Assembly (NCBI RefSeq): GCF_024323335.1
Contig: NC_066579.1
Coordinates: forward strand, 360,828,397 to 360,892,396
Length of the DNA stretch: 64,000 nucleotides
Reading direction: 5' to 3'
Source: Lathyrus oleraceus
Taxonomy: Eukaryota > Streptophyta > Magnoliopsida > Fabales > Fabaceae
The translations under genes were made by a program, and so were the position numbers. The notes under the pieces are model-generated. The model had not been told where the DNA came from. It saw only the letters and a program-made list of their open reading frames with translations, and did not search any database. Below are positions 1 to 64,000 of the stretch, in pieces (position 1 is the stretch's first letter; each line of letters begins with the position of its first letter).

Positions 1-933
1 GAAGAAAAATGCAAAAAGAGCCATCCAATTTGGAGCTTTGGTTGAGAAGTTATGTCCATTTGAAGTCCAATGCATACTTTGTCAAGTTTTGATCATATCT
101 CCTTATCCACACATGAGAAATTGATGATCTTGGACTTTTTGGAAATGGGAGAGAAAGATCTACAACTTTCATGTTCAACAAAATTTCATTTGAAGCTTTC
201 TTGATGATGTAATATGAAGTTGAAGTTGGGTTAAAACCTTTCCCTTTTTGGCAAATTCAAATTATAGGTCACTTTCTATTTTTGGCAATTTTTGGCTGAC
301 TTCAAATTCTTCAAAGTTGATGTTTGAAATGTCAAATGAGACTTGTTTGAACATGAATGAAGTATTTCTAATCACTTCCCACCTCCAAATCCAATAGTTG
401 ACTTGGCAGTTGACTTTTGTGGTTGACAGATGACTTGAACATACACAGATGATTTTGAGCCTCAACCACTTGATGAAATGACACCAAAATGAAACCCTAG
501 CTTATACAAGCTCAATAAAATCATATGATGATCTCCCTCTCAACAAAAACCTCATCTCCTTGAAAAACCCTGACTGGTATAATGCAACTGATTAGGGTTG
601 ACCAGATGTCAAAACCCTAATCCCAAGGAATCTGATCAGGAATAATGAATCATGATGATGAAGGTGTACTATTTCAACCAAGATAATACTCAACCTCCTT
701 GAGGAACCAAGAAACCCTAATTGAAGCACAAACCTCAGATGATTAGTGATCAATTCAATAAGACCCTCAGGCTTGCATCTCTTAACCTCTCCATCTTCTG
801 AGAAAGACCTAGGAGGATGACTTGCTCATTGTTTCCACATGATATGCAAAGATGTAATACCTAATGTCCTAAAAATGAGATGCAATATGCTAAGCTAGTC
901 CCAAGATAGGAGGGCAAATTTTGAGGTGTTACA
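1..933 (-). mobile_element. 5' part of an Ogre/Tat-like LTR, inverted, nested in element A
   Basis: Read on the minus strand, this begins at 933 with TGTAACACCTCAAAATTTG, close to the start of the element B LTR (TGTAGCACCTCAAATTTG). Positions of about 1-430 are the reverse complement of roughly 11,260-11,690 in the element A LTR at high similarity, including the stretch about AACATGAAAGTTGTAGATC. It is therefore the U3 start of an LTR of the same superfamily but a different subfamily, and it continues beyond the left edge of the window. It interrupts the gag coding frame of element A exactly at 933/934, so it is a later insertion. The predicted 5-bp target duplication would be CCAAG (934-938), with its partner outside the window. 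Whether it is a solo LTR or a whole element cannot be seen. Confidence 0.8.
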
Positions 934-2653
934 CCAAGCATGGGAAGTCAGTGAACATGGTCCAGGGGTGCCCTGGGAAATATAAAGTCAAATATGTGAG
1001 TCATATTCGACAGTCATTGGTCGAGTTGCATCGTTTGCTGTGTGAGTACAGCTATATGGAGCATGACCATGACAAATGCCGCATTTGCTCCGTCAACAGA
1101 TTGGGTTGCCGCCAGGTGCGTAGAGAATTGCAAGAGCTGTTAGATGAAGGTACCATAGAGATTCTTCAAAACAGAAACGTTGATGAAGATGAACCAGAAG
1201 TAAACGTGATTTCTCCTGTGTTCAAATTGCCTGAGCCTGTTGTCATCCGTTATGATGGTAGCAAGCCGAAGGTCTCTCCTTCACTGATAATCAAGCCTGC
1301 AGGCCCTGTGCCTTATGCTTCAGATAGAGCAATTCCCTTTCGTTATAGCGCAGTTGCTGTGGAAGATGGGAAGGAAGTGTCGTTGCCTTCAACTTCCGTT
1401 GTTAATATTGCTGATGTGAGCGGGTTGACCCGTAGTGGTCGTGTGTTTTCTGCACCCCCGAAGCCTCATGTTGTTTCTGATTCTGCTGAGCGTCCGGTTG
1501 GGACTGCGGTGAACGTTCAGAATCTGACACCTGTTGCCAAACCCTCCTCTGTACAAAAGACTCCTGCTTCTTCTGTTTGCCCGAGTGGCATTGTGAATGA
1601 AGAATGTGATGAGATGCTGAGGCTCATCAAGAAGAGTGAGTAAAATGTTCTAGACCAGCTTCTACAAACGCCGTCCAAAATCTTCGTATTATCTTTGCTG
1701 CTGAATTCAGAACCCCATAGGGAGGCTCTGCAGAAATTTTTGGACTTGGCTTATGTTGATCATGATGTCACCATTGAACAATTTGATAGTATTATTGCAA
1801 ACATCACTGCTTGCAACACTTTGAGTTTCTGTGACGCTGATCTTCCTGAGGAGGGAAGAGACCACAACCTGGCTTTACATATTTCCATGAACTGCAAGAC
1901 TGATGCCATGTCCAACGTGTTGGTGGACACTGGATCATCTTTGAATGTACTGCCAAAGACCACTCTTTCGAGATTGTCATATCAGGGGCCTCCAATGAGG
2001 CAGAGTGGTGTTGTTGTGAAGGCTTTCAATGGGTCGCGTAAGACCGTGATTGGGGAAGTTGATCTCCCAATCAAGATTGGACCAAGTGATTTCCAAGTTA
2101 CCTTCCAGGTTATGGATATCCACCCATCTTATAGCTGTCTCCTTGGTAGACCATGGATTCACGAGGCTGGCGCCGTGACATCCACCCTACACCAGAAGCT
2201 GAAATTCGTCAAGAATAAGAAACTGGTTGTGGTAGGGGGATAAAAGGCTCTCCTGGTTAGCCACTTGTCTTCTTTCTCCTATATTGATGCTGAGGATGAA
2301 GTTGGAACACCATTCCAAGCTTTATCTATTGCTGAGCCGATTGAGAAGAAGTCTCCTTCATTTGCTTCCTATCGTGATGCGAAACTGGCCATTGAATATG
2401 GTGCAGTTGCTGGTTTGGGGAAGATGATTGAGCTTGAAGACAACAAATCCCGGGCTGGCATTGGCTATTCTTCTGGGGCATTCAATGAGCAAGGGTTGTT
2501 CAAGAGTGGAGGTTTCATCCATGCTGATCGAGCTGAAGAAGCTGCTGCTATCTTGGAAGAGGATGCAGAGGATTTGAGCAACTTTGTCATCCCTGGTGGT
2601 GTCTGCCATAATTGGGTCGCTGTGGATGTTCCTACGGTCGTCCATAAGTCAGC
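934..2653 (+). pseudogene. gag-protease of Ogre element A, 5' truncated with two nonsense codons
   Basis: One continuous frame (codons in phase with 1695) matches the C-terminal gag and protease of element B. Recognisable landmarks are a cysteine-rich gag tail (about 1050-1110), the block ending GLTRSGRVFSAPP, and the aspartic protease core VDTGSSLNVLP with catalytic Asp at 1926-1928, followed by SYSCLLGRPWIHEAGA. Two stops break it: TAA at 1641-1643, where element B has Tyr, and TAA at 2241-2243, where B has Glu. Gag residues upstream of 934 were separated by the inverted LTR insertion. The frame runs to 2653, where a splice donor corresponds to that of element B. It is non-functional as it stands. 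Confidence 0.88.
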
Positions 2654-2919
2654 GTAATTTGTTCACTTTGTTCAAAACCCTTCTCCCATGCCAAAAGGAG
2701 AAGTGATGACATTGTTGGCAGCATTTATACAATGATATTTCATTCAATTAATGCATTGTTAAACATTTGTTTTTCCATTTGTTTTCACTTTTTGCTTTTT
2801 TGCATGAAATCAGTGATCACAAAAAACCATAAAAACAAGAATAAAAGCAATCTTTTTCATCTGCATAATGGTTTGCTTGTTTAAATTCTGAAGTTTTATT
2901 ATCCAAAATCATTATGCAG
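2654..2919 (+). other. Ogre-type intron between protease and reverse transcriptase (element A)
   Basis: Donor GTAATTTG at 2654 and acceptor ATTATGCAG ending at 2919 give a 266-nt T-rich intron. The exon ends with two bases (GC) of a codon, and the first exon base after the acceptor (G, 2920) completes an Ala codon. The next codon, at 2921, is in the pol frame. Without removal, the TAA at 2655-2657 ends gag-pro. Splicing in this position is a known hallmark of Ogre elements. Confidence 0.8.
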
Positions 2920-5900
2920 GTTGATTCTAAAACCCATTGAACATAATGATCCAACGCCATCTCCCAATTTTGAATTCCCTGTATTCGAGGCAGAGGAAGA
3001 TGATGTTGAAGAGATTCCTGATGAGATTACCCGTCTCCTTGAGCACGAGAAGAAGATCATTCAGCCGCATCTCGAAGATTTGGAAATAGTCAACTTGGGG
3101 TCTGAAGATTGTGTTCGTATGGTGAAGATTGGGGCACTCCTTGAAGAGTCTGTCAAGAAGGGGTTGATCAGTCTGCTACGAGAATATTCTGATATCTTTG
3201 CTTGGTTGTATGAAGACATGCCAGGTTTAGATACAGATATTGTGCAACATTTCCTGCTTTTGAAGCCTGAGTGCGTGCCTGTGAAGCAGAAGCTCAGAAG
3301 AACTCATCCAGACATGGCAGTGAAGATCAAAGAGGAAGTTCAGAAGCAAATTGATGCGGGGTTTCTGGTGACTTCTACATATCCTCTATGGGTGGCCAAT
3401 ATTGTGCCTGTGCCTAAGAAAGACGGAAAAGTCCGTATGTGTGTTGATTACAAAGATTTGAACAAGGCTAGTCCTAAAGATGATTTCCCTCTACCACACA
3501 TTGATATGTTGGTAGACAATACAGCCAAATTCAAAGTCTTTTCGTTTATGGACGGATTTTCCGGTTATAATCAAATCAAGATGGCACCCGAAGATATGGA
3601 GAAGACAACATTCATCACACCTTGGGGAACATTCTGTTATCGAGTGATGCCCTTCGATTTGAAGAACGCCGGAGCCACGTATGAACGTGCTATGACTACC
3701 TTGTTTCATGATATGATGCACAAGGAGATAGAGGTCTATGTTGATGATATGATTGCTAAGTCCCGAACGGAAGTTGAACATGTTGAGCATTTGTTGAAAC
3801 TTTTTCAGCGCTTGAGGAAGTTTAGACTTCGTCTGAATCCGAACAAATGTACATTTGGAGTCCGTTCCGGCAAGTTGTTGGGTTTTGTTGTCAGCGAGAG
3901 AGGTATTGAGGTTGATCCTGCAAAGGTCAAAGCAATACAAGAGATGCCTGCACCCAAAACTGAGAAGCAAGTCCGAGGTTTTCTTGGCCGCTTGAACTAC
4001 ATTTCCAGATTTATATCCCACATGACTGCCACATGTGCGCCGATATTCAAGCTCTTCCGGAAAGATCAGTCTCATGATTGGACCGAGGGTTTCCAGAAAG
4101 CTTTTGACAGTATCAAAGAGTATCTGTCTGAACCTCCGATTCTGTCTCCGCCTGTAGAAGGAAGACCTCTGATCATGTATTTGACTGTTCTTGAAGACTC
4201 GATGGGTTGTGTACTCGGTCAGCAAGATGAATCAGGGAAGAAAGAATCTGCTATATACTACCTCAGTAAGAAGTTTACTGATTGTGAGTCTCGATACTCT
4301 ATGCTTGAGAAGACGTGCTGTGCTTTGGCTTGGGCTGCTAAGCGTTTGCGCCAGTACATGATAAATCATACAACTTGGTTGATATCCAGAATGGATCCAA
4401 TTAAGTATATCTTCGAGAAGCCTGCTTTAACTGGGAGGATTGCCCGTTGACAGATGTTGTTGTCTGAGTATGATATTGAGTATCGAGCTCAGAAAGCTAT
4501 CAAAGGTAGTACCTTGGCTGATCATTTAGCGCACCAGCCGATTGAAGATCATCAGTCTGTTCAGTACGACTTCCCAGATGAGGAGATTCTGTATTTGAAG
4601 ATGAAAGATTGTGATGGGCCTACACTTGATGAAGGTCCGAAACCTGGTTCCAGATGGACGATGGTGTTTGATGGCGCTATAAATCAGTATGGAAATGGAA
4701 TTGGGGCAGTAATCATTACTCCTCAGGGTACGCACATTCCGTTTACAGCAAGGCTAACTTTCAAATGCACGAATAATATGGCTGAGTACGAAGCCTGTAT
4801 TATGGGACTGGAAGAATGTATTGATTTGAGAATCAAGCATCTTGATGTGTATGGTGATTCGGCCCTGGTTGTCAGTCAGATCAAGGGTGAATGGGAGACG
4901 AATCAGCCAGGTCTCATTCCGTATAGAGATTATGCGAGGAGGATTTCGACGTTCTTTATAGAAGTTGACTTTCATCATATTCCTCGGGAAGATAATCGGA
5001 TGACAGATGCGCTTGCTACGCTTGCCTCGATGATGGTGGTTAAACGGTGGAATGAAGTCCCCAATATTGCTGTGATGCGCTTGGATAGACCAACTCACGT
5101 ATTTGCAGTTGAAGAAGTCAATGATGACAAGCCTTGGTATTTTGATATCAAGAATTTCCTCCAGAACCAGGTCTACCCGCCTGGGGCATCTGTGAAAGAT
5201 AGGAAAACTTTGAGAAGGTTGTCAGGCAGTTTCTACCTCAGTGGTGAAGTGTTGTATAAGAGAAATTTTGACATGGTTTTGCTCAGATGCGTGGATAGAC
5301 ACGAAGCAAACCTGTTGATGACTGAGGTCCATGAGGGTTCATTTGGTACTCATTCCAATGCACATGCCATGGCTAGAAAGATGTTGAGAGTAGGCTACTA
5401 TTGGCTGACAATGGAGTCTGACTGCTGCAAGTATGTGAAGAAATGCCACAAGTGTCAGATTTATGCGGATAAGATTCATATTCCTCCGACACTTCTGAAT
5501 GTGATTTCATCACCATGGCCTTTCTCTATGTGGGGAATTGACATGATTGGCATGATTGAGCCGAAAGCGTCCAACGGACACAGGTTTATTCTCGTAGCAA
5601 TTGATTACTTCACCAAATGGGTTGAAGCCGCTTCGTATGCGAATGTGACCAGGTAGGTGGTTGTGAAGTTTATCAAGAACCAACTGATTTATCGTTATGG
5701 TGTGCCAGATAAGATCATTACTGATAATGGATCTAATCTGAATAATAAGATGATGGATGAGTTGTGCGCTGAATTGAAGATTGCACACCATAATTCCTCT
5801 CCCTACAGACCTAAGATGAATGGGGCTGTTGAAGCTGCTAATAAGAATATCAAGAAGATTATCCAGAAGATGAAAGTTACGTACAAAGATTGGCATGAGA

Positions 5901-6382
5901 TGCTGCCATTTGCTTTGCATGGATATCGTACATCTGTCCGCACTTCAACAGGGGCAACCCCTTTCTCTCTTGTTTACGGCATGGAGGCTGTTCTCCCAGT
6001 AGAGGTGGAGATCCCATCAATGCGAGTCTTGATGGAAACCAAGTTGACTGATGCTGAATGGATTCAGAGTCGTTATGACCAGTTGAATTTGATTGAAGAG
6101 AAGCGATTAACTGCCATGTGCCATGGTCAGTTATATCAGCAGAGAATGAAGAAAGAATTCGATAAGAAGGTCAAGCCTCGTGTGTTCCGAGAAGGTGACC
6201 TCGTGCTCAAGAAACTTTTGTCTTTCGCGCCCGATTCCAGGGGCAAGTGGACTCCAAACTACGAGGGTCCATATGTTGTTAAGAGAGCCTTTTCAGGCGG
6301 TGCTTTGATGCTTACAACAATGGATGGGGAGGATTTCACTCGTCCTGTGAATTCAGATGCAGTCAAGAAATACTTTGCCTAA
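2920..6382 (+). pseudogene. pol (RT, RNase H, aRNase H, integrase) of Ogre element A with two nonsense codons
   Basis: Full-length pol homologous to element B. Reverse transcriptase spans about 3280-3900, with VDYKDLNKASPKDDFPLPH and the YVDD active site at 3737-3748. The gypsy RNase H follows (about 4150-4500), then a second, archaeal-type RNase H starting WTMVFDGAINQYGNG (about 4650-5040). The integrase has its H2C2 zinc finger at about 5330-5460 and the catalytic core WGIDMIG / ITDNGSN / NGAVEAANKN. Two in-frame stops interrupt it: TGA at 4448-4450 where B has Trp, and TAG at 5654-5656 where B has Gln; both fit C-to-T type decay. The RT motif MPFGLKNAG reads MPFDLKNAG. It could not make an active polyprotein. 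Confidence 0.9.
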
Positions 6383-6407
6383 AAAAAAAAGTATATGAAG
6401 AAAAACA

Positions 6408-6575
6408 GAATAGCTCGCTAGGTTGAAAACCCGAAAGGGCGGCTTAGGCAAAAATGAGCGTCTTGGTGGAGAACCCGAAAGGGCAATCCAGGCAAAAATT
6501 AGAGACATGAAAAATATATTTGCATCCCGCTAGATTGAGTACCTCACCCTGGGACAATCTAGGCAAAAATTAGGG
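6408..6575 (+). other. Post-pol stem-loop modules ending in GGCAAAAAT (element A)
   Basis: Starting 25 bp after the pol stop, three modules each consist of a stem-loop immediately followed by AGGCAAAAAT. The first has inner stem CCC/GGG closed by a GAAA loop (6430-6439) and an outer stem TAGGTTG / CGGCTTA with G-U pairs. The second repeats CCC-GAAA-GGG (6474-6483). The third has a perfect 8-bp stem CTAGATTG (6530-6537) / CAATCTAG (6555-6562). The same arrangement follows pol in element B with different stem sequences. A structured RNA role is inferred; none is known to me. Confidence 0.6.
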
Positions 6576-9500
6576 ATTTGGCAAGTAACTGCATCCTGAC
6601 AAGACTTTCTGTTCCACAGCCGTCTTTTCGTCAGAGATTCTCGATTCGTCGTCAACTGAGGCTTCGAATACATCGAGATTCAAATTGGTAGAGAAAGGAT
6701 CATTATGTTCAATGTAGCCCTCTTCCAATATATATCACTGAATTCGAATTTGTACAGATCTATGGAGTCTTGCCATTTGCAGGCTACCATTCCATCAAAC
6801 GAATTTGAGCTTTTATCCAATTATTTGCACTCTTATTTGTTTCAATTCAACAAATGTTTTGCATGTTTTAATTGATAAAATGTCATTGTTTTAAACAAAT
6901 AAAAATTTTCAATTTGTTGTTTTAAACAAAGTGAACATTCACAATGATGAAAGGATATTTAAGAATTTCTCAGTGCTCTCCCAAGGGTGGCGTGATTTCC
7001 AACAGGTAAGACATTTGTTCATATTCCTGCCATTGGTTGTATCCTTTTTCTCCAGATTGTTGTTGGGGTTGTTCCCTAAGCAGAGTTTCTGTTGAGATTT
7101 TGTTCCCAGAGCAGAGTAGTTGTTGAAGACTCAATTTTCTTCTCCAGCAGTAGTCTCTCCTCAACATGGATACTTTCCTTTGTGGAAGATTCAGTGGTTG
7201 GTGGGTTGACATCCCGGTACTGTGTCTGTTTCCTCAGCGCAGTCGCTAGCAGAGTTGTTGATATGATATACTTCATTTATGCTATCTCTCCCCATCAGAG
7301 TGCTTGTTGAGGTTTTCACCTCTTATTCCTTCAGCAGAGCAGTGATTATTTCCTCCTCAGCAGTGGTTGATTGCCTCTTGGAAGGTTCGGTATTTGGTGG
7401 TTGATCCCCAGTTCTCCTTCTCCTCCCTAGTGGAGTCGCCTGTAGATCCCCGGTGGATTCACCAGTAGATTTGTGGTACGGTGGATTGTATCTGCATGAT
7501 TTCCCCACAGAACCCCTGCCAGAGTCGATATCCTCAGCAGAGTTGGATTTGGTTGATTCCTTATTTCTCTTGATCCCCAGTAGAGTGGCTTGTTGCAAAA
7601 TCTACTCGTGTGATCTATTTTCCCTCAGTGGATTTATCCCCAATGGAGTGGCTGACAGTATCCCCAGTAGGGTTGCTTATGCAGCTAGATTCTACTGGTG
7701 TATTCTGTTCTCTGCAGCAGTTCTTGCTCGTGCAGTGGATGTTTGTTTCCCAGTTGATACTGAGGATCCCTTTGCAGAAATCTCGGGATTTCTCTATTTC
7801 CCTAACAGATTGGTCTTTGTGGCAGTTCTTGCCTGTTGTGACTTTTGTTCCCCAGTTGGGTTGATTGGTGATCCATCACTCAGAGATTTTGTGATTTCTT
7901 TGATATCTCTGATATTTTTGCCTCCCCGCAGATCTTTGCTTTCTAGCATGTGGATCTCTAGCAGATTGGCTTTCCAGTTGGATTTCTTGGACTTTCCTCT
8001 GGAAGTGTAGTACTGGGCGTTTGATTCCTGGACCTGTTTGTGTTAGATATGTTTGTTTTGTCAGCATTCATCAAACATAAATCACGCATATTCATGCATA
8101 CTTTCAACATTTAGATATTCATGATTGCATTTTTTGCCATATATCTTTTGTTTGTTATTCCCTGCTAGTGGTGATATAGATCTCTCAAGTAGATCTCCCC
8201 CCAAGCAGATGTCGGGTGTCTAATCTCTCAATATAGAGTCAGCCCCATAAGCAGAAAGTGTCTGTCTTTCCTTCTGCAGTTCCCCACCGAGATATATCCT
8301 CGTGGATGACGGTTTTTTCCGTTTCCTCCCAACATATATATTGGGATGGACCTTCCTATTTGAGTTATATCCTCATTAGGACGAGTATTGATTCAGTCTG
8401 TCTTTTCGGATCAATCCCGAATTGGCTATTTGTCAGCTGTTTCTTGTGCTTCCCTGTGGAATAAATGAATGAATTGCCCAGTGGAGTTTGGGCCTCTACC
8501 CTTATACCGGTAGTTGTAAGTCCTATGTTCCTTTTCCCTCTTGGCGGAATTTGTGGTTATATACCTTTTATTCCTCAGCAAGAGTCGGTGGTTTGTTATA
8601 AACCCTATTTTTGTTTCCCGTGCGGAGTTATGATTCTTTCATCCCCCACGCGGAGTCGTTGGTTTTCTACCCCGTATTCGGTAGATGTAAACCCTACTTT
8701 TTATCCTCATCAGAGTTGATGGCTACTACCCAATATTCCGTAGTTGTAAGTCCTATCTTTTATCCCCTAGCAGAGGCAACCTTTGTGATTCATTCTGGTT
8801 GATGGTGGATTTTGCGGTCTTCTACCCCGTATTCGGTAGTTGTAAATCCTATTGTTGTGGTTTTTCTCCCCAGCGGAGTTTGTGCCTTGTGGTACAGTTG
8901 GATAATTGCTCAGTATTCGACAATTATTTCACTTTATCCTCAGTTGAGTCTTTGGTTCTCTACCCGGTTTATCGGTAGTGGTAAACCTCTTGTATCCTCA
9001 GCCAGATTTTTGGTATTCTACCCCGTATTCGGTAGTCGTAAACCCTAATTTCTCCCCTTTGCAGAGTTAACCTTGTTGTTCATCCTAACCGATGACGGTT
9101 ACTCGTGGCGGTTATCATTATCCAATATTCGGTTTTGATATTCCCTCCTTGCTTCTGGATAATTGCCGTATGCTAGCAATTGTATCCCCAGCAGTCTTCT
9201 GGATAATTGTCGTATGCTCGCAATTTTATCCCCTTTGAAGTCGCCAGTGGGTCCTTTCACCGTATGCCAGTGATTTGTTCCCCGGATCATTGGTGTTGTA
9301 TCAATGTATCCCCTGCGAGTCCTCTTTCATTTACCCGTTTGCTTGGTAATGATTGTTGCTCCTTTTGATCGGTCATCATTATATACCTAGTTTTGGTATC
9401 CTGATGCGTTTCTTTTCGGTTGATTTATCCTTTATTAACCCAGTAACCGGTTGTGGATAATCTTCCATGCGAGTATGTTATCCACGTTCTGACGGTAATG

Positions 9501-10863
9501 GATAATATATCTCATGCACTCTTCAGTCGAAGCCTGTTGTGTTTCCCTAGTCGAGTAAGATTCGTGTTCCTTTTGCGGAATCGAATATTTCTTTGTTTCT
9601 TGGATAATTGTCGGATGCTTGCAATTTATCCCTGTGAGTTGTCTTTTGTTTACCCTGTTGTTGTTGGTAATGATTGTCCCTTCTCTTTTCGGTTGGTCAC
9701 CTATTATATGCCCAGTAACCGGTATCCCTGGTGTTTCCTTCCATGCGAGTATATTATCTATATTCTGACGGTAATAGATAATATATCTCATGCGAGTATA
9801 CTATCCATGTTCTGACGGTAATGAATATTATATCTCATGCGCTCTTTGGGTTTGTGTCCCCAGCTGAGTAAGATTCGTTTTCCCGTTGTGGATTCGAATG
9901 TCCATCCTGTAAGTCGATTTGCTTTTTCAAGCCCTCCTTCTGGATGATGAGTGATTGGCATATATACCAATTCACGCTTTGGTCGGTCACCTATTATATA
10001 CCCAGTAACCGGTATCCCTGGTGTTCCTTCCTTTCTGCTCCCTATTATGACCTTGGTCCTCTGTGGAGTTAGATTTTTCTGAGTTGATGTACCTTTTTCA
10101 GGTCTTTCTCAGATGTTTGGTTGATTGATATCTCTCACCCTTATACCGGTCTTAGATATTCATTCTTCCTGAGCTTGTCGTTCTTTCACCCTTATACCGG
10201 TGCTTAGATCACATGTCTCTTTGAGCTTGTTGCCCTTATATCGATAACACCTCATTCTTTGTTGCTTCCCCAGGAGAGTCTCTTTGTTAGACATTCCCCT
10301 GTGGAGTTTCCTGTTGTGTTTCTACCCTTTTGCTGTATTGGCGTTTTCCCCAATATATGCAGTTTTTCCCCGACAGGGAGGTTCTTTGTGAATCTTTTCC
10401 CTAGTCTGAGTCCGGATTTTTATCCGAAGTATCCTTTGTGGATAGTTTGAGTCAGCTTGTGTCTCTCCAATGGATGTGTCTTCCTTTGGAATTTTCGTTT
10501 GTCCCCAGTTTGAGTCTTCACTCCCCAGTGAGGTCCCCAGTCTAGTCGTGTCTTGTTCACGCTGTGCCTAGTTTTGTTTTCCCTAATTCAGAGTCGTGTC
10601 CTGCTCACGCATTCTTTTCTTTTCTTATCCCCATGAGTGTCTTGTTAGAGTCTTTGTTCCCGGTGAGTGAATTACTCCGATGGATCGTCTTTTCTTCTTT
10701 GTGGACCCATATTCCCCACAGAGTTTTGCGTCTTTTGCATGCATACATCTGCATCATGAGGTCTCTTAGGGACCAAAATTTGTCTCATTACTGTTATTTA
10801 AGCCCATTCTACCGCGTCGATATGAAGATTTCTAAACTTCACTTCTCCGGCTAGAATGACCTT
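6576..10863 (+). repeat. Hypervariable repetitive 3' non-coding region of Ogre element A
   Basis: No real gene is present; the open frames here, such as 7453-8010, encode low-complexity translations of repeats. About 7280-10,750 is built of degenerate repeats of a motif resembling CCCCAGYRGAGT. About 8480-10,220 adds many short stem-loops: CTACC...GGTAG several times, ATAATTG...CAATTAT at 8902-8927, and TATTATCTAT (9752-9761) with ATAGATAATA (9774-9783). Ogre-type elements are known to carry fast-evolving tandem repeats upstream of the 3' LTR. The segment 6580-7000 is ordinary AT-rich sequence. Confidence 0.7.
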
Positions 10864-10876
10864 AAATAGGGGCATC
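10864..10876 (+). other. Polypurine tract of element A
   Basis: AAATAGGGGCATC lies directly before the LTR start TGTAAG at 10877. It matches the equivalent position in element B (AATAGGGGCAGC before TGTAGC). It is the expected plus-strand primer for reverse transcription. Confidence 0.7.
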
Positions 10877-12004
10877 TGTAAGACCCCAATTTTGTCCCTA
10901 AGATCCCTCATGGCATCATATCATATCATTTCTTTGCCTCAAGGATCATTGTGTACCTTGCTTCCCTGTGGGTGGGTTATCTTCTTGAGAGTGATTCTTG
11001 ATCACCAAGCATTGTTTTGCATTTGTATATCATTGCTTTTCTCTTTACCACTAGCCAAAAGTACAAAAATATGTCATCTAACCTTTGTCTTGCAGATGAA
11101 GCAATCACAGGTCTAAGCAGTCAAAGGCATTCATTGAGCAATAGATGGTGGTCATTCTTGAGATTTGGACCCCATAATCATTCACAAGAGCTCATATGAG
11201 CTATGTTATCATTTTGAAGCAAAATCCCAAGTGGTAGAGGCTTGAATTTCATCTGAACATTGCCAGGTCATCTGAAGACCTAGAAAGTCAACTGCTAAGT
11301 CAACTGTGGATTTGGAGGTGGGAAGTGACTAGAACAACTTCATTCATGTTCAAACAAGTCTCATTTGACATTTCAAACATCAACATTGAAGAATTTGAGG
11401 TCCAGTCAAAAATTTCCAAAAATAGAAAGTGACCTATAATTAGAAATTGCCAAAAATGGAAAGGTTTTAACCTAACTTCAACTTCAAATTACATCATCAA
11501 GAAAGCTTCAAATGGAAATTTGTTGAACATGAAAGTTGTAGATCTTTCTCTCCCATTTCCAAAAAGTCCAAGATCATCAATTTCTCATGTGTGGTTAAGG
11601 AGATATGATCAAAATATGGCAAAGTATGCATGGAACTTCAAATGGGCATAACTTCTCAACCAAAGCTCCAAAATGGATGGCTCTTTTTGCATCATTCTTC
11701 TTTTGACCTCTAGTTTCCAAATCATGCATTGCATTGCACAAATTATCATCACATGAGCATTTGGCAATTCATTTGATTTTTGGAGGGAAAATATGAAATT
11801 TAAAATTAGTGCATGGCTTGATCTTTTTCCCACCACCATTGGCTCCAAAACAAAATTTTAAGTGAAATTAAGTGGATTTTCGTGCACTATTCACATGCAT
11901 ATCATGCATAAGGGGGGAAAACCAAATTTGCACTTACACCTTAAAACTCAATTAATTCCATTTGCATTTTGGTTTAAGCTTAATTAAACATGATTAGTAG
12001 GAGG

Positions 12005-12012
12005 TATATAAG
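12005..12012 (+). promoter_or_regulatory. TATA box of the element A LTR
   Basis: TATATAAG sits in an otherwise non-coding stretch of the LTR. Typical plant Pol II spacing would place the RNA start near 12,035-12,045, which would mark the U3/R border. No other TATA-like sequence in this LTR is as good. The transcription start is inferred, not seen. Confidence 0.5.
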
Positions 12013-14589
12013 CATAACCCTAACTGTTTTTCAGAGGGGGCATTCATAATTTCAGATCTAGATCAAAATTCACAAATTTTTCTCTCAAAATTTTCTTCAA
12101 ATTTCTTCACATTCAATCCATTTCTCTTGCTTGATTCTTGTTCTTGAAGTATTATTGAGAAGGTTTGCACGCGGAATTGAAGAAAACAGTGCAAGATTGA
12201 AGCATTCTTGAAGATGGAAGCATCAATGGTGATTCAAAGTTTTGGTGAGATCGTGTGCAATTGAGCTCCATTTTCTTCTCCAATCACTTGTACAAGCATC
12301 CTAGAAGAACTTTGAAGCATCACAAGGCCTATAGCGCGAGAAGTCCAGATCTGCTCTTCAAGAGGTTACAGAATCGATTCTCTTAATTCTCAATTTTATT
12401 ATGATGATGTTGTATATCTTGTTACGCTGGTTATCCTGAGCTTTGAACCGTGAAATTCCATGCAAAATTGAGTTAGTTAGGTCGATTTAAATTTTGTGCA
12501 TGAATGATGATTGCTTCGATTCTCTTTGTGTACTTTGATTCAAGCTAAACCATGCATGGATTCGTGATCCTTGATGAAGGATCTACACAATGATGTATTT
12601 AATTTCAAGTTCTGGAGATTTTGTTCTTGATGTTCTTGATGCATGGTACTGTACATTTGATGCGTAAGGAAGAAGATGATACTATTGCATAGGCCACGCT
12701 TTGATCCTTTAGAGAACGATAATCCGTGGCTGTAGGTGTTTTCCTAGGGTTAGCTTCCCATTGGTCCATGCAATTGCCATGCTAGCATTTCTATTGGTCC
12801 ATGTTTGTCTGACCTTGCCACATATGCTTTGACCGTGCCAAGTAGGATTAATGAAACGCTGAGTTTCATTCTGGCACGCCAATTATTTGAAATGTTCCCT
12901 ACTTCGATTCCAGGCGGCGACATAATTCAAATGCCTTCACTTATTTTTTCATTTCCCTCCATGTATTCATGTGCTATGCTTCATACTTTTTTTCTCAACT
13001 TTAAAAAATTCATATCAATTTGAAAATTGATCCAAATTCATCCCAATTTTTTGCATCATGATCCTTATCTTGTCTATTATTTTTTGATCATTAATTTCAA
13101 AATTGTGCTTGGATGGATAACTTTTGGTGCTAGGATGTTTGAACACGTATCCATTTTGTACCTTGCCTTGCTTATACATTTGTGAAATGCTGGTCTTTGA
13201 TCCAATGAATCTGAAAATTTGCATGATGAAACTAGACACTTTGCTTGACATTTTGGTGTCAATTTGGTATTTTTACCATTTGTCATTTCTGTTTTATGAT
13301 CATGTTAAGTTGGTGTGACAATTTTGTGTCACACCTTTTGATGTTCAACTTATGTGATGTGTTTGCCATACCAAATGATCTCCAATTTCCCTGATTTTTT
13401 GTATGATGCATGTTATGGATGTTATGAATGAGCATGAATTTTGTTGGAATTATTTGAATCCTTTCTGATTTAATTGAGATTTTTCATTCTGGTTGGTCAC
13501 ATTTGAGCTTTAAAATTGTCTTGAACTTAAATTAATCATGAAATGCTTTTGGTATATGATATTGATGAGAGACCTTTTGGATTGTTTCAAGATGTGTTTG
13601 AAGTTGATTCATGTTAATTTTCAGCTTCTGTTTTGAATTTTTTCTTCACCTTTGACCCTAGGCTTTTACCTAGTGGTTTGTTGCTTATCTTTGAGCTTTG
13701 GTTTCAGGTTGAGCATACAAGTTCCATAGTTGATGATGCTCTATCACTTGAACATTTGATGTTTACTTTTGACTACTAACCTTGTGTGTTTTGTAGGGTT
13801 GTTAACTCATTTGAGTTTGACTTGTGGCTTATGCCTTTGCTCATTGGGTTAGACTATTTGATATTAATGATTGTCTGTTTGTCTGTACAGTTGAACTGAT
13901 TTGTTTAGTTGTTTTCAGGTACATAAGTTGCTTAAGTTCAATTTGAACTTGCTTTTGCTTGGTTGCTTAACCACTTAGGTATAATTCTCTTCTTCATGTA
14001 GTCTGGAAGACCTACTGTTATTGGTAGGCACCTGTCTGAAGTCCTCCTTAAGAGGCAATGCTTGTGATTGTTTAATCTTTGTGCCAAGCAGGAAAAGTCC
14101 TTTTATAAGGCAATTGGCAGATAAAAGAGATGTGTAATCCATCTCCTGCTAGTCAGTGTGTCCTTCACCTTGCTCACACAATGTGTTGATGCATTGTGAA
14201 TACTAACCCAACATCTTATAGAGTCAATTCTTTTGTGGAGAAGAGTTCCAACTTTCTGAACTCCCACACTTTCTATTGTTTAAAGCTCTCCCAGGCCAGG
14301 GATAAGAGCTATGAGGCACACCCCTCATCTCCATTTCATCTGCTTCACCCTAACTCCCAATGTTAGGGTTAAGAGCACAATATACCCCACTCCAGTTGGC
14401 TTTAAAGCCTAACCTTGATTGAGCCTAATTGCTTGTGCATAGTGTGTGCTAATTGACTTGTTTGGTTGATTACTTGATTCATCTGTGCATATTTGCTTAT
14501 GTGTGCCTTTGTGCATTTATCATCATTAATTGTTCATCATTTCATGACCTTTGCTCATATCTTTGTGACATCTTTGTTTGTCCATTGAG

Positions 14590-14945
14590 GAGTCAATTGT
14601 AAGTCCATTTATTGGCCATTGTTCCTATGATTTGGAGGGAGTTGGGACTAAGACCATTTATTGGCATCCTATTTCCTTGGAGTCGAGTGTAAGACCATTT
14701 ATTGGCAACTTGTTTCCACTTGCTTATTGCTTTTGTTTTGTTTGTTGTATGCGAGGAGTCAATTGTAAGTCCATTTATTGGCAGTTGTTTCCTATGATCA
14801 TTCTTTGGAGATTGGTATAAGTCCAGTTGATTGGCATCTGGTATCCATGTTTGTTTTAGGAGATTGGTGTAAATCCATTGATTGGTATCCGGTATCCCAT
14901 TTTGTTTTGTGAGATTGGTGTAAGTCCATTGATTGGCATCCGGTA
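14590..14945 (+). repeat. GTAAGTCCA-N5-TGGCA repeats in the element A LTR
   Basis: About six irregular copies of a unit with GTAAGT (or GTAAGA/GTAAAT) followed by CCA, a five-base loop and TGG. Examples start at 14599, 14689, 14765 and 14920. Spacing is about 50-90 bp. Similar units occur three times in the element B LTR (39,610-39,780), so the motif has been kept across diverged LTRs. Confidence 0.6.
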
Positions 14946-15967
14946 TCCATTTTGCTTTGTTTATCTGTTATTTGCTCGTTGCCTATTCCAAAGGAACCAC
15001 TTGGATCATCTACATATGATCTCAAGAGGTGAACATCTAAGAAGCTTTACACTCCCTAACCTTCACCCTTTTTGTCCTAAACCTCCTTTTTGCATATTGA
15101 TTAAAACCTGAAAAATATTGTGCAAACATCTTCATTTCTTTTCAAATTAGAAACCTGGACCTTAAGTCCTTGATTTTCAAACTTCACTTTTGATAATAAT
15201 TCTTTTTGAATTGAATCCTAATCATACTTTGACCATATTTTTGTGAATACTCATAATCAATTAACTTCACTCATTCAATTGTTTTGTGGCTTTGTCCATT
15301 CCTGATGAGTTTTCATACATTAGCCATAGGTTTCAATTATCATAGTGGTTGATGTAAATCTTACCGTATCCTTAGTGAGTTGATTGTAAGTCTTCCATAC
15401 TTATTATAGGGTTAACCCCTCACTAGTATGTTGAAGCTATCCTCGCATGGTGGATGGTTGATTCAGGTTGAGTTTTCTCCCATTGATAATGAAAGACCTT
15501 AGGGTTTCTTGTTTAAAATAAATTCACTTACTTTTTTAGAAATCTTTTAGCCGAACTACGGCGTTTTGATCCTTGCCTTTCATGGAAAGGTACGTAGGCA
15601 ACGGGTTCATCCGTTCAAACACAAAAATAATAACTTGTATATTCTTTTCTCATCCTCCCAATCAATGTTTGCACAATAAATATTTCATAAACAAATAACA
15701 TTTCGTACAACAAGTGTGAAAAGGACTCCCTAGGAGTACCTAGGACGTTTTGGGTGCCTAACACCTTCCCATTGCGTAATTTACCCCTTACCCCGATCTC
15801 TGATCTTTTCATTAGTTTTCTATGCGTAAAACTTCTTAGGCTTTTGTTCGCTTTTTAGCCAGTCCTTTGGATAAATAAAAGTGCGGTGGCGACTCGATTC
15901 TTTTGTATGCTTTGCTTTTGATTTAATCAGTAAATCATAAAGTGACGAATACACCGCTACAGAAAAA

Positions 15968-15985
15968 TGGCGACTCCACTGGGGA
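15968..15985 (+). other. tRNA-Arg-type primer-binding site after the element A LTR
   Basis: TGGCGACTCCACTGGGGA is identical to the PBS of element B (40275-40292) and lies 6 bp after the LTR end. Ogre elements are known to use tRNA-Arg as primer. Its position after, rather than before, the only visible LTR of element A means internal sequence continues to the right. Confidence 0.8.
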
Positions 15986-16620
15986 TATCTACTCCTTGGT
16001 GGTATTGCCTACTTTTCATCCTTGTTGTGTGATATTGTTTATTTGTTATATGACATATTTTTGTACAATTTGGGATTACTGTATTGATTGTAATGTTTGA
16101 ATTGCTTGATATACAATTGCTGTTTGCTTGGTGATCTCCTGGAGATGAGTTCTATACCCGAACTCGAGTGCACCTTAGGATAGGAGAATGGCATAGTCTT
16201 GTCGACTTGTGTGGAGTATTCCTTAGCAAGTTGACTTGCGAGTCCATTCACTTGGTGGAGGTCATGTTGGATTAATAATGTCACACAAGTTATTTGTGGT
16301 TAGGCATTATTCTTTCAATCATGTGCCTTAGAAGCCAAGGACCTTAGTTTACCAAGCCCATCTTGGCCTATTTTAGGACGTAGTGCGGAGGTCGTTCAGA
16401 TGTCAGATCTGATGCAATTGTTACGCGATACTACACTCATAAGAGTCTCTCTTGAGAATATTTTTGGAATACGAGTATTCGTTCCTCCGATAATATTCGA
16501 AAGATGGGATGATGACTATGGGAACCTCTGGTAGAACATGTTCGGCAGGTTTAAACCCTAGTACACTCCCTTTGGGTGGTTCTTAACATAGAAGACTAAT
16601 CAATTAGTCAGTTGAAAAAA
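15986..16620 (+). mobile_element. Ogre-type 5' leader remnant downstream of the LTR
   Basis: Non-coding sequence following the PBS, of the kind expected between PBS and ORF1. It shows no ORF1 or gag. The right border near 16,600-16,620 is approximate and was placed where the text changes to sequence reading as the 3' flank of the minus-strand copia relic. It appears to be the start of a second internal region that was later deleted or overwritten. Confidence 0.5.
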
Positions 16621-17260
16621 TGGTTTAAAATGTTTGGGCAACTTTTTAATCACTTTTTTAAGCTTTTGGAAAAAGATTTTTAAATTCAAAACACATTAGA
16701 AATTGTCTTAGGTGTGTGTGTGAGTTTCCTTAGTACTCTTAAGCTACTTACTTACTTTAACAATACTTGAGTCTCTCTGATAGACAAACATGCATGACAT
16801 GGAGAGCTTTCACAACTTTCTCAAAGACTTCAAGATTCTTTCTAGATAGTTTCTGATTTGTACAGGCACTTGATCCTGAGTCCTTTTGTTGATGAGTTAT
16901 AAGATACTTTCTTTGATTATCATCATCTAAGTTAAAAGTTTTTGTCATGTGTTGTTGTTATCAAAACTTCAGATGCAAAGCTTCATAACCTGCAAGCACA
17001 TAAACCCATACTCTCCCTTTTTTTTATGATAACAAGACATCTCTCAAGGGAGGTGGTAACAAAACAAATACAAGTATTTTGGAGTGATCAAACTCCCCCT
17101 TAGTTAATTAGAGAGTATACTCTACTCATTGTGAGAGTATACTTCTCCCCCTTTATCAAAATCAAAAAGGAAAATAGGCTAAGAAATGCAAACATAAGCA
17201 CATAGATTCACATATATTACATTAGTTCATGTATGCTTGGTTTAAAATACCTAGTTCAAA
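16621..17260 (-). mobile_element. 3' non-coding part of a Ty1/copia relic
   Basis: On the minus strand this follows the copia pol relic. It contains the run AAAGGGGGAGAAGTATAC and further AAGGGGGAG-type purine tracts (for example near 17,095 and 17,150), as found at the polypurine tract and LTR start of many plant copia elements. No intact LTR pair could be delimited. No gene is visible. Confidence 0.45.
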
Positions 17261-18245
17261 TCAGGTGAAAAAGAAGTTATCTTTAGGAAACAGTTTAGTA
17301 AAAATGTATGCGAGTTGATTATATGAATCTATGAAATAAGTAATACATTCTCCTTTTTGACACAATCTCAAATAAAAGTGGTGCCTAACATCAATGTGTT
17401 TGGACCGAGACTGAAGTATCAGGTTTTTAGTGAGGTTTATGTAACTTGTGTTGTCACATCTTATTGATACAACTCCAAGTTTGACACTGCATCCACTGAG
17501 TTGTTCTTTCATCCAAATGATTTGAGATCAACAACTTCCCGCATAAATGTTTTATGCCTCAGTTGTGGATAATGCTACACTTGCTTATTTATTTCTATTA
17601 CACGAGACAAGCGAGTTTCCAAATAAGTGACACGTGCCACAAATGCTTTTCCTATCTAATATGCACCCAACAAAATTGGAGTCGGAGTACCCGAGTAAGT
17701 CACAATCTGCTCCTTTGGGGTACGATAAACCCATTTGTTTTGTGATAGTGAGATATCTCATAATGTTCTTAATGACCCTGAGATGTGATTCTTTTGGGGA
17801 TGCTTGAAAGCGTGCACACATACATACAACAAATATTATGTCAGGACAATACACAATTAGATAAAGAATAAAGCTTATCATACCTTGATATTTTCTCTCT
17901 TCAATAGGTTTTCTATCCTCGTCTTTGTCTAGGGAGAATGATGTTGACATTAAAGTTGCTAATATTTTGGACTTTTCCATATCAAATCTCTTTAGTAGTT
18001 CTTTGCAATATTTAGCTTGATTTAGAAAGGTTCCTAAGTTTTTTTTTATGGATTTGAAGTCCTAGAAAATATTTTAGTTCTCCCATCATGGACATTTCGA
18101 ATTAGGTAGGCATTATTTCAGAAAATTCCTTGCACAAGGATTCATTAGTAGCATCGAAGATGATATCATAAACATTGATTTGAACTAGTAAAATGTCATG
18201 CTCAGTTTTCTTGATGAAAAGGGTTTTATTCGCTTGTCCTCTCAA
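17261..18245 (-). pseudogene. Ty1/copia reverse transcriptase-RNase H relic
   Basis: Minus-strand frames give the C-terminal half of a copia pol. The catalytic block is degraded (INVYDIIFDATNESLCKEF, where copia elements have YVDDIIFG). Then come FEMSMMGELKYFLGLQI, the block GMISFILYLIVYCPDIIFVV and ARFQASPKESHLRVIKNIMRYL, then DSNFVGCILDRKSICGTCHL. The end is RCDNTSYINLTKN and SKHIDVRHHF. At least one stop (in MPT*FEMSM) and frame breaks separate the pieces at 17,513-17,584 and near 18,050-18,080. Upstream pol and gag are absent. Confidence 0.85.
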
Positions 18246-18470
18246 GGACTTGTTTCAGATGATGCCTATATTGTGCGTGCGATGGAGTCCTATCACACAC
18301 ATGATAGCCCGCCAGATTATACCAGAGGCTGAAGCTTTTTTCTCTCTTTCTCTCTCTCTCTCTCTTTTCTTTTTTATTTCTTTTCTTCTCTTACCTGTTT
18401 TCTCTTTCAACAACATAACACAAAATTTGACAATGTTACAAATTAGAATTGACTTTGACATCAAAATAAG
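18246..18470. repeat. Unassigned junction with a TC microsatellite
   Basis: Between the copia and Athila-like relics. It carries a pyrimidine tract with a (TC)n core at about 18,342-18,375, followed by T-rich sequence. No gene is visible. Confidence 0.6.
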
Positions 18471-18907
18471 TTCTTACTGATGGGTTGCCTCCCATCAAGC
18501 GCTTTTTTTTTACGTCATTAGCTTAACGGTCCATGTCTAAGGTACGTCAGGCGTAAGGGATACCCTTACGCCCGTCACTTCACTTCTTCTCTTTTTGTTG
18601 TCTACTTTGCTACCTTTTCCCTTCATATGGTAGCAAGTATCCACGTTCTCCATATACGGTATCCAGTCATACACCTAGAAAAATATTTTTTCTTTATTGA
18701 AATTCAAAATAAGTTAACCAAGTTTGACATCTATCTTTGATTTCCTAATTTCCAAGAATGGCCATCCGAGAATAACATATCCTTCTGAATTTTATTTTGT
18801 ATCAAGCACTATGAAATTTGCAGGAAACATTAATCTATCGACATGCAATAACACGTATTGTAAGATACCAAGCGGTAGAGTAACAGTTGAGTCAGCTAAA
18901 GTAAGAG

Positions 18908-19159
18908 TCATATTACTGGTGTGATCTCACCCAATTTCAATTCTTTAACCATTTTCAATGGCATGACATTTATGCTAGATCCAAGATCACATAGAGTATG
19001 CATAATATTCACTCCACCGATATTATAAGAAATAGTAAACTTACCCGGGCCTTTTAACTTTGGTGCCAAGGATTGAGGCATTACCATATCATCCTTTTCG
19101 ATCATGTTTACGTGTTCCTTGACCATTTTCTCTTTCGTCCCCTTTAGTAATGCCTTCAT
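18908..19159 (-). pseudogene. Athila-like aspartic protease relic
   Basis: The translation holds KLKGPGKFTISYNIGGVNI followed by the protease core CDLGSSINVMPLKMVKEL. The catalytic triplet is usually DTG or DSG; here it reads DLG, matching Athila-type CDLGSSIN proteases. The frame ends without continuing into RT. It is a fragment of a broken gag-pro. Confidence 0.75.
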
Positions 19160-19659
19160 AAATTTAGAAAACTTAGGAATTACCTCTAAAATTTCATGGA
19201 ATAAAATACTTGTAGAGTAACTATCATTTCCTTGAACTTCACAAACATCCTCGCCTCCTCATCCTGGACCAGTTTCTTTTTTATTATCGAGTACGATGGT
19301 TTTATGTAATCTAGTAGAGAAGGATTTTGTTCAGTCAGGATTTGCTTCTTTGTTATTCTCCAAGGAGAGTTTTAATCAATTATTTGATCAAGGATGACTC
19401 TTTCCTCTTGGTCACCTTGATTGTTACTCTCCTCTTTTTCAATCACACCTTCTTTAATTATATCATCTTCACCATTTTCAATAATCACCCCAAACTTGTG
19501 TCAACAGCCTTGCATGATTCATTCGTAGGATTATCTACAGTGTTACATGTGAATCCTCTAATTGAGTTTGGCAAAACAACTATTTATTTGGATAACTGAA
19601 CAATCTAAGTCTCCAAATTCTTGATTGACGTATCATGGTTTATACTCATAATTTCATGG

Positions 19660-20830
19660 TTCTTATTTACTTGATCAAAGCTACTTTGAGTGACTTTAAT
19701 GAAATTTTGTAAGGTTTCTTACAACTATGATGATTTCCTTTGAAACGAAGCTTGTTGGATTTGTTGCATACCTTGTTTAGCACTTGCATTTTGATTATCG
19801 CTCCAACGGATATTTGGTTGATCTTTCCAACCCGAATTGTATGTGTTGGAACACAAATTATTCTTCTGAATATTAGCAAATTGGACTTCTTCAATTGACC
19901 CTTCCAATGAGCACCTTTCATTCACATGTTCTCCTCCATAAAAATCACACCTAAGTGCTTGTATCTGGCTCATGTTAGCTCTACCTAAGATGCTTTCAAC
20001 TAGCTTTTTATTTAACAATTCAATCTGAGCTAAAAAAAGCAGTATAAGTATCAATAGCTAACATACCTTTAGGTGTTCCCGCAGTTTCCATCATGGCTGA
20101 CCTTTTGCTTTTTGAACGGTACTCATTCATACACATGTTCTCAATAAGGTCTTTCACTTATAGTTCAGTCATTTGTCGGATAGTACCTCTCGCAGAAGCA
20201 TCCAATAACATGCGAGTTTGACTCTTGAGACCTTTAATGAAATTCTGCATCTGCTCCATATTATTCATATTGTGATTCGTGCATTTGCATAATAAAAGTT
20301 TGAATCTTTCCCAAGAGTCATAAAGTGACTGAGTTTCCTGCTGCTCAAATTCACAATTCCTGCTTGTCGCTCGGTAAACTGAGTAGTAGTGAAGAATCTT
20401 TCTAGGAAATTGTCCTCCAATTCCTTCCAAGCCCAAATTGTTCCATTTGGAAGGCAAAGTAACAAATCTTTCGCCATTCCAATCAATGAGAACCCAAACA
20501 ACCTCAATTTAACCAGGTCTTTAGTGACATCAGTTAGTTTGCACATTGAAGTTGTTTTGTAGAAGCGTGTAAGATGCTCTCACAGACATATAATCACATT
20601 CCCGTCAAACAAATTTTCTCTAAAACCTGAAAGTACAAAATTCTTAATATCAAAGTTATCAGGATTTGCTGGTACAAACCCCCTCGAAACCTGTCCTTCA
20701 TCGATTCTTTTAAAGTAATCTCCCATAATTATGGGTGGTGCAACTGCCATGTTGACTTCCTCTTCAGAGTCAGAATAACTTGATAGTTGTTCTTCTACTA
20801 GTATCCTGGCGTCCAACGCTACTTCTCTAA
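19660..20830 (-). pseudogene. Athila-like gag relic
   Basis: Minus-strand frames in order: N-terminal piece with FVPANPDNFDIKNFVLSGF (20816-20580); then LFGFSLIGMAKDLLLCLP and WAWKELEDNFLERFF (20546-20265); then SLYDSWERFKLLLCKC, the QMQNFIKGLKSQTRMLLDA segment (about 20335-20158) and a zinc-knuckle-like C-X2-Y-G-G-E-H region near 19,950. These match the Athila gag consensus order. Several stops and frameshifts separate them. The 109-residue piece ending near 19,725 has the Asn-rich linker seen again at 26,800 in the plus-strand Athila-like copy. Confidence 0.8.
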
Positions 20831-21007
20831 CTTATTTTCTGAGAACACATGTGATTCTTTTAATGGTATTAATGTTGATCCTGAACTGCGCATACACAAA
20901 CAGAAAATACATTAGTAGTAATATGATAAACAAGAAAATAAAACAAAAATAAGAAAGACTAAAAATAAAACGTTGCACAAACGTCGCCTTGTTGAGATAT
21001 TCAACAG

Positions 21008-21025
21008 TCTTCGACAATGGTGCCA
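21008..21025 (-). other. Decayed tRNA-Asp-type PBS
   Basis: The minus strand reads TGGCACCATTGTCGAAGA just inside the LTR end. Against the tRNA-Asp-type PBS TGGCGCCGTTGCCGGGGA it has 13 of 18 matches, and all five differences are transitions in the G-to-A or C-to-T direction. Confidence 0.65.
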
Positions 21026-21031
21026 AAAACT

Positions 21032-22166
21032 TGATGACTTCTCGGTAAATGTACCGATAATGTCGCAGTAATAAAAAGATCGAATCATAGGGACTGCTTC
21101 TAACAAAACAAAATGCGTATAATGTATAAAAACTAGTAAAATGGGGGGTTTTCAAGTTTTAATGTGAAAAGTAAATAAGCGATTAAACAAAATTAAGAAA
21201 GTAGTCAGGTTGTGTTTTAGAATCCCATATTCCTCTATTGTTGATGTTTGATGTATGAATGATCTTATTGCTATAACCCCACGACGAATTAACAAAACTG
21301 TTATAGTTGATCCCTCACGAAATAACTCACTAACTACTACTCAGAGCTTTCTATCCATAGTCCTCCAGCGTAAGCAAGATTAAGAGATGTATAGAATGTT
21401 AATTCCCTATGCCACTACTCGGGGTCTCCTATTCCTATTCAACCAGCATAAGTACAATAGTTGCCTTAGATCCAACATATAGGCTAAGTGTTAGTATTCC
21501 CTATATGCCCGAAATCAGATTAAAAGAGTATCTCACATAAAAAGCATTAAGAATAATAAGCAATTGAATGACATTATAGATCAAAAGGTTCATACAAAGT
21601 CAAATCAACATAAAATCCAACAATATTGAAATAGGTTCATCATAACACAATCTAACATAGAGGAACTTAGCTACTCATAATTCAGATAACAATACCATAA
21701 TTGATAGATGAAAATAACATATGAATTTCATTGAAGTAATGCCTCCAATGACTTTAAATGCCCTAAAAATCACCCTTATGCTGTCAAAATCGTGATTTGC
21801 TCTCTCAAAATTGTAACCCTTGTCAAAGTGCAAAAATTCCCCTTAAAAAGAGCTTAAAATGGACCAGACGCATCAGAAAAAGCTCAGAAAAAGGGACCAT
21901 CACGCGCGTGATGACTTGCATCTCACACGCGATGCAACTCTTATGACCCTCATCGCGCGCGTGATGCAGTGCGATGGTGTATGTGAGTATTTTCAAAGCT
22001 GCACTCTTTTTTTTTTCTCATTTTTCACTCAAATTTTCACTAAGTCCACAATTTTCACACTTAGCTATTTTTTTCTAATTTTTTGGTCTTTATTCTTTAC
22101 TTTGACTCATCTTTCACTTATTTTGATCCGATTCTTCGACTAAATTCATGCAATGACGGACTGTCA
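21032..22166 (-). repeat. LTR of the minus-strand Athila-like element
   Basis: On the minus strand it starts TGACAGTCCGTCATTGC at 22166 and ends ...CATCA at 21032, followed by AGTTTTTGGCACC (PBS). It is 1135 bp. It includes a cluster of CGCGCGTGATG-type repeats (21,900-21,970). The open frame at 21859-22143 is not a recognisable gene. Confidence 0.6.
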
Positions 22167-22536
22167 TCAATTTACCATCATGTTCTAATAGTATTGCAAT
22201 GATACTTTATTCCACATTTGTAGTCTCAATTATTACATATTTAACTTAATTGGTAACATAAGCTCTTTCTCATTAACTATTCAAAAAGGAGTAATCCATG
22301 TTTCACCTTTTATGGAATACATATAAGCCTACAACACTTGATTCATCGTTTTGTGCCGGTTTCTAGATTTTTGATTGAGATTCTTTTTATCAAGTTTTTT
22401 AATATTTAGTTGGTTGCTTTGACTTGACCAATAAATTATAAATAATAGGGCATTGGAGTAGTTAACTTAATTTGTTTTATCATGCATACTTTACCATTTT
22501 TTTGCTAGTAACATGCATACTTTACCATTTTTTTTT

Positions 22537-22692
22537 TGTAAAAATTGTTCCAAAGTCGCATACAACATGATCTTTAATGAACTTGATTACATTTTGTTGA
22601 TTCACATATTTCAAAGGGATGACTTTGATCCATTTAGAGATTTAATCTACAACCACTAATATGTGTTCACAACCTTTAGAAGCAGTTGGGTG
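22537..22692 (-). pseudogene. Ty3/gypsy integrase core fragment
   Basis: The minus strand reads HPTASKGCEHILVVVD, a stop, then SKWIKVIPLKYVNQQNVIKF and a few more residues. This is the first beta-strand region of a gypsy integrase core (the usual text is VVVDYFSKWIEVIPL). The Tyr after VVVD is a stop codon. Neither flank can be followed. It is a scrap of about 50 codons. Confidence 0.65.
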
Positions 22693-22899
22693 TAGATGAT
22701 CAATCAAGTATAAAGTGCGTCCTCATGTATTTCAAGTAAGGCTATATATGCATATTTTTATCCAAGACACTTGGCCAATGTTTGTTCTGACAATTGTTTA
22801 TAGATTTCATCACCATGTATGTAATACAATATTTCTCTATATTTTAACTCATAAAAATTTGAACTAGAGTTTCATATATTCTCATTATGTACTATCTCT

Positions 22900-23022
22900 T
22901 TGAAGTTCAATTACTTTGTGAAGATGTTTCCTTAATATTTTGTATCAAGATGGATTTTGATATAAAATCCATCTTAATACAAAATATTAAGGAAACATCT
23001 TCACAAAATAATTGAACTTCAA
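22900..23022. repeat. Long near-perfect inverted repeat (hairpin)
   Basis: The left arm (22900-22958) and right arm (22964-23022) are complementary over about 59 nt with only two mismatches and a spacer of about 5 nt (GATAT). Arms begin TTGAAGTTCAATTA and end GGATTTT. Both mismatches would be G-U pairs in a minus-strand transcript. It could be a MITE-like foldback or a small-RNA precursor; neither is shown. Confidence 0.75.
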
Positions 23023-24224
23023 ATAATCTTTATATTCATGAAGGTCACTTTTTGATATCATTTCATGAAGAATATGAATCATTTCTTTCTTCAAAGCCTT
23101 GTCTAATAAAGGACTCACATATGTGAGTTTTGGTTGTGCATCTCGTCATACCTCAAAGTTTATCCATTTTTTTTCAATTCGTCTGTTTTATGGTTTTGTT
23201 CATTTGCATATGTTTGTCTATTTGATTATGTATTTAGGTCATTCATCGGCATTTGCATGTTGCAACAAGTCCAAACCAAAAGTTCGACAATAATGGATTT
23301 ATTCAGTTTAAGTTGATTCTCAAGGTGTATATTATGTGATAATTATTAGGATTTATTTCTCAAATTACCAGTGGTGCGAATCATCTCTTTTCATGGTTAA
23401 CTGAGAGATTAGAATAATTGTTATTTAATTCAGATGATTGTTTGGATTCAAGGAAAAAAATAAAGTTGGAATAAAAGGAAGATTTCATTCATTTACTGAA
23501 AATTCATGGTACAAAGCATATTTCTTGAGATACAAATCAAAAGAATAAATTACAAAAAAATGGATAAAAAGTTATATCTTTTGGATACAATTGACTTTTT
23601 GGTCAAACATTTGAATTTTTGTCAACTGTCAACCATTGACTCGGTTTGACTCTTGAATTTTCCTAGACTAATTCTACAAGAATTTGATCAAGAGATTCAT
23701 CATCATTCATCATAGATGATTTGTATCATGTCATCATTATGTCAAGTGCTAATTTCCAACAAATTCTATCCTTCATCAAGCTTCACTTCAATACTTGATT
23801 TTCAACACTTTCCAACATCGTTTCAAGCCCAAAAAATCCAGAATTTGATTCATGAGTTTACATCATTCGAAAGTGCATATTTTCAACACAAAATCACTTC
23901 CCAAAAGCATTTAAAGTCATTAGATAATTCACTAAAAATTCAAGTCAAAAATGGTAGAAAAACCAATGCAAAAACATTCAAATTCAAGTTAATTACTAGT
24001 GACTCTTTGCCTTACATCCTAACTTGGTACTTTTGTTAAACTTCAACATCATTGGTCTCTAACTCCCCCATTCCTCATAATCATTCAATTACCCAATTAA
24101 CCCTTAACAACCATAACCACCAAACTAACACAAAAACTAGCAAACAAACACAAATCCCAACTTTCATTTTTTCATTCAATCCTAATCATTCTTAACAATT
24201 AATCAAACATTTGAAATTGGTGAT

Positions 24225-25732
24225 TGATAACACCGAAACACATAGTTTATTTTGACTCGATTTGCACATGTTTTTGTATTATTTTGTTGCAATTTGTAGT
24301 GTTACGCTGGTAGTTTACGCATGTTTCAGGTACCTTACGAGTAAGAGTCAATTTATGAAGAAATCAGAAGAAAATAGTGAAAATGGAGAAAAATAGGAAA
24401 AACACACTGAGAGCCACCTATATGGCGCCCGTCATGACCAGGCAGACGAGAAGCCCACCAGAGAGGAAAAATGAATGCAGAAGACGCAGTCAAAGGCTCG
24501 TGGCGACTGCCACAAGCCTCATTGCGTTCACCATGCATATCAAAAAGGCGAAAATCACAATTTTGCACTTGTGCCGACCGCCACAAGTTTCATGGCGACC
24601 GCCACGAAGTTCGGCCCGTGAAAAATCGCAACATAAAGAACGAGTCTTTCCCTATTCCCCCATATTTTTCTCCCACAAAGTTTACACGACCAATACTCAG
24701 TTCAACACCTATTACACTATAACTTTAGAAGTTTTGATATCCAAGTTTGTACGCATAAGTTTTATTTCTTAGTTTTAAGCAGAAAATACATTCGAAAGTG
24801 ATAGAGCTCTCGCATTGGGGGACTATCACACCATAACTTTTAGGATTTTTATTGTAAGCTTGGATCAAAGTAATTGTGCCAACATTAAAATTTATTTTCC
24901 ATTCCACTCTGTGCACTCGAAGTTATTTCCGCATTAATTCCAATTTCACAGGTTCTTTCTACAATTGGTTTAATTTAATTCTATTTGTTCAAAATTTATT
25001 CACTTGCAATGTTACTGTTAATTTCCATTACCATGAATCACATGTTTATGTTTAATATCATGTCCGGCCAAATTGCTTTGAGTCCGGTATGTGAGGATAG
25101 TCGTTCAAACAGGACTCGGTAATAAGTTGACGTAAACCTTTTTATAAGTTAGTTTTATGGTTTTGATTTTGAATTTTAAGCCTGAAATTTTTTGCACAAG
25201 ATTGAAAGCATTAAGGTTTCGAGTCAATACCACGAGAGCGTGAGACTTGAACCAGATAGTGAAAATCGGACATTAATCCTAAACATAGCGAGAGCGCTTT
25301 AGGATTAATTAGAATTTTTTGGTTTTCAAAAAGTATTTCCTAACTTAGATGGGTTAGCGAGAGCAAACATATGGTCTAGAAGTATAACTAGAGTCAACAA
25401 CACGAGTGTGTGAGATAAAAGTTTTTAAATTAATATTTTTTACTGAAAAGTGATTTAATACATTAACATACACCAATAAATTATTGAGTCTATGAGGTAC
25501 ACCGAGATCCACATTCCAATCTCTCTTTTCTAATATATTTTCTAAACTTTATTCTAATTTTAGTTTTAATTTCTCCCAAATCAAATTTTCGTAAGCCTTA
25601 GATTTACATAGCATAAATAGATAGCGATAAGTTTAAATATTGGTCCATATGGATTCAATATCTTTTAAAACTCTACGATACAACTGTACACTTGTAGTTA
25701 GATATTTTGATAGACTCGCTAAGTCGCGATCA
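24225..25732 (+). repeat. Athila-like LTR (1508 bp)
   Basis: Starts TGATAACACCGAAACAC and ends ...GCGATCA, then AGTTTT and a PBS. It has the Athila-style interior with repeated ACGAGAGCGTGAGA and AGCGAGAGC motifs (25,230-25,420). It shares these and the ATCTTTTAAAACT block near its end with the solo LTR at 60873-62494. The open frames in 24,350-24,770 are inside U3 and show no known domain. Confidence 0.8.
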
Positions 25733-25738
25733 AGTTTT

Positions 25739-25756
25739 TGGCGCCGTTACCGGGGA
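25739..25756 (+). other. tRNA-Asp-type PBS of the Athila-like element
   Basis: TGGCGCCGTTACCGGGGA differs at one base from the common tRNA-Asp-type PBS of Athila elements. It lies 6 bp beyond the LTR end. Confidence 0.85.
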
Positions 25757-25837
25757 CCAATTTAGTCAATATCGTAACTCCGTTGTTGTACAGTATAGAG
25801 TAAGGCAATTATTTTTTTCCTTTTATTCATCGGTTGT

Positions 25838-27640
25838 ATGCCAAACACTCGTACCTCATGGGACGAGCTAATACAACCCATAAACAAAACCGAGCAGAGT
25901 TATACAACTTCCCAACTCTTGATATGGCCACAAATCATAACTTTCCTCTCAAGAACTATGTTGCTCCATCTGAAGAAGAGTCACACTCGAGCATTGCACC
26001 TCCTGCTATTGAGGCAAATGATTTTGAGTTCAAACCTCCATTGTTACAAGTTGTGAAACAAAATCAGTTCTCTAGTAACCCTATAGAATATCTTAACCTT
26101 TATTTGTCAGTGTTTGTGCAATATACAAACACGTTGAAAGCTAATGGTGTTGATCCCGAAGCCATAAGATTGCGTCTCTTTCCTTTTTCTTTGAGAGAGA
26201 GAGAGCCATAACTTGGCTTCAATATCTACCATCTAATTCAATAACTACATGGAACAAATTAAATAAAGTTTTCTTAGCACGATACTTTCCACCTAGAAAA
26301 ACGGATATGCTAAGAAGCCAAATCAACAGATTTAGGAAAAAAGGCAACAAATCTCTTTTTGAGGCTTGGGAGAGATACAATGATATATTGAGGCTCTGCC
26401 CATATCATGGACTTGAACCATGGTTGATTATCAATACTTTCTACAATGGTCTCCTGTACAACACCAAACTAACCTTAGACGATGCAACTGGCGACACTAT
26501 AATGGATAAACCCTACGAAGACGCCTATCAACTCATAGAAAATATGACACAAAACCACTATCAATGGGGAGGTGAGTGAATTTCTGCAGAGACACCACTG
26601 ATGAAGTGCGGAATGTACGAAGTAAATGGCATATACCGTGTCAATGCTAAAGTGGACGCCCTCATTAAGAAGATCAAGAGTTTAACCGTAACTCCATCAG
26701 TTACTGTAGCTAACACAACAACTAATTGCGAGTTATATGGAACCCCTGGACACAACACTCATGAATGCCACCTATTGGATGGAATTTCATCCGACCAAGT
26801 AAACTATTCCCAAGGGAACTCATACTCCAATACTTATAACCCTGGCTGGAGTAACCATCCAAATTTCTCCTATAAGAACAATAATACATTGTTTACTCCA
26901 AACCCATTACCTGTTGTTCCTCCAGGTTATCAAAAAGGATCCCAAACCACTCCTAAAGCGCCTAAAAAGTCGAACCTTGATCTAATAATGGAAAAATTTA
27001 TTGAAACCCAAAGCCAATGGAACAAAGAGTTTACAAACCAGAATGTTCACACGAATGAGTTGATTAAGCAATTGACGAGTAAGGTTGACTCTATGGCTAC
27101 TCATAATAAAATGCTAGAAACCTAAATTTCTCAAGTAGCCCAACAACAAGCAATAACAACAACCCCAATTGGAATATTTCCTGGCCAAACACAACCTAAC
27201 TCGAAGGACCATGCTAATCTCATCACACTGCAAAGTGGGACAGAATTAGATGGGTCAGTTGATCCAGAAATTCAAAATTTGCCCATGTCTCAACAAAATG
27301 AAAAAGAATTCGAAAAAGTAACAAATAACAAACCAAATGACCATGGGCGGGTAATAAAACCAAAGAGGCGGCCGTGAAAGAGTAACCATACGTGCCTCCA
27401 TCATCATATAAGCCACCCATTCCTTACCCTTAAAGAATGGCTAAACCCAAAACTGGAGGTCAGTTTAAGATTTTTGTAGAGCTTCTGAAACAACTTAATA
27501 TTACGATATCCTTTACAGAAGCTATTACACAAATGCCTTCCTATGACAAATATTTTAAAGAGATCATATCCAATAATATTACCTCCTTTCTCTTGCATGC
27601 TCTAAACCCCACAACAAAACTTAAAATCCTCTGACAACTC
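25838..27640 (+). pseudogene. Athila-like gag relic (plus strand), truncated before the protease core
   Basis: The likely start is ATG 25838 (MPNTRTSW), after which the frame is lost and continues in the frame of 25834 with the FEFKPPLLQVVKQNQF block. FPFSLRERE then runs into a GAGAGAGAGA tract (about 26,193-26,207) that shifts frame. The following frame holds AITWLQYLP, ARYFPPRKTDMLRSQI, FEAWERYNDILRLCP and YEDAYQLIENMTQNHYQW. A TGA at 26577-26579 interrupts it. Then come a zinc-knuckle-like CELYGTPGHNTHEC and the Asn-rich linker to 27125 (TAA at 27123). The last piece resembles the Athila pre-protease region (MAKPKTGGQFKIFVELLKQL, from 27437). The catalytic protease motif is not reached. 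Confidence 0.82.
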
Positions 27641-30105
27641 TTAACCACTAGGGGTTTTCACGTTTCTTTGCAGAACTTTGAGAATTGAACTAAATTCTAT
27701 ATGTTAAAGAGTGAAAGATGAATTACAAGATGCATGTAATTTGTAAGAGAGAAAAAATGATTGATTTAAGTTAGTTTTCAAATATAACTTAATTTTTAGA
27801 TTATCATTTTTTAAATCAATTTAAATGAACGCATATGTTCAATGATGGGTTAGTGAAATAAGTCATCTACATACGATATAATAAACTCAAGTAGTACATA
27901 CAAAAACATGAACAAACCTGGACAAGGAAAACATTTTGAACAACAACATATCAACTCATAAAATGTTTAACAAACGTGCCTTTTATTGAAAAGATTCATG
28001 GAAAATGAAGATGAATAAATGATCTATTTGTCTCAGAATGACATCCATAATGAAAGGAGGATGAAGCTGAAGTGAGAGCTACAAACTTGTGTTAAATTAG
28101 AATGGATGTCATTCTGCGTCTTTCACACAAGTTTGCAGCTTTCACTTCCGCTTCATTCTCCTTGTATTTTTTATTCATAGCAACACAAACAATTTATGAA
28201 CCACACCCATAGTATGCGCTTTCTTGAGTTAATTTGTTTTCATTCACCTTCCCTACAAGTCAAAATGTATTAGCATGACATTGTAATCCTACAAACAACA
28301 TGTTAACCAGATTTAGAAACATGAACTTGACATTGTAATCCTATAAATAACATGTTAAACATAAACGAGATTCTGAAAGTTTGATTTTTTTTAAGAAGAA
28401 CACAACCATACTTGGAAAAAACTAAAATCAAATTACATGTAACTAGATCAAAGTCTTTCCTCACTAGGTATGACAGATGTAAAGATAAAACATCAACCGA
28501 TCTTTGATAAAACATAGTTTGATGAAACTAAATATACAAAAGTTAGTTAAGAGAGTAACATAGTGCTCCCAGACTATACCATTGTTTTCCATCTTCAAAG
28601 TATGGTTAAACTCAGGGATCCAAGAGATCAGAAGTAGCTTTAGGTCCCCCAAAAAAGGAAAAAAAAGAGTCCAAGTACAATGAACACACGATTGAAAATA
28701 TCCAGTGCCCACGCTGGAAAAGTATAGTAGCACATTTAGAAAATACTATCAATAAAATAATATAATATGAGTAAATACCTTCACATTGTAATCATTATTC
28801 AAAACTCTACAAACTTACTATCGACTCACCCAAATGGACAAAAAATGACCTAAAATTGCTCATGAGAATTTTGATACATTTGACATACAATGCATAGACA
28901 AAAAAAATAAAAAATCATGTGAAACTGAAGAAAAAAAATACCATGTCAAATGAGAATCCTTTGTAACATCAAATGGATGGAGTAGGTCGGGGAATGACGT
29001 ACCTTGAAAGTTCTTCAAAAGTGATGAATATTAGAACCTATACAAATAAAACTGGAAGAAAGCGTATCAATAACATGATTATCTTTTAGAAGAAGAAGAA
29101 GAAGAAGAAGAAGAAACAATGTTTAACTTGATTACCTTTTAGTACGAAGAAGAAGAAAGACTGGTTATGTGGAAGAAGAACAGAGACGAGTTCGCTGAAT
29201 TTGAAAGAGAGAGATGTTACGAGTTCTATAGAAGAAGAAGAGGAGACAAGTTTGTTGGATGTAGAAGAGAGAGATGTTAAGGTTTTGTATTTTGAGAGAG
29301 ATATTATTTGCTGAAACTTGATAACTTCGCTTATATATGTAAGACTTATCACCACGATTGATAACAAAAACCGTAATAAAATGTAAGTACTATTCACAAT
29401 GATTTCTGGTACTAACTGTGGTGATAAATATTTTAATGTTAATAAATTTATAAGAGTATATGGACAAACCTTTTTATAACGAAAACAAAAAAAATTATTG
29501 ATACTTGAATTCGAAGTATGTAACATTTTATCTATCACCACAATTTTTATTATAAACTATAATAAAATATCGTTTAAAAAATAAAAATAAATCCAAACAC
29601 GTTAATATGATTTTTTACTACGGATACGGATCTAATAATATAATATTATTAAAAGTCAAATTTGTAGCATTGACATCTTTCTATTTTGCTGAATATCTGC
29701 TACCTCTGTCATGCCATTGACTATTTTCTTCGTTTTATTATAATTTTAAAATTAAGTTGCACTGTGTCATTGAATGAGTACATGCCTAGCTTCATCTATA
29801 CTTCTAATTTAATTAAAGTAATCGGTGCCAAACAAGAAAAAAGACTTTCATATGGCCATATGCAAACGTTTATTTAAGGTCATATTAATATGTTACACTT
29901 TTTTTAAGATCATTTAAGTACACAACCCTGGTCATTAATATGTAACGGAAAAAGAAAACTTTACTATATTAAATAAGAATTGTTACATACCATCAATTCA
30001 ACTTAATGAATTTGAATATTTGACTTACGCTACAATGATATATAAAGTGGTGATACTATTGTACTAGATCACCAAGCAACTTTCTTCCATAACAAAATTG
30101 TAAAA
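27641..30105. other. AT-rich intergenic flank upstream of the neprosin gene
   Basis: No gene is recognised. It contains two interleaved inverted repeats (28034-28163), an AGA-rich microsatellite at about 29,088-29,117, and two similar TATCACCAC...AATAAAAT segments near 29,345 and 29,531. The 151-residue minus-strand open frame at 29086-29541 is low-complexity sequence read through the microsatellite and is not supported as a gene. Confidence 0.55.
30039..30046 (+). promoter_or_regulatory. TATA box of the neprosin-family gene
   Basis: TATATAAA lies 67 bp upstream of the ATG at 30106, in an AT-rich promoter-like context. With normal spacing the transcript would start near 30,070, giving a short 5' UTR. 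Confidence 0.55.
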
Positions 30106-31893
30106 ATGATCAACATGATGTTCTTATTGATTTTGTTTTCAACGACTGTTATTAGCCATAGAGTTGATGATAGTGATATCACATTGAAAGAAGATTTTGA
30201 GTTGGAAAAACACCTAAAACTTATTAATAAACCTCCTATCAAGAGTATTCATGTAAATTATTCTCATATATTAAATTTTTGTTTTTTATCCTCTATATAA
30301 AATGTGATTATATATTTTCTTATGTTTGTTTCGGATGGTTTTTATAGACAGAATTTGGATATATAGTTGATTGTGTTGATATTAAAAAACAACCTGCATT
30401 TGATCATCCTTTATTAAAGAATCATAAATTACAGGTATTATATTCTTCAATTTAATTAATTTATCTTTCTTATAATGCACATTTTATATTTTAATATTGA
30501 TTTATTTTATCTTTCTTTTGTTGTAGACACGACCAAGTTTTTACTCAAAAATAGAAGATAGAGGTGTGAATATTTCATCAACTAAAACAAGCTTTGAACT
30601 TAATAAAGTCAATTGTCCTAAAGGATTTGTTCCGATTCGGAGAACAACAAAAGAAGATCTCAAACGTACTAAATCTTTTTTGAATTATAATATTTTAGCT
30701 ACAGCTACTACTCACGTAAGTTTTCTCTTAAACAACTAATTTAAAATATTTGATTTGTCTTAATCAATGTTATTTACTCGTTCTTGTCATATTTTTATAT
30801 TTTGTCAATAATATCTTTAAATTTAATTATTTATCTTATTCATATTTTGTCGTTGACTCAGACTTTAAACTGCCTAGTTTATAGATATAAATGTCAATCC
30901 ATGTTTCAGTTTTTGATTATGATTAGCTATTGATATTATAGAAAGCGGAAGTATTTCTCAAGTATATTACTGGTGATAATTATTATGGAATAATGGGGAC
31001 TACTAGTGTTTATAATCCAAGGTGTAGTATTGCCCAAGCTAGCTCATCTAATATATATGTTCGAAATGGAGAAGGAGGCACTTTTAATCAAATTCTTGTT
31101 GGATGGCATGTGAGTTTAAATTTATTATAATATAATAACAATAAGTTATTTCCATTAATCAATATTATTTTTGTTATAAAGAAGACTACTAATTTCTCAT
31201 ACAAATTTCTGTTAAGTATTTCCCCACGTATACGGTGATGATCGGACATATGCTTTCGCAGCATGGACAGTAAGTGATGGTTTGTTTATTTTATTCTCAA
31301 TATAATAATTTTACTATTTATACAGATCAAATACATTGATTATTTCGTGTTTTTTATAATCATAACAGTCAGATGGTTTTGTGAGAACGGGATGCTACAA
31401 TTTACAATGTCGAGGTTTTGTTCAAATCCACAGTCAATATCACATTGGTGCAGTTGTGTCAAAAACATCTGTATATGGTGGAGATATGGTAGAGATGCCA
31501 ATTAGTATTGTTCAAGATGAAAGATCTAAAAATTGGTGGATAACTATTAACGGTAAAGCAGTTGGATATTATCCACAAGCTTTGTTCAACAACTTGAAAA
31601 CAGCTAATCAAGTGGGATGGGGAGGGGCTACGATTGCTGTGGGTGCTCCTAGCCCTCAAATGGGATCAGGATCCTTTCCTGACCGGAACTTTGAGCATGC
31701 ATGTTATTTTAAAAATATTGGATATAAGAATGAAACTAATTCACCCTATTATGGACCTGATCAGTATGCGGCACATATTTACCATGATGCCCCTGAATGC
31801 TTTGGAGTTGACTACTATGGAAAACAAAAAAGTCCATATGGATATTCTCTTCAATTTGGAGGACCGGGTGGAAGATGTGGTGGATATTTTTAA
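30106..31893 (+). CDS. Neprosin-family (DUF239) secreted peptidase-like gene, six exons, possibly defective
   Basis: Exons by codon continuity and GT-AG signals: 30106-30252, 30348-30434, 30527-30715, 30942-31109, about 31216-31269 and 31369-31893, giving 389 residues. Residues 1-17 are a hydrophobic signal peptide. Residues 50-78 carry the activation-peptide signature [20 protein letters not shown]. From about residue 140 the neprosin domain follows, with [22 protein letters not shown], the cysteine block [35 protein letters not shown] and [10 protein letters not shown]. Neprosins are secreted prolyl endopeptidases using two glutamates. The expected Glu positions appear as Leu193 (ILVGW) and Ala302 (WGGA), so activity is doubtful. 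Exon 5 lacks a proper acceptor in the conserved frame: AG at 31215-31216 is one base off. This is either a one-base deletion or unusual splicing. It is the only host gene in the window. Confidence 0.85.
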
Positions 31894-33529
31894 TATTCTT
31901 AAAGTTATAAATTAAAAATTCATGATACAAACATTATCAATGATAACGACTTTTTCTAATTAGTTGTTAACTTAATTTTGCATATGTTTCTTTCTTAAAT
32001 GATTTTAATGTTGTTTTTAATACATATTAAAATTTAGAGTTACATACATTCAATGAAATTAAAATTAATCGATGATTTAAGAAAATGGTATAAAACAGAT
32101 ATCTTTGATACAATTGCATAGATTAATCACTCTAATGATAAATTTTTCTTTAATTTAAATAATACGCACAATTACAGAGTTTAATTCCTCAATTCGGGAA
32201 ACATCACAATAGACAACCAAAATTTTCTTTAATTTAATTACCACTGTTTTGTGTTTATGATTGTGTTCAAACTCAAAACTTCATATTTAGTCAGGTGAAC
32301 GAGATTATTGTGTCCTAGTATTCTTAAATATGATTTAAAAAAATTTTAAAAAATTGTTGAAATTTTAATATTTATAAATCAATTCACATATAAATGATCC
32401 ATTAATGCTAACTTTAATATGTGATTTTTTTTTAAACTTTTAATTGATTTTTAAAGGCTAGCAGAAAAGTGCGGTCCCGAATCGACTTCCGTCTATTCTG
32501 AACCGACTACTAGAAAACCGGACATGCGATAAATCGATGGATAACAGTATGTCGATAACAAATATACACGCTTGGATAATCGTTTTAATAAAATTCACAA
32601 ACAACACTATATTCCAATGAACAAAAATAACATAACACTTTTATCAAAAAATTGGTGTGTAATGTTTAATGATCCTTATTGTCAATGGAGTTGTCAAAGC
32701 AATTTTCTCAAATCAAAACACTAGAACAATTTTTCAATTATGTAGATTTTTTTTGCCAATGTAGGATCATTTAACAGAAAAAATTTACACCACAATTGAA
32801 TGATAAACTTGCTGAAAAAGTAAAGAGATTAAGGATAGAAAATTATACGTAGAGAGTTTGGTAAGGAAGTTCCCCACTATCGTCCTCACGTGTGGGTACG
32901 TCTCCCCTCAATTTCGAAATCGAAATTGAGATCTTATTTCCAATAATGTTGCAAATATTTACAAGGTTACAACACAAATACCGAACACCAATCCCACCGA
33001 TTATGTTGACTTTGTCTTAACCTCGCTTGATCAGATCCGATCAAGTCTTGAACCTCAAAATCAACGATCAATCCTCCGCTCCACTAGTTGCTTGCGAAAT
33101 CTCCCAGATTTCCAAACCCCTTTGCTACGGCTGAATTCGATCCACTTGACTTTGATATAAAAACCCCAAGAAACGATCCGTTCTTGATGGAAAACCTTCC
33201 GGTTTTCAGAGAAACCCCCTTTGTATCCCTTTAACTCAGCTTCGATTACAAATCCTACAGTTGAACGTTATCTCAAAGATCTTTTGATGCAATGCACAAT
33301 GGTTATTACGTTTAAATGTGATTGAATGTCAAAAGTTGATTGAGAAGATGATGAAGACAAATTATCTTTCAGGTTTCTTGCTAAAAAAATGCTCTCAAAA
33401 TGTTTTAATGTGTTTTCATGTGTTGTGTAAATAGAATAATGTTTTACTACTTATAACAAAGTGAAACATTACCCAATGGGTCGATACATTTGGTAAAAAA
33501 AATGTTTTCCATAATGAATATATCATGAT

Positions 33530-33850
33530 GTATCGATACATAGGGTATGGGTTGATCCATATTGGGATAAAAATAATTTTTCACAATTTTAATACAGCAT
33601 GAGTCGATACATGAGTAAATGGACCGATACATGTTTGGTAGAAAACACCAAACAAAAAGGTTGACAGACCATGTATCGATACAACCATCGATGGATCGAT
33701 ACATACTGAAGGAAAATTGATTTTTGAGAAAAGCAATTACACATGTATCGATATATCACCATATGAGTCGATCCATGCTAATCCAAAATTGAATTTCAGA
33801 AACACAATTTAGACATGTATCAATACACCAACTCATGCGTCGATCCAAAA
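33530..33850. repeat. Degenerate 70-71-bp tandem repeat with ATGTATCGATAC cores
   Basis: Cores occur at about 33531, 33601, 33671, 33742 and 33813, spaced 70-71 bp. Each unit has a palindrome-like TGTATCGATACA core and, about 30 bp later, a second TCGATCCAT or CCGATACAT box. Copies are diverged. The last lies about 80 bp from the element B insertion site. Confidence 0.65.
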
Positions 33851-33926
33851 CATCAAAATATGAAAAAATGATATTTTAATGATGCAAAAATCTTCTCAAT
33901 CTTTATTTTAATGATATGTCATGCTA

Positions 33927-33931
33927 AAGAT
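33927..33931. repeat. Target-site duplication of element B, left copy
   Basis: AAGAT directly before the LTR start TGTAGC. The right copy is at 59277-59281. The 5-bp length is normal for Ty3/gypsy integration. Confidence 0.92.
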
Positions 33932-36900
33932 TGTAGCACCTCAAATTTGCACCTATCATTATACATACATTTTCATATTAGGTCATAGCATATCATGGTC
34001 CATTGCATAGCATTGCATTGCCTCTTTTGCCTCAAGTGCAAGCCAATCAAGAAATTAGGTCAAACTAATCAGGAGATCAGTCAGACAAACAAGCAAGTGT
34101 GTTTTTCATTGAGCCAAGGCCTTAGGGTTTTTCCAACAAGTTCACATGACTTGGAGGTCTATTTGAAGTGTTCATGTCAAGGGTTGAAGGCTCAGAGGTC
34201 ATCAGTTCATATACAGACAGTCAAAAGTCAAAAAAAAAGTCAACTGTCAGTCAAAGCAGTGGATGGTGGCCATTCTTGTGGAATTTGGACACCATGCTCA
34301 TTAATCAAGAGTTCATACAACTTGGGACATCATTTGAAGTCAAATTCTCAAGGAATTAGGGTTTGGAATTCATCAGAAGATGCACAGTCAGTCAAAAACC
34401 CCAAAAGTCAACTGTTGGTCAACTGTCCATTTAATCAGTGATTTGATGATGGAAATTGGTTTGTGAGAGCTCATTCATGGCCAAATAGCCTTCATATATC
34501 ATTTCAAACACCATCATGGAAGAATTTGAAGCCAGATCAAAAATTTCCAAAAATGGAAATTGGACCTGTAACTGAAACTTACCAAAAATGGAAAGTCTTG
34601 ATCCTCAAACTTACATCATGATACAAGCTTCAAATGAATTTTTGCCCAACATGAAAGTTGAAGATCTTGTTCTCCCATTTCCAAAAAGTCCAAGAACTTT
34701 TAATTCCCATGTGTGGTTGGCAAGTTATGATCGAATCGACTTCAGAAATTCTTGAACTTCAAAAGGCCATATCTCTCAAACCGTTTGGCCAATTTTGGTG
34801 GGGTTTTTTCCTACAAGTCAAATTTGATCCCCTCTTTCCAAAAATATAAATTTCATGAGCCAAAACTTCACCAATCAAAATGGCATTTTTTGACTTGTCT
34901 CATTTAAATTCAAGTGTGGACCAAAGTTTGACTTTTTGAATTAGTGATTTTTAAACCATTTGGCCAATTGGGAATTGTTTAGAATATTATTTGCAGCATG
35001 CTCAAAGTCCCTTTTGTGCAGTACATGGAGCCCATGCTAGTTTGCTTGATTTTTGGAAAGAAAGTACAAGTTTCACCAAACCACATCCCATAAGCCATGC
35101 TTTTACCACAAAGGCAGCAGAATTGTCCATGATTTTCTGTCATGAGAAGTCAGTAATAGCAGCCATTTGACAGCAGAAGAAGCATGGTCCACTCTCTCAA
35201 AAAACTCACCTTGCTGTTACATTTCAAAGAGCTGTCAAAAGAATTTCAAAAGAAAAAAAAACTGGCCATGCTTGGTACTGCACATAGCAGTCTTGTTCAT
35301 TTTTTGTCATACTACAAACTCTTGGCAAGACATGACAAACATATAGAATTTCATTCATGCTGAAAAAACCACTTTGGCCATATTCTTCTAAAACCTGTCA
35401 AACTCCAAACCAAGAGACATTCAACAGCAGGAGAACAAAAGCTGGCTTGGCTTGAGGCAATATGTCCCAGCATTTTCTGTCATAGCAGACACACAAACCA
35501 ACATAACAAACACAAAGTCATGGCTCATTCATCCTAGAAAAAACTGTATTGACTTTGCTTTGGCACTTTTAGAATTTTCTGTCTAAACTTCCAACAAAAC
35601 CTGATCTTTTGCATTGTGAGAAGTCTGTCCAAAAACCTAGCCTGGCCCTGCTTGACACAATATCCAAACCTCATTTTTCTGTCATGAAAAAACCCTACTA
35701 GCAGACCAACCAATTTCAACTGATGCAAAAACTGATTTGCTTGGCATTTTGTCAAGATTGCAAGTGCTGTTTAAAACCACCAGCAACTTCAAAACAGCAG
35801 ACTTCCTCCATCATTTTTCCTGTCATGGCATTGCACACAAAACCACCCTCATTCATCTTCTAAAAACCTTGCTTGGCATTTGTCTAAAGTCTGTCGAGAC
35901 TCCCACAGTGAAAAGCATAACCTAGCCAACATAACACAACCAACTCACTCATTCTCTCTCATTTGGCAAGATGGCAAAATTCTATCAAAAATAGAAGCAA
36001 CCTAGCAGCAAACTTCACTTCATTTTTCTGTCAAAAAATGAACAAGTAGCAGCCAAACCAGCAAAAAGCCTTGGTGCCCTCTCTCTCAAAAGATCACATT
36101 TTGGCCAAGATCATTTTCGGTCCAAAGAATCTCCAAAGGAACAAATGCCTGGCCCTGCTTGACACAATATCCAAACCTCATCTGCTGTCATAAAAAACCA
36201 GCAAAAGATCCTCTAATCTCATTTTTCACATTTCATTCAAAAAGCCACAAAATAGCCAAAACATGACAGCTCTTGTTCTAAGCACTTGTTGATCAAAAGG
36301 GCATTGCAAACACATCTCAAATATCACATAGCAAGTGTCCAAAGCCTCAAAACCTGCAGAAAACATCAAGAACTCAAAATCACTTTTCAACTTGTCACAT
36401 TGTATCAAATTTGCATTTTCAAAGCCACTTTCACTCTCAGGCCATTCCAAGCTTAGCAAATTAGTTTGTCATGATCCATAGGGTATATTGAAGCTGTCTC
36501 AAACCTCCATTGCTCACTGTTTGAAAATCAAAAACATCACCTTTCTCAAAATCAAGCAACAACCAGTTCAGTGGCCATCTTCATTTCCAGCTTGATTCAA
36601 GTTCAAGTAAGGTGTCAAACAGCTTGCCTTGGACCCTTTGAAGCTATTTGGATACCTGTCAAGCATTGAAAGCATCTCCAGCATCACATTCAACATTGCC
36701 CTGTTCAGTTTGGTAAATTTTCGAGCTCCATTATTCTTCAAATTACTATATGCTTTGGATAGGTCCTTTTATGCTGAGCATCATGATGTTTTTATTTTTG
36801 AAAATGGCTGTGTGTTCATGAAGTTATGTTGAAAACAAGTTTGATGATGATTTATGTTTGTGCTCGATTCATGATACATACAAGGTTTTAATGAAAATGG

Positions 36901-39900
36901 TTGATAGATTCTTGTTTGCCATGATTAGATGAACATTTGTGTGCATCCAATTTTAATTTCTGGAGAAAAATTGTGAAACTCAAATTAGGGATGAATGCTA
37001 CAGTAGAAACCCTAGGTTCCCATTGCCTTGCCCAGATTTTCTTTCATTTCACGTGTGCCTGGCCTTGGTTTGTACTGACCAATCAAAACATTTTATTTTC
37101 ATGGCCAAAACGACCGTGTTTAAGTAAGTGGATTCCTATATTACAAAAATGCCATTCTTTCAATATTAATTCAATTAATTTCTTCATTTTTATTTCACTT
37201 TGATATCCAATCTTCCAAAAATCATTGTGCATCCATTTTTGATCAAAAAATCATGGGGTTTTTTGCATTGTCTTCCTCATTACCTCTAGTTTTTTATCAT
37301 TATTTTTCCAGAATTTTTGGATGAGTAATTTTTAAATGGTGCTAGGGTTTGTGACATGTGACCAAATTTTGTACACTTTGTCAAATCGATTGTGAAATGA
37401 TGAGAATACATCCAATGGCTCCCAAATTTTTTGTGCTCAAACTAGACACACTCATGGTGATTTTGGTGTAAAGTTTGTGAATTTATCATTTGTGGTTTGT
37501 GAGTTATGAATTTTTGAATTAGGGTGTGACAATTTGTGTCACACCATTGATGCCCAACTTCATGATTTTCATTACCATGCTTTTTGACCTCCAATTGATC
37601 CGATTTTTTGGCATGAACCTACTCTTGTATGTCTAGTTTACATGTGAATTTTCCTGGAATTATTTGAGGCATTTTCCTAATTGTTTGAGATTTTCTCCCC
37701 TGCTTGGTCAAATATTGACTTTGTGTGACACATGTTCCCATTTCATTTGTGAAATTCTCATACTTTATTGGATGGACATGAAATTTTACATGAGATAACT
37801 AGACATCCTCATCTTTGCCATGGTTTTAGTCCCATTCATTTATCATACACCATTCTTGACTTATGATTTTTCTAAGTTGATGCATGTTTGGTTGACTTCC
37901 TTAAGCATGTTCAAAATTGCTTTGACTTTCTGATTTTCATTGACTACCTTCCACTTGTCCAAATGGGATGAAATTTGACATGCTTACCATGCTATGTGTT
38001 AGGAGTGACCATGATTTATTTGGTGATTTTTGGAAATGTTTTAGTTTACTTTTGATGCAAGTCTTGCTGTTGGCTTCTATGAGCTTCTGTTTGCCATACT
38101 TTGACCTAAATGGTTCATGAAATGATGATAGTGATTGATATGAATGTGCAACCAATTGGGTTTGTTTCTTAAATGTTTGAACTTGATTTTGGATACTCAT
38201 CCTTTGCTGTTTTGACTTTTCCATTCATTTTTGACCCTAGGCTTGTCCTAGTGGTCCTGATACTCACCTTTGAGCTTGTGATTTCAGGTTGACCAACAAA
38301 TGGCCATTAAGACCAATTCTTTTGATTGAGCTTGCTTAAATATCATTGTCTAACTTGTTTGTTTTGTAGGTGGCTTGGCTCACATGTCTTAAGCCTTGTG
38401 CCTTGCACATCCATGTGCCTCTAATTGACTGTTGGTGTCTGTTTCTGTTTGTTTTGTTTGAAGTTGCATACTAACATCTGCTTGACTGTTCCAGGTGCTT
38501 TAGTTGCTTAGTTCCTTGTGAACTTTTTGCTTTGCTTTGCTTGTATAAGCAATTTGCATTGAGGTATAACTTCCTAACTTCATGTAGTCTGGAAGACCTG
38601 GCCTGTTACTTGGCCAGGCAACTGTCTGAAGTCCTCCTTAAGAGGCAATGTTTGTGGATGTTTAACTTTGTCCTTGCATAGAGTCAAAGTCCTCCTAAGT
38701 GAAGAGGCAATTGGTGGAAGGTAGGGATATGCAATCTATCCCCCACTATTCAGTGTGTCATTTGCTTTGCTCACACCACTGTGTTGATGCATTGCAGATA
38801 CAAACCCAAGATCTTGTACAATTGTACAGTTGAGTCAGTTTTAAATGTGTAGAAGGGTTCCCACTTTCTGAACCCACACATTCTTGTCTTGAGCTCTCCC
38901 AGGCCAGGGATAAGAGCTGTGAAGTCTTATCTTCACTCACCTTTCATCTGCTTCACCTTAGTCTCTCAATGGCAAGGTTAAGAGCAACATTCACCCAGTT
39001 CCAGAGGTTTGTTTGTTGAGGTTGATATGACCCCTCGACTAAAACCTAACCCTTGTTTGAGCCACTTGCTTGTGTATAGTGTGTGCTATCTGTGCTTTTA
39101 GGATTGTTTGACTTGCTTCCTGTGCAAGTTAGGATTAGTTTAGACTTGCTTCCTGTGCAAGTAGGTTTTGCTTGGCTTGCTTCCTGTGCAAGTTAAGTGT
39201 GTGTGTGGCTTGCTTCCTGTGCAAGCCATGCTTAGGATAGGCTGGCTCCCTGTGCCAGTTAGCTAGAAACCTTAACTTAGGGATGATTTGCATGATAACA
39301 TCTAGGCTCGAGTCGTAGTCTCCCTAGTTGTGTCTCCCTCTGTTATCTGGTTAGGCTAGTCCTTTATCCCTCTGTAGGGGAACTACATCGCCCTGATCTT
39401 CACACCAGATGAAGTATGTAGGCAGGAGATTGAGCTGATCTCTCCGGGCGCCCTTTTTCTCTTTTTGTGTGTGTTGTCTGACAGTTGCTAGGCTCGAGTG
39501 CCTGACTCCTTAGTAATCTGTTGTCCGTCTGTTTGTGTGTGTGCTTGACAGTTATAGGCTCGAGTCTCCGACTCCCTATTAACCTGTTGTGTTGTTGTGT
39601 GCTTGGAAGCTGATGTAAGTCCATCGAGTGGCATTTGGGTTCCAGTGTGCGTGTGTTTGGTTCGGATGCTGATGTAAGTCCAGTGATTGGCATTCAGGCT
39701 CCATGTTTGCCTCTTTGTGTGTGTTCTGGTTCGGATGCTGATGTAAGTCCAGTGATTGGCATTCAGGCTCCACGTTTGCCTTTGCCTGTGTTTGTTTGTG
39801 TGCGTGTCAGCCGAGCTACGAATGCTCTGATTCTTCTCTCGTCCGAGAAGATACGTATGCATAGGATGCGATATCCTAGCGAGCATGTGTCGTTTCCCCA

Positions 39901-40272
39901 GTCCGAACTACTCCGACTCTGATGTCTATGCCTGATAGACTAAGTAGGCCCAGGATGCGATATCCTGCCGAGTCAGTTTCAGTCAGTTTCTTGTGTCTCT
40001 TTTCAGCCAGTGTGTGTGAGTATTTGAGCAGTGTTTAGCAACCAATATTCCTTCCTTTTGTGCGTGGATCCCGTAGAATACTACGGATGCGTAGGGGTGC
40101 TAATACCTTCCCTTCGCATAACCGACTCCCGAACCCATACTCTTTGGTCGCGAGACCATGTTCTTTCCTAGGTTTACTCTGAGCGTTTCCTTTCCCTCTT
40201 TTGGGATAAATAACGCACGGTGGCGGCTCTGTTGTTCTTGTTTTTCCCGCCGGTTTTTCGCGCGATGCGACA
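33932..40272 (+). repeat. 5' LTR of Ogre element B (6341 bp)
   Basis: Starts TGTAGCACCTCAAATTTG and ends GCGCGATGCGACA. Open frames inside are repeated exactly in the 3' LTR, lack domains and are not genes. The 3' third carries structured repeats: hairpins at 38597-38618 and 38892-38918, five TTCCTGT-loop hairpins (39111-39258), GTAAGTCCA units (39,610-39,780), and U5 stem-loops at 40071-40086 and 40145-40158. The U3/R border could not be fixed, because no convincing TATA box was identified. Confidence 0.95.
39111..39258 (+). repeat. Five stem-loops with loop TTCCTGT in the LTR
   Basis: Hairpins at 39111-39129 and 39144-39162 (ACTTGC/GCAAGT), about 39175-39192 (GCTTGC/GCAAGT, one G-U), 39207-39227 (GGCTTGC/GCAAGCC) and 39242-39258 (CTGGC/GCCAG with loop TCCCTGT). 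The loop is nearly constant while both arms change together. The set is repeated in the 3' LTR at +19,004. Confidence 0.8.
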
Positions 40273-40274
40273 GC

Positions 40275-40292
40275 TGGCGACTCCACTGGGGA
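40275..40292 (+). other. tRNA-Arg-type primer-binding site of element B
   Basis: TGGCGACTCCACTGGGGA, two bases after the 5' LTR end. It is identical to the PBS at 15968-15985. It is the minus-strand primer site in Ogre elements. Confidence 0.92.
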
Positions 40293-41111
40293 CTAGAGAA
40301 GTTGACCTGTGCTGGTCCATCTTCCCTAAGCAAGTCTCTCCTAGCGCTCTCTAGGATTAGGGTTTTGGTTGCTTTCTGCTTGTTGTATTTTATTGCATTC
40401 ATTGTATATATGCACATTTATTGTTTGCATTGATTGTATGCATTGATGTTTGCATTCATATTCATTATTCATTACTGGCTGGCTGTCTGTTTTTCTCTGT
40501 GTGGGGGGGGAGTCAGTTGAGGTAAAAGGTCCAATACCCAGACCATGAGTGAAAATCTAGGATGATTAGGAATAGAGTGATTCATGGGAAGCGGGTGGTA
40601 TGGCGCCACTTAGCGGAACATTGATATCACGAGCAGTTCAGACCCTGGTGGGATACTGTCGTTACATACTTCGGGTGTGTATATGATAGTATTTCTGCGA
40701 AAGGTTATTTATGCTGCGTTTCTCTTCGACTTTACCCTGGCCTAGACGACACCCGTGAGTGGGGAGGGAATGATCATTATTACAGGTACAGTTGGTGACT
40801 TGTTGGTGACTTGTGATCCTGTTGGTGACTATTGGTTCAGAATTTTGGGGTCTCAGATGACTTTGGGTTTCAGATGAATTTGTGGTTCCGAGTTCAAGCC
40901 GAAGCTTTGATCCTGTGTTCTGAGAGACACAGCCAACCAGTCCAGTCTGCATCATGTGCATCATAGCATATTTATTTTTCAAAAGAAACGCATTGAAAAA
41001 AAAAAAATAAAAAAAAAATCATCAAAAAAGAAAAAGAGAAAAAAGAAAAAAACTAATCTCTGCATGCATATCATCTCTCAGGTACATTCCAGAGTCTGTC
41101 TACTGATAGAG
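40293..41111 (+). other. 5' leader of element B
   Basis: Non-coding sequence between PBS and ORF1. It includes GCATTGAT-rich text, a run of G at 40,503-40,510 and an A-rich tract (40,997-41,050) just before ORF1. The ORF1 reading frame is open back to about 40,956, but that extension is Lys-rich translation of the A tract and is not taken as coding. Confidence 0.7.
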
Positions 41112-42752
41112 ATGACAACAGTTCCCGAGCCGAAGCGGAAAACCTGTTCCTACAGTTTCCACCGTGAGCCGTTGACTCCGCTAGTTGAGTTGGGTAGCCT
41201 CGTGATAGATGACCGACTGAAGAGTTTTGTTGGGCGGTACGGAGATATCTTGACAGTATTGAAGACAGTAGTTGACCCGGTGCCTCTGCAGACACTACTT
41301 CAGTTTTATGACCCAGAGCTCAGGTGCTTTACTTTCCAGGATTATCAGCTTGCACCCACTCTCGAAGAGTATTCTATCCTATTGAGTATCCCTATTCAGC
41401 ATCAGACTCCCTTCTTGGACGTCCCAAAGGAGGTCGACTTCAGATTGATTGCCAGAGCTCTCCGGTTGAGTGTTGAGGAAGTTGGTGAGAATTGGAAGCC
41501 CTGTGGAGAGGTTGTAGGTCTGCCATTGAAGTTCCTGTTGAGAGTAGCCAGAGTTGAAGCAGAAAAGGGGAATTGGGAAGTTTTTCACGCGCAGCTAGCT
41601 GCCATGATCTATGGGGTCATCCTATTTCCCAATATGCCAAATTTCATTGACTTCACTGCTATCAGCATTTTCATCAGAGGGAATCCAATCCCTACTCTTC
41701 TAGCAGATACTTACTATGCCATTCACAGCAGGCATGGTAAGGGAGGAGCCATCAGGTGCTGCCTGCCTCTTCTGTTCAAATGGTTCATGTCTCTTCTGCC
41801 AGCCAGTGGACCATTTGTGGATACCCAGAGCACTCTGAAGTGGACTCAGAGGGTCATGTCGCTCACTTCCTATGACATCAGGTGGCAGTCGTACCGGATG
41901 GATGTGAAGGATGTCATCATAAGTTGTGGTGAATTCCGGAGCGTGCCACTCATAGGGACCAAAGGTTGCATCAACTACAATCCAGTTCTTTCTCTTCGCC
42001 AGCTAGGGTTTGTTATGAGTGAAAGACCGCTCGAAGCTGAGATGGCCGAAAGTTTTTGTTTTGAGAAGAAGGATGACCCTGCTAAGTTGGAGCAGATAGG
42101 GAAAGCCTGGAGAGATGTGGGAGTGAAGGATGGATCCGTCTTAGGGAAGAAGTTTGCCATTGCAATGCCCGATTACACCGATTGGGTAAAGAAGAGAGTG
42201 GAAACTTTGCTGCTACCCTATGATAGGATGGAGCCGTTGCAAGAGCAACCACCTTTGGTCCTTGCTGATAGTGTGCCTGCAGAGCACTACAAGCAAGCCT
42301 TGATGGAGAATCGCCGTTTGAGAGAGAAGGAGCAAGATACCCAGATGGAGCTGTACAAAGCTAAAGCTGATAAGCTGCACTTGGCCCATCAACTCAGGGA
42401 AGTGCAAGGAGAGGATGCTAGCAGAGCAAGGAACAAGAAGAGATCCTACGAGGAGATGGAGAGCATGTTAGACGCAGAACATCGGGAGCGCTTGAGGCTG
42501 CAGAGGGTTGAGGCCAGCTATCAGAAGAAGATCAGAGACTTGGAGAAGCAACTCAGAGATAAAGACATCCAGTTGAAGAAGGAAGTAGACTTGAGACAGG
42601 CATCAGAGAACCACCTTGGAGGAGAAGTGGTAGAGCTTAGACGGCAGTTGAAGGAGAAGATTACCCCTCTACCAGAATGTTCAGAATGCACACTGTTGAT
42701 AGACCAGTGCCATTACCTGAAGACCCTCATTCCGGAAGACCGTCTGTCTTAG
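41112..42752 (+). CDS. Ogre ORF1 protein (546 aa), plant-mobile-domain-like with coiled coil
   Basis: I chose ATG 41112 (MTTVPEPKRK) because upstream codons are an A-tract translation. Residues of about 35-330 contain LLQFYDPELRCFTFQDYQL then APTLEEYSILLSIPI, a layout resembling the plant mobile domain found in host MAIN/MAIL proteins and several retrotransposons. Residues of about 390-516 are charged heptad-rich sequence (LREKEQDTQMELYKAKADKL and later RDLEKQLRDKDIQLKKEVD), expected to form a coiled coil. The C terminus has CSECTLLIDQCHYLKTL. An extra ORF upstream of gag is a hallmark of Ogre. Its function is unknown. It is absent from element A because that copy is truncated. Confidence 0.85.
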   Translation: MTTVPEPKRKTCSYSFHREPLTPLVELGSLVIDDRLKSFVGRYGDILTVLKTVVDPVPLQTLLQFYDPELRCFTFQDYQLAPTLEEYSILLSIPIQHQTPFLDVPKEVDFRLIARALRLSVEEVGENWKPCGEVVGLPLKFLLRVARVEAEKGNWEVFHAQLAAMIYGVILFPNMPNFIDFTAISIFIRGNPIPTLLADTYYAIHSRHGKGGAIRCCLPLLFKWFMSLLPASGPFVDTQSTLKWTQRVMSLTSYDIRWQSYRMDVKDVIISCGEFRSVPLIGTKGCINYNPVLSLRQLGFVMSERPLEAEMAESFCFEKKDDPAKLEQIGKAWRDVGVKDGSVLGKKFAIAMPDYTDWVKKRVETLLLPYDRMEPLQEQPPLVLADSVPAEHYKQALMENRRLREKEQDTQMELYKAKADKLHLAHQLREVQGEDASRARNKKRSYEEMESMLDAEHRERLRLQRVEASYQKKIRDLEKQLRDKDIQLKKEVDLRQASENHLGGEVVELRRQLKEKITPLPECSECTLLIDQCHYLKTLIPEDRLS

Positions 42753-43208
42753 TTTGTGTCTCTGATTGTATTTTGTTGAGAATCACCTCCAGGCTTGTTG
42801 GATGGGATTCATTTGCGTGTAAGACATCTCTTAGATCTTTTGTTAAGAATCACCTCCAGGCTTGTTGGATGGGATTCTTTTTCTTTGTACGTTGTTTATT
42901 CAGATATTCTGTTGACATTGGTTGTATGCCTTTTTACCCTTATGTATATATAAGGATGTCAGCATTTCCTTGTATATGTTTGTTCTCTTGTTGCTGCAGG
43001 TTGCCATCTTTTCAGGATGGGTCAGGCTCTTTGAATGCCTGAGAAATGAGCATATCATGTGCATCATACGCATCATTAGCATCATACTCATATCATTTTG
43101 CATAACAGGTGTTCTTGGTCGTGACTTCTCACTCTTGGTTCCTGTTCAGGCAGGATAGCTGATCAACGTCCGCACCGCTACTCAACAAGACTGAATCAAC
43201 AGAGAAGT
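42753..43208 (+). other. Spacer between ORF1 and gag, with a 40-bp direct repeat
   Basis: A 40-nt unit (42771-42810) recurs at 42838-42877 with one difference, a 67-bp period, just after the ORF1 stop. The rest is T-rich and non-coding, ending at the gag ATG. How gag is translated behind ORF1 is not evident; a subgenomic, spliced or reinitiating route is possible. Confidence 0.65.
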
Positions 43209-46200
43209 ATGGATCAATTTCAAGCTGAGTTGGCTGAGATGAAGGCTAGCATGGCCCAGTTTATGAATATGATGCAAGGGGTTGCGCAAGGTCAAGAAGA
43301 ACTCCGAGCCATGGTTCAGAGACAAGAGGCTGCAAATCCACCGGTCAACCATGCTCCGCCAGAGGGAGGCCCGGTTAATGATAACAATGCTGCTGCTGTA
43401 CCCATCAACAACTATGTTGTAGGTGATGAGTTGGGGGGTATTCGAATCAACGGTCAACCTATTGTTCCAGATGCCGCTAATGCCAGAGTAGTCCGTGCTC
43501 CGGCCCGTAATCCTGTTCCGATTGTTGACAGACAAGAGGATATGTTCTCTCTACTCAGTGAAGACGAAGACGCTCTGGGAAGGGTTAATGAGAGAGACCG
43601 TAAAGTTGAGGCTCTTGCTGAGAAGATCCGTGCTATGGAAAGTCAAAATTCTCTCGGTTTTGATGTTACTAATATGGGATTGGTTGAAGGTTTGAGAATC
43701 CCTCACAAGTTCAAAGCACCGTCCTTTGACAAATACAACGGTACTTCTTGCCCTCGCACCCATGTGCAGGCTTATTATCGAAAGATCTCCGCGTATACCG
43801 ATGATGAAAAGATGTGGATGTATTTTTTCCAAGATAGTCTATCTGGGGCTTCTTTGGACTGGTACATGGAATTGAAGAGAGATTCTATCCGCTGTTGGAG
43901 GGATCTGGGTGAGGCCTTTTTGAGGCAATACAAACACAACATGGACATGGCACCGAGCCGGACTCAGCTGCAGAGTCTTTGTCAGAAATCCAATGAAAGC
44001 TTCAAGGAGTATGCCCAGAGGTGGCGTGAACTAGCTGCTAGAGTTCAACCCCCTATGCTGGAGAGGGAGTTGACAGACATGTTTATCGGTACTCTTCAAG
44101 GTGTGTTTATGGACCGGATGGGGAGCTGCCCATTCGGTAGTTTTTCTGATGTTGTCATTTGTGGAGAGAGGACTGAGAGTTTGATCAAAACTGGGAAGAT
44201 TCAAGATGCTGGCTCCTCTTCTTCTAAGAAGCCGTTTGTTGGGGCACCTCGTCGAAGGGAGGGTGAAACTAATGCTGTTCAACACCGCAGAGATCAGAAT
44301 AGAAGTGAATACCGTCAAGCTGCTGCAGTAACCATTCCGACACCTCAACCTCGTCAGCAACAACAACAAAGAGTTCAACAACCGCAACAACAACAACAAC
44401 AACAGCAACGTCCTTTCCAGCCTAGGCAGAGATTACAGGCTGATAGAAGATTTGATCCTCTGCCTATGTCTTACGCAGAGCTACTACCCGAACTACTCCG
44501 GTTAGGGTTTGTAGAGTTGCGTACGATGGCCACTCCAACAGTGCTGCCTCCTGGCTATGATGCTAATGTTAGATGTGACTTTCACTCTGGGGCACCAGGG
44601 CATCATACTGAGAAGTGTCGGGCTCTCCAGCACAAGGTTCAAGATTTGATCGATGCCAAGGCAATCAACTTCGCTCCAGTGCCTAACGTTGTGAACAACC
44701 CTATGCCTCAGCATGGTGGGCACAGAGTGAACAATATTGAAGGGAAAGAAGCTGAAGATCTGGTTGTTAATGTTGATGATGTTCAAACTTCTCTGTTAGT
44801 TGTGAAGGGCCGTCTGCTGAATGGGGGTGTCTACCCGGGCTGTAATGAGGATTGTTTGGGCTGTGCAGAATCTGAGAATGGCTGCGACCGGTTAAGGGCC
44901 GGTATCCAGGGTATGATGGATGAGGGTGGTTTGCAATTCAGTAGGGCTGTAAAAGATCGTGGAACAGTGTCAACTATCACCATTTACTTTAAACCGTCTG
45001 AAGAACGTGGACAAAGGGTCGTTAGTGCACCTGCAACGAATGGTACCCCAGTTACCATTCCCGTTCCAGTAACCATCAGTGCTCCGACTACTATCGTTGC
45101 GTCTGGAAGAAGGGTTGTTGAGAATAGTAGGGTCGTGCCGTGGAAGTATGATAATGCTCACCGCAGTTACAGAAGGGCTGAGAGTCAGACAAGACCAGTG
45201 AATCAAACTCCAGTGACAATTGGTTTGCCGACTAGAGTTCCTGCAACTGTTGGTCCGGCTGTGGATAATGTAGGGGGTCCAGGAGGTTTTACCAGAAGCG
45301 GTCGTCTGTTCGCACCGCAGCCTTTGAGGGACAATAATGCTGAGGCTCTCGCCAGAGCAAAGGGTAAGCAAGTTGTGGTTGAGGAAGAGCCTGTCCAGAA
45401 GGAAGCGCCTGAGGGGTCATTTGAGAAGGACGTGGAGGAGTTTATGAAGATAATCAAGAAGAGTGACTACAAGATTGTAGATCAGTTGAATCAAACTCCG
45501 TCCAAGATTTCTATACTTTCACTTTTGTTGTGCTCTGAGGCACACCGTAATGCCTTGCTGAAGATGTTGAATCTGGCTTACGTACCTCAAGAGATTTCTG
45601 TCAATCAACTGGAGGGTGTGATGGCCAATGTGAGCACCAGACATGGTGTAGGTTTCACCAACCTGGACTTACCGCCTGAAGGGCGAAACCATAACAAAGC
45701 CTTGCACATCACCATGGAGTGCAAGGGGGCAGTATTGTCTCACGTATTGGTAGACACCGGGTCGTCGTTGAATGTGCTGCCTAAGCAGATTCTGAAGAAG
45801 ATTGATGCGGAAGGGTCTGTGCTTAATCCCAGTGACCTGATCGTTCGTGCTTTCGACGGATCCAAACGTTCTGTGTGTGGAGAAGTTACCTTGCCTGTGA
45901 AGATAGGTCCTGAGGTATTCGATATCATCTTCTATGTTATGGACATCCAGCCCGCCTATAGTTGTTTATTGGGGCGTCCATGGATTCATGCAGCAGGGGC
46001 AGTCTCGTCGACTCTCCATCAAAAGCTCAAGTATGTCTGGAATGGCCAGATTGTGACTGTGTGCGGTGAAGAAGAGATCCTGGTGAGTCATCTATCCTCG
46101 TTCAAATATGTTGAGGTGGATGGCGAGATCCACGAAACCTTATGCCAGGCGTTTGAGACTGTGGCTCTTGAGAAAGTGGCGTACGCTGAGCAGAGGAAGC

Positions 46201-46528
46201 CAGGTGCTTCAATTACTTCTTACAAGCAGGCTAAAGAGGTTGTTGATTCTGGCAAAGCTGAAGGCTGGGGCAAGATGGTGGATTTGCCTGTCAAAGAAGA
46301 CAAATTTGGTGTTGGTTATGAGCCTCTCCGAGCAGAGCAGAATGGTCAAGCGGGTCCGAGTACTTTTACCAGCGCTGGGCTGATGAATCATGGCGACGTC
46401 TCCGCAACCGGTATTGAAGACTGTGACAGCGATTGTGATTTGGACAACTGGGTTCGCCCGTGTGCACCAGGGGGGTCTATCAACAACTGGACGGCTGAAG
46501 AAGTGGTTCAAGTTACTCTTCTGACAGA
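43209..46528 (+). CDS. Ogre gag-protease (1107 aa unspliced), first exon of gag-pol
   Basis: Starts MDQFQAELAEMKASMAQF with an N-terminal helical stretch. The retrotransposon gag core lies at residues of about 202-330 (MWMYFFQDSLSGASLDWY, then LGEAFLRQYKHNMDMAPSR). A Gln-rich linker follows (about 383-402). A zinc-knuckle-like CDFHSGAPGHHTEKC is at 456-470 and a second Cys cluster is near 560. The aspartic protease has VDTGSSLNVLP with catalytic Asp849, then SCLLGRPWIHAAGAV. The unspliced frame stops at TAA 46530-46532, which lies inside the intron donor. Unspliced RNA would give gag-pro alone; spliced RNA gives gag-pol. No internal damage was seen. Confidence 0.93.
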
Positions 46529-46784
46529 GTAATTTTCTGTTGTTTTGTCATTTTGCATGAAAATCCTACGTTCTGCCCAAGGCGTAGTGATTCATTTTTG
46601 TAGGGCCTCATCATGTTTTAATGATTATCATTAATGAAGGACATTTTTTGAAATCAAACTTTGTGATCCCTGTCTTTCTATTTTTGTTTTCATTTTTCTT
46701 TTTCAAAACGATAAAATGGCAATGTTTTTTTGTTTTTGTGACTTCTTGAACTCTTTTTCTAAAAACAAAGCATTAAACATGCAG
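46529..46784 (+). other. Ogre intron between protease and RT (element B)
   Basis: Donor GTAATTTTC at 46529 and acceptor AACATGCAG ending at 46784, 256 nt and T-rich. The upstream exon ends with GA, the first base after the intron (A) completes a Glu codon, and the following codon at 46786 is in the pol frame (SDLMAF). Splicing thus removes the gag-pro stop and fuses the two ORFs. Element A preserves the same arrangement. Confidence 0.85.
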
Positions 46785-49700
46785 AAGCGATCTTATGGCA
46801 TTCACTATGAACAGTTCTGTTATGGCTCAGTATGATTTCGACAATCCCATCTACCAAGCTGAAGAGGAGAGTGAGGAAGACTGTGAACTCCCTGCAGAAT
46901 TGGTCAGATTACTGAAGCAGGAGGAAAGGGTCATCCAACCTCATCAGGAGGAGTTGGAGGTTATTAATTTGGGTACTGAGGACGCCAAAAGAGAAATCAA
47001 GATTGGGGCTGCTTTAGAGGACTCTGTCAAGAGGAGGCTGATCGAGATGCTGAGAGAATATGTGGAAATATTCGCCTGGTCATATCAAGATATGCCTGGT
47101 TTAGATACGGACATTGTGGTGCATCGATTACCTCTTAGAGAAGGATGTCCTTCGGTCAAGCAGAAGCTTCGTAGAACGAGTCCTGACATGGCAACTAAGA
47201 TCAAGGAAGAGGTTCAGAAGCAGTGGGATGCGGGTTTTCTGGCTGTTACAAGTTATCCACCGTGGGTGGCCAACATCGTTCCTGTGCCGAAGAAGGATGG
47301 AAAAGTCAGAATGTGTGTCGATTACCGGGATTTGAATAGAGCGAGTCCGAAAGATGATTTCCCATTACCTCACATTGATGTATTGGTTGATAATACGGCT
47401 CAATCCTCGGTATTCTCTTTCATGGATGGTTTCTCCGGATATAATCAGATCAAGATGGCACCGGAAGACATGGAAAAGACAACATTCATTACACCCTGGG
47501 GCACGTTCTGCTATAAAGTGATGCCATTTGGGCTAAAGAATGCTGGTGCTACCTATCAGAGGGCAATGACGACTCTCTTCCATGACATGATGCACAAAGA
47601 GATTGAAGTGTACGTAGATGATATGATTGCGAAGTCGCAGACAGAAGAGGAGCACCTGGTTAACTTGCAGAAGCTGTTTGACCGGTTGAGAAAGTTCAAG
47701 CTGAGGTTGAATCCGAACAAGTGTACGTTTGGGGTGAGGTCCGGGAAGCTCTTAGGCTTCATTGTCAGTGAGAAAGGGATTGAGGTTGATCCAGCTAAAG
47801 TCAAAGCTATTCAAGAGATGCCTGAACCGAAAACGGAGAAGCAAGTCCGTGGGTTTTTAGGGAGGTTGAACTACATTGCAAGGTTCATATCTCATCTAAC
47901 TGCTACATGTGAACCAATCTTCAAACTGCTTAGAAAGAATCAAGCGATCAAGTGGAATGATGATTGTCAGAAAGCTTTTGATAAGATAAAGGAGTATTTA
48001 CAGAAACCTCCAATCCTGATACCTCCAGTTCCAGGGAGACCTCTGATAATGTACCTGTCAGTGACTGAGAACTCGATGGGGTGTGTATTGGGACAGCATG
48101 ACGAGTCTGGTCGAAAAGAGCATGCCATATACTACCTTAGCAAAAAGTTTACCGACTGTGAAACAAGATATTCACTGCTCGAGAAAACTTGCTGTGCTTT
48201 GGCCTGGGCTGCTCGCCGACTGAGACAGTATATGTTGAACCATACTACCTTATTGATTTCTAAGATGGATCCAGTGAAGTACATCTTTGAGAAACCGGCT
48301 CTCACCGGACGCGTTGCTCGTTGGCAGATGATTCTAACAGAATATGATATTCAGTACACGTCACAAAAGGCCATCAAAGGTAGTATTCTGTCAGACTACC
48401 TCGCCGAACAACCGATTGAAGATTATCAGCCTATGATGTTTGAATTCCCTGACGAAGACATCATGTATCTGAAGATGAAAGATTGTGAAGAGCCTCTTGT
48501 CGAGGAAGGACCGGACCCGGATGACAAATGGACACTGATGTTTGATGGGGCTGTGAATATGAACGGTAATGGTGTTGGGGCAGTATTGATCAATCCTAAA
48601 GGTGCTCATATACCTTTTTCTGCCAGATTGACGTTTGACGTCACCAACAACGAAGCTGAGTATGAGGCTTGTATCATGGGGATAGAAGAAGCCATTGATC
48701 TGAGGATCAAAACACTTGACATATTTGGAGATTCAGCTCTAGTGGTCAATCAAGTCAATGGAGATTGGAATACGAATCAGCCGCATTTGATTCCGTATAG
48801 AGATTACACCAGAAGAATACTGACGTTCTTCAAGAAGGTGAAGTTGTATCATGTCCCCCGGGATGAGAATCAAATGGCTGATGCCTTGGCTACTTTGTCG
48901 TCTATGATCAAAGTTCATTGGTGGAATCATGTGCCACATGTTGCGGTGAATCGACTTGAGAGGCCTGCGTATGTGTTTGCAGCCGAGTCTGTTGTGATTG
49001 ATGAGAAGCCGTGGTATTATGACATCAAGAATTTCCTCAAGACTCAGGAGTATCCTGAAGGTGCGTCGAAGAATGACAAGAAAACCCTGAGGAGGCTAGC
49101 TGGAAGCTTCTACTTGAATCAGGATGATGTATTGTATAAGAGAAACTTTGACATGGTCTTGCTCAGATGCGTGGACAGACCCGAGGCAGACATGTTAATG
49201 CAGGAAGTTCATGAAGGTTCCTTCGGTACTCATGCCGGCGGACATGCAATGGCTAAGAAATTGTTGAGAGCGGGTTATTACTGGATGACCATGGAATCCG
49301 ATTGTTTCAAGTATGCTCGGAAGTGCCATAAGTGTCAAATCTATGCTGATAAGGTGCATGTACCACCAAGCCCTCTGAATGTCATGAATTCGCCTTGGCC
49401 GTTTGCCATGTGGGGCATTGATATGATTGGGAAGATTGAGCCTACTGCTTCTAATGGACATCGCTTCATCTTGGTTGCGATCGATTACTTTACCAAGTGG
49501 GTGGAAGCGGCTTCCTATGCTAACGTTACCAAACAAGTGGTTACCCGGTTCATCAAGAAAGAAATCATCTGTCGTTATGGAGTTCCTGAGAGAATCATCA
49601 CTGACAACGGTTCGAATCTCAACAACAAGATGATGAAAGAGCTTTGTAAAGATTTCAAGATTGAACATCACAATTCTTCTCCTTACAGACCGAAGATGAA

Positions 49701-50262
49701 CGGTGCTGTAGAAGCAGCGAACAAGAATATCAAGAAGATTGTGCAGAAGATGGTCGTTACGTACAAGGATTGGCATGAGATGCTGCCTTTCGCTTTGCAT
49801 GGGTACCGTACCTCAGTACGTACGTCGACCGGGGCAACCCCTTACTCCCTTGTGTATGGTATGGAAGCGGTCCTACCTGTTGAAGTGGAGATTCCTTCTC
49901 TGAGAGTTTTATTGGATGTCAAGTTGGACGAAGCCGAGTGGATTCGAACAAGGTTTAACGAGTTGAGCCTTATCGAGGAGAGACGGCTAGCAGCTGTATG
50001 CCATGGACAGTTGTATCAGCGAAGGATGAAGCGAGCCTTTGATCAGAAAGTGCGTCCTCGAAGCTATCAGATCGGTGATCTAGTTTTGAAAAGGATCCTC
50101 CCTCCCGGTGCAGATAACAGGGGCAAATGGACTCCTAATTATGAAGGTCCGTATGTTGTGAATAAGGTCTTCTCCGGTGGAGCCTTGATGCTTACAACTA
50201 TGGACGGTGAAGATTTTCCGTCTCCTGTCAATTCAGATGTAGTCAAAAAATACTTCGCATAA
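46785..50262 (+). CDS. Ogre pol: RT, dual RNase H and integrase (about 1159 aa as exon 2)
   Basis: The open frame from ATG 46795 is 1155 residues; splicing adds four before it. Numbering from ATG: RT at about 121-310 with VDYRDLNRASPKDDFPLPH and YVDD at 273-276; gypsy RNase H at about 416-530 (YYLSKKFTDCETRYSLLEK); archaeal-type RNase H at about 578-705 (MFDGAVNMNGNG, Asp584, and HVPRDENQMADAL). The integrase has its zinc finger from His806 with CHKC, then catalytic Asp876 (WGIDMIG), Asp937 (TDNGSN) and Glu973 (NGAVEAANKN). The last two are separated by 35 residues, the expected DD35E. The dual RNase H is typical of the Tat/Ogre lineage. All residues are intact, with no chromodomain. Confidence 0.95.
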
Positions 50263-50271
50263 ATTGACCCG

Positions 50272-50480
50272 CTGGACAAAAAGAAAAAAGAGTCCAGGCA
50301 AAAATGGGCATCCTGGTGAACCAAAAAACAGAAAGAAAAGGTTCGGGCAAAAATTAGGGATAAAATGAAAAGAATTCGTACACCCGGTAAGTCGAAAACC
50401 CGCAAGGGCGGCTTAGGCAAAAATGGGTATCCCGGTGGATTGAAAACCCGAAAAGGGCGATCCAGGCAAAAGTTAGGGAT
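50272..50480 (+). other. Post-pol stem-loop modules ending in GGCAAAAAT (element B)
   Basis: Four modules begin 10 bp after the pol stop. Stems: CTGGAC (50272-50277)/GTCCAG (50292-50297); GAACC (50318-50322)/GGTTC (50340-50344); TAAGTC/GGCTTA enclosing CCC-GCAA-GGG (50399-50408); GGATTG/CGATCC enclosing CCC-GAAAA-GGG (50447-50457). Each is followed within a few bases by GGCAAAAAT or a close variant. Stem sequences differ between modules and from element A while pairing is kept, and two loops are GNRA type. Confidence 0.65.
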
Positions 50481-51758
50481 TAAAGCGAAGACTACAGTCT
50501 GAGTTATCTGTACTTCATCAAGCTTTGTCGTCTGCCATCTCGAAAGATGTGATCCGTCCAGTTATTCTTCTCAGAAAGCAAGGAGTTGGGAGGAAAACTG
50601 ATGATCTGTGAGTTATAACAGAATGGGGAAATAGTGGATGCCGTGTTCACGTTGCCATTAGGATAGATTTTTCCTTTTGTGCGCAATTACCTCTTTCTAG
50701 GAATTGCTTCCCAATGTATTTGCCTCTTCAGGCACATTTTCAATCAATAGAAATCATTATTCAGATAAATAGCTTTTGTTTTTATTTTTACTGTTTTGTT
50801 TGCAAAAATGTCCGAATTTTTGATAAGCATTGCATATAAGAACATGAAGGCTAAACAATAGCTTGCAGGATGACAAAACATTTGAAAATCATTTTGAATG
50901 TTGAGAACACTTGAGCGTGTCTTGTCCATGTATCCCCTGGGGGCATTGTGTTGTGCTATTTTTCAGATTGACATCTGTGAGGACGTTTCCTCAGCAGATA
51001 TTTTCCCCAAGCAAGTTTGGAAGCTATTAGAGCCATGTTTCCCTGCAAAGACGTCTGTGGATAGTGCCTTCTATTCCCCAACAGATCTAAGGATTGCCTA
51101 TCCCCAGCAGGCCTGTATTTGCCAATCTCTTCCCCGAGTGAGGCAGGTTCATTAAATTTATCTCCAGCATTTATCCTATCTGTGGACTGAAGGGTATCCC
51201 CAGCGGAGTTTACTTTTCCCCAGCAGCAGTGCTATTCTTCAACATGAGTGTGAAGTCGCTTTACCATTCCTCAAGCAGAGTTCCCCGCAGAGTATTTCCC
51301 CAAGAGAAGTCTCCCCACAGAGTCAGAGTATCTGATCATTTCGGCTCCCTAGCCAGGGTTCATTTGCATTTCGCATGTAGTAATCATTGCATCCTCAAAA
51401 ATCGCGTAGCATTCCCATTCATAAATGGAGCATTACGCCATAGAAAAATTCAAACATATGCATTCATGTGTTAACCTCACCAGACCGTATCCCCGGCAGA
51501 GGCGGATTATTTCATTCAACATCAGCACCAAGTCTGCTACAGTTGCTTCGACAGCATTCAGAATTGATTATCCCCACAGAGGTTTATTTCCTCACCCGAT
51601 GGTGACAGAGGTTTATTTCCTCACCCGATGGTGACAGAAGTTTGTTTCTCCCCAGTGAGACCCTCCAGCAAGTGATCAGCCTTGCCTTGACATATCTCAG
51701 ATGTCGTTCTTGTGATACCAGTAAGTGTCATGTCAGCACCCGCGTATGTTTCTTTGTT
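50481..51758 (+). other. 3' non-coding region of element B, first part
   Basis: No gene. The first 450 bp are unremarkable and AT-rich. From about 50,930 there are many irregular copies of a TCCCCAGCRGAGT-like motif (for example 51,193, 51,216, 51,282-51,318 and 51,490), as in element A. Short open frames here translate these repeats. Confidence 0.6.
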
Positions 51759-52801
51759 TGGTGTCGGTCAACACCATAGTTTCGGTGTCTGTAAACATCG
51801 AGTATTCTCCCCAGTCATCAGTAAATGTCTGGTCATCATTTTTGGTGTCGGTAAACACCATTGTTTCGGTGTCTGTAAACATCGGGTATTCTCTCCAGTC
51901 ATCAGTAAATGTCTGGTCATCATTTTTGGTGTCGGTAAACACCATTGTTTCGGTGTCTGTAAACATCGAGTATTCTCTCCAGTCATCAGTAAATGTCTGG
52001 TCATCATTTTTGGTGTCGGTAAACACCATTGTTTCGGTGTCTGTAAACATCGAGTATTCTCTCCAGTCATCGGTAAATGTCTGGTCATTTTTTGGTGTTT
52101 GTAAACACCATTGCTTCGGTGTCGGTAAACATCGAGTCTCACCCCAGTCATCGGTAAATGTCTGGTCATTTCTTTTGATGTCGGTAAACATCATCTTTCG
52201 ATGTCGGTAAACATCGAGTCTCATCCCAGTCATCGGTAAATGTCTGGTCATGCCTTGTTTCCTTGTTAACAAAATCAAGATCCCCAGAAGTCGTCGGTAA
52301 ACGTCTTGTCTGATTACACCACAAAGATTTTGTTCCTCCCCAAGCGGAGACGCCATCGGTAAATGGCCCCGTATGCTTCGATATCGGTAAATATTGAATG
52401 CCCAGTTTTATCCGCCATCGGTAAATGGCCCCGCTTTCTTCGATATCGGTAAATATCGAATTCCCAGTTGCAGCAGCCATCGGTAAATGGTCTTGCTAAG
52501 TTGACATCGGTAAATGTCAAGTTTCTTTGAAGCCACCATCGGTAAATGGCCTTGCTTCCTTTCTACATCAAATCTGTTTCCCAGCAGCCATCGGTAAATG
52601 GTCTGGCTGAAGTTGATATCGGTAAATATCAAGTTCTAACCATCGGTAAATGGTTTTGCTTTTCAGAAGTTTGTTTTCCCCAGCCGCCATCGGTAAATGG
52701 TCTTGCTGAAGTTGATATCGGTAAATATCAAGTTTCTAACCATCGGTAAATGGTTTCGCCTTTCTGAAGTTGTCAATTGCAGTCGTCATCGGTAAATGAC
52801 G
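51759..52801 (+). repeat. Array of about 25 mini-hairpins with constant CGGTAA loop
   Basis: 51,760-52,250 is a tandem repeat of 84 bp (unit marks at 51813, 51897, 51981 and 52065, then 81-82 bp), each unit with three hairpins. From 52,290 hairpins continue without fixed period. Examples: TGGTGT/ACACCA 51843-51860, TGATGT/ACATCA 52176-52193, CGATGT/ACATCG 52199-52216, GCCAT/ATGGC 52352-52367, TTCGATAT/ATATCGAA 52439-52460, TTGACAT/ATGTCAA 52501-52520, AACCAT/ATGGTT 52638-52655, CGTCAT/ATGACG 52784-52801. The loop is CGGTAA in most, CAGTAA or CTGTAA in some. The long open frames on both strands are translations of this array. Confidence 0.88.
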
Positions 52802-52922
52802 TGGTTCTCCTTGTATCATATCCAGTACTGTGCAAATTCTACGGTTCTTTGGTATTCAATCCCTGTTTACCCTGAAAGTCTGACAGCCGTTGCTATCATC
52901 CGTTCGGGTTCCCAGCTGATTG

Positions 52923-52934
52923 AATAGGGGCAGC
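52923..52934 (+). other. Polypurine tract of element B
   Basis: AATAGGGGCAGC directly precedes the 3' LTR start TGTAGC. It corresponds to AAATAGGGGCATC in element A. Confidence 0.75.
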
Positions 52935-55900
52935 TGTAGCACCTCAAATTTGCACCTATCATTGTACATACATTTTCATATTAGGTCATAGCATATCATG
53001 GTCCATTGCATAGCATTGCATTGCCTCTTTTGCCTCAAGTGCAAGCCAATCAAGAAATTAGGTCAAACTAATCAGGAGATCAGTCAGACAAACAAGCAAG
53101 TGTGTTTTTCATTGAGCCAAGGCCTTAGGGTTTTTCCAACAAGTTCACATGACTTGGAGGTCTATTTGAAGTGTTCATGTCAAGGGTTGAAGGCTCAGAG
53201 GTCATCAGTTCATATACAGACAGTCAAAAGTCAAAAAAAAAGTCAACTGTCAGTCAAAGCAGTGGATGGTGGCCATTCTTGTGGAATTTGGACACCATGC
53301 TCATTAATCAAGAGTTCATACAACTTGGGACATCATTTGAAGTCAAATTCTCAAGGAATTAGGGTTTGGAATTCATCAGAAGATGCACAGTCAGTCAAAA
53401 ACCCCAAAAGTCAACTGTTGGTCAACTGTCCATTTAATCAGTGATTTGATGATGGAAATTGGTTTGTGAGAGCTCATTCATGGCCAAATAGCCTTCATAT
53501 ATCATGTCAAACACCATCATGGAAGAATTTGAAGCCAGATCAAAAATTTCCAAAAATGGAAACTGGACCTGTAACTGAAACTTACCAAAAATGGAAAGTC
53601 TTGATCCTCAAACTTACATCATGATACAAGCTTCAAATGAATTTTTGCCCAACATGAAAGTTGAAGATCTTGTTCTCCCATTTCCAAAAAGTCCAAGAAC
53701 TTTTAATTCCCATGTGTGGTTGGCAAGTTATGATCGAATCGACTTCAGAAATTCTTGAACTTCAAAAGGCCATATCTCTCAAACCGTTTGGCCAATTTTG
53801 GTGGGGTTTTTTCCTACAAGTCACATTTGATCCCCTCTTTCCAAAAATATAAATTTCATGAGCCAAAACTTCACCAATCAAAATGGCATTTTTTGACTTG
53901 TCTCATTTAAATTCAAGTGTGGACCAAAGTTTGACTTTTTGAATTAGTGATTTTTAAACCATTTGGCCAATTGGGAATTGTTTAGAATATTATTTGCAGC
54001 ATGCTCAAATTCCCTTTTGTGCAGTACATGGAGCCCATGCTAGTTTGCTTGATTTTTGGAAAGAAAGTACAAGTTTCACCAAACCACATCCCATAAGCCA
54101 TGCTTTTACCACAAAGGCAGCAGAATTGTCCATGATTTTCTGTCATGAGAAGTCAGTAATAGCAGCCATTTGACAGCAGAAGAAGCATGGTCCACTCTCT
54201 CAAAAAACTCACCTTGCTGTTACATTTCAAAGAGCTGTCAAAAGAATTTCAAAAGAAAAAAAAACTGGCCATGCTTGGTACTGCACATAGCAGTCTTGTT
54301 CATTTTTTGTCATACTACAAACTCTTGGCAAGACATGACAAACATATAGAATTTCATTCATGCTGAAAAAACCACTTTGGCCATATTCTTCTAAAACCTG
54401 TCAAACTCCAAACCAAGAGACATTCAACAGCAGGAGAACAAAAGCTGGCTTGGCTTGAGGCAATATGTCCCAGCATTTTCTGTCATAGCAGACACACAAA
54501 CCAACATAACAAACACAAAGTCATGGCTCATTCATCCTAGAAAAAACTGTATTGACTTTGCTTTGGCACTTTTAGAATTTTCTGTCTAAACTTCCAACAA
54601 AACCTGATCTTTTGCATTGTGAGAAGTCTGTCCAAAAACCTAGCCTGGCCCTGCTTGACACAATATCCAAACCTCATTTTTCTGTCATGAAAAAACCCTA
54701 CTAGCAGACCAACCAATTTCAACTGATGCAAAAACTGATTTGCTTGGCATTTTGTCAAGATTGCAAGTGCTGTTTAAAACCACCAGCAACTTCAAAACAG
54801 CAGACTTCCTCCATCATTTTTCCTGTCATGGCATTGCACACAAAACCACCCTCATTCATCTTCTAAAAACCTTGCTTGGCATTTGTCTAAAGTCTGTCGA
54901 GACTCCCACAGTGAAAAGCATAACCTAGCCAACATAACACAACCAACTCACTCATTCTCTCTCATTTGGCAAGATGGCAAAATTCTATCAAAAATAGAAG
55001 TAACCTAGCAGCAAACTTCACTTCATTTTTCTGTCAAAAAATGAACAAGTAGCAGCCAAACCAGCAAAAAGCCTTGGTGCCCTCTCTCTCAAAAGATCAC
55101 ATTTTGGCCAAGATCATTTTCTGTCCAAAGAATCTCCAAAGGAACAAATGCCTGGCCCTGCTTGACACAATATCCAAACCTCATCTGCTGTCATAAAAAA
55201 CCAGCAAAAGATCCTCTAATCTCATTTTTCACATTTCATTCAAAAAGCCACAAAATAGCCAAAACATGACAGCTCTTGTTCTAAGCACTTGTTGATCAAA
55301 AGGGCATTGCAAACACATCTCAAATATCACATAGCAAGTGTCCAAAGCCTCAAAACCTGCAGAAAACATCAAGAACTCAAAATCACTTTTCAACTTGTCA
55401 CATTGTATCAAATTTGCATTTTCAAAGCCACTTTCACTCTCAGGCCATTCCAAGCTTAGCAAATTAGTTTGTCATGATCCATAGGGTATATTGAAGCTGT
55501 CTCAAACCTCCATTGCTCACTGTTTGAAAATCAAAAACATCACCTTTCTCAAAATCAAGCAACAACCAGTTCAGTGGCCATCTTCATTTCCAGCTTGATT
55601 CAAGTTCAAGTAAGGTGTCAAACAGCTTGCCTTGGACCCTTTGAAGCTATTTGGATACCTGTCAAGCATTGAAAGCATCTCCAGCATCACATTCAACATT
55701 GCCCTGTTCAGTTTGGTAAATTTTCGAGCTCCATTATTCTTCAAATTACTATATGCTTTGGATAGGTCCTTTTATGCTGAGCATCATGATGTTTTTATTT
55801 TTGAAAATGGCTGTGTGTTCATGAAGTTATGTTGAAAACAAGTTTGATGATGATTTATGTTTGTGCTCGATTCATGATACATACAAGGTTTTAATGAAAA

Positions 55901-58900
55901 TGGTTGATAGATTCTTGTTTGCCATGATTAGATGAACATTTGTGTGCATCCAATTTTAATTTCTGGAGAAAAATTGTGAAACTCAAATTAGGGATGAATG
56001 CTACAGTAGAAACCCTAGGTTCCCATTGCCTTGCCCAGATTTTCTTTCATTTCACGTGTGCCTGGCCTTGGTTTGTACTGACCAATCAAAACATTTTATT
56101 TTCATGGCCAAAACGACCGTGTTTAAGTAAGTGGATTCCTATATTACAAAAATGCCATTCTTTCAATATTAATTCAATTAATTTCTTCATTTTTATTTCA
56201 CTTTGATATCCAATCTTCCAAAAATCATTGTGCATCCATTTTTGATCCAAAAATCATGGGGTTTTTTGCATTGTCTTCCTCATTACCTCTAGTTTTTTTA
56301 TCATTATTTTTCCAGAATTTTTGCATGAGTAATTTTTAAATGGTGCTAGGGTTTGTGACATGTGACCAAATTTTGTACACTTTGTCAAATCGATTGTGAA
56401 ATGATGAGAATACATCCAATGGCTCCCAAATTTTTTGTGCTCAAACTAGACACACTCATGGTGATTTTGGTGTAAAGTTTGTGAATTTATCATTTGTGGT
56501 TTGTGAGTTATGAATTTTTGAATTAGGGTGTGACAATTTGTGTCACACCATTGATGCCCAACTTCATGATTTTCATTACCATGCTTTTTGACCTCCAATT
56601 GATCCGATTTTTTGGCATGAACCTACTCTTGTATGTCTAGTTTACATGTGAATTTTCCTGGAATTATTTGAGGCATTTTCCTAATTGTTTGAGATTTTCT
56701 CCCCTGCTTGGTCAAATATTGACTTTGTGTGACACATGTTCCCATTTCATTTGTGAAATTCTCATACTTTATTGGATGGACATGAAATTTTACATGAGAT
56801 AACTAGACATCCTCATCTTTGCCATGGTTTTAGTCCCATTCATTTATCATACACCATTCTTGACTTATGATTTTTCTAAGTTGATGCATGTTTGGTTGAC
56901 TTCCTTAAGCATGTTCAAAATTGCTTTGACTTTCTGATTTTCATTGACTACCTTCCACTTGTCCAAATGGGATGAAATTTGACATGCTTACCATGCTATG
57001 TGTTAGGAGTGACCATGATTTATTTGGTGATTTTTGGAAATGTTTTAGTTTACTTTTGATGCAAGTCTTGCTGTTGGCTTCTATGAGCTTCTGTTTGCCA
57101 TACTTTGACCTAAATGGTTCATGAAATGATGATAGTGATTGATATGAATGTGCAACCAATTGGGTTTGTTTCTTAAATGTTTGAACTTGATTTTGGATAC
57201 TCATCCTTTGCTGTTTTGACTTTTCCATTCATTTTTGACCCTAGGCTTGTCCTAGTGGTCCTGATACTCACCTTTGAGCTTGTGATTTCAGGTTGACCAA
57301 CAAATGGCCATTAAGACCAATTCTTTTGATTGAGCTTGCTTAAATATCATTGTCTAACTTGTTTGTTTTGTAGGTGGCTTGGCTCACATGTCTTAAGCCT
57401 TGTGCCTTGCACATCCATGTGCCTCTAATTGACTGTTGGTGTCTGTTTCTGTTTGTTTTGTTTGAAGTTGCATACTAACATCTGCTTGACTGTTCCAGGT
57501 GCTTTAGCTGCTTAGTTCCTTGTGAACTTTTTGCTTTGCTTTGCTTGTATAAGCAATTTGCATTGAGGTATAACTTCCTAACTTCATGTAGTCTGGAAGA
57601 CCTGGCCTGTTACTTGGCCAGGCAACTGTCTGAAGTCCTCCTTAAGAGGCAATGTTTGTGGATGTTTAACTTTGTCCTTGCATAGAGTCAAAGTCCTCCT
57701 AAGTGAAGAGGCAATTGGTGGAAGGTAGGGATATGCAATCTATCCCCCACTATTCAGTGTGTCATTTGCTTTGCTCACACCACTGTGTTGATGCATTGCA
57801 GATACAAACCCAAGATCTTGTACAATTGTACAGTTGAGTCAGTTTTAAATGTGTAGAAGGGTTCCCACTTTCTGAACCCACACATTCTTGTCTTGAGCTC
57901 TCCCAGGCCAGGGATAAGAGCTGTGAAGTCTTATCTTCACTCACCTTTCATCTGCTTCACCTTAGTCTCTCAATGGCAAGGTTAAGAGCAACATTCACCC
58001 AGTTCCAGAGGTTTGTTTGTTGAGGTTGATATGACCCCTCGACTAAAACCTAACCCTTGTTTGAGCCACTTGCTTGTGTATAGTGTGTGCTATCTGTGCT
58101 TTTAGGATTGTTTGACTTGCTTCCTGTGCAAGTTAGGATTAGTTTAGACTTGCTTCCTGTGCAAGTAGGTTTTGCTTGGCTTGCTTCCTGTGCAAGTTAA
58201 GTGTGTGTGTGGCTTGCTTCCTGTGCAAGCCATGCTTAGGATAGGCTGGCTCCCTGTGCCAGTTAGCTAGAAACCTTAACTTAGGGATGATTTGCATGAT
58301 AACATCTAGGCTCGAGTCGTAGTCTCCCTAGTTGTGTCTCCCTCTGTTATCTGGTTAGGCTAGTCCTTTATCCCTCTGTAGGGGAACTACATCGCCCTGA
58401 TCTTCACACCAGATGAAGTATGTAGGTAGGAGATTGAGCTGATCTCTCCGGGCGCCCTTTTTCTCTTTTTGTGTGTGTTGTCTGACAGTTGCTAGGCTCG
58501 AGTGCCTGACTCCTTAGTAATCTGTTGTCCGTCTGTTTGTGTGTGTGCTTGACAGTTATAGGCTCGAGTCTCCGACTCCCTATTAACCTGTTGTGTTGTT
58601 GTGTGCTTGGAAGCTGATGTAAGTCCATCGAGTGGCATTTGGGTTCCAGTGTGCGTGTGTTTGGTTCGGATGCTGATGTAAGTCCAGTGATTGGCATTCA
58701 GGCTCCATGTTTGCCTCTTTGTGTGTGTTCTGGTTCGGATGCTGATGTAAGTCCAGTGATTGGCATTCAGGCTCCACGTTTGCCTTTGCCTGTGTTTGTT
58801 TGTGTGCGTGTCAGCCGAGCTACGAATGCTCTGATTCTTCTCTCGTCCGAGAAGATACGTATGCATAGGATGCGATATCCTAGCGAGCATGTGTCGTTTC

Positions 58901-59276
58901 CCCAGTCCGAACTACTTCGACTCTGATGTCTATGCCTGATAGACTAAGTAGGCCCAGGATGCGATATCCTGCCGAGTCAGTTTCAGTCAGTTTCTTGTGT
59001 CTCTTTTCAGCCAGTGTGTGTGAGTATTTGAGCAGTGTTTAGCAACCAATATTCCTTCCTTTTGTGCGTGGATCCCGTAGAATACTACGGATGCGTAGGG
59101 GTGCTAATACCTTCCCTTCGCATAACCGACTCCCGAACCCATACTCTTTGGTCGCGAGACCATGTTCTTTCCTAGGTTTACTCTGAGCGTTTCCTTTCCC
59201 TCTTTTGGGATAAATAACGCACGGTGGCGGCTCTGTTGTTCTTGTTTTTCCCGCCGGTTTTTCGCGCGATGCGACA
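52935..59276 (+). repeat. 3' LTR of Ogre element B (6342 bp)
   Basis: Same as the 5' LTR except 12 substitutions and one extra T in a run near 56,290, by visual comparison. Differences include 33955 A / 52958 G and 40-kb-end C/T changes near 39,406 and 39,911 of the 5' copy. It ends GCGCGATGCGACA and is followed by AAGAT. Confidence 0.95.
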
Positions 59277-59281
59277 AAGAT
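59277..59281. repeat. Target-site duplication of element B, right copy
   Basis: AAGAT immediately after the 3' LTR, identical to 33927-33931. Confidence 0.92.
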
Positions 59282-59519
59282 CTTTTTGAAATAATTTCCA
59301 ACTACATTTCTATCACAAACTTTGACATCACTCAAAAACTCATAATATGGGATAGTACTCACAAATATTTTTAAGAGCTAAGTAATAATATATTCAAAAA
59401 ATATAAAAATATTAAGTTTGGAATTCCATCTAGGGTAGTATAACAACGATATAAACAAAAGAGAAAAACTAAAAACATATAAATTAAAGTGAAAAAAGAA
59501 TAAAAGTTCTCTGTTAGGA
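59282..59519. other. AT-rich flank between element B and the LINE relic
   Basis: Continuation of the sequence interrupted by element B at 33931. It is AT-rich and shows no gene. Confidence 0.5.
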
Positions 59520-60872
59520 TTTCTATTTTACAAGCTTTCCACCATTAGGGTTTGCTTCGGAAAACCACATGAATAGAGTAGAAGAAGGCGATCTTAAAGA
59601 CCGGAGTATCAAACGTGTCAAAGGAGGAGATACAATATTCTGTATGGGATCAACCGCGCCTTTAGTGTACGAAGATGATGTAGTAAGTATCGTGTAGAAG
59701 AGAAAGGAAACAATATGAATATTACTTGTAAGAAGATGGTAACAGGAGAGAAGTTGGATGAAACAAAAGATAAGACACAAAGTGATCAAGAAGAATAGGA
59801 AACTTATGATGAGAGTGAGGCGGCTGAAAGACTGAAGATTGAAGAAAATAAAATAGAACATTATGAGTTTCCAGAATTCATTCTATCAATGACAGAAGAG
59901 AAAATGATTATTAAATCATGGAAGAGAGGCATAATAGTCATGATGCTTGGAAGAAGAATCAGTTATAAGGCTCTAGAGAATTGTTTGCAGCAGATGTGGG
60001 CGAGAAACATAGTCCTTAATATAATCAATTTGAGCCAAGAATATTATATTGTGACATTCACAAGCAAAGAAGATTAGTATGTTACGCTTATAGAGGGTCA
60101 ATGCTGATATATGATCGTTATCTTTCTGTAAGAGAATGGAACCTAAACTTTTGTCCATTGCAGGATTCCATAGAAAAAATTACAATATCGGTTAGATTGT
60201 ATGGATTTCCTATAGAATACTATGACCATCGGGCTCTTACCTTCATTGGAAATCGTATATGCAAGACAATGAAATTGGACAAAACTATACTATCAAGGGA
60301 GATAGGAAAGTATGTGAGACTGTAAGGTCAAGTGGATCTAACTAAACCATTATTGGCAGTGTTCTCCAGCAAAGGAATATACTACAAGGTAGAGTATGAA
60401 GGTTTTCTCCACCTCTTCCTAGCATGCGGTAGATTCGGACATTATGCTGAAAAATGTCCAAATCAAAGTGAAGACTTGGTACCAAACAAAAATAGATAAG
60501 AATATGGTGGTAAAATGATTTAAAGAGCCATAGTAGAAATCAAAGGGCCTTGGACGATAGTCCATAAAGTTCGAAGAATAAGGAGAAGTGTGTTTGTTGA
60601 TGGTGGAAAGATTGGAGACGTTGGTGCAACAACAAAGTGTTACAGTCGTCAAGTGACAATGATATCATTCATTGCAAAGGCGAAAAATTATGGGATCTAT
60701 ATTTGATGTGCTTAATATGGATAGTTTAACTGAAATTAATGAGGATCAACATAACGTTTAATGGGAGATTGAGGTGTTGCATGAAAATAGCATACAAAAT
60801 GAAAAGGAAATGGGAGGGAGTACAAAGGTTTCAAAACAACCAATGGGGAAGATGCAAGTGGAGGAGAGATAC
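59520..60872 (+). pseudogene. L1-type LINE ORF1 relic (DUF4283 and zinc knuckle), first part
   Basis: Plus-strand frames give an N-terminal acidic region, then the DUF4283-like core WKRGIIVMMLGRRISYKALE with YYIVTFTSKED and, in another frame, VREWNLNF, RLYGFPIEYYDHRAL and FIGNRICKTMKLD. The zinc knuckle follows as LACGRFGHYAEKCP near 60,415-60,455, lacking the first Cys of the usual C-X2-C. A GPWTIVHKVRR tail comes after. Multiple stops and frameshifts make it non-functional. The relic is cut at 60872 by an LTR and resumes at 62495. ORF2 is not in the window. Confidence 0.78.
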
Positions 60873-62494
60873 TGATAACGCGAAAATACATCGTATATTT
60901 GCCTTGATTTTTACACTAAAAAATCATACCACTTTCATTTATATTCCGATTATTCTGCAAGTGTTCGAGTTATTTTTGCAGGTATTTCAATTCTCATGTT
61001 TAAATGAGCAAAGTATAGAAAAGGAAGGAAAAGAAGAAGAAACAGAAGAGAAAACAGCAGTAAAAAGCAGAAAATACAAATCATGTGCATGTGACGACCG
61101 TCACAAACCCTATCACTACCATCATGCCCTGGGTGTCATGACCGTCACAAGCCCACCACGATCGTCACAAGGCCAAAAAGCAGCGTATTGAATTTGTCAA
61201 CAGAAGTAATCCACACGCCCTTATTTCTCGTTACTCAACCCACTTTCTCGTGGATTTCTCACTCGACCAAGTCACCCTTATTTCTCTCAACTGCCAAGAC
61301 CAAATGGAGAATATAAAAGGATGGAAGTTGGAAACCTACGGGCACACTTAATTTTACTCCCTGAAGCCACCTTTCAAGACCTTTCTCTGCATTTTATTTT
61401 CCACAACAATTCTGTTTTTCTTTTATTTTTCTTCAGCAACATTGTTTTCTTTTACCGTAATTTAGTTACCGTTCCGTTCAGAGTTTCCGTTTTCCCTTTT
61501 CCTTTCCGTTTTTCATTTGGCCAAAGTAGTAGTTTCCTACACTGGGGAACTACTGCAATTTATTTAATTTAGTTTAAACAATTATTTCGAAGAAGCAGAA
61601 TCCTACCGACCTGTGGAGGACTGCTCAAGTACTTCAAGATTCGGCATATTCTATTAATCCAATCTCCAGGTTTTTATTCAATTATTATTGTTATTGCTTT
61701 ATTATTATAATAATCATGTTTGCTTTATTGTTGATCTGTTTATGTTCGTCTGTGTTTGCGTTATTTAACATGTCCAGCTAAACTACCGGTATCGGTATGT
61801 AAACAACTTAATTAGACGGGATTTAATAATAATCGGTGTAAAACTTCTTTTCTCAAATAATCTTTTTGGTTATGGTTTTTAATTTAAAATTAATTAACTT
61901 GGTCACAAGAGTGAGAAACTATTTAATACGATTTTGCCACGAGAGTGGGAAATTAACTAAGGTGAGAACCGACAATCGCGAGAGCGTGAGGGTCGAACTG
62001 GATAGTAAAAACTAGGAATTGATTTTAAAAACAGCGAGAGCACTTTAAAAGCAATTAGAACTTATTTATTTTCAAAAAGTATTTTTAACTTCAAATGGGA
62101 CAGCGAGAACATATATTCGGACTTAAAAGTATAGTCTGAGTCAACAATCACGAGAGTGTGAGATAAAGCCTTTTAAATGAGTATTTTCTAGTAAAAGATA
62201 TTTGGTAATTAAAATATACACCGGTGACTTATCGGATCCCTGACAATTATTGCGTTGCATACTGATATCCCCCTATTAATATTTTCTTAAAACTTAACTT
62301 CCCTTAGATTTAATTTTTGTTCAACCAAACCTCTAAAAATCATTTCCTTAGCTAAACATAGTAACGTCGATAACATTAGTTTGACCATCGGTCCCTGTGG
62401 GTTCGATATCTTTTAAAACTAAAACGACTAGACTGTGCACTTGCAGTCAAGTACTCGATAGACTATATTCTGTATACAGTCATGAGACGTATCA
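60873..62494 (+). mobile_element. Athila-like solo LTR inserted in the LINE relic
   Basis: Starts TGATAACGCGAAAATAC and ends about ...ACGTATCA. It shares the repeated ACGAGAGTGTGAGA and CAGCGAGAGC motifs and the ATCTTTTAAAACT end block with the LTR at 24225-25732. Neither a PBS nor a PPT adjoins it, and LINE-like sequence lies on both sides. The flanking 5-mers are GATAC (60868-60872) and GATAT (62495-62499), a target duplication with one C-to-T change if the end is placed correctly. The open frame at 60739-61191 crosses its border and is not a gene. Confidence 0.7.
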
Positions 62495-62800
62495 GATATA
62501 ACATCATATCAAAAAACAAAAAAAGCGTGGAAAATGGGTTTTCCTATATAAATTGGCTCACGCGACATTATAAAAGAGAAAATGGAGAAGGGGACACATG
62601 GTAACGAAAAAGGAAAAATCGAGAAGCTGATTGAAGAAAATGGGGTAGGGGATTTGATTGCAAGCCTAAGTCTTGATGAAGGGAATAAAAGGGATCTCAT
62701 GCCCATGAAGGATAAGGTTATTGGGGAAAATAAGAGCAACCTGGACAATTTAGACCAACTCGACCCAAAAGAATTTAGAGATCAGGGGTCAAATGTGAAA
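62495..62800 (+). pseudogene. LINE ORF1 relic, second part
   Basis: After the solo LTR, an open frame from 62582 continues with an acidic, low-complexity sequence (EENGVGDLIASLSLDEGNKR) of the sort found in the C-terminal half of plant LINE ORF1. It has no catalytic domain. It runs into minus-strand gypsy sequence near 62,800, so the end of that 124-residue frame is an artefact. Confidence 0.5.
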
Positions 62801-64000
62801 TCAATACACTTGTCTGAATTTGCCTCTCTCCCCCGAAGTATCAGCGTGAAGCCCAGAAATTTGGCGGCTTGTACCCCGAAGGTGCACTTCTCGGGGTTAC
62901 GTCTCATGTCGAACTTCCTTATTGATTCAAAAGTTTATTTCAAGTCATCTACATGATTTACTTCCTCCTGGGATTTGACTAAAATATCATCAACATATAC
63001 TTCAAATTTTCTTCCTCTGTGATGAGAATACCATATCCATCAACCTTTGATATGTAGCCCCAACATTTTTAAGACCAAATGGATTTACTTCATAGTAATA
63101 GTTATTTTTATCGGTCATGAATGTTGTTTTGGGAGCATCAATTGAGTTCATTTGTATTTGATTGTAGCCCGAACAAGCATCCAAGAAGCTGAGTAAACAG
63201 AACCCAGATACGGGTCGATTAGTCTATCAATATGTGGCAATGGGTAGGGATCCTTAGTGAAAGCCTTGTTAAGATCAGTGAAATCTACGCGCATAGGCCA
63301 CTTTCCCGATTTCTTCTTTACAATGAAAACATTGGACAACCAGGTAGGGTATTTTATTTCTCGAATAAACCCAGCCTTCAAGAGCTTATCAATTTCTTCT
63401 ATGACAACTTTCCTTTTTTCTTCTCCATTTTTTCTTTTTCTTTGTATCACACCCTTTGATGATGGATCAAGTGAGAGCTGATGGTACACAATATTTGGGT
63501 CGACCCCAGACATATCCGATGGCTTCCACGTGAAGAGGTTGACTTATATCTCAGTAACTTGATGATGTCTCATTCCTCTTCCTGAGATAGCTCTGAACCT
63601 ATCTGTGTGACCTAAAAGTCTTTAGCATCGATTTGGCCCTTATTTAATTCTCCAATAGAAGTCAAGTTATCATCATCTAGTTCTCCCCAAGGATGAAGGT
63701 CGACCAAGTTCACCTTCAAAGTGTTTTTCATCGTAGGATGATCGTTGTAGCATTTCCTAGCCAGTCCCTGATCCCCTTTAATTATTCTGACTTGTCCACC
63801 TTCTATGGGAGACTTCATAGTTAGATAAATAATGGACAAAGCAGTCTCCAGAGTGTTGAACTTCGGCCTACAAATGATGATATTGTAGGGTGACGATGCA
63901 TTCACTATCAGGTATCTCACTTTGATGCCTTTGGCGTTGCTTCCGCTTCCAAAAATGGTCGTGATAGACTGATGCCCTAAAACCTAGACTTACTCTCCAG
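62801..64000 (-). pseudogene. Ty3/gypsy protease-RT relic, continuing past the window edge
   Basis: On the minus strand, from the right edge: a protease C-terminal segment with NASSPYNIIICRPKFNTLE (63920-63612), a linker, then RT with MSGVDPNIVYHQLSLDPS, AGFIREIKYPTWLSNV, VKKKSGKWPMRVDFTDLNKA and DPYPLPHIDRLID (63513 to about 63185), SGYNQIQMN and FGLKNVGATYQRLMD. A one-base shift near 63,010 leads to FEVYVDDILVKSQEE with the YVDD motif intact, a stop in the DDLK*TFES text, and NPEKCTFGVQAAKFLGF. RNase H and integrase are missing. The type resembles Tat/Retand elements and is clearly different from the Ogre pol sequences here. Confidence 0.82.

Follow-up and report, generated by a model that had tools for sequence, protein, structure and literature searches.

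Why does a plant retrotransposon carry, in the last kilobase 5' of its polypurine tract, 33 small hairpins that share one loop and differ in their stems? The question is raised by a stretch of 64,000 nucleotides (the window) from Lathyrus oleraceus, located on contig 1 of an assembly of 3.795 Gb in 1,550 contigs that was searched for related copies. The window contains a young Ogre-like element on the plus strand (33932-59276), whose 5' LTR (33932..40272) pairs with the 3' LTR (52935..59276) at 99.8% identity. Between the LTRs lie, on the same strand, ORF1 of 598 aa with DUF7745 (40956..42752; Pfam, E 9.7e-116), a gag-pro ORF with a Pfam match to Retrotrans_gag (43209..46532), a pol ORF encoding RT, RNase H and integrase (46795..50262; Pfam order RVT_1, RT_RNaseH, RVT_3, Integrase_H2C2, rve), and the 3' region from pol to the 3' LTR (50263..52934). 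The protease part of the gag-pro ORF gave no Pfam match, and the protease was placed there on our assumption that the usual Ogre organisation holds. The Ogre intron, expected between protease and RT, would fall between the end of the gag-pro ORF at 46532 and the opening of the pol ORF at 46795. A second RNase H is a mark of Tat. The giant size of the element with LTRs of 6.3 kb each, the extra ORF1 located 5' of gag, and the order gag, RT, RNase H, integrase with a second RNase H agree with Ogre (Ty3/gypsy, Tat). The sequence TGGCGACTCCACTGGGGA stands 3' of the 5' LTR and is, by its position, a putative primer-binding site; the Ogre primer-binding site is reported to be complementary to tRNA-Arg (available text of PMC2206039). 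The polypurine-tract/3'-LTR junction AATAGGGGCAGCTGTA is at 52923..52938 (+), and the junction sequence AATAGGGGCANCTGTA has 55,432 matches in the genome against 0 for a reversed control.

An older, diverged Ogre-like element is present in the same window, with pol at 3125-6383 (72.7% DNA identity to the young pol), a hairpin-rich 3' region at 6384..10876 (+) in which the loops CAGTAACC, CCGTATTC and TTCTGACGGTA recur, and a 3' LTR beginning at ~10877. Just 3' of pol, both elements have a short repeated motif (AACCCGAAAGGGC-like, GGCAAAAA), and the two motif stretches (50385-50479 and 6416-6505) show 81% identity. The word TCCCCAG recurs in both 3' regions (51000-51750 and 6600-10800), with 11 occurrences counted in 6384-10876 and those of the young element noted by eye. 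Outside both elements, self-inverted repeats at 22899-23023 and 28054-28163 have 95% and 79% identity to their own reverse complement and are perhaps MITE-like.

The array of the young element occupies 51757..52801 (+) and consists of 33 hairpin units in 24 distinct 22-nt forms, spaced mostly at ~24-34 nt. A first, sequence-only reading had described about 25 hairpins with a constant CGGTAA loop. The constant-loop array is real, and its loop is CNGTAA, not strictly CGGTAA: the loop is CGGTAA in 24 units, CTGTAA in four, CAGTAA in three, CGGTCA in one and TTGTAA in one, that is, CNGTAA in 31/33, the other two differing by one base. The stems listed in that reading are correct, and additional units have G.U or T.T. 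The first half (51757..52251, +) is built of an 84-bp block present six times, each copy holding three hairpins, mainly TGGTGT/ACACCA, CGGTGT/ACATCG (with G.U) and CCAGTCAT/ATGTCTGG (with a T.T mismatch). A 23-bp tandem pair at 52171..52215 (+) places TGATGT/ACATCA next to CGATGT/ACATCG, a compensatory T-A/C-G difference. The second half (52351..52801, +) comprises 62- and 99-bp blocks with the stems GCCAT, TTCGATAT, TTGACAT, TTGATAT, AACCAT and CGTCAT. The 84-, 62- and 99-bp blocks each duplicate 2-3 hairpins.

Units were searched with the pattern T-[C/T]NGT[A/C]A-A with complementary flanks, which predetermines the closing T-A as well as some of the loop bases, and the constancy of the loop is therefore judged by loop-blind searches. 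Such a search of 51757-52934 found 15 perfect stems of at least six pairs, and 13 of the 15 carry the array hexaloop. At least five contiguous pairs (G.U counted) are present in 25/33 units; in the remaining eight, seven are interrupted by one T.T at position 4 with pairs resuming outside, and the last has four pairs. A chance origin of the hairpins is ruled out by shuffles, as 51757-52801 has 14 stems of at least six pairs against 1.48 +- 1.26 in 40 dinucleotide shuffles. The same count gives 8 against 6.2 shuffled in gag and 7 against 7.3 in pol. Over the whole window, CGGTAA is observed 40 times against 9.6 expected. A coding role was also considered and rejected: the ORFs of the array (161 aa on the plus strand, 207 aa on the minus strand) track the 84-bp period and matched no Pfam family, and the units occupy all three frames in the eight metagenome proteins described below. 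An Rfam search of the window at the gathering threshold gave 0 matches. Reading the loop as a U1/5'-splice-site or Pumilio motif (GUAAA, UGUAAA) suits only some loop variants and is not favoured.

Covariation of the stems, the central element of the sequence-only reading, was tested over positions 2-7 against shuffle and slide controls and is confirmed. The covariation score is 0.622, compared with 0.283 +- 0.033 in shuffled sets (0/500 as high) and 0.076-0.208 with one arm slid. Paired cells, both-side-changed cells and the covariation score all lie above 500/500 shuffles. No excess was found in the number of pairs with a both-side change (7; 170/500 shuffles as high) or of further pair types (17; 415/500 as high). 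In the 24 distinct units, all pairs but the closing T-A show both-side changes in some units. Duplication followed by random mutation would leave the arms no better paired than arms exchanged between units. Among the 16 distinct 6-nt arm pairs, 69/80 positions are Watson-Crick, against 37.8 +- 4.8 after re-pairing, with 0/20,000 re-pairings as good, and the covariation claim thus withstands this comparison.

Similar arrays were found when other copies were searched. A two-loop pattern gave 52,391 matches genome-wide against 5 for a reversed control; the genome (3.8 Gb) carries tens of thousands of such units, and the genome-wide hits listed are spread over seven contigs. The comparison set comprises 31 arrays with 760 units, the window array included. 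It contains 16 further arrays from the two-loop matches (L131 was dropped from 17, being contained in L154), two arrays among 40 polypurine-tract-anchored copies with the same junction, and 12 arrays picked among 100 of 1,174 matches to an anchor 3' of the array; anchored copies holding 1-4 units only are outside the set. Each array has 4-42 units, with a median spacing of 30 nt across the 31 arrays, and the segment from pol to the 3' LTR shares with the Ogre 3'-UTR repeats a tandem organisation that varies between copies. In a loop-blind search of 19 arrays, CNGTAA accounts for 220/249 of the hexaloops on six-pair stems with no more than one G.U. Among the first 43 same-junction copies on contig 1, five have at least seven CNGTAA units 5' of the junction (L151 and L154 among the 40 fetched, and L129, L130 and L134 counted separately), so the wider family can do without this particular array. 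Where it is absent, either other loops must fill its role or the role itself is dispensable. In L165, L172 and L175, the last 130 nt 5' of the polypurine tract resemble array-bearing copies by eye, and sense CNGTAA units are absent from the 3 kb 5' of the junction, a pattern that looks like module exchange.

Eight metagenome proteins found with array-derived queries contain 90 usable units, of which 42 are distinct; 10/100 motif hits were excluded as unable to encode the loop. The codons of these units permit Watson-Crick pairing at 156/168 arm positions; re-pairing them in frame lowers the figure to 119 +- 5. Searches with pol patterns in viral and genome contig collections gave no further copies. 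At least 120 stretches matching the two-loop pattern in viral contigs were taken as chance.

The copies allow variants that were passed on to be compared with those confined to a single array. A stem type was defined by its 6-nt arms and called inherited when present in at least three arrays (29 types) or private when present in one (57 types), a threshold set after viewing the data, and the threshold of at least two arrays was also computed. Types in several arrays would have been passed on by active copies, and single-array types would mostly represent later decay. At positions 2-5, 96% of the positions are paired in types of at least three arrays (111/116) and 72% in private types (165/228; Fisher p 4.7e-8). 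The inherited states (n=116) are 103 Watson-Crick, 8 G.U, 0 A.C and 5 other, and the private states (n=228) are 142, 23, 17 and 46, respectively; types of at least two arrays (n=148) have 127, 11, 3 and 7. The G.U:A.C ratio of inherited types at the three-array threshold is 8:0 at positions 2-5 (p 0.038). The difference is not significant with position 6 included (11:5 vs 24:27, p 0.16) or at the two-array threshold (11:3 vs 23:17, p 0.21). In the 29 shared types, 119/145 pairs at positions 2-6 are Watson-Crick, against 69.5 +- 6.2 re-paired (0/5,000).

The loop was examined in the same manner, with the second loop base, which varies in inherited and private forms, excluded from the test. Private one-step mutations number 27.5 on 7 loop sites and 46 on 10 arm sites, which is about equal per site, and the loop is therefore no mutational cold spot. 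Inherited one-step differences, on the other hand, number 1 in the loop and 25 in the arms (p 0.0008). Most loop changes are not passed on; the loop variant CGATAA is inherited and occurs in up to six arrays. The covarying stems, the seldom inherited loop changes and the contrast between inherited and private types together support the earlier suggestion of selection for structure over mere duplication.

The path of stem change can be followed among the 29 inherited types, which form 25 neighbour pairs with one change per arm. Both partners of one pair are altered in 16/25, and 11 of these 16 changes lead from Watson-Crick to Watson-Crick. The G.U intermediate is present at positions 3, 4 and 5 in 8, 6 and 8 arrays, and the A.C intermediate in 0, 1 and 2, respectively, whereas positions 2 and 6 are reversed, with A.C or C.A intermediates outnumbering G.U (31 arrays). 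Genome-wide, position 4 has 12,917 G.U vs 103 A.C (125:1) and position 3 has 1,151 vs 61 (19:1), intermediates being counted at these two pairs only, which were picked where G.U already led. These counts represent copies multiplied from few ancestors and not independent events, and they show which intermediates were inherited. As the stem is palindromic, neutral strand-symmetric mutation should yield both intermediates equally; a sense-strand G.U reads as A.C in the antisense strand, and the constraint thus acts on the sense RNA. Selection on a sense-strand RNA hairpin is, in our assessment, highly probable.

Predicted folding does not single out the same strand. In eight of the 31 arrays (last 900 nt, span limit 150 nt; 187 units), the predicted mean unit-pair probability is 0.55 for sense and 0.64 for antisense, and 58% of sense and 70% of antisense units have a predicted pair probability >0.5. 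Compared with shuffles, the first half folds with z -6.3 in sense and -9.2 in antisense, and the second half with z -0.55 in sense (no stabler than shuffles) and -3.64 in antisense. On these predictions, thermodynamics by itself would not pick out the sense strand.

Complementary arms can also arise without any function, if one arm serves as the template for the other when the polymerase switches strands in reverse transcription or DNA synthesis. Such template switching has been documented, and RNA hairpins can be both formed and kept by it (available text of PMC8794818 and PMC8604942), and the region is full of tandem duplicates. Its reported traces are homogenised arms and inverted spacers (PMC8604942, in the text available), with loop inversions very rare in rRNA data (PMC8794818, likewise). 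In the 31 arrays, the mismatches have not been erased between arms: a T.T (U.U) mismatch at position 4 is kept in 30/31 and one G.U type in 25/31. Spacer inversion, the known by-product, is nearly absent, with one inverted unit beside 760 forward, an argument that is weak alone since such inversions are rare in rRNA too. Moreover, neutral homogenisation leaves the rarely inherited loop changes and both genome-wide G.U/A.C ratios unexplained, and we regard it as improbable. The rewriting of one arm from the other, which the sequence-only reading had offered as a possible cause, is thus set aside as the main one; template switching may help to create new stems, but it does not look like the maintaining force. 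Tandem duplication of a few ancestral hairpins with loop-centred gene conversion, and without selection on pairing, has the 84-, 62- and 99-bp blocks in its favor, which are recent duplicates, and a stem such as TGATGT/ACATCA could combine the inside of CGATGT/ACATCG with the outside of TGGTGT/ACACCA. It is nevertheless very hard to credit, as the source of many different complementary stems stays unexplained, its prediction of arms no better than re-paired ones is rejected, and it supplies no cause for the inequality of G.U and A.C.

The remaining alternatives accept a functional hairpin and differ in the molecule or the role. Action as DNA (cruciforms, single-stranded cDNA) or through antisense RNA would be consistent with the somewhat better predicted antisense folding. 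However, pairing in DNA offers no reason why one strand should favour G.T over A.C, and in antisense RNA the preference should be reversed. In the genome-wide counts of two pairs, sense G.U is far ahead, though in the 31 arrays positions 2 and 6 lean otherwise; this possibility appears very unlikely. An RNA structure selected for nuclear export or 3'-end processing, and not for packaging, overlaps with the explanation preferred here and is the second-choice function, though a rather doubtful one. The array lies directly 5' of the 3' LTR, and the constitutive transport element of simple retroviruses is located before the 3' LTR; against this, the number of site copies in known transport elements is small. 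An intron in Ogre RNA, stated for soybean Ogre (available text of PMC3305785), is also in line with a need for export.

Analogues with other loops occur in other copies and in the LTR, and they are weaker and thinner than the main case. In the 3 kb 5' of 60 polypurine-tract junctions, with simple repeats and low-complexity arms removed, hairpins exceed 100/100 shuffles in 12/40 same-junction, 8/16 T-junction and 1/4 A-junction copies. First-pass hairpin z values of ~20 in L177 and L184 came from (AT)n microsatellites and were discarded. Control pieces of the window have z >2 in 2/17, one LTR segment seen twice. In the T- and A-junction copies (20) and the older element, stems of at least five pairs (best register) are present at 26/158 CNGTAA sites, compared with 2.1% of 8,400 randomly chosen positions. 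There, the predominant form is TACC-CAGTAACC-GGTA with the outer pairs T-A, C-G and A-T and the inner variant ATGCC/GGCAT, and CAGTAA loops sit on other stems in copies whose LTR junction differs. Among 18 distinct arm pairs, 33/54 positions pair at positions 3-5, against 19.5 +- 3.0 re-paired (0/2,000), in a sample of 56 sites preselected for two inner pairs that leaves out 102/158 sites.

The older 3' region (6384-10876) contains 55 hairpins against 34.3 shuffled, with 0/100 shuffles having as many. In its sub-region 8440-10260, chosen after viewing the data, recurring loops on changing stems are seen in CTACC-CCGTATTC-GGTAG, AATTGC-CGTATGCTA-GCAATT and a 12-bp stem around ATTCTGACGGTA. The 5' LTR of the young element has a tandem mini-array at 39104..39262 (+), also present in the 3' LTR at 58102-58266, with the heptaloop TTCCTGT (once TCCCTGT). 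The stems ACTTGC, CTTGC and TGGCTTGC are on TTCCTGT, and CTGGC is on TCCCTGT. The 5' LTR also contains TAGGAT-gcgat-ATCCTA (39862) and CAGGAT-gcgat-ATCCTG (39951).

On balance, the array is probably a selected sense-strand RNA cis-element of the 3' untranslated region whose loop is read by a protein, with Gag as the leading candidate. Each unit would fold into a short stem, its U-A closing pair topped by the hexaloop CNGUAA. Selection on active copies would preserve the loop sequence and the pairing, and not the stem sequence, so that stems could drift through compensatory steps, passing through G.U in mid-stem. Blocks of 2-3 hairpins would multiply by unequal exchange or strand transfer. In the simplest reading, the identical loops would offer a single RNA-binding protein the same site many times over, and it is fairly likely that the loop is a protein site of this kind. 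A dimerisation signal, also suggested earlier, would involve loop-loop dimerisation between copies, and the lack of self-complementarity in the loop argues against it. Gag may be the reader, a tentative assignment, and could package or condense the ~25-kb genome through the array; a nuclear-export factor is the second candidate. Gag is placed ahead because the array lies close to that end of the genomic RNA at which, once the first strand transfer has taken place, synthesis of the minus strand goes on, and because an RNA of 25 kb would presumably gain from many contact points. More speculatively, each subfamily might show its own loop word as an address label (CNGUAA closed by U-A; CAGUAACC; UUCCUGU in the LTR), read by its own Gag or another protein of the element, a proposal that we hold to be doubtful.

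That the 3' UTR of Ogre/Tat LTR retrotransposons holds hypervariable tandem repeats was reportedly described by Macas et al. in 2009. The Ogre/Tat 3'-UTR repeats have the same site, tandem blocks, variable copy number and a role as satellite source, and the constant loop and covarying stems are not described in the available text of these reports (PMC7004042, PMC3305785). The terms hairpin, palindrom* and secondary structure occur 0 times in the main text of PMC7004042. A search covering titles, abstract openings and few subscription papers found no description of a constant-loop, covarying-stem array in Ogre or other LTR retrotransposons. The tandem repeats in Ogre 3' regions are thus already known, and the design of the hairpins is apparently new.

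The closest parallels come from other systems. RNA viruses and hepatitis B virus are reported to have multiple dispersed packaging stem-loops with a common loop motif (PMC7612645, PMC7793301 and PMC3593212). The Ogre array likewise has many stem-loops with one loop motif on differing stems, as seen in the loop-blind counts, the covariation and the loop constraint. In contrast, the viral signals are dispersed over the genome, as far as these sources describe them, and the Ogre hairpins are packed in one 1-kb tandem array at ~30-nt spacing. Hairpin maintenance by template switching (PMC8794818, in the text available) explains compensatory change. It leaves the retained mismatches, the sense-biased wobble and the loop constraint unexplained. 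Iron-responsive elements of the transferrin-receptor mRNA are present in five copies, with the loop CAGUGN and a bulge in the lower stem. They resemble the array in that several hairpins of a 3' UTR combine an unchanging hexaloop with stems that differ, which is a likeness only, with no relation claimed.

Ogre elements are reported to make up 20-33% of the pea genome (PMC2206039), and their 3' repeats to seed satellite DNA (PMC7004042), in the text available from both sources; the literature on these repeats, to the same extent, gives them no known function. If the array consists of selected RNA hairpins, it would provide a concrete, testable cis-element for the RNA of a plant retrotransposon. 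It would also be a natural experiment on compensatory evolution, with tens of thousands of units, both inherited and decaying, in one genome. If the loop words did act as address labels, label and reader would co-evolve, and each of the giant retrotransposons sharing a cell would package its own RNA. In that case, the hypervariable 3' region would be a modular, exchangeable packaging domain and not junk.
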